From Strigops habroptila (taxonomy: Eukaryota; Chordata; Aves; Psittaciformes; Psittacidae): a stretch of 64,000 bases of DNA. The translations under genes were made by a program, and so were the position numbers. Shown here in pieces: positions 1 through 64,000 of this stretch. Under the pieces are notes generated by a model. The model ran no database searches, was not told the DNA's origin, and saw only the letters and a program-made list of their open reading frames with translations. The stretch covers positions 2,207,569 to 2,271,568 of the forward strand of contig NC_044297.2 of assembly GCF_004027225.2 (NCBI RefSeq), in the 5' to 3' direction. Positions within the stretch are counted from its first letter, which is position 1, and each line of letters begins with the position of its first letter.

Positions 1-430
1 AACGGAAGGTTGGAGCTCGGCATAACTTTCCTGGGTGTCTTTGTACAGACATGCCCTAATAATGTTGGTCAGTTGTTAAGACATTCCGTATTGGACGGCA
101 GTCAAAATACCAACTACTTAAAAATTCATTAGTGCCTACAAAGAAGGAAAATGTTTGTGCTTTGAAGACCTACTTTGAAGTGAAGGGAGAAACTAACTCA
201 GGACCGAAACTTCTTAAAGCGCCCGTCAACCCTTGTGGTTTAGAACCTAAAGGTGAGGTGGTTTGAGCAGGTTTAGCAGTACTTTGTTTCTACAGTAGGT
301 AAAGGGAGGTGATGTCTGTCTGTGTAGTGTCGTGTTAGGAATTTGAAGCATAATTCTCTGGTTTAAGTGTGGATGTAGTTTGGGTTTGAGTGAAGGGAGG
401 GGGAGAATCTTCTCTGTAGCATTTCAGGAC

Positions 431-500
431 ATAGAGTCATAGAATGGTTTGGGTTGGAAAGGACCTTCAGATCATCCAGTTCCAACCCCCTGCATTTCAG
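431..500 (-). mobile_element. CR1 LINE 3' fragment
   Basis: Starts with the reversed CR1 terminus (AGAATGGTTTGGGTTGGAAA) and runs about 70 bp. Confidence 0.8.
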
Positions 501-1116
501 TGCAGTTTCATTTCACGGCTGCAAGAGGCACCTGGTAAAGACAAACCACGAGTATTTTTCAGACCAGAGAGGCTCAGTTTCCAAATAGCCTGAGGAAAAC
601 CTCTCCTCACGACTAAAGGGGGAAGACGTTTTTTTACATGTAGCAACAGAAGATTCCGCGCCGGTGCTGTGCAGCGTTCTGCACGTCTGTAAGATGATGA
701 AAATCCCATTGGAAGGTTCAGAAGATGCCCTTTGGGCACACCTACATAGCTGGGCAGTGTGGAGCAGAGGACCTTGTGGGCGCTGTATCCAAGTACCAAT
801 CTGGAGATGTAAGAACTCGTGAAGCAATTGAACTTGCGGTTGTGGGTCCGCAGACAGCGCTTTGGTTGCATCATGTTAACTACTTGTTGGCTCGCTTATG
901 AGGTACTTGTTGAATACTTTGAAATGGGAAGGACCTTTTTGCTTTGTAGGAAAACATCAAGCAACTTTCTGGACAGCTTTGAGTAGTAAAGTTGCTACTG
1001 TTTTGATTGCTTGTGGTTTGGTCATTGATATTTTAAACCCCCTTGATAATGTATTATTTGATTTTTAACAGTTTCTCAGAAACACATTTTTCAGGCTTCT
1101 TGTATTTTAGATCTAA

Positions 1117-1327
1117 GGCAGAAGTTGTTCCCTGTGAGGGTGCTGAGGCGCTGGCACAGGGTGCCCAGAGAAGCTGTGGCTGCCCCATCCCTGGCAGTGT
1201 TCAAGGCCAGGTTGGACACAGGGGCTTGGAGCAACCTGCTCTAGTGGAAGGTGTCCCTGCCCGTGGCAGGGGGTTGGAACTGGAGGAGCTTTAAGCTCCC
1301 TCCAACCCAAACCATTCTATGATTCTT
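1117..1327 (+). mobile_element. CR1 LINE 3' fragment
   Basis: Sense 3' UTR part ending CCATTCTATGATTCTT. It shares the body sequence of the other CR1 copies. Confidence 0.9.
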
Positions 1328-2391
1328 TTTCCCTAGTGCTGTAGAAGCAGTATTAGCTGCTTGGCCTAAATGCACTTTTTTAAACACTAACCAAAGTAAA
1401 TAGGGTGCACTTATTTCTGCCTTAATTTCTTCGTAGCTGTCCAATGCTACAGGAACTGAGCATTTACCTGTAGTCTCAGTCTGCAGCGTGCTCGTTCCAG
1501 AAAGAGCTCTGCAGTGCTCACTGTGTCGGGTACTGATGTGTGGGGTTTAAAACTGGCTTTATCTTCTGCTCAGACTTGGTACGTTGTGACGATAAAATAC
1601 CCTGATGTGCAAAGGGTCCAGGTCCCTTCCCACGTCTCTGTCACCAAAACCACAATCTCGGATGTAGAGGATGCCTTGATTTGTCTTTAAACACATCATG
1701 TGCCTGGGTTTGAGATGCCAGACACTTGAAACTACTCCTGGAGATGGGGGAACTCCAGATGTGCTGCTGCAGTTGAGGTTCTTCACCTCAAGTATTTTGA
1801 GCTTATTTAAAGTGCAGCTGAAGCTGACCTCGGCTGGTGCCAGCTTGGACAGCTGCTGGCTGAGCAGCACCTCTGCTCGAAGGAGAAAGTTGTTGTTCAC
1901 ATGAGCCTGACAGCTAATTACAGATAATACATTAGAGATTGTAATTAGGCTGTCACCTTGATTTGGTTCTAATCTCCTCACTGTATGCAACTGAGCTCTC
2001 TTGGCTCTTCAGCCATCTGTAAAAGCCAAAAAGGTCCCGGATTGGATCTGACCATGGTTCCTTCCTTGGGGTGGTGCGACATGTGCTGACCAGGTGCCAT
2101 ACCTCCATTAGTGCTCCTGCGAGCTCTTCCATCCCTGTGCTCTAAAGAATGTTCTGTTTCATTGCCTGCTTGTTTTAGAACCATGCCTGTTGTGCTTCCT
2201 TGGTGAATATTTCCCTTGCACAGCAGTGTAGGGCCACCATAAGTAGGTCTTTGTTTTTCCACAGTTGAGGTGGAGACGAACACAGGTACTGATGTAATTC
2301 TGTTGGCACTTCTACTGTGCTAAGAGATAGGAGGGAATAAACTTACCTTTCAGACTAGCTAGGGTTCTCCTTTGTAGGATTCTCCTTTGTA

Positions 2392-2649
2392 GGGGTCTGC
2401 AAGAAACCTGGAGAGGGGCTTTGGACAAGGGACGTAGGGACAGGACAAGGGGGATGGCTTTAACCTGCCACAGGGGAGACTGAGATGGGATCTTAAGCAG
2501 AAGTTGTTCCCTGTGAGGGTGCTGAGGCACTGGCACAGGGTGCCCAGAGAAGCTGTGGCTGCCCCATCCCTGGCAGTGTTCAAGGCCAGGTTGGACACAG
2601 GGGCTTGGAGCACCCTGCTCTAGTGGAAGGTGTCCCTGCCCGTGGCAGG
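2392..2649 (+). mobile_element. CR1 LINE fragment, 3' end missing
   Basis: Matches the other copies from AGAAACCTGGAGAGGGGCTT to GTGTCCCTGCCCGTGGCAGG, then stops before the usual terminus. Confidence 0.85.
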
Positions 2650-5600
2650 ACACCTCTAGGTCTGCTTATTGCAAATGTGGGTCCATGAGCTTTATAGCAT
2701 TGACAGTGCAGCCTGAACACACTCATTGCTTCCCAGCTCTGGTGCTGCCAGTGTGACAGCGCCTGACAAATTGTGCACTCTTCTAATGGATGTTAAAACC
2801 CCCCCAAACAGACAGAAAGGCCCCAACAGGCTGTTGCCCCAAGCACATTGTCTGGAGGTCACATTGGTTTTGTTTTCCCCAGTCTTTGCTTTGCCAAGCT
2901 CTGAATTCAGATGTTAAAGGCCCTCAACCATAGCATTGTAGAGATGATGCTATTACAGCAAATCTGACTTATTGGGTTTTTAATATCTCTTTTGTAGTTG
3001 TTGCTGGGTGTTCTCAGACTCACATGAAAAAGTAGGGAACATTTTTTAGTGTGGTTCCGCCAAAAACTATATCAAATGATGCTGCTTTTAAAGAAAACAA
3101 CGCATCCAAGGGAGAAGGTGTCTATATTACAATTGCCTTTAATGGGTTCATGGTTCATTTTTCCTTTCCATGTTAATAAGCTCTTTATGGTTCTCTCTAT
3201 TTCATGTCCTGCCCAAGTTAACTCTTGAGTCTAGTAAGAGATGAGTTTTCGGAGTGTCTTTTAGACTGATTTCCATGCAGTTTGGTACCTTGTGAAACAG
3301 AAGCTTTTCGTACAGCCTGTCTTGGTATATGGGCAGGTTTCTCTGTAGTAAAACCTTTGTTGTGTACTCCAGGGTATGTTTTTATTTGTAGTAGAGGTTC
3401 CAGAGTGATGACTTGAAGGCAGAAGCTGCATCAAGAAACAGAAAAGCACGTTTAATCGGTTTTGCATTGTACATCTCCATCTCTGATGGTTCTTACCTCT
3501 TTTTCTTGCAGTGAGCTTTGAAATGCACTGGAACTTGTTTAAACAAAATAGGAGCTCCCTTGGCAAAAGAGAAAATGGGGTATTAGTGGTCAGGAAAAGG
3601 CAAAGTATGAGAAGCGCCAGGCACTGCAGTGGCTCTGTGTCCTGTCCTGATGGTCCCAGATCTGGAGGGAGGTTTGTGTGTGGAGTAAAGGCAAAGGTAT
3701 CGAGGTGCAGAGTTTTCCCTGGCTACGAGGGCTTGCCTCTGGTGAACTTGCACCTGGACTATCCCCTGCAGTTAGCTGCTTGTCTCGATACTCATCTTAT
3801 CTAAACCATTGTAAACCCATGTCAGCTTTTGGCCTTCCTGGGTTAATCATGTATGAGCAGCAAGATAATTTGGTCTAGAAAGAGCTGAATGTTAATCAGT
3901 GGCTTGGTTGGAAATTTCACTTGTAACCTTTCTGTTTGATGCAGGGCATTGCACTGGGTGCACCTAGCTGATGGTGTATGAGGTTTATCTCTTTCTGTGT
4001 GACTCTATAGCTTCAATGAGTTGGATTAGTTAGGGAAGGCTATAAAACATCAGAGTCACCTCACTTAGCTATGCTCGGTGGGTCAGAGGTCTGATAAAGT
4101 TTAAGAGTGATACCTTTCAGCTAACCTGATGTGCTGCTGCCTAAAGATTTCTGGTTCAGTTTGATTGCAGAATAGAAGTCTTCTGAAAATCGCATTAGTA
4201 TCTGTTCCATGAATGCAAGAAAAGTTTGGAAAGTTGTTCTCCTTGTTTTCCTTGAACCCCTTCCCCTGACACATGTATGCGTGGTGTTAATGTGCAGGTA
4301 CACGTGTGGACACAAACACACCTTCCCTCTCTCTAGGAAAAGCAGCTGATGAGGCAGGTTTTACCTGTTCATTTGGAGTCGCTGCTCCATCACCATCTGG
4401 GAACCCTCATCCAACCACTGCTGTTGTAGCTGTTGTTTCAGCTCTCAAGAATTAATCCAAAGTGCAGCTTGTGTGTGTCCTCTCCTGCTGGAGTTCTCAA
4501 GACCAATTCCCAAGGAAGGATCCCATCTTCTTTGAGAAGATAGTAGTCTTACTGTTGCGCAATGCGAAGTGAAATAGGATTATGTGGTCTTTTCTTTTGC
4601 ATCAGTGGAGATGGGAGTTAATGCTAACTAAGAAGCTTATCGTGCCAGAAAACCTTAAACCAGCTCTCCTGGTGGCAGGTTTCCTGCTGGTGTAACTCTC
4701 GCAGTGGTGGTTTATTGGCATGACTGCATTTGTTAGGGAGGTGTAATTCTGCCTTTTCCCTTTTCCTTTCCAATGCGAGATGATAAAGCTGCCAGACTAA
4801 ACCACGCCTGTCTCCATCCCTGATTATCTTGGAGAATAAAACCTGTCTACATTGACAGAAAAAGGCAAATGCTTTTCTTGTCTGTTTTTTCATGTGTGCT
4901 TGAACAAAATCCTTCACCCTTTACAGGGAAAGCAAACAAACCCCCTCCAAAAACCCCATCCCAGACATCCCTCCTGCCCCCAGACCTCAGGCTGGTACCT
5001 GTCTCTTGCCTCTGTAACCTGCTCATATCCCTCCCAGGCCTGCATAGGCAGCCTGGAGAGGAATGTTCCCGTGAGGATTTGAAATGGAAGCAGACAAACT
5101 AACTTAATGTTGCTCTTCGTGTCTGGAGATTGGCACTTTTGATGAGAAGTCTGTGGTTACTGGAAAAACAGGGATGCCTTTTTCTTTCAGGGTGGCGCAA
5201 CGGTGAGCACTCCAACTGCTTTGCTCCTTCAATCTTAAGTTTAAGTGGGAGACAATTAATTATGCTCTCAATATTTAGGAAACAAGTCTTAATGAAACCC
5301 TTGTTTGAAGGCAGTACTTTGCATTCCATTTGGATTTAGTTAGCAGTGCTCAAGGGTATCTCAGTGCCCGAGTGCTGTTTCTTAGGTACGTCTGGTTTCT
5401 CTCTTGAAAAGTTGGATTGCTTTGAAAGATTAATCTCTCTTTCACCTCAAGGATACAGAATTTTCTAGCAAATGGGCAACTAATAGCTATTAAGAGGTTC
5501 TAAAATACTGGTAATTTTTCACCCAGTCCCCTGGCTGAAGGGTCTTTGTCCGGTGTCATTTTATTGCAATGCCAGTTGACATCCAAACTGCTGGCGTGTT

Positions 5601-5722
5601 CCTGAGCGGCCTTTTGGAAGGGAAGCATAAGAAAAACCCCAAACCCCACTTTTTGGGTTTCTGATACCTACATAACTGTGTTTTTTGAATGTCCCTTAGT
5701 GGTATTTCCACCTCTAGCAATT

Positions 5723-6006
5723 ATAGAATCACAGAATGGTTTGAAGTTGAAAGGGACCTTAAAGCTCATCCAGTTCCAACCCCCTGCCACAGGCAGGGAC
5801 ACCTTCCACTAGAGCAGGTTGCTCCAAGCCCCTGTGTCCAACCTGGCCTTGAACACTGCCAGGGATGGGGCAGCCACAGCTTCTCTGGGCACCCTGTGCC
5901 AGCGCCTCAGCACCCTCACAGGGAAGAGCTTCTGCCTCAGAGCTCATCTCAATCTCCCCTCTGGCAGGTTAAAGCCATTCCCCTTGTCCGTCCCTACAAT
6001 CCCTGA
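5723..6006 (-). mobile_element. CR1 LINE 3' fragment
   Basis: Begins ATAGAATCACAGAATGGTTT (reversed 3' terminus) and continues about 280 bp. Confidence 0.9.
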
Positions 6007-7135
6007 TGAAGAGTTTAAAATATCATTAAGTTTAAAATACCATTAAGTTGCTCTTGAAGCAGCACCAGTGTATGATGGGTTTTGCTGCTTGAATGTGGTC
6101 CTGGCTTTGCAGAGTTTCACTTGATACGAGTCAGAAAAGGCCATTTTGGGGTTCTGTCACATACTTTCCTCTGTACCTGAACTTGTTTCACCCGCAGCCA
6201 TCTGCACCGCGCTTTCTTCTTTGAAGCTCAGGACCCACAGGCTGCAAACTGGGTTTTCTGCACTTTTCTGTGCTGTCCTGTGGGAAATTTAGGTTCAAAT
6301 CCCTTCATTCATGCTCCTTAGTCTTGGAAATAGCAGCAATGTGGGTGACCATGGGATGGCAGGTCCAAGTTAAGGAGGAGATGTGGGATCTATGCTGTAA
6401 TGACCCACTTGGGGAAAAGAACCAGTAAACTATATGATCTTTTCAGTTCCTGGGCCAAAATAGTATAGTGCTATTAATTACATAGTACTAAATACATGGT
6501 TTCATCCTGAAGCAGTTGCTTCAGCATCATCAGACAGATGACTTTGAACATCCCTCATGCACCTGAGCTAAGTTCAGGCGAGGGTGTTCAGCAGAAAGGG
6601 CTGTTTCTGTCTGAAATCCTCACTGCACTCAGCTGTGCTTCACTGTCCCTTTAGTCTAAGCTTCCTGGAAGCTTTTTGCTTCAAAAGGAGTTGTTTTAAA
6701 AGGAAGGATTTAGTTACACAGAGGTGAACTTGTGAGTAAGTCTACACATTTACACTCTTTGACAGCACGAGTAATGTTTTCAATGGATGTTCAATAGCAA
6801 ACTGTTCCGTTGCTGCATAGCTGGGGTACAGGAGTACTTTGTTCCCCAAAATGCTATGGAGATGACTGTGAAACTCAAACAAGATCAAGGTTTCACCATA
6901 ATTGAAGACCCCAAGAGAAGACTGAGAGAATAATCAGCACATTCCCGTCCTGAAAGAACTTTAAAATACCATCAGCTTTATCTTTAAATGCTGATCTATT
7001 AATTATGAAATCAAAAAGGAAGGGTAAGAGTTGGTGAGTCATGAGCATGAAAGGGAACCAGGGCTGCAGAGCACGAGCCTTGGTACGTATCTCTTGGGTA
7101 ATGAAGGAAAAATGAATTTCTCTCTTCAATTCTAG

Positions 7136-7316
7136 GTGCCATCGATGCTAATGATACTTAAAAAAGCAACCCCAATGTCCCAGCTGGATTACTGAGCACT
7201 TCGGAGATTCCTGGAGGTGCTGCTGTGGAAATAAGGAGTTGTCCTTAGTACTTGGCCTCTCATCCCAGAAGCATCCCCTTGGGGACTGTATGCAAGTCCT
7301 TGACATTCTGGAAACG
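7136..7316 (+). other. SLC23A2: 5' UTR part of the first coding exon of SLC23A2
   Basis: A pyrimidine-rich tract ending in TTCTAG at 7135 makes a good 3' splice site 181 nt before the start codon. The exon boundary is inferred from this signal alone. The segment contains a short upstream ORF (separate entry). Confidence 0.6.
7145..7195 (+). promoter_or_regulatory. SLC23A2: Upstream ORF in the SLC23A2 leader
   Basis: An ATG at 7145 opens a 16-codon ORF closed by TGA at 7193-7195, 121 nt before the main start. Its start context is weak (T at -3). If the leader exon is as inferred, it could reduce or tune translation of the transporter. A role is inference only. Confidence 0.4.
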
Positions 7317-7421
7317 ATGGGGATTGGTAAGAATACCACTTCAAAATCAGTGGAGGCAGGAGGCTCAACAGAAGGCAAATATGAGGATGAAACTAAACAT
7401 CCCACCTTTTTCACCCTGCCT
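7317..7421 (+). CDS. SLC23A2: SLC23A2 coding exon 1
   Basis: Residues 1-35, the cytoplasmic N-terminal tail beginning [10 protein letters not shown]. It ends in phase 0 at CCT followed by the donor GTAAGT. The ATG has a strong context (A at -3, G at +4). Confidence 0.95.
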
Positions 7422-10400
7422 GTAAGTAATAACCCTTTGTTCTAATTGTGTTGTGCCAAGTGTTTATTTCCACAAGTAGTTACTGAAACCTCCTTTGCCA
7501 CTTGTTGCTGTTTATATATAAACATGGCCAATTATGGTGTCTGTGGTTATTTCATGTGTGTGCTGCAAAGCAGTGCTGGTCCCAGAACATGCAACACCCC
7601 AGGCAGCTCCTGATGAGAGCAGTTAGAATCATGGCATGGTTTGGGTTGGAAGTGACTTTAAAGCTCATCCAGCTCCAACCCCCTGCCATGGGCAGGGACA
7701 CCTTCCACTAGAGCAGGTTGCTCCAAGCCCCTGTGTCCAACCTGGCCTTGAACATCCCTTGTCCAAAGCCCCTCTCCAGGTTTCCTGGAGCCCCTTTAGG
7801 CACTGGAGCTGCTCTAAGGTCTCCCCTTCAGGAGCCTTCTCTTCTCCAGGCTGCCCCAGCCCAGCTCTCTCAGCCTGGCTCCAGAGCAGAGCTGCTCCAG
7901 CCCTCGCAGCAGCTCCGGGGCCTCCTCTGGCCTCGCTCCAACAGCTCCATGTCCCTCTGGTGCTGTTGCCCCAGAGCTGGATCAGGACTGCAGGGGGGGC
8001 TCCCCAGAGCGCAGCAGAGGGGCAGGATCCCCTCCCTGAGCTGCTGCTCACGCTCTGGGGGTGCAGCCCAGCACACGGGGGGGTTCTGGGCTCAAGCACA
8101 CACTGAAGCCGGGTCATGGGGAGCTTCTCCTCACCCAACACCCCCAAGTCCTTCTCCTCAGGGCTGCTCCATCCGCTCTCCCCCAGCCTGTGTTTGTGCT
8201 GGGGGTTGCCCTGACCCAGGGGCAGGACCTTGCACTTGGTCTTGTTGAACTTCATAAGGTTTCCATGGTCCCACCTCTCCAGCCTGTCCAGGTCCCTCTA
8301 GATCTCATCTCTTCAGCGTGTCACCCAAACCAAACAGTGTCATTGGCAAGCTTGCTGAGGGTGCTCAATCCCATGTCCATATCACTCACAAAGATATTAA
8401 ATGGCCCCAGTCCCAACACCAGCCGCTGAGGAACACCACTTATCACTGAGCTCCACTTTGACATCAAGCCATTGACTGCAGCTCTCTGAGTGCGACCATC
8501 CAGCCAATTCCTTATCCGCCAAGTGGTCCATCCATCAAAGTAATGTCTCTCCAGTTTAGAGACAAGGATATCGTGCAGGACAGTGTTATCAAATGCCTTG
8601 CACAAGTCCAGGTAGATGGCATCAGTCGCTCTTCCCTCATCCACCAATGCTGTAGCCCTGTCCTACTGTTAACTGTCCTGCTGCAGAATGCATCAGCCCC
8701 TGGTTATATCCTGATTTGTTTGACTAAGGGGAGCAGGCAGCAAGGAAACATTTGTTGGCTTTTACTTAGACAGATTTCCTGTTATGTCATTCTGTTCTAC
8801 ACATCTGCCTCTTAAGAACTCTTCTCATCAGACTCCTGATGGTTTCTTCCCCCCCTCAGTGGACACTGTCCAGGCTTTGAGGAGCTGTATGTGATGTCTT
8901 TCCATAACAACATGTCTAGGAATATAAATGATTGCTTGTCATGCTTGTGATGTTTTGTGACAAAATGTCCAAGATGGCAAGTACCAGGGGAGAAACCAGA
9001 GTGACCTGAGGTGAGATCCCAGATAAAATGTTCATTTGAAAACCTTGTGTTTCTTTTTTGTTGTTTTATTTTGAAGGTCGTGATAAATGGTGGAGCAACA
9101 TCCAGCGGTGACCAGGATACAGAAGACACCGAGCTGATGGCCATCTATACAACAGAAAATGGCATAGCAGAAAAGGTACGTAGTGCTTTCCTTCTAGGTG
9201 AGAACTCATCCTTGCTTTCTCACTTCTCTTATTTGTCCACACTGGTTTTAGTGGGCTGAGGGATTGTCTTTCTCTAATCAGACATGCTGACTTCCAGGTT
9301 CAGATCAGGCTTGGGGGCGTTGCGTCCTTGTGACTCTTCTGGTCACACATCTTGGTTTTAGCACACAGGGAATGACTCAGCAGATGTTAGAAGCACTTTG
9401 ACCTGGCACCAAAATTCATAATGGGCAATTTTTTGATTTCTTCATTTCCCTTGGCCTTTTGCATGGTTTCCATGGTAAGGTCATTCTGTGCTGTTCTTCA
9501 GGCCTTCAGTACTTCTGCATTTAGTCAAGCAAACTGGTGCTGTTGAGCACCTTCAAAAAGCAGGAGCTTTCCCATTCTCTTTCCTCCAAGCTCCAACCTC
9601 AGAAACTTAATTTTTCTCGTCCTTTTTCCAAGCAGGGGGCTGCTTATTGTTATTGAGTGACAGCTTAATGAATGGCTTTCAGGTCATTCATAAAAACCCT
9701 TGAACATTTTTCCTTAGGATATCGATGATTGTATCTTAGATCATTCAGGATCAACAACCCACTTGAGGCCTCAAAGGGACCTGGGGGGTTTAGTCTGGAG
9801 AAGAAAAGGCTCAGGGGGGACCTTATCGCTCTCTGCAACTGCCTGACAGGAGGATGGAGCCAGGAGGGGGCTGGTCTCTGCTCCCAAGGGATGGGACAAG
9901 AGGAAACGGCCTCAAGCTGCACCAGGGGAGGTTTAGATGGAGCTGAGGAACAATTCCTTCCCCAGAGGGTGCTCAGGCATTGGAACAGGCTGCCCAGGGC
10001 AGGGCTGGAGTCACCGTCCCTGCAAGTGTTCACACCCCGTGTAGCCGAGGCCTCAGTGCCATGGGTCAGTGGTGGCCTTGGCAGTGCTGGGGAATGGTTG
10101 GACTTGATGATCTTAAAGCTCTTTTCCAACCTGGTTGTTTCTGTGATTCAATGTGGTTGTGATTTTTCCAGGTTTTTTCTCAATTCCATCATTCCCCATC
10201 CCTGTTCAATAACATTCTTGCAAGTAGAGATGGTGTGAATCTGAGCTGCTCTTTAAGAGGATTACAGTAAATGTGAACAGCACCTTTTTCTGTCTATTTG
10301 GCTTTGTGGTTAAGCCTTATCTCCAAAAGGCCTCAACTTGACCAAATTATATTTCCAAAGAATGTTAGGAATTCCACAGTGTGCCTTCATGCACTGTTAG

Positions 10401-13400
10401 GGATAGTCTTCCCATATGTCTCAAGTACTCCCTGCTACCACCTTGATCATGCTGATATTTTCATGGGCACATTTTGGCAACTGCTGCCCTGCAATGTCTG
10501 TGGTGGCTGATCCTTGGAGCACGCTCAGACTAGCGTGGAGAGGAGCAATCTGATAAAAGCCTTGAGCAAAAGGTGCTGGGATGAAGTTGTGCAACCAAGA
10601 TAAGCGATCTCTAGACGTTAAAGCATGTCTTCATGGCCTGTTTTTACCTTATTTCTCTCCCTTCCACTTGATCTGTGTGATGAGAACTGTAAATGGCTGT
10701 TGATAATTCACCTTAAAGAGACCACGAGCTTTTAATCAAGCAAATCTGCTCAAGTTAAAGCTTTGCTGTGGCTTACAGTGAAAGGAGGGGCTGCAGCAAT
10801 TAAAGCCTCATGTATTAAGATAGTATTTCTGGTAATCTGGGCAAACCTCCTGCTTTTCACTTCAGATAAGTGTGTGCATGAAGCATCTTCATGGCTTTCC
10901 ATTCCTCTTGAGAGTTCATTCACCAAAAAGGCAAATGAAAGACCTTGATTAAAAAGCCTGTAACAAAGAGGACTGAAATAATTTAATTGCTGGAGGATGC
11001 TCAGTGCTTACATTGACTCACAGTATTTGTGACTTGAAACAATAAACTATTAGGCTAGATGAGAAATAACTGTATTGTTGTATCCCTGTAAAATAGACAA
11101 TACTGTGTTGCTTAATGCTTAATACAACTAATTTGAGCATGTTGTCAGCTCTTTAGTTAAGGTATATCTAAAGATATATAAGGTATATAAAGGTATATAT
11201 CTAAAGGTATATAAAGGCCTTGTTCCCCCCACGTTTTTGCTCCACCTTTATCTCTGTGTCATTTCTCCCGCCCCTGTTTATACTTACTCTGTGCTTTTTA
11301 TTCATTTTGGTGTTGTCCCACCTTTAGCCAGTTAAAAAGAATTAGTCTCTGATTGGTATCTCCTTCAAGAAGGTGCAGTTTGTTCCCAGCAGTTCCCTAT
11401 GGCATACTTGGCAAGTACCAGCAATACATTAAACCAGCAGGCACATGCTTGAGATATGAGAGGGCCAGTGACTACCCAGTGACTTACCCACAGCAGTGAG
11501 AGCCAGACCTTGCCTGAGCTCTCCAATCCCTCACTCTTCAGTGTGAACTAACTTTTATGTTAGTTCCCTTTAGCCATTATCTGCATTCAAGGCCAGGTTG
11601 GACACAGCGGCTTGGAGCAACCTGCTCTAGTGGAAGGTGTGCCTGCCAGTGGCATCCAGTTGGAAGTGGATGAGCTGTAAGGACCCTTCCAACCCAAACC
11701 AGTCTATGATATCAATGCAGTTATGTGTAGACCTAAGGCAAGGCACAAAGACAGGTAGAAGACTCAACAGCCAGTGTCATTATGGACCGACATCAGGACA
11801 TTTATCATCACTAGAGGCTTCTCCTGAGAACTTCCTCAGGAAAACAAAGGTTCACCCAGAGAAGCACCTGTGATACTTTCTGTTGTTATAAAGCAGTTTT
11901 GTTAACCCAGCCCTTGCAGCAGCTCCGGGGCCTCCCCTGGCCTCGCTCCAGCAGCTCCACGTCCCTCTGGTGCTGTTGCCCCAGAGCTGGATCAGGGCTG
12001 CAGGGGGGGTCTCCCCAGAGCGCAGCAGAGGGGCAGGATCCCCTCCCTGAGCTGCTGCTCACGCTCTGGGGGTGCAGCCCAGCACACGGGGGGGTTCTGG
12101 GCTCAAGCACACACTGAAGCCGGGTCATGGGGAGCTTCTCCTCACCCAACACCCCCAAGTCCTTCTCCTCAAGGCTGCTCCCATCCAGTCTCTGACCAGC
12201 CTGACGTTGTGCATGGGACACAGGAGGATATAAAGGTGTTTTCTCACGTTCCAGTTAGAGACAAGATGTGGGCAGGTTTTACTGCTGCTCAGTGCTCGCC
12301 CTCCAGTATGAGGTGAAGCTCTAAAACTCAAGTTCCTGATTCTTTTCCTTTGTCAGTTTTTAGAGAGTCGGGTCAGGAGAGTGTCATTCCTTCATTGACT
12401 GGATAAAGACAGACATCAGTGCTGGAAGTTGGCAAGATGAGTTGTGCAGTGAACCATTTCCTTACTCCTCTATTTAGGACTTGTACCTTATTCAAACCCA
12501 CCCTGGTGAGCGGATTGCTTGGTGCTTGATGTTGATTGAAAGAGTTTTCTGATATTAGCATTGCTGTATTTTGCTTTTCAACTGTAATACCCTTCACCTT
12601 TCCCTAGTGATGTGATCACTTACGCTCCCTGAATTGGAACAAACCCAGTGGCATTTGTTTTACTAACAGAAACCTGGGGGAAGAGGGAAATGCCCTGGCT
12701 CTGTTTGGCTTCCCTGACCTTGTAGATGATAAACCAAAGGGAGATTATCTAAGCACAATCTGTGGATGTGTGGTGATTTTTGAAGGAGGAAAGAGCTTTT
12801 GAGGCAAAGTCACGAGTCTGGCAAAGTTCCCTGTCTTTGTGTAAGGCTGCTTCACAGGAGGTTTTTATGTTCTAGTGTGGATTAGGTCAAAACAGTAGTT
12901 ATATAAGGTATTTTGGGGTTAGTTAAGCTGAAATGATAAAATCTGATGCTTCCTCCTGCTTTTGGTGGTGGAGCTTTGGAGCATTGTGGTTTTGTTCTCA
13001 GGAATTTCCAAACCGGAGAGTTGGAAGGAAACGATTCCACTTCGTTGTGAAGGAGAAACGATTGAGCTGAATCTTGGTTTAATGAAGAAGCTGCAGGGAT
13101 TCTGCTGTGTGTATTTGTGTGGTCAGTTGTCTCTTAGCTCCCTGCAAACGAGGACACATGCCAGGCCGGAATGTGGTCTCACTTAAATTCCTGTAGGTTT
13201 GGAGGAAGTCCTCTTGACTAATAGGAATTGGCCATGGATGTATTTAGTTATAATGAGCAGTGTTTTCTTCACTGCTTCAATGTGGGGTGGAAGCAAAAAT
13301 AATAAATCCTGTGGCTCAAAAAGGTTAACCAAGCCTGGAATTGAGTAAGAATTAAGTGGGGAAGCAATTACTGTAATGAGGAACTGTCTTGCCTGTGATT

Positions 13401-16400
13401 TTGGTCTTTTATGCAAGGATAGCCATTCCGCTCTGAAAACTGCTGTTGTTGACTCTTCTGCCTAGTTCTCATTCTTCCTTTTTGAGTTTAATAAACAGTT
13501 CTGTCATGACAATCCCATTTTTGGGGCACCTTTTGGCTGCCAGATTGGATCTGTCATAAATGAGCAATTGTGTTAGTGTAAATCAGCAGGGGCCTGGCTT
13601 GGAGAAGTGAATGTGTTTGGTACAAGTTCAGTAGCTACAGCTGGAGACGAGAAGAAATCATAGGTAAAAGGCTTGAAAAACATCACCCATCATCATTTCT
13701 TGGGATGATTATACCAGCCTTGGAGTATCTGGGAATTGCCTGACAGTTCCCATTCAGTTTATTCATATGTAACACTAATCTACTTCTTCACCCTCCCTGT
13801 CAAACAGAGCTCTTTGGCAGAGACACTGGACAGCAGCGGCAGTTTAGATGCCCAGAGAACTGACATGATTTACACCATCGAAGATGTCCCTCCCTGGTAT
13901 CTCTGCATATTTTTGGGGTTACAGGTATGTTCTACACCAGCTATCATTTTCCCTCTGTCACTTTCAGAGCTCGTTCAGTATTTTCTCTGTAGTTCATTGC
14001 ATTTGTAGATGTGAGAATTTTATTCTTCCCACACTCTCACTTGTCTGAAGAAAGTGTTAAGATGGTGAGTGATCACCTTCAGCAGAAACTAAGGTTACTG
14101 TGTGGATACTGATCTATATTGTTTGCTGCTTATGCATTTGTGAGATTCACTTAAATGTTATGTTAATGTTGCTGTTAGTAAATAAGGGAGCAAATGCACA
14201 GTGGTGAGCTTCAGAAAGTGACATTTGGGACCTCTGGAACCAAAGATGGAGAGAGAATGGCTTAGTCCTGAGATCTTGACTATTAAAGCTGCTGCTGTAG
14301 TCATTTCAATTCTCATCCTGGACCTGTAGGGTCACTAGTAGACAGAGCAGGCAAATTCTGCACTCCTTGGAGTGGGAGCATAGCATTCCTGCAAGGAGTA
14401 GGACTGTGGTGGTGAGCTGGACCCTACTACCAGCTCAGCCACACACTTGTTTGCAGCAGAACAGCTCTTTCATCTCCTTTCTTTCTCAAATAGTAACAAT
14501 ATCTGTCCCAGAGGAATGCTGAGAATTTGTTAATATCTGTAAAGTATGTTGAGATCTCCAAACAAATACATTCCAAAACATCCTTTTTATTTCTGCCATT
14601 CCTCAAGGACAAGCAGTTCTGGAGGGATTATATTTCTACTTTTGTTGAACGTGGTGACTCTTGGGTTTTATTTGCTTAATGTTATTTGAATTGAAGACAT
14701 AGTAATGTATTTGAATCGAAGAAGTAGTAATGAGTACTTCGTTTCTGGTACTTGGGAGCTTATTTGCATCTTAGTTTGTGTGTGCTCTTATGTTCATTTG
14801 TAAGCTGGTGTTTTTTTTCACATGGCTGAAAGTGAATGGAGTTATTTATCTGCTTTTCTGAGTTAGAAGCTGTTTTCAGTACAGTTACCTAGATACCTCC
14901 TCCTCAAGAGCAGTAGCCATGTAGCTGTTCAAACAACCTAGTTCATCCTACAGCAGGAGCATTGTTAGCAACAGGCTGGTGGTAGCTCAGCATGGAAGGA
15001 AAATATTTGAAGAAATGCTTAGGAGCAGGAAGTGAGAGCTTTGGTGGGTTATTCAAGAACAGAAATAGCCACTGCAAAAGAAAAGATGCTCCTAAGTGTA
15101 TTTACTTCTTAATAGTCTGTAGACAAGGCCCTGAGTGACTTGGGTTAGTGGTGGCCTTGGCAGTGCTGGGGTAATGGTTGGACTTGATGATCTTAAAGCT
15201 CTTTTCCAACCTGATTGATTCTAGGATTGGCTGCACTATTAACAAACCCTTTTTCTCTTCACAGCATTACTTGACATGCTTCAGTGGAACTATAGCAGTG
15301 CCCTTTCTGCTCGCTGATGCCATGTGTGTTGGATTTGACCAGTGGGCTACCAGCCAGTTGATCGGGACCATTTTCTTCTGCGTGGGCATCACTACATTGC
15401 TACAAACAACTTTTGGGTGCAGGTGAGGCTCGGGACTTGTGTCTAGGTGTTGAAATGGTGATAAGACTAGATATCTGTTGGGAATTCCAGGATGCAATCC
15501 AAGAGGGAGGTAATCATGAAACCCAAGATAACAGGTCAAATACAGGGCAATTGAGGAAAGTTTTTGGAAAGCTCCTCCTAAAAAAAGGTGGATCTGAAAT
15601 CACAGAAGGCATTCCAAGGGTAAGAAAATACAGCAGGGAGAGGGAAGGATTAGAGGAGGGGAATGGGCGAGGACAGAGAAAGTAGAAGTGTTTCTGGGGG
15701 CAAGGAAAAACTCATTTACCTTGGTAAAGAGGAACCAGGTTTGATATTTGTACTGGTTTCTTGAATGATACTGTAATCTTGCCAATATTTAGATTGCTGT
15801 GATTAGTGCTACAGCAATTTATGTGCTCGCTTCTGTAAAGGGCTTGTCAAATGGAAAAGGTAATGAAAACTGATGAGGGGAGCATTTATTCTCTGAACTG
15901 AGTGTCTGTTACCTTCCAACACAAACAACTCATTTGTTTTTATTTGCTAGTTGCTCTGACATGCAGGTAATGATCCTTCAGTGGGGAACACACACCCATG
16001 GAAGTGTAGCCTTACAGGGATGCCTGTGCCTCTCCTTGTGTCTGCTCTCCTTAGGAAGATGCAAGAGACCAATTCAGGTGTTAGCAAATACTTGTAAGAA
16101 GCTGGTGTGGGAAGGAGCGGGATGTTGTAAGTTTTTATTAACATGAAGATAAATGCTTCTAAAAACTCACTTTCTACAATAAACACTGAGAGGTGTTTGA
16201 CATATTTACTTAAACTGTTGTTGACACTGCCCTTGGGAACTGGGAATAGCTAAAACCTTCGAGTTATTTCTGCATCTTCTTGGATAAAACAAGGGTGATA
16301 GCTAAAACCAGAAGAAAAGGGCATATTTTAAGGGTATGCCCTCATATAGTTATTTCAATGAATCATGGGTCATTTAGTTCAACAGTGTGAGCTGGAATCT

Positions 16401-19400
16401 TGAGTTCCAATAGAAAATGGACAAGGGCCTGTAGGGACAGGGCAAGGGGAATGGCTTTAACCTGCCAGAGGGGAGATTGAGATGAGCTCTGAGGCAGAAG
16501 CTCTTCCCTGTGAGGGTGCTGAGGCGCTGGCACAGGGTGCCCAGAGAAGCTGTGGCTGCCCCATCCCTGGCAGTGTTCAAGGCCAGGTTGGACACAGGGG
16601 CTTGGAGCAACCTGCTCTAGTGGAAGGTGTCCCTGCCCGTGGCAGGGGGTTGGAGCTGGATGAGCTTTAAGGTTGCTTCTAACCCAAACCAGGCTGGGAT
16701 TCTGTGACCAACACCCCCCCTTCCCCTGCTATTTTAAAAGATTTAGCTAAGAGACAGAATCTTTGGGTGGAAAAGCCTCCATAGGCTGCAGACAACCAAG
16801 CCCGTGGTAGATCACTTGAAATTGTAGATCAGCCTTTTCATCTAGAATTTTTCCATATATTTCAGGTTTTCCAATGCAATCTTCAGTTGCTCTTTTAGTT
16901 CACTTTATTTAACTTTTCTGTCCTTTTTCCCCTTTGAAAAACCCCTTCCCTTTATTTGTTTTTTGTTATTTCTTATGCAAGTAATAAAATCACTGCTGTT
17001 TCATATGAAAAGTTTATTCTGACGACAAAACAGCAGCATGAAAATAGTCAAAAGAGAAGATTTTCCCTTCCCAGTGTCTTTTTAGTCAAGACTACCTGCA
17101 GTTAATCATCATATTTTCTGCCTGCTTGGTTCTCTGTGCTCATAGGGCAGCTTGCCTTAGTTATAACAGTAAATGTTCAAGTACCTCCTCTGAAGGGAGG
17201 CAGAAGAGCACAGTCGTGCCCTTTGGTGGTTTGAACCTCTCTTTTAATGGGAGTGATGTATTCTTTTCCCCCCCCATCTCTTTGTGCTGTATGTAGGGAA
17301 GCAAGGGCTTGTTGACCTAGGCAGGAACTGGAAGATAAGGACTTTCATTGTTCAGCTCCGAGCGTCTCCTCCCTGGATTTACGGAAGGTTAAACTCATGC
17401 GGTTTAAAAGTGCAGAGCTGTGGGTGGAGATGAACTCAAAGGTGCTTTGTTTGCCTGGACTTCTACCAGTTTTCTTCTTCTGCCTCAAATTTAGCAGAAA
17501 AAGCTTAGTTTTTATGCTTCCTGAGACTTGTATTTCCTCACAGAACTGAAGTTTGTCACATTTTGGTTGTTTTTCCCCCCCTCTAACTAATCTTGTACTC
17601 TTTATTACTTACCACAGAGTGATTTGAGGCTCTTGCAGAAACCAGTGTGGTCATATCAGTTCGAAATCCTCTGCTCCTTCTGTATAATCCCACCTCTGCA
17701 GTCCATGGTGCGGTGGTTTTGTTGCCTTGGGGGTTTTATTCAGTCACTTCCACTTGCATTATCAAGTCCTTATTCAGCTACTGAAGAGGCAGTTGGGTTT
17801 GGGTCTTAAAATAAGTGAATGTGTACTTAAGGAGAAAATTTCCATGGTTTTATAACTCTTTTAACATGTGATTCTGGTTTTATGTAAGGGTGGGAATGGG
17901 ATCTAGCAGTGATGTTGTCTAAATGAGATTTTAAAGTATTTATTGGCAAGTCTGTCAGCTGCAAAGTACTTCAGCAGATAAAGCCACTAGGGTTTCAAAA
18001 GGTCAAATTCCATGGTTTAAAGGTCCTTCAAGATGGATTTAGCTCAGTTGTTAGGTGGAGTTGGTTTGGTACCCATACTAATTTTAGGAATTCAAGCTAT
18101 TTATTAGATGATGTAATAAGCCAAAAGATCTGGCAAGGATTCAGAGTCATTACTATGACTGAGACCATCACATACAGCTTTAATATACCTCAAATACATC
18201 CTGAATATACCTGAACATCTCAGGTTTGTTGCTGTGCCCAGCACGACATTGTCTTAAGCATTCCTACATCTGTGTGACATGTTCAGATAATGAAGACATT
18301 TCCAGATGGCTTTAACTGCATAAAAAGCTCTGTCTTCACAAGGGCTGGTGCCAAAATTGAACAGCTTCACAATTTATAGACAAGAAATTAAAGTGATATC
18401 CCAGTCATAAGCTTGGTGGTCCTTTACCCAGCTAGCAATGAATGCCTGGCTTAATGATGGGAAATGGAATTCCTAAGTCATGTTCCAAGCTGCAACTGCC
18501 TCTTCAGAAAGAGCCTGATCTTGGTTGCCTCATTTTAGTAGTAAGTTTAAAGGAGGTTGGAAGGGAGCTTAAAGCTCCTCCAGTTCCAAGCCCCTGCCAC
18601 GGGCAGGGACACCTTCCACTAGAGCAGGTTGCTCCAAGCCCCTGTGTCCAACCTGGCCTTGAACACTGCCAGGGATGGGGCAGCCACAGCTTCTCTGGGC
18701 CAGAGTCCCACCACCCTCATACAAAGGTCGAGTGAGTAGCTAAGCCAGAGCTGCCAAGATCTCATGATTCAATATGTGTGCAGGGTATTTCATGTGTTAC
18801 AAACGTCACAATCTGGACGCAGGTCTCAGTACAACTGACTTCATCACTGGAGAATGTGTTTGCAATGTGTATTTACAAAATCATTAGCGGGGGGGACAGG
18901 GGACTGTGTAGGTGGTCAGAGGAGTAGCAGCTTGTTGCAGGTATTGCATATTTTGCCGTGGGCACCAGCTTGCTGGCTTTGCTCAATGAACCTTGAAAAA
19001 TAAGGTGAATCATTCACTTGTAGCTACCAACTGGTTCCTCACTAAAGAGAAAGCTTTATTTTCCTCTTGAATTTTATGAAGTTTGACTTCCTAATGCAGG
19101 TTTCCACATTTGTGGTAGATGGGACAGCTTCTTACATTGCTCAAACTCCTTTCCAGTGGTAGCTCAACTAACTTCTGCCTGTGAACTTTACAACTACTGT
19201 TAGTAACATACATCTGGTTTGATCTTTTTTGTGTTAAGCTTGTATAGGATATTTTTTTTTCCCCATAGTTCTTTTTTTTCCTTCTCTGTGCCTTTTCTGA
19301 TCTTTAGTTTAATCTACTACAGTTAGTTCTTTCTCCTTTACTAGTGTTTGCACTGGCATTGAGACACTTCATTGCGGCTATAAACCAGCCATAAACCCGG

Positions 19401-22400
19401 AGCAGTAACTAGAGCCTCAGGAGCTATTAAGTGTTTCATGTGTTAAGAGTTTGAGATCTGCTATTAAAGAGAATCTTATTACAACCCATTAATGACAGTA
19501 TTTATAGAATAGTTCAAAGTGCATCTTCTCTGCAGTTAAGTAACAGCAGGATGTTTGTGGTGTTATGCAAGCTATGGCTGATTCAATGAATACGTAGTTG
19601 GTGCTGGTAGATACTCTTTAGATCTTAAACCTTTTGGGAAGTGTAAACACCAATGCTAAGAATGTCATCTTGAAATTCTTGCAGCGTTTGTGTTTATTGG
19701 TGGTAGCCACCTGGAACATCTAATCAGCTCTTATCAACCTAATACTTATTTACACGTACACTTAAAGATGAATGTATAAATGACTGTACTCCAAGTCATG
19801 CAGAGGGAAGGTATTGAGTATGCAGACTGCATGCTGTCCTATTAAAGAGCTTTTCTGATGTGGCAGGGTGGTAAAAGCTGCATGTTCAGCACTGGGGCTG
19901 GTACTTACATCACACTGTGCATCTGTATCCTCGTGCTGCTGAGTCAAACCCAGTCAGGGTCGGGTACCTACGTGCTGGTAATAAGCTGTTACAGACGTTA
20001 ACTTCATGCATGTAGTGTCTTCTGTCAGGTCTCAGGTGTGTGAAGTCTTAGTATCTCATTTCTATGGCTGTTCTTTTCAATAAGAAACTCTTATATATCA
20101 CATTTTTAATAACCCCCAAGAAAGGATGGTTTTGAGGATGAGTAACCCTCCAATTGCAATTGATATCCTGACATAGGACCGTAACACCGAGAAATGTCAG
20201 TGTCTCTTCTTTCCCTTTCCACCAGGTTACCCTTGTTTCAAGCGAGTGCTTTTGCATTCTTAGCACCTGCTAGAGCAATACTCTCCCTGGAGAAGTGGAA
20301 GTGTAATAACACAGGTAATTGTCTTTTATGCTTGTTCAGGTTTAAGTGGCAAATGACCCAGATCACACATAGCGCGACTGCCAAACCTTTTGATACAGAA
20401 ACTGGAAGTAATGAGCATGGAATGTGAATAATTCTCTCCTTTAACAATGTTAAAACTTTATGCTGTGGAATAAGATTCCTAAAAATGCCCTGGGGGGGTG
20501 GGGTGGGGTGGGATAATACCAAAAATGCTGACAAGAGAAAATCTAGCAATAGCATGAAACAGTTCTTTTGTTAACAACGTAGAGAAGGATTCTGTAAACG
20601 TTCCTTTATGGCATTAGGAAATAGTGAGTCCAGTCACGTGCTTTTGAGTTGAGTAGTAGGAAGTTTCAGCATTGCCTTAAGACCACTGTTTTAACCTATT
20701 TAACTCATACCTTTAGGTTTTGCAGAGCAAGATTTGACGATATTTGGATGTTCATGTTAACTTTTCCTCTGCTAACGTCATCACCCTGAAAGGTTTTGAG
20801 TGTATTTAGAGTGCAGATGTGCAGTTGAAGTGGTTGGGAAGGGGCTTTTGCTTTAACTTGGGTCAGAAAACTGAAGTGGAAATAGCTGTGTCACTTTAAT
20901 GGGGAATGGTTATTCAGTAGTAAGGCTGTGGGCAGTGTGAGGCAGGAGTATAGAGAAGGTGCTTGCTTCTAACTGAAGTTCTTCCTAGGGGTCCTTTAGA
21001 TGCTCTAATCATTGATATTTATATTATTTACACGTTTATACATCTCTTAATTCACTTATGGCCATCTAATTAGTTTTCCTGCTGGTTTTTCCTATTGAAA
21101 ACTTAGCTTTGGGCATTCACAGTTTCTCACTGGGGAGTCAGATTTAGCTCCTGGGAAGTAGCCTGGGGCTTTCAGTGCCTGCGAGGTAAAGGCAAAGTGT
21201 AGTGTGCTTTAGGAAGTGTGTTGGAGATTTCTGTGCACCAAAATGTGCCAGCATCCTAATCCAAACCTTGTTGAAAGAAAATGCTGCCTGATAACCTTTG
21301 ATGGCAAAGCAATTTGTTCCACTACTTCAGCTCTTCAAACAGAGCCTTTGCTGCATCTTGCTCTTGAACCTTTTAACCTTCAAAAGGTGTCAGATGGGGT
21401 TGTTACCACGGGTCACTTCATCAGTCAGTGAGTGACCTGAACTGGTGAACAACAGACGTTGGAGTACTTGATTCCTAGTGTGCAGTTGAGTAATTCTCCA
21501 TTCATCTGTGGAGTGGAGTGGGAAAGGAATCCCTAATTGCCCTTTCTTTGGGAAAGTTAGGATTTTTCTTCCCTCTTTGGTACAGTGCATAAAATTAGTG
21601 GTTAGCTCTTGGGGAATGTCAGCACGTTCCTGCTTGATTTGTAGCATTGCAGAACTTTTATCCTGTGTAAATCAAGGCTCACTTGTCAAGCACAGCTTAA
21701 GGAGAGATTTATTTTGTATTACGTGATGGCAGAGTGGCCGAGGAATAAATCCCTGTGTTTTCTTTTCTTCTTTTTGTAAGATATAACAGTTACAAACGGA
21801 ACAACAGAACTGCTTCACACTGAGCACATCTGGTATCCCAGAATACGAGAGGTAATGTAGGAGTAGCCTTTAGCTGTTGATCTGTCCAATTCCAGTTAAG
21901 TTCTCACCTAACCATCTGCGTGTTCTCATCTTTAAGTTGGTGATTTCTTCTTTCACTGTGATTTTCATTTGAATATATCCCTTTACTCATTTCCTGGAAG
22001 CCTTCATCTTTTCAACTTGTTCTTTGCTGGACAGCAAATACAAGGAGCTAGTTACCACATTCCAAAAGATGCTCAGACAAATGCACAAGGGAGATGAATT
22101 CTCTTCTTGTAGCACTTTGCAGTTTGTGCTCACTGGCAGCCGTTCAGCTGCTACCAGACCACTTGCCTGCTGTCACTGCTCAGTAGGCTGTCCCATGGAA
22201 GGTAAATATGCAGCTAGCAAATCTGGTTCCTCCCTAAGTGTCTTTAAGTTGGAGACTATCCTGATAAGATGTTGATTCTCCCAAGAGACTTGCTGAAATA
22301 GATCCAACTCCTTCTCCACTCGCAGCACTGCAGTCTGAACTTCGTCATGCTCTGCAGAGCCCAGGATGAGGGTTGTGCCCAGGCATCACACTAGAGTGGT

Positions 22401-25400
22401 AGATAGAGTAGTCCAAATTAAGGCGTGTGTCATGGAATTTATCTCCCATCCCGTTGCTTTGGGCTGCAAACCTTTTTCTTAATTAAAAACAACCCCTCTC
22501 TCTTCCCCATGTTCAAACCATAGCTACATCCTGCCAAGAGCCCTGCAGCCAAGAGGGCTGACAGTCTCCTGAGACCACAACGCTGCTCTATCCCAGCTTC
22601 TAAGGAGCACTTGTGAACAATGCAGCATACACTCTGCCCCTAGGAGCTAGGAGCATCACCTCCGTGGCGCCAGCAACCCTTGCCGGTTCGATCTGAGAGC
22701 TTAAAGGTTAGCCTGGAACCCAGGTCTCCTGTCTGACAGTGTGATGTGCTATCCACACAACTACCAGACTGGCCCACTGGTCTGTTGTGTAATAGTTTTG
22801 TGGAGAAAACCATAAGTGTTATGCTTAAGCAATAAGTCACTTAAACATAATGAGCTGTTTTATGACGAAAAGAATTGGCTGAGTTCTTCTGTGTCACTGA
22901 ATTCTTTTAACTGCAGTTTGTAATCCAGAGCAGAAAAAAAAAGAGATGCTTGGGGTTTGCTTGTAAGATGGGACTGAACCGTCTCTTTCCCCTTCTTGTG
23001 TGTTCAGATCCAAGGTGCTATTATCATGTCCTCCTTGATAGAAGTGGTGATCGGTTTGCTCGGCCTTCCCGGTGCCCTGTTGCGATACATTGGACCTCTG
23101 ACCATCACACCCACCGTGGCTCTCATCGGCCTCTCTGGTTTCCAAGCTGCTGGAGAAAGAGCAGGCAAACACTGGGGTATCGCTATGTTGTAAGTACTCC
23201 TGGGGGTTCTTGGCTTAGGCCAGGGGGTCCCAGTTGGTAAGTTGTCATACAGGAATTCTGGAATGCCAGGGAACAGTTCAGCTGCCCAAGGTAGTGTTGC
23301 AGTGATCCCAGCATGGAGAAATACTGTGTGGAGGAATCCATGTGGGTCTGAATAGAGCCAGCTGGCAATTTGGGAATAAGGACAGCAGCAACCTGAGGAG
23401 GCAGGAAAGGAAAATAGCTGAAAGTTCGGTGTGAGACAGGGAGTTTTATAAAACAATAGTTCTGGGAGCCCTTGGCTGGGTCTGATCCAGTGCTAGAGAA
23501 AAGACCGTTCAGCGAAACACCAGAGAGATTAGTGACCAATTTGTATTTCTATTTTTATGCTGCTATTGTGAATGTTTCTTGTTCAGCAGCAAATAGCATC
23601 AGTAGTAACGGCCCATTTGTCCTTATTCTGGCTTGCTTATCTATAGCCAAGAGAAGTGTGTATGATGGCAGAGCACATGTATTTCTATGATTGCCATCAG
23701 CCCAGGAGGCCTATGAAGACAGATCTCTCTTTAGTAGACAAAAAGGCTTTTAGAGTGAATTTAGGGCACGATGCACGTGCTTTCTGTAGGTATAGGTGTC
23801 AGGGCGATTAAACAATTAAGATTAGTGGTATGAAAGGGAATAACTGAGAAGAAAGAGATAAAGAGAAGACAAAAGCTTCCTGTGAGGTGCTATTTGAGCC
23901 AAATAAGGAGGGAAACCACATTCTAGGGAGAAGGAAGTTGGCTGAAGCAGTTGCTATATTCAATGTATAGTGACCAGCTTTGTGCTGGCTCTGGAAGCAG
24001 AAGGAACGACTTGATGAGATCAGGTTTTGGTCTGACAAATCTGTTTGCACAGTGCTTTGAATATGTAAAATATGCTGTAAGTGCAGCCTATGATTAAAAG
24101 GGCTGCTTAATTCTCTTCTCTCTTGGATGTTAGCATCATGAATATTTTTGTAACTCTATTCTCTTAAGCAGCTGACCCAAAGGAAGATTTTCTTTTCCTG
24201 TCAAACAAATTCGGTGCAAGTTGGGCCTAATGTTAAATCAATCAACCAGACCTTTGGTGAATTGGACATGGAAACGTGTAATTAAAGTTGACATTTTTCA
24301 GATGGAAAAGAAATACATCAATTTAGGAACAGGACTGAAATATTACCCAGTCAATAAGTGATTCTGGCTTCGGTCACACACAAATGTGCACTAGATGGTT
24401 CAAAATAACTCCATAGCCATCTAGGGCCACTCAAAGTAACTTGATTTCTACAAGATGTGGCACTTGAAATTGTCTTGACTGTTCTGCTGAGATAAAAATA
24501 CTGTGTTGCTATCTAGTGTAGCAGAATAATCTCCATGGCAGAGCTGCTCTCCTCTATTAGCTGCACATGCTGTTTGACATGACTCTCCATTTCCCAAGCA
24601 GTTTTCTGGCCTTGCTTGTGCTTGCAGGTGCCAAGCTGAACTAATTTCATCCCTAAACCACATCATATCATGATGTGTGAAAAGGGAAGTTATTCCTGAG
24701 TTGGGCTTTGCCTGGATCTCTGCTGAACAAAACTGTTTGCTTGGGGATTTTGGGATTTGATAATGCTTCACAGAACCCTCCTGGTGTGTAGCCAAGATAA
24801 TAGGATTGAAAATATTGCAATTTATTGTTTAAATTACTATTATTTCCAGCTCTGTTTGAGCAACCTGGTCCAGTGGAAGGTGTCCCTGCCTGTGGTCAGG
24901 GATTGGAACTGGATGAGCTTTAAGGTCCCTTCAACCCAAACCATCCTATGATTCCACGATAAAATATTATTACGTTCCTTACGACTCTGTACTAAATAAA
25001 TCAAAATACAAGCCCACCAGTTCTCAGGAAGCTGTCAGGGAGTGGACAAAGTCCATCTTTCCATAATGGACTTTGGGAGAGATGCCAGAATGTTCCCTGA
25101 ACGCAAGGAAAAGGTGCCTTTATCACTTGACTCGAGTTAGGGCTATAAATGCCACCCTTCTTCTGCTGAGCTCTTTGTTCCTGGAGCTTGAGGGAGAATA
25201 AAGCTGGGTTTGTTTCTTACAGTCTGAAACTGATCTCAGACAGAAAAGGGAGGTTTAACATCCACCTCCTTCTTTCTTTTTAAGTCAGCTGATAAAAACA
25301 TAATCTCAGATTTCAGAGCAGCTTTGCTGCTTCAGACACTTTGACTCTTTGTGTGGCCTTTTTATAGCACAACTGGGTTTTGGCTGTTTCAGAATCGAGC

Positions 25401-28400
25401 AGCCTGCCCTGGGCTTGCAGTTTTCATTGCAGTGGATACTTATTTTAGCTGTAGAGTTGAATTAATTGTTAACACATAGAGGAGGTTAGTTTTGATGAGG
25501 GGGGGAAGTGCATAACGCTGGAGGCTTCTAAAAGCTGTGATAAATTGGGTTACTGAACTGCAGTTGAATGGGATCTTGGGGTTTGGGGCTCTATTCTGCT
25601 TAATTTACAGCTGATCAGTGAAAGATGTGTATACAAAATAAGAACTGGGGATTATTAAGAATTGAAGAGAATTTCCTTTGACAGGAGGTTTTCCAAGTGC
25701 TTTGGAGTTTTATGCAACTGTTGGAAGTGTAGAAATTATTGTAGGCTGGCCTCCAGTTTTCCTCTTTCTTCCCAATTGGAGCAGGAACCTTTGGGCTTCA
25801 TACGAGGAGCAAACCTGGACACACAGTTTGAGTCGAAAGAAGCCAGCAGCACAGCGTAGCTCTTTGCTCTGAAGATCTTTACTTGCTTCATTTTCCTGCT
25901 TTCATTTCCCTGTTTGCTGCTGCCTAGTTTTGCCAGCACTTTAGAATACAAATTACATTGGTTTGGCTTTGGTGGAATAATAATCTATTTAAAATACATT
26001 GTCTTACGATGCTTTGTGCTGAATTTCAGGTGTCTGAAGAGCCTGAACAGGTTTGTGCTGAGAAGGATTTTGAATGCATCAGTGCTAACGATGTGTCTCT
26101 CTTGTCCCCCCCTCCTCCTCCTTTTTTCTCAGGACTATTTTCCTAGTGTTGTTGTTTTCTCAATATGCCAGAAATGTCAAGTTTCCTTTACCCATTTACA
26201 AATCCAAGAAAGGATGGACAGCATACAGGCTGCAGCTCTTCAAGATGTTCCCTGTAAGTAGTTGGACTTGTTCTTCAGTTGGCAAAAGAAACTCACTTGT
26301 GTTTGGGGTGGGGTTTTGATTTTTCTTAGTAATACAGTAGATCATAAAGGTGAAAAAAAAGCTTAAATGGACTTACGAGAAGGTTAACGGAATGGTTCAA
26401 TTATATCTATATATCTAATATATTGATTTATATAAATGTCTCATTAACATCAATGCCCATCCCTGGCAGTGTTCAAGGCCAGGTTGCCCACAGGGGCTTG
26501 GAGCAACCTGCTCTAGTAGAAGATGTCCCTGCCCGTGGCAGGGGCTTGGAACTGGATGAGCTTTAAGATCCCAACCCAAAACACTCTGTGATTCTGTGGT
26601 TTGCCACAGGAAATAGTCTCTTGCTGGAGTCTTGCAGATCCCATTCTGGTCTCTGACCCTGATGCAGAGTCATTGGAGTGATGAAGATCATGGAGGGGAG
26701 GGAAGGGGGTAGAGAAGAAAGTATGTTTATGCATGCAGCGAAAGCCTAAACTGAGCCCTCCAAAAAGGGATGGTGAGATCATTATCTTCCAGTTTTATGA
26801 AAGCAATACATGGTTCTCCCATGTGAAAGGCTTCTTTTTATTTCTCTGGTAAAATTGAGCCTAATTCACTGGTTTGTTGAAGTGCCCATTTGGAGACTTT
26901 CCCATTTGTTAGGAAAGAGAGGAGGCTCGCTCTAATTCTAAAGCTTTTGTAACAGCACCTTTGTTAGGGACCAGGGGGAACCACCTCATGGATCCGTGAC
27001 AGGATTTACTGCTTGTTCAGACTTAAATATCACTTAAGAGCATACTCGGATATGTGTGTAATAGATATTCTCTGCAGGAGCTGTTTGCTGTTGATGAATA
27101 CTGCCAATGATAGTAAACAGCCTCTTTTTTTTCCTTCTCTTTCACAGATTATTTTAGCTATTTTGGTGTCGTGGTTGCTTTGCTTCATCTTCACTGTGAC
27201 AGACGTCTTTCCCCCTGACAGCTCCAAGTACGGCTTCTATGCTCGCACAGACGCACGGCGGGGAGTGCTGTTGGTAGCTCCGTGGTTCAAGGTTCCTTAT
27301 CCTTGTAAGTATGTCTGGGATTCAGAGCTGCCTTGCTAATAATATGCCCGTGGGAATCATTCCTGTTGTTTTCAGAAGCGTTGCTCTTTTCCTCTCAGTT
27401 CCATGTTCTGATGCACTTCAACGTGCACTAATCTGAAGGCATCGTAGGTGGGCATATGATGTTCTTTTTAATGTTTTCCTCTTTAATCTGATCATTTAAG
27501 GTCTTGCCCAAGAAAAGCTGAGTTTCTGGATGTGTAGAAGGCACTTGCAGGGTTTATCTGGGTCGCTCTTGACTTCTAATAACATAGGGTGATGTACATA
27601 TAACATGGAGGGTGGTGACTCTCCCCCTCTACACCACTCTGGTGAGACCCCCCCCCACAGTCCTGCATCCAGCTCTGGGGCAACAGCACAAGAGGGATGT
27701 AGAGTTGTTGGAGCAAGTCCAGAGGAGGCCACGGAGATGCTGCAAGGGCTGGAGCAGCTCTGCTCTGGAGCCAGGCTGAGAGAGCTGGGCTGGGGCAGCC
27801 TGGAGAAGAGAAGGCTCCTGAAGGGGAGACCTTAGAGCAGCTCCAGTGCCTAAAGGGGCTCCAGGAAACCTGGAGAGGGGCTTTGGACAAGGAATGGAGG
27901 GACAGGCCAAGGGGAATGGCTTTAACCTGCCAGAGGGGAGATTGAGATGAGCTCTGAGGCAGAAGTTGTTCCCTGTGAGGGTGCTGAGGCGCTGGCACAG
28001 ACTTTTCCCAGAGAAGCTGTGGCTGCCCCATCCCTGGCAGTGTTCAAGGCCAGGTTGGACACAGGGGCTTGGAGCAACCTGCTCTAGTGGAAGGTGTCCC
28101 TGCCCATGGCAGGGGGCTGGAACTGGATGAGCTTTAAGGTCCTTTCAACCCAAACCAGGCTGGGATGCAGTGATTTTCAGGGCATGGTTGATTTATCTGT
28201 GCTTGTCGATACTGTGGTCAGCTGCTGTTTAGTTATATGATAAGGACAGGTTATTACAGCTTCTGTAGAGCTACTGAAGTCATTGATTCTCACCATCTCG
28301 AGGATCATTAGTGTGTGGAGTTTTTTCCAGCTCAGTGCACTTCCCTGCCCCAAACACACCCATCCTGGAATTAGCACAACCATTGCCAACTGCATAAAAA

Positions 28401-31400
28401 CGTCCTGACTTGCACAAGCAGCCCTGGAATTGGGCCAGTGGGCAAGTCAGAGAATGCCAGTCAGTGCTTATCAAAGGACATGAAAGTGTTTACAAGAGAA
28501 CACAAAATGCTTTTCACACCACCTTGGCTGTTTATCATCTTTTGCTTGGCCACCTCTAAGCTTAAAAGCTGTTAAAGGCTGTTTGTTATGGCATGAGGTA
28601 GAGTTGCACAACTGGTTCCCCCTTGTGCTGCTCCAAAATCAATGGGGTTATAATAGAATAATATTCTACCAGAAGAGAAGAATAGAAATAGTTAGGAATC
28701 CCGTTAGGTAGTAATGAGGCAGCTTCCTTGTGGCTTTCCATATGCTTTGATTCTGATTAGTTCTTAAAAGCAACCACTTCTAAAGCAGTACTTGCAAGCT
28801 GTATAATAGAAGCTTTTGGGAAAGAAGAGGAGGAAAACTTCTCCACCCTGATTAGACCTTTCTTATTTGAAGCCTTGTTCATTCACGTTCGTGTGACTTA
28901 AAGTTCCTTTTGTTTGCAAGAGGCTCATCTATTTCAAAGAGATAAAAGCATCAAGGCAATTGCTGTGGAAAACCTGCCAAGCTGTTCTGCAGGCTTAAAT
29001 TAATCTTATTTTCTTTTCTACAAAAGTAGGGACTTGGAAGGTGTTTGTGCAGTGATCATAGTTGGTTGTTGGCCATTCTCTTTGGGAGACTAAACTTGTA
29101 ACCAAAGACTGAGGTTTTTAGAGCAGTAATAATGAAGTGGCATTCGCCTCACTGATCAGAACTGTTTTCTCACAAGCAGTAGTTCAAATTCCTTCCTTCT
29201 GAACAAGGAATTGTTTTGGTGCGGTTTGGGGTTTTTTGGGTTTTTTCCAAGCATGATCAAAGCAGTTGCTTGGATGGTTTCTCCTTTGCTTTTTTCGTCT
29301 ATTTGAACTTGCCAGACTGTGTTATTTTGAAGGGAGTTTGTTGATTCCATTAAAGATGAATAATGGAATGATGGCCAGCAGGAGCAGGGCACTGATTGTC
29401 CCCCTGTGCTGGGCATTCGAGGCAGCACCTCGAATCCCGTGTTCAGCTCTGGGCCCCTCACTGCAAGAGAGACATTGAGGTGCTGGAGCGGGGCCAGAGA
29501 AGGGCCCCGGAGCTGGTGCAGGGCCTGGAGCACAAGTGTGATGGGGAACGGCTGAGGGACCTGGGGGGGTTTAGTCTGGAGAAGAGAAGGCTCAGGGGGG
29601 ACCTTATCGCTCTCTGCAACTGCCTGGCAGGAGGATGGAGCCAGGAGGGGGCTGGTCTCTGCTCCCAAGGAACAAGGGATGGGGCAAGAGGAAACGGCCT
29701 CAAGCTGCCCCAGGGCAGGTTTAGATGGAGCTGAGGAACAATTCCTTCCCCAGAGGGTGCTCAGGCATTGGAACAGGCTGCCCAGGGCAGGGCTGGAGTC
29801 ACCGTCCCTGCAAGTGTTCACACCCCGTGTAGCCGAGGCCTCAGTGCCATGGGTCAGTGGTGGCCTTGGCACTGCTGGGGAATGGTTGGACTCAATGATC
29901 CCATATGGAGACAGGCTGAGAACATTGGGGCTGTTCAGCCTGGAGAAGAGAAGCTGTATGGAGACCTCAGAACAGCTTCCAGTGTCTGAAGGGGGCTACA
30001 AGGATGCTGGAGAGGGACCTTCATCAGGGACTGTAGTGATAGGACAAGGGGTGATGGGTTCAAACTGAAACAGGGGAAGTTCAGGTTGGAGATAAGGCAG
30101 AAGCTCTTCCCTGTGAGGGTGCTGAGGCGCTGGCACAGGGTGCCCAGAGCAGTGGTGAATGCCCCATCCCTGGCAGTGTTCAAGGCCAGGTTGGACAGAG
30201 CCTTGGGCGACATGGTCTAGTGTGAGGCATCCCTGACCATGACAGGGAGTTGGAACTGGATGAGCTTTAAGGTCCTTTCCAACCCAAACCATTCTCTGAT
30301 TCTATGATCTTAAAGGTCTTTTCCAACGCATATAATTCTATGATCCTATGAACTTGCTGCATGTTTTGATATCTGAATTGTTTTCTGTGGCACAAGAGAT
30401 TTCAGTTTTCTTTCCTTCACAGTTCAGTGGGGACTGCCAACGATTTCAGCTGCTGGAGTAATAGGAATGCTCAGCGCCGTTGTTGCTAGCATTATTGAAT
30501 CAATAGGAGATTACTATGCCTGTGCCAGGTTGTCTTGTGCTCCTCCTCCACCTATTCATGCAATAAACAGGTATGTCAAAAAAAAGGAAGTATTTTTCAG
30601 TGTGTTAAGCTACTTTTATGGAGTTTTCCTCCTTGGGATAAGACAGGAACATGCTCTGAGGTGGTATTTTACAATTTGGTCAAACAGAAGAGCCAAAGAT
30701 CTGAAGTTTAAGATAGAACTATCATGCTTAATAATTCTATAGCAAATGTAGCATTGGAAACCTACTCCTGTTCCTACTCCTATTCCTGCTGGAGTCTGTG
30801 GATGTTAATAGTACAGTGTCTACAGGGACAGAACTCTAAATCAGATCTGGAATTAGGGGAGCTTGTCTCATTCACCTGAAATGCAGTCCTAGAAATAAAG
30901 AGCAGCTCTTAGTTTGACTTAATTCACTCAGTTTAAGAAGGTGGGTATCTAAGGCATAGAAAACAGGACTCGAGTTGGGTTTCCATGTGTGTTGCAGCTT
31001 GAAATGTGAATTATCATAATTCATGTGGGACAGATGCTTAGCAGGCTCCCCATGCAGATGTAAAGCACCACCTGAAGTGAGTCTGCCCTAATACAAGTTT
31101 GCCTCTATTTTGTGTTTCCCTGTTTTTGATTTACAGAGGGATTTTTATTGAGGGTCTCTCCTGTGTCTTGGATGGAGTATTTGGGACGGGGAATGGATCA
31201 ACTTCTTCCAGCCCTAACATTGGTGTCTTGGGCATCACAAAGGTATGTGCTTTACCTTGGTTACTCAGTGATGTGAGTATTTTTATCTCCTCTAGTGGGT
31301 GGCTCATGCCATTTTCATGTTTCACAGCATGATCCTCTTCCAAGAAACCATACTATTTAGGACTTGGTGCAGAGAAACTTTACACAGTGTTCTCAGTTTA

Positions 31401-34400
31401 CCTGATGTGTCTGTACCAGCTCTTTTCTAATGGAAATGCACTCTAGAGAAAGACTTAAACAATCTTCTTTTTATTTAAAGGGCAGTTAGAAAACCTGCAT
31501 AAAGCAGATGATGCTAAATAAGCTATCCCTTTGAAAACCAAGATGGTATTCCAGGGCTCCAGGGGGTTTGAGTTGAGGCATAAACACAGTAAACTGTACA
31601 GAAATTGCTACTCTTTGGGATGTCTTGATTCTGAAAGCATCACTGGAGTACTGGCTGGTGTTAATGTCTCACTTGAACACACAATAAAATGCAACTTGAG
31701 GTCCTTGGGTTTAACTGGAACCTGTTGGAGTGAGCCCAGAGGAGGCCATGGAGCTGCTGCGAGGGCTGGAGCAGCTCTGCTCTGGAGCCAGGCTGAGAGA
31801 GCTGGGCTGGGGCAGCCTGGAGAAGAGAAGGCTCCTGAAGGGGAGACCTTAGAGCAGCTCCAGTGCCTAAAGGGGCTCCAGGAAACCTGGAGAGGGGCTT
31901 TGGACAAGGGATGGAGGGCCAGGACAAGGGGAATGGCTTTAACCTGCCAGAGGGGAGATTGGGATGAGCTCTGAGGCAGAAGCTCTTCCCTGTGAGGGTG
32001 CTGAGGCGCTGGCACAGGGTGCCCAGAGAAGCTGTGGCCGCCCCATCCCTGGCAGTGTTCAAGGCCAGGTTGGACACAGGGGCTTGGGGCAACCTGCTCT
32101 AGTGGAAGGTGTCCCTGCCCGTGGCAGGGGGTTGGAACTGGAGGAGCTTTAAGCTCCCTTCAACCCAAACCAGTTGAAAGATTCTATGATTTATCTATCT
32201 CTGCTGACACTACAGTCAAGGTAACTTCAAAGTTAAATGCACCCTCAGTGTTTGTTTCCATCATGGTAGGTTTTTAAGGCCCTGAGCATTGTTAGGGAAT
32301 TATATACTTTTGGAGGTGCTACTTAGCAAAAAATCAAAGCAGGAGTTGCTTAGAAATCTTGAGGAGTTGCTTTGTTCACATGTGGGACTGGATGTGTGCT
32401 TGAATGCTTTGCTGAACCGGGAGACCTTGGACTGCAGACAGATTTGCTTGGTACTGTTAACTTAACCTTGTTTAGAAACTACCAGCAAGATCAGTAAGAG
32501 TAATTTATGTTGTAAATAGGTACATTTTGTTGCAGATTTCACTGGGAAGCTGTAAATCTTCCTGTGTACAAGATAGAAAAAATATCTGACAATAACTCAT
32601 CCCTCTGACTTAATCCAATAAAGATGATGAATTCCTCTTCAGCCATTTTTTGTCTTGCACAAAGGCTGATTCTGTTCAGTTTTAGGGTGGAATATAAATA
32701 CTAATAGCACCATCTGCTGACCTTACAGGCTTCATTCGGTTGGTGATGGAAATTTCCTAGAAGAAATTTCCCTTAGCAAAATCCTGAAATAAAGGTTTGT
32801 TCTGTTCTGCTTCCTCTCTGTTGTTACTTCATAGGAGTGGATATGAATGAACAGCACTTATTTATTCACAGTCCACAGCAAGCAGTGTACATTTTGCTTT
32901 GGAACAATGGAAAATGAATGTTAAACTGGCAGCTGTTCCAGAGAACAGAGTTAACTACAGTCTGCTCTGTTCAGAGCACATGATGGAAAGTGAATATGCC
33001 TTATCCAGAATGGCACAGCTGGATGGCTCTGCTCCAGTGTTTTGTCTTGTTTTCCTGTCTGCATGCTCATTCCTAAAAACCTCATACTTTTCAACTTTGA
33101 TTTACATCAAAATAGATGTCTGGCATGGAGATACTCTGCTGTTGATTTGGCAGAGGAAAACCTTTAGTGAGTAGAGAGTCCTGGTGATCCTGTTAGGCCA
33201 GTGCAACATTTGGGAAAGCATTTACCTCCTTTGAAATTAGTATATGATTACACTTAGAATTTAAATTGGAGGCTTCAGCTGGATGTAAATAGTGCAAAGC
33301 CTTTGAGTTAGGCTCCTTTATTTGATGAGAGGAGAATCAGTAAAGTCTGATTAGTTGGGGCAAAAGCCTAGGCAGCTTATGCCAAAGTGTTGGTGATGAA
33401 ATGGATACTCTGATAAGGTACCAGGTACCATATCATGCACTCCAAAGTAATCACATAAAGTGTGTCCCTGAGTGCCTGGGAATAAATAGATAGTTTGAGC
33501 TAAAAACTCACCAGGATGCTTTCAGTAGCTTCCAAAAGGAGCTTAATTTGTTTGCCTTGTAGTGGTTCAGCATTTGCATAAATAAATGTCGCTGTCATGT
33601 GGATGCTTTAAAGAATCTGGCTGTTTCATGCAGGAAGATAATTTTAGAGCAAGGTACTGGTGGTCCTAAGGAAAGGAGTATATTTTTATAAAGTAGAGAA
33701 AGATGCAAGCTAAATTCTGTTGTTATTCAAGTGAACACCCTGATTTACTGGTGTAGCTTCTGTTTGTAGCGGAACATATCTCACCTGACAGTTAAATAGT
33801 GAAGATGGGGGATAGATGGTGAATGCTCCATCTCTGGTGGTGTTCAAGGCCAGGTTGGATGAGTCTTGGAGCAACCTGGTCTAGTGGAAGGGCTCCCTGC
33901 CTGTGGCAGGGGGTTGGAAATGGATGACCATAAGGTCCTTTCCAATCCAAACCATTCTATGATTAACAAATTTGTATCTACTTCTCTTCATATGTTTTAA
34001 TGGGAGACCTACAAAGGGCTTTGCTAGAAACCACCTTACCAGCGTAACAGGTTGGTTTGGTTTGGTTTTGTCCCTGGGGCACGTCTTATGAATCATAGAA
34101 TCCCAGCCTGGTTTGGGTTAGAAGGAACCTTAAAGCTCCTCCAGCTCCAACCCCTGCCACGGGCAGGGACACCTTCCACTAGAGCAGGTTGCTCCAAGCC
34201 CCTGTGTCCAACCTGGCCTTGAACACTGCCAGGGATGGGGCAGCCACAGCTTCTCTGGGCACCCTGTGCCAGCGCCTCAGCACCCTCACAGGGAAGAGCT
34301 TCTGCCTCAGAGCTCATCTCAATCTCCCCTCTGGCAGGTTAAAGCCATTCCCCTTGTCCTGTCCCTACAGGCCCTTGTCCAAAGCCCCTCTCCAGGTTCC

Positions 34401-37400
34401 TCACAGCCCCCTTTAGGTATTGGAAGCCTGATACAATTGCATACTATGAAAATATCAACCCTTCAGGTTTATCAATGACCACTACAACATTGTGCCAGAG
34501 AAATACTGCCAAAGTTTGGATGCTTAAAATAAAAATGGGAAGTGCAGGCGTTTGGTTTCAGAGCATTAGCACAGCCATGATTTGCATATGAAGCAAATTC
34601 ACTTCTGATCTCAAAGAGGGATGTTATAAAATCAGTTGATAATCTCTGTCTAGAAAGCCTGCATCCAGTGAACTCTGTGGTAGGTAACTAATTCCTACAT
34701 TCTTGTGTAAAAGGGCAGCAACACATGGATTTGTTCTCTTTTGCTTTTCATTTGCATTACAATGGATGTTTGCCATCTCCTTGTTATGAGCTGTTTGTTT
34801 TCTTTATGGGGCTGCACCACATTTCATGCTAACTGTGGCTATAGCAGTTACAGATGGTTTTAAAGACTTGATGTTAAGGGAAACAAAATCAAACAAAGTT
34901 ATGTTATAACTGGAGTGCAGCCATGTTTCAGCTGAGCCCTCCAAGACTTTTGCCAATGCTCTACAGCCTGTGTTATAACACAACCAAAAAGCTTGCAGTT
35001 TGAAATGCAGGAAAGAAGAATAGAATGAAATGCAAGGCATCAAGTTGGACTAAATGTGGATTCTTTTCCTGTGTCCTTTCCCTTTTGTTCTGCTGCAGGT
35101 TGGAAGTCGCAGGGTCATTCAGTATGGGGCAGCCTTCATGCTCCTGCTTGGGATGGTTGGCAAGTTCAGCGCTCTCTTTGCGTCGCTGCCTGACCCCGTG
35201 CTTGGTGCCCTCTTCTGCACTCTCTTTGGTAACGTATGTTTTTTGCTCCTCTGTGTACTGCATGGCCAGACCTTTAGTGCTGTTTTAGATGTATGTTGCC
35301 ATCTTTTTGTTGAAGAATAAGACTATCTAAAAGCTGGGACTTGTTTTCTCTTTACTTAGGGATGATCACAGCCGTGGGTCTGTCTAACCTCCAGTTCATC
35401 GACTTAAATTCTTCTCGGAACCTGTTTGTACTTGGATTTTCCATTTTCTTTGGACTTGTCCTTCCAAGCTATCTCAAACAAAATCCACTGGTCACAGGTA
35501 AGTGTTTCTGCCCATTTACACAAAGCATACTTTTATCTCGTACTCCTGTGTGAAGTACATACGAGTACAAAGTAACCTAAAAGGTAAATAAGAGAAAAAC
35601 CAGAGTAACATGGAGTCAGTAAAAGCTCCAGATAAGAAGGGAGGTGTGTTCAGAGGAGAATTAATTGAGATGCTGAGACCTGAATTGAATGTTTCCATGG
35701 GATACATCTGAAGTTGTCCTGCTTTCTCTGGATATGACTACAGAGCAATGGAAGGAGGCGATCGCCAGCTGGACTGGAAGAAAGACTGAAAGGGTGAATC
35801 TGAGTTGTAAATGGTCTTAAAAGAATAAGGGGAAATACCAAGGTGGAGCTTGGAGGCTGGGAATTTGTTTGGGATTTTATCACTGCAGACATGTGTTCTG
35901 AATTTTAATAAACTCAGCTTCAGACTTTGGGCCAAATTCTTGCCCAAGGAAGTTGTGAATGCCCCATCCAGGCCAGGTTGGATGGGCCTTGGTCTAGTGG
36001 AAGGTGTCATGGCAGGGGATTGGAACCAAATGATCTTAAGGTCCTTCCCAACCCAAACCATTCTGTGATTCAGTTATAGTTTTGGTGAGTTTATGGAGAA
36101 GGTTTGCTATTTTAATACTACCTTCTCTATAGTGGTCATGTCCTCAAAGGAGGGCTCTCTACAGGAATACTGGAATTGTTTGGGGTTTGATTTTTAAGGG
36201 AAATATTAACTAACTTTTTATAGCTATCTCTTCAGAACCAGCTATAAGAGCATATCTAACCTATTTCAAGTTGTTCAGAAAAGTAGATCATTCAGGCAGA
36301 GTTAGGTAATGATGTATTAATGCAATGTTCTTCTCCAAAGTCTTGCCCTTTCAAAAGGTGAAGGTTTATAAAAGGAATTACTTCAGTCCACAGGATTTTA
36401 CATTATGAGTGTTTCTCCTTTTTTCCATTTTGTAGCTTTCCATTTAATTTAAATGAAGCAGTTGCCTGCAGTAGAAACTAAAAGGGCATTGCATGACATT
36501 TGCATAAGCAATGAAAGCTCACGGAGTTACACTTTGGGAAAGAAGGGGTCCCTGTGGTGGACTACATTAGGTGAAGGTTCATCTGCATCTATTCCCAGGT
36601 GGTTTTAAGGATCCTACTTGAGCAAAACCCTCAGTGAACTCAGTAGCAAGTTTTCCCTTTGTGTACATCAGTAGGACATGTATATGTGTGATAAAAAAAT
36701 GGAATTCTTAATGTTTTTCCCTGTTCTTGTAGGCATAGCAGGCATCGATCAAGTCCTAAACGTCCTTCTCACTACAGCCATGTTTGTCGGTGGCTGCGTT
36801 GCGTTTATTTTGGATAACACCATTCCAGGTCAGTCTTGTTACCTGAGATAACATCTGCCTTTCTGAATGGAGGTAGCACAGCATTCCATGGAGGCAGGAG
36901 ATGAGGAAGAGGGTAGTGCTTTTGTTGTTGACTTGTTCAACACCTCGAGCAGACTGCTTATCACCCACGTGCCTCAGTTTCCTTGAGAACGCTTGGTTAA
37001 GGTCTTCATCTTACTAAACATGTAAAATAGCTGATAAAAATCAAACCAGAATAGTCATCTTCAGAAGACTGTTACTTTAAATACTTTAAAGATCCAAACC
37101 TGCTTCCATTCAAGAGGAAAACTTTGCCTCAACTTTCAGTTACAAAATAAAACAGATAATAGCCACTTCCAATAAACATTTTTCCTCCTCTTCCTGCCTC
37201 TTTGAGGAGTCTGGAAGATCTTTCCACTGCTTCACTGACCACGGTGTCTGACACTTGGGGTCTTCTTTCTTCTCTTAACCTCTACTATATATGTGTGTGT
37301 TTACATGAAGGTACTCACATATGTGTTTTTTTCCCCTTTTGACTTCTAGGAAGCCCTGAAGAAAGGGGAATACGGAAATGGAAGAAAGGGGTTGGGAAAG

Positions 37401-37582
37401 GAAGCAAGTCACTGGATGGCATGGAAACATACGATTTGCCTTTTGGCATGAACTTTATTAAGAAATACAGGTGTTTCAGCTTCCTGCCCATCAGCCCAAC
37501 CTTCATGGGTTACACGTGGAAAGGCTTCAGGAAAAGCAGTAACTGCAGGAGTTCAGATGAAGACTCAGAAGCTACAGTATAG
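7317..37582 (+). CDS. SLC23A2: SLC23A2, sodium-dependent vitamin C transporter 2 (SVCT2), spliced from 15 coding exons
   Basis: This gene encodes a plasma-membrane Na+-coupled L-ascorbate importer of the nucleobase-ascorbate transporter (NAT/SLC23) family. The 15 exons listed separately join without a frame break into 649 residues, close to the roughly 650 of mammalian SVCT2, and every intron is GT-AG. Visible hallmarks are the QH pair of the first membrane region (Q107-H108, across an exon junction), two sequons in the extracellular loop (N187 and N195), E392 and D396 in the ESIGDYYA segment, and the NAT signature [10 protein letters not shown] at 442-451. Acidic and basic cytoplasmic tails flank the membrane core. 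The start at 7317 matches the family N-terminus [10 protein letters not shown] and has A at -3 and G at +4. An in-frame ATG at 7290 would add nine residues but has T at -3. No stop or frameshift is seen. SLC23A1 is less likely because the N-terminal tail is SVCT2-like. Confidence 0.97.
7624..8665 (-). mobile_element. Long antisense CR1 LINE with part of ORF2
   Basis: About 1.04 kb, the longest copy in the window. It starts with the reversed 3' terminus, carries an internal deletion near 7754 relative to the other copies, and reaches into the reverse-transcriptase coding part. Confidence 0.9.
8321..8647 (-). pseudogene. Remains of CR1 reverse transcriptase
   Basis: On the - strand, 108 codons read as the LINE reverse-transcriptase core: [17 protein letters not shown], then [14 protein letters not shown] and SSVISGVPQ. 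The usual FADD catalytic motif reads LAND, so an aspartate is lost. The protein is a fragment and cannot be active. Confidence 0.85.
9077..9175 (+). CDS. SLC23A2: SLC23A2 coding exon 2
   Basis: Residues 36-68, phase 0 at both ends, reading [11 protein letters not shown] through to the [15 protein letters not shown] block. The acceptor is TTGAAG and the donor GTACGT. It continues the cytoplasmic N-terminal tail, which is strongly conserved in SVCT2. Confidence 0.95.
9776..10158 (+). mobile_element. CR1 LINE 3' part, second subfamily
   Basis: Starts GGGACCTGGGGGGTTTAGTC and ends TTTCTGTGATTCAATG. It differs from the commoner subfamily and matches the copies at about 29399 and 48210. Confidence 0.88.
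11160..11215. repeat. AT-rich tandem repeat
   Basis: Several imperfect copies of AAGGTATAT(A/C)TAA within an SLC23A2 intron. Confidence 0.7.
11585..11711 (+). mobile_element. CR1 LINE 3' fragment
   Basis: Sense copy of about 125 bp ending in AACCAGTCTATGATA. Confidence 0.85.
11905..12190 (-). mobile_element. CR1 LINE internal fragment
   Basis: Antisense and lacking the 3' terminus. It matches the internal part of the long copy at 7624-8665. Confidence 0.85.
13808..13924 (+). CDS. SLC23A2: SLC23A2 coding exon 3
   Basis: Residues 69-107, phase 0 at both ends. It runs from [14 protein letters not shown] to [14 protein letters not shown], which enters the first membrane segment. The final Q107 is the Q of the family QH motif. 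Donor GTATGT. Confidence 0.96.
13925..15264 (+). other. SLC23A2: SLC23A2 intron
   Basis: A GT-AG intron. It contains a 25-bp imperfect tandem duplication at about 14685-14735. A CR1 3' end (about 15138-15226) stops only about 39 nt before the next acceptor. Confidence 0.9.
15138..15226 (+). mobile_element. CR1 LINE 3' end
   Basis: About 90 bp of the second subfamily (GGTTGGACTTGATGATCTTA), ending 39 nt before SLC23A2 coding exon 4. Confidence 0.85.
15265..15422 (+). CDS. SLC23A2: SLC23A2 coding exon 4
   Basis: Residues 108-159 plus two bases of R160. It starts [20 protein letters not shown] and ends in the [11 protein letters not shown] membrane segment. H108 completes the QH motif. Acceptor TTCACAG, donor GTGAGG. 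Confidence 0.96.
16418..16707 (+). mobile_element. CR1 LINE 3' fragment
   Basis: Sense copy of about 290 bp ending CCAGGCTGGGATTCTGTG. Confidence 0.9.
18547..18702 (-). mobile_element. CR1 LINE 3' fragment
   Basis: Antisense, about 155 bp. It lacks the last bases of the reversed terminus. Confidence 0.85.
20226..20314 (+). CDS. SLC23A2: SLC23A2 coding exon 5
   Basis: Completes R160 and codes through T189, then gives one base of D190. It reads [18 protein letters not shown], then a loop ending KCNNT with the first N-glycosylation sequon (N187). Acceptor CCACCAG, donor GTAATT. Confidence 0.96.
20315..21780 (+). other. SLC23A2: SLC23A2 intron with a G-quadruplex-like run
   Basis: A GT-AG intron without CR1. 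A run of four G-tracts lies at about 20491-20511, some 180 nt after the donor. Otherwise nothing recognised. Confidence 0.9.
20491..20511 (+). repeat. G-quadruplex-type motif
   Basis: Four G-tracts of 7, 4, 4 and 3 separated by single T residues, on the + (transcript) strand of an SLC23A2 intron. Confidence 0.7.
21781..21851 (+). CDS. SLC23A2: SLC23A2 coding exon 6
   Basis: Residues 190-213, the extracellular loop reading [18 protein letters not shown]. It carries the second sequon (N195-G-T). It starts with two bases of D190 and ends in phase 0 before GTAATG. Confidence 0.96.
21852..23007 (+). other. SLC23A2: SLC23A2 intron
   Basis: A GT-AG intron. A possible antisense tRNA-derived SINE remnant lies at about 22665-22785 (separate entry). 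Confidence 0.9.
22665..22785 (-). mobile_element. Possible tRNA-derived SINE remnant
   Basis: On the - strand it reads like a tRNA-type head: an A-box-like TAGTTGTGTGG, then a B-box-like CTGGGTTCCAGGC about 45 nt later, comparable to MIR/CORE-SINE heads. It is old and diverged, and family assignment is not possible by eye. Confidence 0.4.
23008..23189 (+). CDS. SLC23A2: SLC23A2 coding exon 7
   Basis: Residues 214-273 plus two bases of L274. It reads [20 protein letters not shown], then [20 protein letters not shown], two membrane segments. Donor GTAAGT directly after ATGTT. Confidence 0.97.
23190..26132 (+). other. SLC23A2: SLC23A2 intron
   Basis: A 2.9-kb GT-AG intron with one CR1 3' fragment at about 24855-24958 (+). 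The acceptor has a long C/T tract. Otherwise nothing recognised. Confidence 0.9.
24855..24958 (+). mobile_element. CR1 LINE 3' end
   Basis: Sense fragment of about 105 bp ending CCATCCTATGATTCC. Confidence 0.85.
26133..26253 (+). CDS. SLC23A2: SLC23A2 coding exon 8
   Basis: Residues 274-314, reading [20 protein letters not shown], then a basic loop [18 protein letters not shown]. Ends in phase 0 before GTAAGT. Confidence 0.97.
26254..27147 (+). other. SLC23A2: SLC23A2 intron
   Basis: A GT-AG intron with one CR1 3' fragment at about 26453-26601 (+). Confidence 0.9.
26453..26601 (+). mobile_element. CR1 LINE 3' end
   Basis: Sense fragment of about 150 bp ending CACTCTGTGATTCTGTGG. Confidence 0.85.
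27148..27304 (+). CDS. SLC23A2: SLC23A2 coding exon 9
   Basis: Residues 315-366 plus one base of F367. It reads [20 protein letters not shown], then a loop with [20 protein letters not shown]. Acceptor TTTCACAG, donor GTAAGT. Confidence 0.97.
27605..28172 (+). mobile_element. CR1 LINE, about 570 bp
   Basis: Sense copy from GGTGGTGACTCTCCCCCTCT to AACCAGGCTGGGATGCAG. It carries the unusual ACTTTTCCC in place of GGGTGCCC, shared with the copy at 53628-54326. Confidence 0.9.
29399..30350 (+). mobile_element. Nested CR1 pair
   Basis: The outer, second-subfamily copy runs from about 29399 to 29898 and resumes at about 30307-30350 (TTAAAGGTCTTTTCCAAC). A second CR1 (about 29903-30306) is inserted in its 3' end, in the same orientation. 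Confidence 0.85.
30423..30570 (+). CDS. SLC23A2: SLC23A2 coding exon 10
   Basis: Residues 367-415 plus two bases of R416. It includes the membrane segment [20 protein letters not shown] with E392 and D396, polar residues in the substrate/ion region of NAT transporters. Donor GTATGT. Confidence 0.97.
30571..31136 (+). other. SLC23A2: SLC23A2 intron
   Basis: A 566-bp GT-AG intron with nothing recognised beyond a short imperfect CCTACTCCTGTT-like tandem at about 30760-30790. Confidence 0.9.
31137..31242 (+). CDS. SLC23A2: SLC23A2 coding exon 11 (NAT signature)
   Basis: Residues 416-451. It ends with the family signature [10 protein letters not shown] (442-451), which lines the substrate path in NAT proteins. 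Acceptor TTTACAG, donor GTATGT, phase 0. Confidence 0.97.
31722..32190 (+). mobile_element. CR1 LINE, about 470 bp
   Basis: Sense copy from GTTGGAGTGAGCCCAGAGGA to AAAGATTCTATGATTT. Confidence 0.9.
33806..33964 (+). mobile_element. CR1 LINE 3' end
   Basis: A diverged sense copy ending AAACCATTCTATGATT. Confidence 0.85.
34091..34427 (-). mobile_element. CR1 LINE 3' part
   Basis: Antisense, about 335 bp, starting ATCATAGAATCCCAGCCTGG. Confidence 0.9.
35099..35228 (+). CDS. SLC23A2: SLC23A2 coding exon 12
   Basis: Residues 452-494 plus one base of G495. It reads [20 protein letters not shown] and [15 protein letters not shown], two membrane segments. The donor is GTAACG, a weaker form. Confidence 0.96.
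35229..35359 (+). other. SLC23A2: Short SLC23A2 intron (131 bp)
   Basis: The smallest intron of the gene, with donor GTAACG and acceptor TACTTAG. Confidence 0.93.
35360..35497 (+). CDS. SLC23A2: SLC23A2 coding exon 13
   Basis: Residues 495-540 plus one base of G541. It reads [20 protein letters not shown], then [18 protein letters not shown]. Donor GTAAGT. Confidence 0.97.
35498..36732 (+). other. SLC23A2: SLC23A2 intron
   Basis: A GT-AG intron with one short CR1 fragment at about 35940-36071 (+). Confidence 0.9.
35940..36071 (+). mobile_element. CR1 LINE 3' end
   Basis: A diverged sense fragment with internal deletions, ending ACCATTCTGTGATTC. Confidence 0.8.
36733..36828 (+). CDS. SLC23A2: SLC23A2 coding exon 14
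   Basis: Residues 541-572 plus one base of G573. It contains [20 protein letters not shown], the last membrane segment, then ILDNTIP. Donor GTCAGT. Confidence 0.96.
36829..37349 (+). other. SLC23A2: SLC23A2 intron
   Basis: A 521-bp GT-AG intron. A short stretch at about 36968-36985 (GTGCCTCAGTTTCCTT) resembles the 3' part of ancient MIR/L2 repeats, but is too short to call. Confidence 0.88.
37350..37582 (+). CDS. SLC23A2: SLC23A2 coding exon 15 (C-terminus)
   Basis: Residues 573-649 and the TAG stop. It is a basic cytoplasmic tail reading [20 protein letters not shown], then [16 protein letters not shown] and an acidic [10 protein letters not shown] end. The acceptor is ACTTCTAG. Confidence 0.97.
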
Positions 37583-39869
37583 CCTTAGCTGAAATTCTAT
37601 TATCTAGTTGTAGTAAAAGATGTATTTGCGGTTTCTTGCTGATTAAGAAGCATTAAAATATATGTTTTGTATATCTGCATTTAAATTCTGGAACCAGAGC
37701 TGAGACAGATTTAAAAGAGAAAAAAAAAAAAGCTTTCCTGTTGTGGGTGGTGGCACCAGATTTAGTGTCTCTGGGTCAAATCTGCTGATGCTCCTCTGTG
37801 TGATTCTCAAAAGCTAGAGATCCTTGCTCGCCTAAGCCTGGTTATTTGAAGTGGGGCTTAGTTTTCCCAAAGTATGGAGGTGCTATTGACAGATGTTCCT
37901 ACTTATAGTGATTGATGTAAGTCATTGACTGGCGTTTTTGGCACGTTCATTGCTGGCAATGGTAGTTACGCCAGAAAATCTGAATCCAGTGAGAAGGGGG
38001 GGGGGGTAGATTTACTTCTAGTCCTGTCAAATCCCATATATGTTGTTTTCTACTCACTCATTTGCACATTCCATGTTTTCAGCCCCCTGGAAACCAGACT
38101 CGGTTGATACTGGCAAATCATCAGGGTGTTCTTTTGAATTCCTGATAATTCAGTCGATGTCCAGTGTTCAGACAGAAAGTTTCTGTGATAACTTTGCCAA
38201 TGAAAACGATGACTTCTCCTCGCCTAGTGCTGTAGAAGGAACCACGTATTTCATCTCAGTTTGCTTTTTCTGCCTGGCATTTAACCCCCTGATGACAGTG
38301 CCCAGGGCAGGTTTTCTGTAAAGGGTCACACGTAGCTTCGGTTTTAGGGAGATGGAAAACATCAGACTTCCAGCTGGAGCCCGATAACAGTTTTTACAGC
38401 CCAATGCCTGTATCCAGCAAGACATTTCCTGGATAAAAATGCTCATTTGTTGAGCAGTTTTAAGCAGTTAACATATGTATCCACACAGCTCTTCATACAG
38501 GGTGAGCCACACGGTTGCAGCGCTGCCGGCATTCCCTGGTTTGGAATATTCCCAATTGGATACCAAGAGATGATGCTGCCTACGAGCAGCTTATGTTGCA
38601 TTGCCTTTTCTTCTCTCTTTGTGGGGCTTCTGACTGCTGCAGAGGTGATCTCGAGACACTACATTTGATGTCCTCACCCACTGGATGGTTTCACGGGTAT
38701 TGGGTCCAGTCAGGGCACCATTCAGATTTTTTTTCCTGGAATAGTCTCAGCTCTGATGTTATGTGGGTGTTCATGCTCATCATGCATTCATAATTAAAAG
38801 TTTTATTCCTGTTTAATGTTCTTACTATTGCAAGTTAGTTTTTAGACTTTCAGTGTGGCCCCTAAAGCATTTTTAAGCTGTGGAGATCATCAGGGAAATG
38901 TAGTGTAATGTAATTTCAAGGCCAGTATGCTCTACGGTGCTTGCATTTTGTATTCCTGGGAAAAACCCTAACAGTAGATCCTGTAATTCACTCATATTTA
39001 TCCAAGTTTGACTACTGGACAGGAGCGCAGGAACTCTGTTTTCTCTGAGTCTACTTCCAGGTGAATTTGTTATTAAAGCATGGAAGGGTTGGGGTGGGGA
39101 GGGCAAGGAAAGAGCTTAACGGATCAGTACTGAATAGTGTAGAGTTGGAATGATTCCATTGATAACGTTCTCAGCATGCCATGGCTGTTTCCAGAAACTC
39201 TTTTATACCACTTTTTCCATAACAGAAGCATGTGTTTGTTCCTGCTTCAGGGAACTTTCAGTAGTTTGCAGTCTTGGTGTCAATTGGACTATGTTGAAAG
39301 CTGGTCGGAAGAGTTCTAGTGTAGTAGACAAGGTTAGTTTTGCCTGTGAAACCAAGTGATTTTAATCATCATTCAGTTTTTCCTCTTCAGGTAGAGAGGT
39401 GTTAAGAGTTCCACATCCACTTGCAGGTAGTTTGAGTGCGGAGATCTCTAATCAGCGGCACGAAGCTTCCAAATTTCCCAACTTTACGTGCAACCAAAGA
39501 TGTGTGGGAGACATGGGGGAGGTAAAACTAAATATATATATATATAAAAGGAATACAAATAAAAGCCACCTATGTACGGTGGTTGTAACGATGTAAAATG
39601 CCAAAGTTGGTTATCTTATAGATGTTGAGAAAGGGAGGCAAAGGGTTTTGTTTTGTTTAAACAGTGCCACCTCAGCTATAGTGGAATGTCAAGTCCAGCC
39701 ATGGTGCTGGGCACAGAGCACGGCGGTGACACCACGTCCAGGGGCTTTGCTGGCTTCTCCCCCCCCAAATACTCTTGATAAGTGAAATGCTGATGCAGTC
39801 AAGAGACGAGGTGATGAGAAATGGCATTTCTCTTCTCTCACCTTGGGCTGTGCGTGTTCTGTATTGCCA

Positions 39870-40050
39870 TCATAGAATTATTATGGATAGAATTATGGAA
39901 CGGGTTGGAAAGGACCTTAAGATCATCCAGTTCCAACCCCCTGCTATGGGCATCTTCCACTAGAGCAGGTTGCTCCAAGCCCTATCTAATCTGGCCTTGA
40001 ACACTGCCAGGGATGGAGCTTTCACCACTTTGGGCAACCTTTTCTAGTGA
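39870..40050 (-). mobile_element. CR1 LINE fragment in the SLC23A2 3' UTR
   Basis: A diverged antisense copy from the reversed terminus to GGGCAACCTTTTCTAGTGAG. Confidence 0.85.
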
Positions 40051-42697
40051 GAAGTGAAAATTACAGTGCAACGAATCCAAGGATACTTTTTCTTCCTCCT
40101 CCTTGGAGCAGAGCACTCTTTTTGCAGCAGAGGAAAGACCATCCGAATAGATGAAGTCCAATTACTCTGTTTAACTGTTGGATTTAGTTCTTTTTGTGTC
40201 TTTGGGTCCTACCATGCCAATCCTGTTGCTTGGCTGAGGGAAGTGCAGTAGCATTTAGCCGCCGTGTTTGCTGTTCTAGCCACTGACCTTGATAACACTA
40301 AAACAAGTAGTTGTAGTTAAGCAGTCGTTTTTGTAACCAAATTTGTGTGTGTAACAACTCTCTCCACGTTATTACGAACATGAATGGTTAAAGAGGAGCC
40401 TCAGGTTTGTGAAGATCTGCTGAAGCACCTGTAATGTGTAGTGAAGGGGTAGGATGGAGTCATTGGCAGTACCTTGACCATGTGGCTGCTGCACCGGGCT
40501 GTGCTTTGGTGAGCAAAGGGTGGAAAGAGAAACTCCCCTTTCTCTTTCTGGTGCACCTGAACCCACCCCAGAGCTGCCAGTCGAAGCAGATGCATTGCTT
40601 TGCTTTGTGAGGGAAATACCTCTGAATTGCCACGTGGGTTTTGCCATCGTGGACCTTAAATCCTCCTTCCAGGTCCACTTTTCCAGGCTGGCTGCTATGG
40701 ACCACCCTGGCCAGGGCCCTGGTGCTGCCGGATGGTTTGTAGAGGATGAACTTGCAGTCCTAAAAAGCATTTCAGTGCATTGTGTTGGTGGATTCTATCC
40801 AGGCTTTGCTGTGTGAGGGTGGCTGTAGAAATCCCACTGTAAATGCTATCCTGTATTTTTCCTCGCTGTGTTACTGCCTTTCAGGCTGAACTAGAAACCA
40901 CCCAGGGAAGGTGACACCCGAGAGGTGAGTGAAGAGGCAATGAGATGTTTCAACCAAACTTTTGAAGACAGAAGGGCAAATATTCATGGTAGAAATCTCA
41001 TTTTGTCATATCAAAGATGGTATCAATGTATGCAAAACAAAACTTGGGACTTTTGTAATCGATATTCTCTTGTATTTTTTCTTTTGTTTAGGTTAAATTA
41101 AGGATTCTTGCTAATGTTAAAACACGTTTTCTAAAGTAAAGACTTGCAAATTATACCTCTAGAAATTGAGGTTTCATAGCCAAGAGCTATTAACTTCATG
41201 TTGTCATATTAGAGTGCTTTGGCAGAGGAACTGACATCAGGTACCTCGCTCCGAAAGTTCAAACCTTAAACCCAGAATTTGCTTTCTGCCTTTTTAATAC
41301 TGACTTTAAATATGGCAACTTGGTTTGTACATGAATATTGCAGTATTTTATTTCCATATATTAAAAATAACATTTCCACTCAGGATCACGAGCGCCGTGG
41401 TCCTGGGAGGGAGTGGTATGATTGTCATGACAATGTCATGTGATGGTAGAATTTCTTCATTGACGAATCTATAGTAGTTGTGTATACTTTATTTACCCAT
41501 TTTTATGTTCCTACCAAAAACTAAAGGGTTTCTTTTATTGTTCATCTCCCTACTGAGATCTTGGTACTCCCGACGCAGATTGGCGCTTGCAAACTCAAAT
41601 CCTCGGTCCTGCCTATACCACAAGGAGCATGTTCAGAGCATTGCATCCTGCATAAGAAGTATTGGAAAGGGCATCATTTGTGGTATAAACAGCACTCCAG
41701 GCACTTGTGGTTTAAAATAGCCAGCTTCTAATGGCTTGGGTGAGCCATTGGATGCTCGGGGCCGCTCTAAACCAACCGGTGCTTGATTGAATTTGTGTAT
41801 CGATGTAGAAATGCATGTGTGACAGACCAGCACAACCTATGGTGTTCCTTTCACGTGGCCTTCTGAAACCAAAAGCGACTTATTTTTCCTCTTTTCCTGT
41901 TGTTTTAAGGGGGTGGGGAGCGGCGGGTCACTCGTTTTGGCAGAAAACATCCCTCTTGGTGCATGTTTCTTAGTATTTCTTCAGGCTCCCGGCCTTTGGG
42001 CCGTGGGATGACAGGTCCTCTGTGCTCACACGTCCATACAGCTCCGACGGGTCATTGCAGTGTTGGAGGAGGCCACGACTTTGCCAGTGTTTCGCTTCTG
42101 CCCATGAGTCTGTACAGCTTCGTGCTGGGCTGCTTTGAAGTATTGGGGATCCGTGTTCAGAGCCATCCAGAATATTCCTGTCTCGTTCCAATTTGACTGT
42201 GACTGTGTGTTGTCAGCCGTACCTATTGCTAGGAGAGATAATATTTAGGATTGCCTTGTGTACTATCTGGCATTTACTACATCTTTCCAGAGAAATCATC
42301 TTGCTGCCAGTCCAAATTAATTGTACTTTGTCTGTTTCTAACAACCTTTGGCGTAACAAACTATTGACTGTTCTTAGGCAGTGGGGATAAATAGATTCCT
42401 TTTCTTTTTCCCATGACTTTTCGTGACTGACTTGGGCTGTAAAACACTTGTTTCTGTTAAACAGCAAGAAGAGGTTTGGTTTTTTTTTTTCCTTTTTGGA
42501 TTTATTTTCTGTTCTGAGATGTGTAATTCTTTTATGGAGGGTTTTTTTTATTATTATTATTATTTCATCTATTTTTTTTTTTCTAACATTGCTTCATTAA
42601 ACAACTAAATATTTAAAAATGTAATATTTGGACCAGATGTTGTGAATAATAGTAGATAAAGCTATTTTATTCTGTATTTTTAAAGCTGTTCAGTATA

Positions 42698-42703
42698 AAT
42701 AAA
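42698..42703 (+). terminator. SLC23A2: Probable distal poly(A) signal of SLC23A2
   Basis: A canonical AATAAA, followed by T/G-containing sequence. A TTTTAT element lies 28 nt upstream (42665-42670). It is the last clear signal before the intergenic region. Confidence 0.6.
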
Positions 42704-43209
42704 CGCGGGCATAGATGCAACGTGGCAGTGTGGTGGTGCCCTTCCTTTAACACATCCCCTTCACATTCCCTTTGGGAATCCAGGTGATGTGAAGACCAAA
42801 GCAGCTCTTTATAACCTACAACCCCAGGCGCTCTCCTTACCCTTCTAGCTCTCAGCACAAAGCTTATCCCATGAAGACACAGTAAATTCCTTGGATTTCT
42901 TTGGAAGAGGCTCTGCCTTCTCTCTGCATCTCCTCTTCTTGGTGTGTCCCTGCTTGCAGCTGAGATGTGTCCCCGTGGAGCTGCTGCTGTCCCCTCCATA
43001 CCCCTCTTTGTCTAAGTTCTTGCCCTGCCTTTGGCAGTCTGTGGCCAAAGCGAAGTCTTGGCCCCTTTTTTGGGGCTGCTCCTGGTTACAGATGAATTAA
43101 CTGAGTGTGGCTTTGCCTTGTCACCAGCATTTAAAAACCAGAGACTAACACCTCCCCTCATCCCTGGCCATTGAGGGAACTCGTGGGCTTTATCTGGAGC
43201 TGTAATATG

Positions 43210-43424
43210 AAATCGGGGCTGTTCAGCCTGGAGAAGAGAAGCTGCGTGGAGACCTCAGAGCAGCTCCCAGCGTCTGAAGGGGGCTACAAGGATGCTGGAG
43301 AGGGACCTTCATGAGGGAATGGAGTGATAGGACAGGGGGTGATGGGTTTAAACTGAAATGGGAGAAGTTCAGGTTGGAGATAAGGAAGTTGTTCCCTGTG
43401 AGGGTGCTGAGGCGCTGGCACAGC
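43210..43424 (+). mobile_element. CR1 LINE fragment, 3' end missing
   Basis: Starts CGGGGCTGTTCAGCCTGGAG and stops in GCTGAGGCGCTGGCACAG. It is closest to the inner copy at 29903-30306. Confidence 0.85.
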
Positions 43425-43721
43425 CCACCACGACTGGTCCATAAACAGTGTAGTTGGAGGAAAAATGGCCCAAACTCACCTAAATCAGCAGTGGTGGGGG
43501 GTGAAAGTGGAGCTGGGATCAAAGCCAGTGGAGCAGCTGGTTGACCAGGGCGAGGGGTTTCTGATGGTGCCTGAGCTGGGCTGGGTTTGGATCCGTGCTG
43601 AAAACCACTTTGCTCTTAATCCTGGTTAATCCTTTGTGCTACTGGGTCAGAGCTGTGGCAATAGCTGCGCGTTCGCCTTGTGCCTTGCCTGAATCAACAT
43701 CCAGCATCAGCTGCATCAACC

Positions 43722-43782
43722 CACTAAGAAGGGCTTTATCCCAGGCAGCAGCTCAGAACCTGAGATAAAGCCCTTCTTAGTG
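43722..43782. repeat. Perfect 19-bp inverted repeat with 23-nt loop
   Basis: The left arm 43722-43740 (CACTAAGAAGGGCTTTATC) is the exact reverse complement of 43764-43782. Pairing stops on both sides of the arms. It is not part of a CR1 copy. Confidence 0.9.
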
Positions 43783-45590
43783 AAACATCCTCAAATGGAG
43801 ACAGGGACCATGTTTCCAAGAAATATGTGCTGAGTACAAGCAAAGGGCTCTTCAGGAGCCAGGTCTCTTCCCATCTGCTTCCTGGAGGCGGTGTAACGGC
43901 TCCCAGATGCTCCTGATGTGTATCCACATGTGTAATGTTGTTTGGTATTTACTAACTATTAGCTTGGGGGTCTTAAAGCTGCACTAATGCGAAGCTGCCA
44001 GGGGATGGGAAGTGGGAGTTTGGATGTTTGCTCTGTCTGGGGGGAAATACTTGGATTTTGGAGAACTTTGGAGCTGGTGCTTTATGCTTGCGCCTGACTG
44101 AGGTCTTTGACCTCCAGGCTCAGCTTTGGGAGTGGAAATAGAAGTAAATCCATTGAAGTCAATGGTTTAAAAGGCATCGACCATGTTCTCTGTGTGGCAT
44201 TTGGCACAGAAACGCTGATTTAAACAGTGATACAGGGGCTGTGACATCCCTGTGCTGCTAAACACAGGCTCTGCCTTTGGAACATCCTTTTCCATCCTTT
44301 TCCCGAGCCTGGGAGGGATGCTCAGGCTCTGCTGGGGCAGAAGTTCTGGTCTCCTCCTGGAGAAGGTTTGGTTTCTGTTGGATTCCTTACCCTCACACTG
44401 TGGATAAGGAGGAGCTGGCAGCCTGTCCCCTCGTTGCAGGGTGTCCTCATAGGGCAGGAGTGGGTCAAATTCCTTTGCTTTGGGAAACAAATGCCTCCAT
44501 CCAGGCTGGATCCTTCCCGACCCACCAAAATGCATTGAAAGCAACAAGCAGGATGTCGCAAATCAGGATTTAACCCCAAGTTCCCACAGCAAAACTGACT
44601 GTTTCTTGTTTTCCCCTTTTCCTCCAATTGCATCCACCCTGTGCGAGCCGGGGGTGGGAGGTGGAAGCTTTCCCTCTTCTTTGGGGCTAAATCCCAGGGT
44701 TTTGGGGCTGGCTCCGCTCCATTGTGCAGCAGGGCCAGGCTCTTCCCATGACAAAGGGCCTCTCAGCTCTGCCAGCCCTCGGAAGATGCTGCTGGAATAT
44801 AAATACAACCCTCATCCCAGCTCGCTTTTGCCGAGTCAGGCTTTTCCCAAGCCAGATGGCTCCTCCTGAACTTCTCTTTTACATACAAATCACACAAAAA
44901 AAAATAGGGAAAAGCAAGCAGAAAGGGCTGGTTACAACCCGTGGTTATAAGGAGCTGCTTGTTTTACCCCAGCAGCTGGTTGGATTCTTCCTTTGTTTTT
45001 GCGTTTGGAGGGTGGGATTTTTCCCTTCGTGTGGGCTGTTTCGAGGCAAATTCCTTAAAAAGGAAAAAAACAAAAAGGCTGGAGAAGCCCCAAAGCACTG
45101 GGAAAGGTCAGGAGCAGACAAAGGAGGAGGGACGCAGCCGCAGAACTTCTCAATCCCCAAAACTCTCCCTGCGGAGGGGCAGGATGGGACCCGCAGGCCG
45201 GGAGCGGAGGATGGAGCCCGGGCGCCGTTCCGGCGGTAACTGTGATCCTGACCTGCACCAGGGTTAAGATCCAGGTAGATCCAAGCAGATCTTAATGTAT
45301 TTGTTTGTATTTATTTCTTCCTCAATCTCCTGCTCTGGGGTGGGTTTGGATCCGGATGGGATCCCAGGGCCATGGGATCCAGTTGGTGCCATCCCATTGC
45401 ACCATTCCAAAGGCAGGACAGCAAAGTGTGATGCCTGCGTGGCTCCGGCATGGAATATCGCAGGGTTTGGGGAGTTTTAAGGCAGGAATAACCCCTTTAG
45501 TCAGTGTGATGCAGCCCAAAAGGCTCCCTCTGGGAGTCCTGCACAGAGCTGGGGCTGATCGTAAGAGCATTTCCAACCTGGATGCATGGG

Positions 45591-45940
45591 ATGGAGCGTA
45601 CTTTGGGATCCTCGGTCTGGCACTGGAGTGTCCTTTGGGATCCTGCTCTTAGGACTGGGGATGGGGTGCCCTTTGGGATCTCTGTCCTGGCACTGGGGAT
45701 GGATGGGGTGTCCTTTTGGATCTCTGTCCTGGCAGCGGGGATGGGGCATCCTTTGGCGTCCTGGTCCTCGGTGCCAGCATCAGCGTGTCCTTTAAGAACC
45801 CGGAACCTGAGGGATCAGGGAGGGAGCATCCTTTGGGACCCCAGTGCCGGGTCGGGGACGGGCGGGGGGGAAGAAGGACCCGAGTGCCCGAGCCAGGGGC
45901 ATCCTCCGGGGTCCCCGCTCCCGGTGTCCTTTGGGAAGCC
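45591..45940. repeat. Minisatellite, about 40-bp unit, upstream of RASSF2
   Basis: The phrase CTTTGGGATC or a close variant recurs at about 45601, 45633, 45671, 45713, 45751, 45790, 45831 and 45929. The spacing is mostly 32-42 bp, and CTGTCCTGGCACTGGGGATG-type sequence lies between copies. Units diverge to the right, where the repeat runs into the CpG-rich promoter. Confidence 0.8.
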
Positions 45941-46058
45941 GCTGCCGGGATGACCCGAGAGGGGGGTCCCGGGATCCCGCAGCCCCGCCCCGCCCCGGCC
46001 CCACCCGCCGAGGGGCGGCCCCACGCGGGCACCGGCTGCGGAGCGGGACCGGCACCGG
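45940..46058 (+). promoter_or_regulatory. RASSF2: CpG-island promoter and probable non-coding exon 1 of RASSF2
   Basis: A dense GC/CpG segment carries GC boxes (CCGCCCCGCCCC at about 45985-45996 and GGGGCGG at about 46012-46018). No TATA box is seen. A strong donor CCGG/GTGAGT lies at 46058/46059 and would end a non-coding first exon spliced to the exon that holds the RASSF2 start. The CpG-rich stretch continues to about 46290. Exact transcription starts cannot be read from sequence. Confidence 0.6.
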
Positions 46059-46077
46059 GTGAGTGCGGGCGGGGGAT

Positions 46078-46120
46078 CCCCATCCTCATCCCCATCCTCA
46101 TCCCTATCCCGGTCCCTGTC
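46078..46120. repeat. CATCCC/CATCCT simple repeat
   Basis: Six to seven imperfect hexamers directly after the RASSF2 exon 1 donor. Confidence 0.75.
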
Positions 46121-48209
46121 CCCGGCGCGGCGGAGCCGGAGCGGCCCCGAGCCCCATCCGCAGCCGGTAGAAGGCGAAGGCGGCTGCGCCTCGCCCCGGG
46201 GCAGGAGAGGGGGGGGATCCGGTCCCCGCGCCCCGGGGTGTCCCCTCTGCACCCACCGACCCCCGTGGGCATCACCCGGGTCCTACAGTGAGCCCCGAGC
46301 AGCCCGGTCACGCTGTGGGTCCCCATCACACCCGGGGTGGGACCCACCAGCTCCCTTCTCACAGCCCACAAGAAGCCACCAGCTCTTCGCAGGGGGGTCT
46401 GGCCTGCTGAGTGTGGCCAATGGGTCCCTTTGCTGGTCCCCCAAGCGAGGTGGCACCCCCATGGCATCACCCACCGGTGGCTCTGCCACCCCTCACTGCT
46501 GCCCCGCTGTCCCCTGTGCAGGACGGGGCTGAGCCACGGGGCTGGAGAACAATAGTGGAGTGGAAAACAATGGAGCTGCTGCACCTTGGCGCGTAGGGAT
46601 GCCGGACGGAATTCCAGCTTCAACATAACGCCTTGGGCCAGAGCCGCGGCAGCATCAGGTTGTGGGAGCATCCGTGGAGCCAAAGGATCTGCCAGGACGG
46701 GGTGAGAGCGCTCGGTTGTATCACACCACATGGAGGGGCTCAGTGCTTATGATGAGGGAATGGTCGCCTCCGGATGATGCTTTGCTGCTGGTTGTGTCGG
46801 GGTCGAGGTGCCACTGGGCTGGTTAAAAGCCACCCGGGACAGGGGTTGTGCAGGAGGGAGCATCGCGGCCTCCCCCGGCAGCGGGATATTCCCACAATCC
46901 CTTGCATGGCCGGGGGGAGCAGGGAGATGCCGAAGAGGCAGCAGGGATGCTACCAAAGCATCCATGTGCTGTGGAAGGGGGCTGAGAAAGCAAAACCCCC
47001 CTGAAAATTGCTCCTTTCTTTGCAGGAGCAGGGAATGGTGCCCTTTTCCTGCTGAAAACATGGTCTTTGGGGTTGTTTTTTCCTATACTTTTAGTGGGTT
47101 TTGAGCTGTGCATGTCCCCAGAGCTCAGTACAAGCGAGGGCTCATCTCTGCTCCATGCGAGGTGCTTTGAGCATGGCCAAGCTTCCTCTGCACCACAGGG
47201 ATGTGGGGAAGGGTCTTGGGAAGGTTGTTTTTAGGGAGGGGAATAAGTGTGGGGCCCATCAGGCCTAAAAAGCAGCTGTGGGAGCAGCCAGTGGCTTGTG
47301 TCAGAGGGCAGAGAGGGCTGAAATCCTCCTGCCATGTGCGCAGCGGGAATCGATTGGCTCTGATGGGGTTTAAAAGTGCTTTGTGAGGCAGCAGCAGAGG
47401 GAATGCATCAGCTCGGGGTAGGGAAACTGAGGCACAGGGGGTGCAGGAAATGAAGACAGCACCGAGCTGCAGAGGTTGAGCAACAGGTTGGGCAATTCAC
47501 GTGTTTCCAGCCCTTTTATTGCGGCCATTTCCAGCCTTTTGGCAAACCACGGCAGCACATCAGGGGCACGGCGGTGGCCGGGCTCTGTTTGGGGATCCCT
47601 AACCCCTTCCACCCCTAGCCCAGTGCTCTCAGAACTCAAATAAGGAAGAATTTGCCCCTTTCCCGCTGCTCAGAAGGGGATGTGATGATGGAGCGAAGGT
47701 GGTGGTAAACAGGAAACCGGGTTCCTCAACAACGGGGGAAGAACCTACATTTTGGGGCTCCCCTTCAGCCCAACATGACTGTGTTTTCCCAGCTGGATTC
47801 ACCCCAACATCCCCTTAGAGCCAACCAGGGTTTTTGCTTCGCCCCTTTGTATCACCACAGTGCCATGGGGCGACGCTCCTTGCGGTATCAAAGGCTCCAT
47901 CCGGGGCTGTGCTGCTGGAGGGGGTTGGTTTTCATCCATTTTGGTATTTTTGGCCCCATTTTGCATAAGCCAGGCAGCCCGTGTGTCATTTCTGCCTCCC
48001 TCTGTACAGCGGGGCCTCAGTGGTGACTTCCCCAGAGCTGCTTCATCCGCTTTCAGGGGCACCCACAAGCGAGATGCTTGTTTCTACCGTTCCTGTATCT
48101 CACATCTGGTAAGGCCCAAATTCAGGTCCCTGCAACATCCATCCCAAAACTGGCAGCAAATCCCCTCCTGATGTAATTTCTGATGATTATTATTGGGTTT
48201 ATTCCCTGC

Positions 48210-48692
48210 CCCTCGCTACAAGAGAGACATTGAGGTGCTGGAGCGGGGCCAGAGAAGGGCCCCGGAGCTGGTGCAGGGCCTGGAGCACAAGTGTGATGGG
48301 GAACGGCTGAGGGACCTGGGGGGGTTTAGTCTGGAGAAGAGAAGGCTCAGGGGGGACCTTCTCGCTCTCTGCAACTGCCTGACAGGAGGATGGAGCCAGG
48401 AGGGGGCTGGTCTCTGCTCCCAAGGGATGGGACAAGAGGAAACGGCCTCAAGCTGCACCAGGGCAGGTTTAGATGGAGCTGAGGAACAATTCCTTCCCCA
48501 AAGGGTGCTCAGGCATTGGAACAGGCTGCCCAGGGCAGGGCTGGGGTCACCGTCCCTGCAAGTGTTCACACCCCGTGTAGCCGAGGCCTCAGTGCCAGGG
48601 GTTAGTGGTGGCCTTGGCAGCGCTGGGGAATGGTTGGACTTGATGATCTTAAAGCTCTTTTCCAACCCGGTTGTTTCTGTGATTCCATGGGT
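48210..48692 (+). mobile_element. CR1 LINE, second subfamily, about 480 bp
   Basis: Sense copy from CTACAAGAGAGACATTGAGG to GGTTGTTTCTGTGATTCC, very like 29399-29898. It lies in RASSF2 intron 1. Confidence 0.9.
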
Positions 48693-50085
48693 GGATGATG
48701 GATGGATGCGGCCGCAGGAGGAGGTCGATGCCGCTTTGCCATGGGGGATGCTCACACGGCTCCTCAGGAAACCCAAAGCTTTGTCAGCTTTTCCGCCGCA
48801 ACGTGTGAGTTTATTTAGGCTCTGAGTTTCTCTTCTGCTTTCCCCAGGCAGAGCTGGAGCCCCGGGGCTGGGCCCATTTCCTGCCCTTCCCCTGCCTCTT
48901 TCTGCCCGCTGAGACACCAGCTTTGCTTTTGCAACCTCCTCCATGGTGTAACACAATAGTTTTGCTGTTGCATAGAATTTATGTGCTGGGATACATCCCA
49001 AAGCGCGGGGTAAGAAGCAGGAATCGCCGCTGCGCTGAGGTTATGGGGCAGGTCCCTCCTCCAACACAGGTTTGGTTGAGTCATCTATCCGCCTGGATGT
49101 CATTGTGGGATTGGGTTTGCAGGAAAACAGGCTTGTTTCCCAGGGGATGGGGAGGAAGCACGTGGTGAAGAGGGAGGTGGAAGAAAACAATGTTCTGCAG
49201 ATCAAATGCTCTTCTCTTGCCTTGGTTTCTCTTTTTGGGATAAGGGAAGAGACCCTGGGAAGATGAAAGCCCGTCTGTAGGAGTTTCCACAAACACCCAA
49301 GGAAAAGCACGACCTGAGATGCCCTTTCTCATCGCTCAGAACCACCCTGATGTTGCACTTCCAGGTCTCTCCAGTGCCTTATTCCCAAAGTGCTCCAAGC
49401 CCCCGAGCGACCCTGAGGGTTTCACATGAAATCTCATTTTAATCCCACTTTTTAGCATCCACAATCACCCTCATGCTCTAACCCGGGGCTGTTCCCAAGG
49501 CCGGATTTTGGGAGGGGGGTTCCAAGTGTTTGTAGAAGAGAAATCGGAATTTTTTAGCAGTTTTTGGCAGCCAAAATTGGAAGTTTTGGCACTGGAGGGA
49601 ACAGCATTGTTAAAACCAAGGCAAAGGAACCAGCCCTTGCGCCTGCTGCCTGGTTTGGGGGTGGCACAAGGAAGCATGCAGTCAGATCCAGCTTTGTAGC
49701 AAAACCTTAGTTAAAATAAAGGCAGAAAAGGGACAAATCCTGCTGATAACCCTCCCACTTCCAGGTCTGGCATTGCCGGGACGGTCTGTGGATGCTCCAA
49801 ATGCAAATGTCAGCGTAAGCGTATCCTCGCTGGTATTAAATATTCAGTGAGTTTGCACCACCTCTCCCCTTATCTGATTTCCCCTCCCTCATTCCCATCA
49901 GTTTTCCCACAGGAGGCACATCAAACTTCCCCCGCGGCTGCATCCGCCGGAGCCCTTTTCCCAAGAGCAATCCCACATCCGAGGCACTTTATTCCTTTGC
50001 CCCCATCTCCATGGGCGCGCATCAGGGATGCGCTACCGGGGCGGTTCACGCCGGTGCTTTTCTCTCCTCCCTCTTTGCAATTCAG

Positions 50086-50109
50086 CTCCCATGAAAGAAG
50101 AGCGGGAGG
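50086..50109 (+). other. RASSF2: 5' UTR part of RASSF2 start exon, with upstream ATG
   Basis: The pyrimidine-rich acceptor ending TTCAG at 50085 leaves 24 nt of leader before the start codon. An ATG at 50091 (C at -3, weak context) opens a frame that overlaps the real start. Confidence 0.65.
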
Positions 50110-50168
50110 ATGGATTACGGCGGCTGCGAGTACCCGGTTCCTTGCGGGAAAGACAAATACATCTCCAA
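50110..50168 (+). CDS. RASSF2: RASSF2 coding exon 1
   Basis: Residues 1-19 plus two bases of K20 ([19 protein letters not shown]). Donor GTAAGA. Confidence 0.95.
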
Positions 50169-53100
50169 GTAAGATGCTTGGCAGGGCTGGAGCACAGGAA
50201 TACCATCAGTGCTGCTAGATGGGGAGTTCACCGCAATATTCCGGGGCGGGTTTGAGCTGGGAGGAGTGGAGTGACCCTGGGATGTAACTCGATTTGGTTG
50301 GATTTGGATTGAGAAAGCCATTTTGGGGCAAGAAATGGCCATTTCCTTTTAAAAAATGGGGTTGTTGATGGGATTTTGAGATGTTTTTTCTTAGGAGCAT
50401 GGCCAAATGCTTCTATAAACCATGAAATACTTCATAGAGTTTAGGAAGTAGAGGTTTTGCTGGAGAAGTCCGCATTAGGAATTGCTTTTTTGTGCTTTGG
50501 TAAAGAAGTAAAATGCTTCCTAAGTTCCAAGGAGGATTTTTGGGGAGATAAAGCAGCTTTGTGCTACTTCCCCCCTCTTTTTTCTTCCTCCAAACCCTGA
50601 ACCCCCAAATGATTTGTGCTTATTATACTGGTCTGCTGGTGCTGAGCATCCTCCAACTCCATCAGCCACCCAGCTGAGTTAAGGACAGCTTTGTGATGGA
50701 TTGCCAGGGTCATTGCTTCCCGGGATTCAGAGCTGGGAATGGGTGATTTTGAATGATTATTTTTAATGTTCATTATTCATTTGCAACTGGAACAGGCCTC
50801 AGGCTTAATCTGAGCTCAAGGTCAGGCTCTGGAACGAGGAGCTGATGTGATAAACTCGCCTGTGATAACTTGTGACTCCAGCATGACCCAAGGGCTTGGG
50901 TGCTCTGAAAATACACTGTTTTTTCCAACCTTGTGACCAAATCCCCCACAGTCTGACAGGTTTTGTTGTGTCTTTTCACAAGGTTCATGGTTGCAGGGAG
51001 CTTGTCCCTATAAGGGTTGAACCCACAGTGGATACCCCCAACAAGGGATGTCTAAAGGCAGCAAAAGACCCAAATCTGCCTGAAATGAAGCTGGTTTGGG
51101 TCCCCCAGCAGTGATGCACATTCATTGCCCAGCCTGACCCTGGAAGCAATTCCTGCTTTCTCCCATATTCCCACAATTTCCCCCCCTGGCCAGCCCAGGG
51201 GTACCGCACAGTGCCTGCAATGTCCCCCCTTGCTCCTCCACCCCTCTTCTCAGCATCTTTCCCATTTTTCCTCTCAGAAACGAGCTCCTTTTACACTTGA
51301 AGACGTACAACATCTACTATGAAGGACAAAACTTGCAGCTGCGGCACCGGGAGGTAAGAACCCCCCTGGAGCAGGGACCCAGCAGTGAAAACCCAATGAA
51401 ATTGGGTTTGATTCACACTAAAGCCATCATTTCTTGGTGCTGTTCCTTGCTGTTTGTATCTCGGAGCCTGAGCTGCCCATCTCTCCTGCAGGAGGAAGGT
51501 GAACTCATCGTGGAGGGGCTGCTGAACATCTCCTGGGGCTTGCGGCGACCCATCCGCCTGCAGATGCAGGATGACAACCAGCGCATCCGCCCTCCACCAT
51601 CCTCTTCCTCCTGGCACTCGGGCTGCAACCTGGGAGCCCATGGGTGAGCGAGGGGAGAAGAATCATGGAATTAGGGAAAAAAGAGGGAAAAAGGGGTAGG
51701 TTCAGCTTTGCTTGTGCAGGTTGGGTGCTGGAGCTTGCTAAAAAGTGGTTTTGGGCTTCAGCATCCCTGCCTGGGAAGGCAGCTGGGATAAGACCCTCCA
51801 AAGGGTTTTTTGGGAGCAGAACAGGGTTGGATTTGGGACTTATATTGCAACTAGACTGTGCTGCAATCCTACAGGGCTGGTTATCTGCCAAATCCGAGGG
51901 AGAACAGGCTGCTTCCCATCCTGGAAACAGCAGCGTGGGGGCTTAAAGGGGAAATTATCCCTGTTCTCATTCCTGCTGCAGCTCTTTGCTAACAGGGCAC
52001 CCTTCATTATCCATTGCCAGGTCTGTGCTGAAGCCCAGCACCTTGCCAGACATCCAGGTCACGGATGCAGAGGCTGTGCCAAACAGAGAAGCTCCCCGGA
52101 GCGGTGCAGGTGAGCCGGGCACGGATCCGGATGGATTTGGCTGGGAGTTGGGAGCAGCTGCTTTATGCTCCAGTTTCATTGGAGGAAACATAAACCAGGC
52201 ATTTATTTTCTCCAGCAGTCATGTCCCCATCGTCCCCCTGGTTCCTTTAAGCCATTTGCAAAGCACCTCTATTTCATGTATTTAATTGCAGCAAGAAAAA
52301 CCATCACCCCAATGGGCCGAAACCCTTCCAAAGGGATTTTGCTTGGGGAAGGGATGTGCTGAAGAGGAGCTTGGAAAGAAATAGGGGGATGGAGCAAAGA
52401 GCCTCGTGGGATCATTGGGAAAAGGATGTCGGCACTTCCCCTTCCCGGAGGCTCTGCTTTTAGGGAAGAAGAATAGGGCTGTTGGGAAGTGCCGTTGCCA
52501 TGGGGAAGTCAACACTGCTGCAAAGTGTTTTCCCCTCCCTGGTTTCTCCTTCTTTATGGAGGGGGAAGAGCCCTTCAGACAGTGCTTCGTTAACCCCTTG
52601 TTTGGAGCACAAGGCAGCACAAGGTGTCTCACCGGCAATTCCCACTGGGAAAAACGGCTTTATGCATTTTTCCCATTAAATCAGGGCATTTTTCAGGTGT
52701 TCCTGGCTTTTTCAAAGTATTTTTTGGGGGGAGTGGTGATATTTTGATGGAAATAGACCCTGCAGACAGAGAAGAACCAGCCAATCCTTCCAGCTCCAGG
52801 ATGCTCATCCACTTCCCAGCTCAGGAAGTGCAAAACTTATTGATCCATGAAACACTTTGCCCCATCCTTCATTCTCCAGCTTTTCCCCTTTCTCTTTCTG
52901 ATCTCTCCATGCACAACACTTATTTCCCCCCCTTCTTAATTCAAGCTTGCCCTGGTGATACCCACACCGCGTCGGGCCATAGAACTACCCCAGCAGCTAT
53001 TTCAGCCCAATGACGTTAATCCTCCGCCAGTGCATAAGAAAGAACTCTTTTATTACATTTCTTCCTCCAAAAGCCTGTTAAAATCAGTGCATAACGTGCG

Positions 53101-56100
53101 TGCCCATCTCCTCCTGAGTGCTTAGTCACTGTGGCCTGTGGTGTGCATCTAGAGAGGAGAGATTTGTCTTGCTGCAGACATGCTTGGAATGAAAACATCC
53201 AAGCTTGAGCCCCAGAGGTTCATTAAAAATGGATGAAGAGCTGGTTTATAATAATCTGGAGCCAGGCCAGTTTTCACACAGAGATCTGAAGCACTGGCCT
53301 CTTTTGCCTGTTCTCATTAAAGGAGAAGAGAAAAATATAGAAGTTAGATAATGAAAAAGCAAGTAAAGATGCTCCAGCCGCCGGGAGAAGAGGCTTTATC
53401 CAGGTAGCAGCCTGGATTTAAGCAGTTCATTATGAATTAATAGGCTCCTTTAAGAGCTGGGGGAGAATAAACCAGTAGCTGCCATGGCTTAAACTGGTGG
53501 GTTAAATCTGTGCTGAGCAGTTTGTGGGGCCATATGTCTGGGATGGGAACTTTTGCATCCATGGGGGGATTTCCAGCTGCTATTTCGCAGCAGGGGTAGG
53601 ACCCTGGGGGGTTCCCCTTTGCCCCAGGTCATAGAATCATAGAATCTCAGACTGGTTTGTGTTGGAGGGAGCTTAAAGCTCATCCAGTTCCAACCCCTGC
53701 CATGGACAGGGACACCTTCCACTAGAGCAGGTTGCTCCAAGCCCCTGTGTCCAACCTGGCCTTGAACACTGCCAGGGATGGGGCAGCCACAGCTTCTCTG
53801 GGAAAAGTCTGTGCCAGCACCTCAGCACCCTCACAGGGAAGAGCTTCTGCCTCAGAGCTCATCTCAATCTCCCCTCTGGCAGGTTAAAGCCATTCCCCTT
53901 GGCCTGTCCCTCCAGGCCCTTGTCCAAAGCCCCTCTCCAGGTTTCCTGGAGCCCCTTTAGGCACTGGAGCTGCTCTAAGGTGTCCCCTTCAGGAGCCTTC
54001 TCTTCTCCAGGCTGCCCCAGCCCAGCTCTCTCAGCCTGGCTCCAGAGCAGAGCTGCTCCAGCCCTCGCAGCAGCTCCAGGGCCTCCTCTGGCCTCGCTCC
54101 AGCAGCTCCACGTCCCTCTGGTGCTGTTGCCCCAGAGCTGGATCAGGACTGCAGGGGGGTCTCCCCTTCCCGCAGCAGAGGGGCAGGATCCCCTCCTGAC
54201 CTGCTGCTCACGCTCTGGGGGTGCAGCCCAGCACACGGGGGGGTTCTGGGCTCAAGCACACACTGAAGCCGGGTCATGGGGAGCTTCTCCTCACCCAACA
54301 CCCCAAGTCCTTCTCCTCAGGGCTGTCCTTCCAACGTGTCTTTTCCAGCCCCCAAATCACAAGCAGAGGAGACGCCGCAGCTGATGCGGACACGGAGCGA
54401 TGTTGGGGTACGGCACCGGGGCAGTGCCCGCACCCCCAGCGAGCAGCGACGCATCCGCCGGCACCGCTTCTCCATCAACGGGCACTTCTACAACCACAAG
54501 GTGAGCCCCAGGCTCCCCAGAGCCTCTCCCCACTGGCGGAATCCAAGGTTTAAATGGACTTTGCATCCCACAGACATCCGTGTTCACGCCGGCGTACGGC
54601 TCCATCACCAACGTCCGCATAAACAGCACGATGACGACTCCCCAGGTCCTCAAACTGCTGCTCAATAAATTCAAGGTACATTAGATATCCCACCCCAATG
54701 CTCCTCAGTTGCTCTGCATGGGGAGTTTATATCCCATGGATACAAAACACAATGGCAGAGCGAAATAATGTGGTATGTTCTTTAAAGCTGGGGAAATCTC
54801 AGGTGGAATTGTGGCCCTTTAACAGTGATTTATGTCTCCATTCAGATTGAAAACTCAGCGGAGGAGTTTGCGCTGTACATTGTCCACACCAGTGGAGGTG
54901 AGTGTCCAAAACCCCCCTGGTGCAGCCATGGCAAAGCCCCATCACACACTGGGCTGACCACTGGTGCTTTTGGCATTGCAGAGAAGCAGAAGCTGCGAGG
55001 CAGCGATTACCCCCTGATCGCCCGCATCCTGCAGGGCCCCTGCGAGCAGGTCTCCAAGGTCTTCCTCATGGAGAAGGACCAGGTGGAAGAAGTCACCTAT
55101 GACGTGAGTTTGAAAGCACGGGATGCTTGTGGATGGGCTTGGGAGGCAGCCGGGGCCGGAATACTGCGTGGATATAGAATCCCAGCCTGGTTTGTGTTGG
55201 AAAGGACCTTAAAGCCCACCCAATTCCAGCCCCCTGCTTATGTTTGCTGTGAAACAAGCAGGCTGATCTGAGGTCTCAAACGTTATTCACAAGGAACAAA
55301 GTTCTATTTAGCTTTCTAGAGCCATTCATTTCTATTGAAATGACTATAAAACCTTTACTAAATAAAAGACATGCCATGAATATTAGCCACAAGTTGCTGT
55401 CAGCTGCCTGCTCTTTCCACACAGTGTTTCTAAAAGGCTTTTTGTGCCCTTTTGCTTTGCTTTGAGCCCGCATCTCCCTGTGAGAACTCCCCATCTTATG
55501 AGAAAAACCTTGTCCTGTGCCTAAAAAGCACCTTTAAAGTCTAACCAAGAACAAACACCCACAGCCCTGTTTTGCCATCCCAAATCTGAGCACAGAAGAG
55601 CAATAGCTGCACAGCCTTGAGCCTAATTCATACCTTTCCTGCTGAGGAACGCGCTGCGGGGTGGGAATGGCTCGGTTGTGCCATCTGCCGGCTTCCTCCC
55701 ACCTTCCTCCTCAAACCAGAGCAAAATGAAGCACTTTTTAGAGTATATTTGGGCTTAAACAGCGCTCAGTCACACGCTGGGTTTGCTCAGGGCTCACCAT
55801 AAGAAGCAGCCAAGTCTTGCAGCCAGTGGGTAAAGCAAATAAGGTTCATGGGGATTTTTTCCCCTATAATTAGCTGGCTGTGCAGGGAAACATGGTTTCT
55901 TTTAGGGTTGTTGCAAAAGGCAGTGGGGGTCCTTGATTTCCCCAGTTAAATGAGGGAGAGGATGCTGCGAAGTTGCCTTCAGCCTCACGGGGTGGGTGCA
56001 TCGCCCTCTTCATTGCCTGTTTTGATGTTTCTCCTCCACCCAGGTAGCTCAGTACATCAAATTCGAGATGCCCATCCTCAGGAGCTTCATCCAGAAGCTG

Positions 56101-56405
56101 GAGGAAGAGGAGGATCGCGAAGTGAAGAAGCTAATGCGCAAGTACGCCAGGCTCGGTGGCATCGAGGGGAGATGCTAGGAGTTAAGGACATGGTTGGAGG
56201 GTTATTTTGATGCTGAGGATTCATTTGCACAGCCTTGCATCCCTAATCCATGCATTATTCCAAGGCTTTCTTGGCAGTTTGGGTTAAAACCCCAGCTTGC
56301 TGCTGCAAAAATCCTCTTTTCCTTTGCCTCTCCAGATACTCCATCCTCCGGCTGATGATTGAGCAAAGGCTGGAGGAGATTTCCGAAGGCCCGACGGCGA
56401 TGTGA
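50110..56405 (+). CDS. RASSF2: RASSF2, Ras association domain family member 2, spliced from 10 coding exons
   Basis: RASSF2 is a K-Ras-binding adaptor and tumour suppressor that binds the MST1/2 (Hippo) kinases through its C-terminal SARAH helix. The ten exons join in frame to 323 residues, near the 326 of the human protein, and all introns are GT-AG. Visible parts are the N-terminus [20 protein letters not shown]; the conserved [12 protein letters not shown] and [20 protein letters not shown] blocks; a variable linker (about 96-125); a basic patch [15 protein letters not shown]; the Ras-association domain (about 177-268); and the SARAH region (about 269-317, Glu/Lys-rich). The ATG at 50110 has A at -3 and G at +4. 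An out-of-frame ATG lies 19 nt upstream. Similarity is specific to RASSF2 rather than RASSF4 or RASSF6. Confidence 0.97.
50169..51277 (+). other. RASSF2: RASSF2 intron
   Basis: A 1.1-kb GT-AG intron. No repeat element or other exon recognised. Confidence 0.9.
51278..51353 (+). CDS. RASSF2: RASSF2 coding exon 2
   Basis: Residues 20-45, reading [20 protein letters not shown], then QLRHRE. Acceptor CCTCTCAG, donor GTAAGA, ends in phase 0. Confidence 0.97.
51492..51643 (+). CDS. RASSF2: RASSF2 coding exon 3
   Basis: Residues 46-95 plus two bases of G96. It carries [20 protein letters not shown] and [20 protein letters not shown]. The acceptor CCTGCAG is followed by GAG. The intron before it is 138 bp. 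Confidence 0.97.
51644..52020 (+). other. RASSF2: RASSF2 intron (377 bp)
   Basis: A GT-AG intron (donor GTGAGC, acceptor TTGCCAG), with nothing else recognised. Confidence 0.9.
52021..52109 (+). CDS. RASSF2: RASSF2 coding exon 4 (variable linker)
   Basis: Residues 96-125 plus one base of A126, reading [20 protein letters not shown]. It is the least conserved part of the protein. The frame and both splice sites fit the neighbouring exons. Confidence 0.92.
52110..54348 (+). other. RASSF2: RASSF2 intron with large antisense CR1
   Basis: A 2.2-kb GT-AG intron. An antisense CR1 at about 53628-54326 takes up its last third and stops about 22 nt before the acceptor, so the branch-point region lies in CR1-derived DNA. 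Confidence 0.9.
53628..54326 (-). mobile_element. CR1 LINE, about 700 bp
   Basis: Antisense copy starting with a doubled reversed terminus (ATAGAATCATAGAATCTC) and ending about 22 nt before a RASSF2 acceptor. Confidence 0.9.
54349..54500 (+). CDS. RASSF2: RASSF2 coding exon 5
   Basis: Residues 126-176. It reads [18 protein letters not shown], then the basic [19 protein letters not shown]. Acceptor TTTTCCAG, donor GTGAGC, ends in phase 0. Confidence 0.97.
54574..54675 (+). CDS. RASSF2: RASSF2 coding exon 6 (start of Ras-association domain)
   Basis: Residues 177-210, phase 0 at both ends: [20 protein letters not shown], then [14 protein letters not shown]. The intron before it is only 73 bp. 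Confidence 0.97.
54846..54897 (+). CDS. RASSF2: RASSF2 coding exon 7
   Basis: Residues 211-227 plus one base of E228: [17 protein letters not shown], inside the Ras-association domain. The flanking introns are 170 and 84 bp. Confidence 0.97.
54982..55103 (+). CDS. RASSF2: RASSF2 coding exon 8 (end of Ras-association domain)
   Basis: Residues 228-268: [20 protein letters not shown], then [20 protein letters not shown]. Ends in phase 0 before GTGAGT. Confidence 0.97.
55104..56043 (+). other. RASSF2: RASSF2 intron (940 bp)
   Basis: A GT-AG intron with a short antisense CR1 3' fragment at about 55172-55240. Nothing else recognised. Confidence 0.9.
55172..55240 (-). mobile_element. CR1 LINE 3' end
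   Basis: About 70 bp, antisense, ATAGAATCCCAGCCTGGTTT onward. Confidence 0.8.
56044..56141 (+). CDS. RASSF2: RASSF2 coding exon 9 (SARAH helix)
   Basis: Residues 269-300 plus two bases of K301: [20 protein letters not shown], then [12 protein letters not shown], a charged amphipathic helix typical of SARAH domains. Donor GTACGC. Confidence 0.97.
56336..56405 (+). CDS. RASSF2: RASSF2 coding exon 10 (C-terminus)
   Basis: Residues 301-323 and the TGA stop: [18 protein letters not shown], then PTAM. It completes the SARAH helix. The intron before it is 194 bp, with acceptor CTCCAG. Confidence 0.97.
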
Positions 56406-58374
56406 AACGCTTCACCAGCTCCAGGTTGCATCACATGAAGAGCCGCTTGCCTGCAGGATGTACTGTACCAAATCCCAACCCCACGTCATTCCCGGAGCGC
56501 TCCCAGTGTCCTCCTGGATCACTCCAGCTCTGAGCCAACCCATCCTCCCGCACCTTCATCTGCGCAGCATCCTCGGGGGGTTCCTCATCTGCAAATGGGA
56601 GTTTTCCCAGCAAGGCTCTGGGCATCTTCAGCCAAAACCTCAAATCCCTGCAAATAACAGGGGGAAAAGCAAGAAAGAGGAAATCCATGAGCAGGATGAA
56701 GCCACTGAGGATGGGGACAAGAAATTCTGGGCTCTGTTTGAAGATCCTGGTTTCAGCAGTGCCTGCGTGGGGCTCCCTGCATAGGACCCACCCCTCGGTG
56801 GCAAGAGCACAAATAATTCCTCTTTTTTTCACCTAAAAAAGCACATTTCTATTGCAATAATTCGCAGGCGACTGGAAGCTTTTGTAAATCGAGTGGATTT
56901 TAACACTTTTGCTGCCGAAAACAAACCTGGGGACCGAGGGTCGGATTTACAGCAAAAGAGTAAATCACGTTTTTCCCAGCACATTCCCTTAACCTGCATC
57001 TGGTCTCATAACCCCCATCCTGCTCCTTTCTAATTTGCACTAATGTTAGGGAAAAAAAAGCAAACCACGATGTCAAACCTCTCTGGTAGCTGTAACATGC
57101 CAAATAATGCTCGGAGGAATAGTGGGTGGCGATGAGCATCTCCTGAGGGATGCTGTATGGAAAGCAGGAGGGATGGCAGGAGGAGGGGAGGCAGAAATAG
57201 AGGGGCTTATTCTCCACATGGATTTTGGGGCAGTGCCAGCACATTGTCCTGGGTTCAGCAGGACCAGGACTGGCTCTGTTACCACCATCACACCTGGAAA
57301 ACCCTCTTTCCTCCCGGGCTAAACCAGCAATATCCATTTTATACCTCGATGTGAACTAAAACTCGTGACTTTCTCCCTCCTTTTGAGTTTTTGCAATGCA
57401 TCTTTGTAAGTTTTGGGGTCTAATTTTAATGGTACCTTCTCCACCTTTAACACATTGTTAGGGAAAGGATTGTACAGCGAGAAAAGCTTTTTGTGTGTGT
57501 GAAGGATGACTGTGGCATCGCTTCGCTGGGTAACAAGGACACAAAACATGTAGCAACTTAATACAGAATGAACCACCCTGAGTTAGAGCCTGGTTTGTTC
57601 AAACTAAAGCACTTTGCAGATAGAAATGCTACCGAAATGGGCTCCATGGGGGCCAGGAGCAATGAGGGAGAAGAGCAAAACTTGCCTGAATCCCAATGGA
57701 GTTTCCCAAGGAGAAAAGCTCCCTTTTTGGAGACTCACAACCAAATTGCTGGAGGATTCTGTGGAGGAGTGTTGGGCTGTTGTAGAGTTTAGAGACTATT
57801 TAGCCCCATGCACCATGGTTAGTGAGCTCCATTCACTGGCTATTTCTCTCCCAGAAAGTAAAACTCACCTCTAGAAGAAAACTTCTGCACTGCTGAGCCT
57901 TGTTTCAAACACTCTGAGGGTTTTAAAGCTGATATATGAAGGGTTTTTTGCCCCCTCGAGGCTGAGCTCTGCATCCCCAAGGTTATCCCCAGCCACACTT
58001 TGCTTTCTCCCCAGCGTTATCCAGCCCATTGAAGCCCATTTATCCCTCCCCGTGCAGGAGGGGGATTCGAGTGACGTTGGCTCCACTTATCAAAGCTTTA
58101 TCCACCGGGAAAAGTGAGTCGAGCTCAGCGGGCACAGACGGGAAGAGCGGCAAAGGGTGCACGGGTAAGGGCAGCTTCCTTGGCATGGAGCTGAGGGATA
58201 AAAAGAGAAGGAATCGGGCAGATATCAAGGTAGAAAGTGGAGGGTTTTGGCACACACTGGAGCTGGAGGTTGGGATGGGGAGAGCAGCCTGTGGAGGCAC
58301 CACAGCCTGTCCGGCTGCTTCAGTGACGGGCTTTTCCCTGGGTTGTGATCCATAAGTTTGGATGCTGTAGGGGA

Positions 58375-58380
58375 AATAAA
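58375..58380 (+). terminator. RASSF2: Candidate RASSF2 poly(A) signal (proximal)
   Basis: AATAAA in a purine-rich setting. A second AATAAA follows at 58525-58530. Confidence 0.4.
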
Positions 58381-58524
58381 AAGGGGGAAAAACAGGAAGG
58401 AAAACAAAACCTCATGTCTTTATTTGTGCAGAGTTTGCTGCCCAGGTTTGTGGTGTTTCAGAGGTGGTGATGCAGCTGCAAACAGCTGGAAGGGGGATGC
58501 ATGCTTCTCCTGGCTTTCCTTACT

Positions 58525-58530
58525 AATAAA
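58525..58530 (+). terminator. RASSF2: Candidate RASSF2 poly(A) signal (distal)
   Basis: AATAAA followed within 20-60 nt by T/G-containing sequence. It is the last such signal before the CR1 pair upstream of the Shadoo-like gene. Confidence 0.4.
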
Positions 58531-58924
58531 CTTCATTAGCTGGAGAATCAGGGCAGCAAAATGAGGCAAAGTAATTAATCAAACCCTATTTTTGTGTTTT
58601 CAAAGTGCTGGATTTCAAAGGGGAGGGTGTCAGGCCTGGCACCTTCTAGCGGGGGCCGCGGGAGGGAAACGCTGACACAGGGAAGCTGCAGCCAGGGGGG
58701 GCTCTGCTTGTTGAAAAGGCTTTTGTCAACACAGCTCCTGCTATTTTGGGGATGGTTTTGGGGCCTCGATGGCTCAGCAGCTTTGGTACAATGAGCCTGT
58801 TTGCTGAGCTGCTGGCTGGGGAGGCTGCAGGGTGAGGGACGAGGCAGGGGGGAATCACATCGTGGTGCTCCGGTGCTTTGCAGAGGGGTGGAAAAATGAA
58901 GGGGCAACTTTGCTTGGGAAGCCA

Positions 58925-59122
58925 TAGGATGATGGAATGGTTTGGGTTGGAAGGGAGCTTAAAGCTCACCCAGTTCCAACCCCCTGCCATGGGCAGGGAC
59001 ACCTTCCACTAGAGCAGGTTGCTCCAAGCCCCTGTGTCCAACCTGGCCTTGAACACTGCCAGGGATGGGGCAGCCACAGCTTCTCTGGGCACCCTGTGCC
59101 AGCGCCTCAGCACCCTCACAGG
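58925..59122 (-). mobile_element. CR1 LINE, left arm of inverted pair
   Basis: Antisense copy of about 200 bp. It is the reverse complement of the 3' part of the copy at 59238-59637. Confidence 0.9.
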
Positions 59123-59159
59123 TGTCAGGAGGGTTTGCATAACATCAGGCTGACAGTGC

Positions 59160-59238
59160 CCACTCTTCATATTAATTAAATATATAGAATATCATAAATA
59201 TGTACAATAATACATTAATTATGTTAAATATGTTACTA
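59160..59238. repeat. AT-rich block between inverted CR1 copies
   Basis: Nearly pure A/T with ATTAATTAAATATATAG and related runs, in an otherwise GC-rich area. Confidence 0.7.
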
Positions 59239-59637
59239 GGAGAGCTGAGCTGGTTCAGCCTGGAGAAGAGAAGGCTCCTGAAGGGGAGACCTTAGAGCAG
59301 CTCCAGTGCCTAAAGGGGCTCCAGGAAACCTGGAGAGGGGCTTTGGGCAAGGGCCTGTAGGGATAGAACAAGGGGAATGGCTTTAACCTGCCAGAGGGGA
59401 GACTGAGATGAGCTCTGAGGCAGAAGCTCTTCCCTGTGAGGGTGCTGAGGCACTGGTACAGGGTGCCCAGAGAAGCTGTGGCTGCCCCATCCCTGGCAGT
59501 GTTCAAGGCCAGGTTGGACACAGGGGCTTGGAGCAACCTGCTCTAGTGGAAGGTGTCCCTGCCCGTGGCAGGGGTTGGAACTGGATGAGCTTTAAGGTCC
59601 CTTCCAACCCAAACCAGTCTGGGATTCTGTGATTATT
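59238..59637 (+). mobile_element. CR1 LINE, right arm of inverted pair
   Basis: Sense copy of about 400 bp ending CAGTCTGGGATTCTGTGATT, 80 nt before the Shadoo-like exon. Confidence 0.9.
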
Positions 59638-59727
59638 AACCATAGGTTGTCCGATCCTAAGGCCACCACACGGCGCACAGACCGTGCTCACTGTCCCTCC
59701 CTGTGCCCCCTCCGCAGGTCGGGCAGG

Positions 59728-60171
59728 ATGAGGCCCCGCGATGCCTGGTGCTGGGTGGCCGTGCTGCTGCTCGTCCTCTTCAGCGACGTCTCCGGCGGCC
59801 GCCGCGGTGCGGGCGGGAGAACCGGCGCCCGAGGCGGCAGCGGGGGGCTGCGCGGGGGCTTCCGAGCTGTGTCCCGCGGCGGGGGCACCCCGGGCCGTGG
59901 CTCCAAAGTGGCGGGGGCCATCGCGGCCGGCGCTGCCGCGGGGTACGGGATGGGGCTATTGGGGCGCCCGCGGCCGCCCCGCCTGGGTCACGGCGTGCCG
60001 GGAGCGCGGCAGCCCGCGGCCGCGAGTGGATTTCATGCTCCGGGTTGGCCAGACATGGGTGTCAAGAGGGGACCCCCCAACCGAGCCCATGGGGACCGGC
60101 GTGGTGGCATCAGCCCCGTCCTGCTGCTGGCACCCACTGTCTGCTTCATCAGCCATGGGCTGCAGCGCTGA
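59728..60171 (+). CDS. SPRNB: Shadoo-type prion-family protein, Shadoo-2 (SPRNB)-like
   Basis: The ORF encodes 147 residues. Seen in order: a signal peptide with core WVAVLLLVLF (cleavage likely near residue 22); an Arg/Gly-rich basic stretch (about 23-58); an Ala/Gly hydrophobic segment (60-79, KVAGAIAAGAAAGYGMGLLG) like the palindromic region of PrP and Shadoo; a proline/basic stretch; and a hydrophobic tail (128-142), possibly a GPI-attachment signal. Shadoo proteins share this layout, a length near 150 and a one-exon ORF. No Cys or N-glycosylation sequon is seen in the predicted mature chain, and there is no PrP-like globular domain. The ATG (A at -3) lies 10 nt after a CCTCCGCAG acceptor, as expected for a prion-family coding exon. 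Position next to RASSF2 favours Shadoo-2 over Shadoo (SPRN), which maps elsewhere in mammals. The symbol is tentative. Function is unknown; a cell-surface or secreted protein is inferred. Confidence 0.75.
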   Translation: MRPRDAWCWVAVLLLVLFSDVSGGRRGAGGRTGARGGSGGLRGGFRAVSRGGGTPGRGSKVAGAIAAGAAAGYGMGLLGRPRPPRLGHGVPGARQPAAASGFHAPGWPDMGVKRGPPNRAHGDRRGGISPVLLLAPTVCFISHGLQR

Positions 60172-60577
60172 GCATGGGCAGGGGGTGACCCCTGCCGGCT
60201 GAGCCCGCCGGGATTCCAATACTGAATGACTTTCCTGGGAGATTAGATGTGGCTTGGGGAGGTGGAAGAGATGCTCCTTGGTTCCCCCTCTACGGCGTGA
60301 TGGGACCCTGCTGGAGCTGGACATCCATCCGCATGCCTGTTGGGCCACCTGGGTCCTGCAAACCCCCGTCTGGAAGAGCATGTACATGAGAAATCCAACC
60401 CTTCAAGAACGTGTGGCTATTTGAACCTGGAGAGATGCTGGATCAGCCCCGGCAGTGCTTGGTTCTAGTTTCAAACTGCATGGTTTTACCAAAAACTCGT
60501 CCTTTTCCCCCAAAAGAGTGCTGGGACTCAGTGCAGGGGAGTGATGTGGGGCTTGAAAATGGACCCCTCTGCCTTGT

Positions 60578-60583
60578 AATAAA
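60578..60583 (+). terminator. SPRNB: Candidate poly(A) signal of the Shadoo-like gene
   Basis: AATAAA followed by a T-rich stretch at about 60605-60615. Another AATAAA lies at 60998-61003 and could serve a longer transcript. Confidence 0.5.
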
Positions 60584-61161
60584 GTTTGGCCTTGAGGCAT
60601 CCTCTCCTTTTTTAACCAAATCCATCGTGTTTAGCACCAGAAGCAACCTGAGGAAGAGCTGCATCTTTGAGGGATGCTGCAGGGAGGGGTGAGCATGGTG
60701 CTTGAGATCAGCTCTCCCACCTCATCCCATGTCTCTGGCTTTGATGTGTTCAAATGACCCAATCTTCAGCATCCCCTGCCCAAAACACACCCAGCTGTGG
60801 GACTGACCCTTCCTCAGGTGCTTCGTGTTTGGCAGAGAGGATGCAAATCCTCCCTGGGAAGAGCTCAAAAGCAGCTGTGAGAGTTGCTTTTACCTCTAGT
60901 GTCTGCGTTTTCTTTTCTAGTCCCTGTCTTGGGTGGTTAAACCTTCCCTAAAACCTGGTTTAGCTGCAGCAGCTCAACCGTTGCTGTAAGCAAAGAAAAT
61001 AAAGCAGTGCCAAGCAAAATATTTGGGATCCCCCCAAAAAACCTGTGGGAAGCCACAATCACCCTCCTCCAGCAGGTAAGACATTCACATTTTGGGCTTG
61101 GTTGTCTGTGAGTGGGATGTTTCTCCTTGGAATTAGAGTTTTTTGGGGGTTATGAATATCC

Positions 61162-61218
61162 TTATCATGGCATGGTTTGGGTTGGTAAGGACCTTACAGC
61201 TCATCCAGTTCCAACCCT
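61162..61218 (-). mobile_element. CR1 LINE 3' end
   Basis: A short antisense remnant reading ATGGTTTGGGTTGGTAAGGA. Confidence 0.75.
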
Positions 61219-62669
61219 CTTCTTCACTTCCCCAGGAGAGTGGTTGAACCAGGTCTTGCCTCTATCAAGGGGTGGAAGGAGCCCTGGCTGATGTACATTC
61301 ATTTGCTGGGCTCTTTTACAATACTTTCTTAAGTGTTATGGAAGTTGTTTGGCTCCTGAGGGATTTAACAGCATTTTGGTGCAGGTGAGAATGGGATTCA
61401 CCCAAGGGTGATGCTCTTATGGCTGTCCAAGTAGCTGTGATCTCTTTGCTGGCTTAGGTTGGACAAATCCAGCTCTTCCTATATATAGTGGGTTATTTTA
61501 ATGTCCTTGTTTAAAACGAGCAATGAACCCGGCAGAAACTCCAATCTGCCTTTTCCCAGCATATATTTTGCATCCAGACCTGCCCAGGTTATGCTTCAAT
61601 GTCCAGACCCCACCACCAGCATCCTCCACTCGCAGCCCTGATGCGCAGCCCACGCTCAGAACCACCACAGGGATGATCCCACACTTCCTACATTACAATC
61701 CCAACTTTTCTTGCTTATTCCCTCCCGCTGGTGTGCAGTACATGGGGAAATGCTCTGATCTCCCCAGTTTAATTGGCAGCCCTTGCAATGGGCTGCACTT
61801 TAGGAAAAGCCCTTAAAAGCTATTAACATGCTCATTAATCACCTTGTGCTGGGGAGTTTTAAGGTTGTGTGTTTGGATGGGGAGTGGGGCTGCTCTTGAG
61901 CAACCCCAGATGCTGAGATGCTTCTCTAGGTGAGTTTTGCGGGCAAATCAAGCTGTTTTCATGCATTTTGCTCTGAAACAGCAACCAAGCGAGCACTGAC
62001 CTCCAGGGTGGCCGGCTGTAAAGCTGAGCCTAAGTTTGGAGGGTTCTTTGGGAGACCCAGCCTTGCAAAACCATCCTGGGAGCTAGTGCTGGGCTCGGAC
62101 GGGAGATGGTGCTGTTCGCTCAGCGGTGCATCTCCTCTAACCCCTGACACCGGATCAGATGCAGGCATGAAATCACCCCCGGATGAGGTTTAGGCACTTG
62201 CTTTGTATTTCAAGCCTCTAAATAATGCTATTTCTGCTCCAGCTCTCTGCAAACTTTCCAGCTGGGCACCAAAAATCCCCTTTACGCAGGTTTTTTCCAG
62301 TGAGAAAAAGATATTTGCTTGCTCTGCCTGCATGGGGGATGCTTATTTGTGGGGATGAGGGATGCAAAGTGCCCTGGGATGGGCGATTTGGAGGAGAGTA
62401 TAAAAGCCAACACCCAAATGTTATTGCATTTGTACTTTGGGGTGTATTTATTAGCAGCCTGGTAAATCAGAAGCACTTCCCACCCTCTTTTGCAGCTTAA
62501 GGGCAGGGGAGACTTTGGAGTATTTAGCTAATTAATACAGAGCAATTAATTTATCTAGCTCAACAGATCACTCTTAGAGGATAAGAGGGCTTCAGGGTTA
62601 TTGGATCCAACCATTCTTAAAGGACATGAGGGCTCAGACCATGTCCCCATGTCCTGCTTGAGTGCTTCC

Positions 62670-62752
62670 AGGGCCAGGAAGGGGTTGGGGGTTGGAAATG
62701 GATGAGCTTTAAAGTGCCTTTCAACCCAAACCAGTCTGGGATTCTATGATCT
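62670..62752 (+). mobile_element. CR1 LINE 3' end
   Basis: A short sense remnant ending CTGGGATTCTATGATC. Confidence 0.8.
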
Positions 62753-64000
62753 ACAGGAACTCTATATCTCTGTTATGAATCTTTTAGGGTTTCCTCTTAG
62801 TGAGCAAGCCACTTGCACACAGGAAGAACAATCTATTTAGTGCTGAATATCCTTTCTCTTTTATTTTTTGGTATGTAAAAGAGTCACATTTGGGGATTAC
62901 CTGTGGCACTGCTTAAAGACCAACTTCTTCAGCATCCCTGTGGGCAATAAATCACATCCTGCATAGGCTCAAACCAAACAGGCCCAAGACTTAGTCTTGA
63001 GCTTAAAATTAAAGCTGAAGGATTCAAACTCTTCCATCTTTCTTTTTAATTCTAATTTTTAACCTATAGTCTAATGCATCTACATAGTCATCTAATGGCG
63101 ATGCTGGTTTAGGTACCAAGGAGATAGGGAATTCTGGCAGTGTTAAGTAGGGCTTGAAGGCTTCATGTGGAGTTGGTTGGGCTTAATGCCATGAAACAGC
63201 AAATGTAAAAACTCTTTTATTAGACAGAAAATAGATGGAGTAAATACAAGGAATAAATGGGAGTTGACTTTCTATGGGGAGAAGAAACTCCTGGCCCCAA
63301 CCAGTTCATTGGCTTTAGTAGAAACTATTTGGTGGATGGTAGCGATAGAATTAGCAGGAGCAGAGGAGGAGAAAGTTAACTGAAATTGTGGGGTTTAGGC
63401 CAAATTTGGTGCTGAAAGGGAACAAAGGCGCCCACAGGCAGGGTGAAAAATGCTGCTTCTGTCTGTGGGGACGGCCGGGAGCTGTTTGCATGAAGGAGGC
63501 TGACGTGTGTCTTGGCTTTATCCGTTTTAATTTGTACCAGACGTGGAACACTTAGAAAAGTATCAGAACAGCACATTTCATACATGCACCGTGATGGGTT
63601 TACAAAACATTCGCATATCACAAAGTCCAGGTTTACCTCAAAGTCCTGCTTTTCTGGTGAATATCCTTGAAAGATTCCTTTTCTCTCTATCTATACATAT
63701 ATATATATATTCATTTAGCTTACACCAAGGCGAAAAATCAGTTAGAACGCTGTCATTCAGTGCCTTGCAAAAAAATACATGAGAGATATTAAATAGAACT
63801 CAGGGTGATGGGCTTGACAAGCGCAACTTTACGGATGCTACAGGTTCTACACAACCCAGCATCGACCTCAACACCAAAAGCAGGAATTTTACCCACAAAT
63901 TACTTGCAAAATGTGGGGGTTTTTTTAAAGTATCTCCCATCCCAGGCTTGCTTTTCCCAATGCTGTCTGCTGTAACCATATGATTTAGCTGATTTATGTC

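What the first reader, a model, noticed from the sequence alone, without database searches (positions are those of the whole stretch)
59728..60171. Shadoo-2-like prion-family gene next to RASSF2 in a bird
The ORF has the full Shadoo layout: signal peptide, Arg/Gly-rich basic region, Ala/Gly hydrophobic segment, hydrophobic tail, one coding exon. Shadoo-2 (SPRNB) is best described in fish, close to RASSF2 and PrP-like genes. A bird copy at this place would mean the lineage survived in sauropsids. I cannot check whether it is already annotated.
Basis: partly seen in the sequence, partly recalled or inferred. Interest (0 to 1): 0.8.

Follow-up and report, generated by a model that had tools for sequence, protein, structure and literature searches.

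The report
Bird Shadoo-type prion-family gene beside RASSF2
This stretch holds a small conserved bird gene for a secreted protein that looks like Shadoo, a relative of the prion protein, beside the RASSF2 gene; a similar gene of fish was once reported to be missing from land vertebrates.

Summary
The ORF at 59728-60171 (+) is real and conserved. Its length alone is within chance (130 of 1000 shuffles), but a protein search finds 17 relatives of similar length; the seven with organism names are all birds, ratite to passerine. NCBI already names four of them 'shadow of prion protein' or '-like'.

A profile search adds two distant relatives from unnamed samples. One, P0018, hits only prion protein in the PDB (22 of 22 hits, one protein in many copies, weak E 0.21-0.72); reversed and shuffled profiles hit none. 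The other and the window protein alone hit nothing. The model is disordered, without a globular domain, as Shadoo is. The gene lies 3.3 kb past RASSF2.

It is not ordinary bird SPRN (chromosome 6 in chicken, 117 aa, glycosylated). I read it as a Shadoo-type gene of the prion locus, perhaps the tetrapod Shadoo-2 that a 2007 survey did not find. That orthology is unproven: no Shadoo or fish Shadoo-2 sequence could be fetched, no tree with them was built, and PRNP lies outside the window.

The parts
59728..60171 (+). Coding sequence, 147 aa, Shadoo-type protein, single coding exon
   Evidence: 17 relatives; alignment
59728..59793 (+). Signal peptide (residues about 1-22)
   Evidence: Hydropathy; AF2 helix 3-22; weak match to the Doppel and PrP N-terminal Pfam models, E 0.0086 and 0.28, below cut-off
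59794..59901 (+). Basic Arg/Gly-rich segment (residues about 23-58), with RG and RGG motifs
   Evidence: no secondary structure in the low-confidence model
59902..59964 (+). Ala/Gly hydrophobic segment (residues about 59-79), the most conserved block; its counterpart in P0018 aligns to the PrP hydrophobic segment
   Evidence: Residues 59-82: 21 of 24 invariant in 18 rows; PDB alignments of P0018, (E 0.21 at best)
60103..60168 (+). Hydrophobic C-terminal tail (residues about 126-147), presumed GPI-anchor signal
   Evidence: Hydropathy; AF2 helices 130-133 and 135-144; anchoring itself inferred
59690..59717 (+). Pyrimidine tract and CAG: presumed 3' splice site before the coding exon (exon start 59718)
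   Evidence: Sequence; a similar upstream frame is seen in P0001
58769..58831 (+). Possible 5' exon: reads MAQQLWYNEPVC-stop, close to the N-terminal extension of the Calypte model (P0011), with a donor-like GTGAGG from 58832
   Evidence: inference, no transcript
60578..60583 (+). AATAAA polyadenylation signal
50110..56402 (+). RASSF2 exons (neighbour)
7317..37576 (+). SLC23A2 exons (neighbour)

Best explanation
A protein-coding gene of the Shadoo type, kept beside RASSF2 in birds and probably in some non-bird vertebrates; most likely the tetrapod counterpart of the fish Shadoo-2 / PrP-related genes. Shown: the conserved ORF, its layout, its place after SLC23A2 and RASSF2, no predicted globular domain, and a weak resemblance of the family to PrP in the signal peptide and the hydrophobic segment that controls do not show. 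Inferred: the precursor enters the ER by its signal peptide, is trimmed at the C-terminus and GPI-anchored on the cell surface; the disordered Arg/Gly-rich arm binds polyanions such as nucleic acids; and the conserved hydrophobic segment contacts PrP or membranes, as reported or proposed for mammalian Shadoo.
For: 17 relatives, E 5.0e-75 to 5.8e-32, seven named, from four bird orders including a ratite (orders recalled). The hydrophobic block 59-82 is the most constant part (21 of 24 positions invariant in 18 rows). A profile search adds P0018 (E 5.5e-10) and P0019 (E 1.2e-8), colinear along the protein. In the PDB, the A3 profile has two hits up to E 10, both prion protein (E 0.15 and 1.1); P0018 has 22, all prion protein (E 0.21-0.72). 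Controls: reversed profile 11 hits, none prion; column-shuffled profile no hits. Pfam's only hits for the window protein up to E 10 are the Doppel and PrP N-terminal models, below cut-off. Disordered AF2 model without globular domain; Shadoo is reported to be disordered (PMC4324250, passages). Gene order SLC23A2-RASSF2-candidate; [quoted passage not shown]
Against: No PrP match is significant on its own; the reversed control reached E 0.31 with Rheb, so only the identity and place of the hits speak, not their E-values, and the 22 hits are near-copies of one protein. In the A3 profile the stretch over the PrP hydrophobic segment has an independent E of 34. P0019 and the window protein alone have no PDB hit up to E 10. 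No Shadoo-named Pfam model appears for 18 close rows or the two distant rows. The four-residue Arg spacing typical of Shadoo is not above chance. None of 18 close rows has an N-glycosylation sequon; only P0018 and P0019 have one, N-W-S rather than N-X-T. Fish SPRNB is reported between calsenilin and PrP1, not beside RASSF2. PRNP is not in the window. The family tree puts Rhea inside the other birds on a long branch, not outside them. Database proteins are intact by selection, so broken copies in other birds would not have been seen. No expression data.
Confidence: 0.6

Rival explanations
1. A Shadoo-type gene that arose by duplication within the tetrapod or sauropsid line (from SPRN or from the N-terminal half of PRNP) and lies at the prion locus; it works like Shadoo but is not the orthologue of fish Shadoo-2.
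For: No named fish or amphibian relative was found. Fish SPRNB is reported next to calsenilin and PrP1 rather than RASSF2. A 2007 survey found no tetrapod SPRNB.
Against: The fish PrP-related genes also lie downstream of PrP, the side that borders RASSF2. Only the candidates sharing most words were scored (7988), so missing fish kin mean little.
Confidence: 0.25
2. It is the ordinary bird SPRN (Shadoo), misread as a second gene.
For: Same general layout; NCBI names four of seven named relatives 'shadow of prion protein' or '-like'.
Against: Chicken SPRN is on chromosome 6, with enoyl-CoA hydratase upstream and GTP and PAOX on the other side (PMC1781936, passages). Chicken and duck Shadoo have 117 aa, are identical to each other and keep the glycosylation motif (PMC9247643, PMC11171214, passages). 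The window protein has 147 aa, no sequon, and differs by 12-34% from its 17 close relatives.
Confidence: 0.04
3. A worn-down Doppel (PRND) or PRNP derivative: it sits about where mammals have PRND, lost its globular domain and kept the signal peptide and a hydrophobic stretch.
For: Best Pfam hit of the window protein is the Doppel N-terminal model, E 0.0086, below cut-off. Doppel is reported lost in birds (PMC4324250, passages).
Against: The match is the signal peptide only, and that model was hit by 2 of 18 rows. The most conserved part is the hydrophobic segment, which a published family scheme shows in PrP and Shadoo but not Doppel (figure legend). The gene runs on the strand of RASSF2, whereas mammalian PRND is tail to tail with RASSF2 (recalled).
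Confidence: 0.07
4. An unrelated secreted Gly/Arg-rich protein that merely resembles Shadoo.
For: Low complexity; ORF length within chance; each PrP match is weak, and two of four PDB searches with true sequences gave none.
Against: Signal peptide, basic arm, hydrophobic segment and tail come in Shadoo order; the only PDB hits of P0018 are PrP, in the same two segments, and controls lose this; it lies beside RASSF2.
Confidence: 0.04

Closest known systems
Fish Shadoo-2 (SPRNB, sprn2) and PrP-like / PrP-related genes
   Same: Short Shadoo-like GPI proteins encoded next to PrP genes (PMC1781936; PMC2735946; PMC11711791; passages); [quoted passage not shown]
   Different: Reported from fish only; SPRNB lies between calsenilin and PrP1. 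Sequence could not be compared here.
Shadoo (SPRN)
   Same: Signal peptide, Arg/Gly-rich basic arm, Ala-rich hydrophobic segment, hydrophobic tail, disorder, coding region in one exon (here; reported).
   Different: Other locus (chicken chromosome 6), 117 aa in chicken and duck, glycosylation site kept, tetrarepeats; here no sequon in 18 close rows and no significant four-residue Arg spacing.
Prion protein (PRNP)
   Same: Weak similarity in the signal peptide and hydrophobic segment, in the same order.
   Different: No predicted globular domain, 147 aa, Arg/Gly-rich arm instead of octarepeats.
Doppel (PRND)
   Same: Similar chromosomal slot (mammalian slot recalled); signal peptide resemblance.
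   Different: Doppel is a globular domain without the hydrophobic segment.

Membership tests
Prion protein family (broad) | Detectable sequence kinship to PrP, Shadoo or Doppel | tested here: inconclusive
   All PDB hits of A3 (2 of 2) and of P0018 (22 of 22) are prion protein, but at E 0.15-1.1; window protein and P0019 alone none; reversed and shuffled controls no prion hit
Shadoo type | Signal peptide, basic Arg/Gly arm, Ala/Gly hydrophobic segment, hydrophobic tail, in this order | tested here: met
   Hydropathy, charge and sequence
Shadoo type | No C-terminal globular domain; intrinsically disordered | tested here: met
   AF2 mean pLDDT 56.5, pTM 0.18, helices only at 3-22, 62-67, 130-133, 135-144; a prediction from 20 rows
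Shadoo (SPRN) | Pfam Shadoo model | tested here: inconclusive
   No Shadoo-named family up to E 10 in 18 close rows and two distant rows; no positive control was run, and that the library holds such a model is recalled
Shadoo (SPRN) | NXT N-glycosylation site in the C-terminal part | tested here: not met
   0 of 18 close rows has any N-X-S/T; P0018 and P0019 have NWS
Shadoo (SPRN) | Arg tetrarepeats (XXRG, RXXX) | tested here: not met
   XXRG occurs 5 times in the window protein, but basic pairs four apart are no more than in shuffles (1178 of 5000 as high)
Shadoo (SPRN) | Locus beside GTP/PAOX | tested here: not met
   Neighbours here are SLC23A2 and RASSF2
Shadoo-2 (SPRNB) | Position at the prion locus near PrP and calsenilin | tested here: inconclusive
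   RASSF2/SLC23A2 found; part of KCNIP3 (calsenilin) sought and not found in the window; PRNP not seen
Shadoo-2 (SPRNB) | Groups with fish Shadoo-2 in a tree | not tested
PRNP / PRND | Globular three-helix domain | tested here: not met
   only N-terminal prion/doppel models hit in Pfam
GPI-anchored protein | Cleaved C-terminal signal and anchor | not testable with these tools
   Hydrophobic tail present; no predictor or assay

The most novel reading that the evidence does not exclude
Shadoo-2 is not a fish invention: the prion locus of the bony-vertebrate ancestor already held a Shadoo-type gene beside PRNP; birds and probably other sauropsids still have it, and it escaped notice in GC-rich DNA. 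The absence reported in 2007 would then reflect missing data. This would make the idea that PrP's N-terminal half came from a Shadoo-like gene (SPRNB1 model, PMC5382174, passages) testable in living tetrapods.
Probability: 0.55. Interest if true: 0.7.

Novelty: new member of a known kind. Interest (0 to 1): 0.55.

Why it matters
In the papers seen here birds have PRNP and SPRN, and Doppel is reported lost. A further conserved Shadoo-type gene beside RASSF2 would, if it is Shadoo-2, correct the statement that tetrapods lack SPRNB, give birds a natural system for asking how Shadoo-like proteins and PrP share work, and bear on where the N-terminal half of PrP came from. It also shows how database names mislead: one orthologue is called 'spidroin-1-like'.

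Tried and rejected
ORF length as evidence: rejected, because 130 of 1000 shuffles reach it. Arg tetrarepeat spacing as a Shadoo mark: not above chance in the window protein (1178 of 5000) or in the other 19 rows (lowest 904 of 5000). Ordinary SPRN: rejected on locus, length and glycosylation site. Doppel remnant: rejected mainly because the match is confined to the signal peptide.

Region search 52-112 returned the same 17 proteins. A scan of viral contigs matched 64 stretches, none a relative. Fold search was not run because the model is low confidence. The tree of 20 family members supports the passerines and P0018+P0019 each as one side of a branch (100/99), but has 10 of 17 inner branches open, joins Apus with Calypte in only 32% of bootstrap trees, and does not put Rhea outside the other birds; Rhea and P0019 are long branches. 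So it does not test vertical descent well. SPRNB in PMC3468620 is an amplicon name and in PMC2716538 an allele (passages). The 'sprn2' in PMC6815274 is part of a transgene name; in PMC6983714 zebrafish sprn2 marks a mixed cluster of newborn and mature neurons (passage). The other three papers that one search listed for 'sprn2' besides these (PMC3499577, PMC7843523, PMC7947915, on mosquitoes) and PMC11082204 (kiwifruit) were not opened. Paper search was badly posed: the 30 papers listed of 9,631 do not hold Shadoo or SPRN.

Changed on rechecking: the acceptor ends at 59717, not 59716; 'five bird groups' became four orders; the Pfam Shadoo row became inconclusive; confidence went from 0.62 to 0.60 because coverage, the open tree and the weak second PrP stretch are now counted.

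Full report
The observation. The window holds an ATG-to-stop frame of 147 codons at 59728-60171 on the + strand. The DNA is GC-rich there (0.82 in 59801-60000, with CpG observed/expected 1.00), and in such DNA long frames come easily: 130 of 1000 dinucleotide shuffles of 59717-60400 contain a + strand ATG frame of 147 aa or more, and a second real frame is open for 153 aa. So length proves nothing. Conservation does. A search of 5.8 billion proteins (7995 candidates scored) returned 17 relatives up to E 10, with E from 5.0e-75 to 5.8e-32. Seven carry organism names and all are birds: Morphnus, Apus, Calypte, Prinia, Sylvia, Hirundo and Rhea. The relatives are 135-169 aa long; the best local match covers 34-100% of the query, lowest in Rhea. 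In an alignment of 18 rows, identity to the window protein is 66-88%, 51 of 147 positions are invariant, and many of the length differences fall in the glycine-rich arm. Database proteins are intact by selection, so broken copies would not show.

Anatomy. Hydropathy shows hydrophobic parts at residues about 4-24, 59-79 and 125-145. Between the first two lies an Arg/Gly-rich arm; the whole protein has a net charge of +17. The middle segment and its flank (59-82) are nearly frozen: 21 of 24 positions invariant in 18 rows. AlphaFold2, with 20 rows, gives mean pLDDT 56.5 and pTM 0.18, with helices only at 3-22, 62-67, 130-133 and 135-144: in the prediction, no globular domain. A splice-acceptor-like CAG ends at 59717 and an AATAAA lies at 60578. 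A short reading frame at 58769 resembles the N-terminal extension of the Calypte gene model and is followed by a donor-like GTGAGG from 58832, a possible 5' exon; this is inference.

Neighbours. tblastn with recalled human proteins places SLC23A2 exons at 7317-37576 and RASSF2 exons at 50110-56402, both +, so the gene follows RASSF2 by 3.3 kb on the same strand; part of KCNIP3 (calsenilin) gave no hit. [quoted passage not shown] PRNP was not seen: the longest complete ATG frame beyond 60.5 kb is 97 aa. That PRNP lies beyond 64 kb is expected, not shown.

Kinship. Searches with the single protein find the same 17. A profile of ten rows trimmed to the part after the glycine-rich arm (7988 candidates scored) added P0018 (E 5.5e-10) and P0019 (E 1.2e-8), both from the source marked 'lgn', without organism names. 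They align from signal peptide to tail (46 and 39% identity to the window protein), look poorer in Gly and Arg by eye, and each has an N-W-S sequon that all 18 close rows lack. They may be non-avian orthologues; the organisms are unknown. Against the PDB, a profile of seven rows (five close, two distant) has two hits up to E 10, both prion protein (E 0.15 and 1.1), through the signal peptide and glycine-rich part; a second stretch over the PrP hydrophobic segment has an independent E of 34. P0018 alone has 22 hits, all prion protein, E 0.21-0.72, through the hydrophobic segment and in one case the signal peptide; these are near-copies of one protein and count once. P0019 and the window protein have none. 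Reversing the rows gives 11 hits, none prion, with a best E of 0.31; shuffling the columns gives none. So each match is within noise by E-value, and the weight lies in the hits being PrP, in the right two segments. The only Pfam hits of the window protein are the N-terminal models of Doppel (E 0.0086) and bovine PrP (E 0.28), below their cut-offs; across 18 rows they are hit by 2 and 4 members, and the PrP model by both distant rows (E 0.036 and 0.026). No Shadoo-named model was hit.

Not ordinary SPRN. Chicken SPRN lies on chromosome 6 with enoyl-CoA hydratase, GTP and PAOX (PMC1781936, passages). Chicken and duck Shadoo are 117 aa, identical, with the glycosylation motif (PMC9247643 and PMC11171214, passages). 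The present protein is 147 aa, has no sequon, differs by 12-34% from its close relatives and lies beside RASSF2. The Arg tetrarepeats of Shadoo are not demonstrable here: basic residues four apart are no commoner than in shuffles.

Which member is it. The 2007 survey states that no SPRNB homologue was found in tetrapods and suggests that SPRNB arose in fish (PMC1781936, passages). A 2017 review says SPRNB2 descendants are found in fish and thought lost or unrecognisable in mammals (PMC5382174, passages). A 2024 review says that short GPI-anchored PrP-related genes lie downstream of each fish PrP locus (PMC11711791, passages). A Shadoo-type gene on the RASSF2 side of the prion locus in birds fits an old neighbour of PRNP that fish kept in duplicate. 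But SPRNB is reported between calsenilin and PrP1, no fish sequence could be compared, and a separate tetrapod duplication is not excluded. The family's own tree is mostly unresolved and does not put Rhea outside the other birds. I give the Shadoo-2 reading 0.55.

How it probably works. By analogy with mammalian Shadoo: ER entry, GPI anchoring at the cell surface, a disordered basic arm able to bind nucleic acids, and a hydrophobic segment that is the reported contact with PrP and is needed for the protective effect (PMC5098206, PMC6815274, PMC11171214, passages). The near-invariance of that segment suggests that it is the working part; the rest is inferred. Chicken Shadoo has no predicted GPI signal, so anchoring here should be tested, not assumed. 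Zebrafish sprn2 is named as a marker of a neuron cluster (PMC6983714, passage), which makes brain the first place to look for transcripts.

What is known. Gene models exist: 'shadow of prion protein-like' in Calypte, Sylvia and Hirundo, 'shadow of prion protein' in Rhea, 'spidroin-1-like' in Prinia, uncharacterized in Apus and Morphnus. Eight full-text searches listed no paper, by title, abstract or opened passage, on a tetrapod Shadoo-2. They cover open-licence papers only, three listings were cut (40 of 57, 30 of 9,631, 20 of 71), and I read passages, not whole papers.

Noticed in passing
58981-59122 and 59433-59574: Two opposed copies of a repeat (142 nt arms, 98% complementary, 310 nt apart), reading like CR1-type tails (name recalled), form a large inverted repeat just upstream of the coding exon, probably inside its intron.
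   Followed up: partly
window: 1164, 2543, 5867, 16540, 18677, 28007, 32022, 34237, 53780, 59067, 59466: The same repeat tail recurs 11 times in the window (23-base probe with up to 3 mismatches), on both strands, counting the two copies of the inverted repeat.
   Followed up: no
58769-58807: A 12-codon frame MAQQLWYNEPVC-stop matches the start of the Calypte protein model, where it runs on into the coding exon; here it ends in a stop, so it may be a 5' UTR exon with a conserved short frame.
   Followed up: partly
P0018, P0019 (no window coordinates): Both distant relatives have an N-W-S glycosylation site in a segment where the 18 close rows have no Asn sequon.
   Followed up: partly
P0013: An orthologue in Prinia subflava carries the database name 'spidroin-1-like', probably a misannotation driven by glycine and alanine content.
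   Followed up: no
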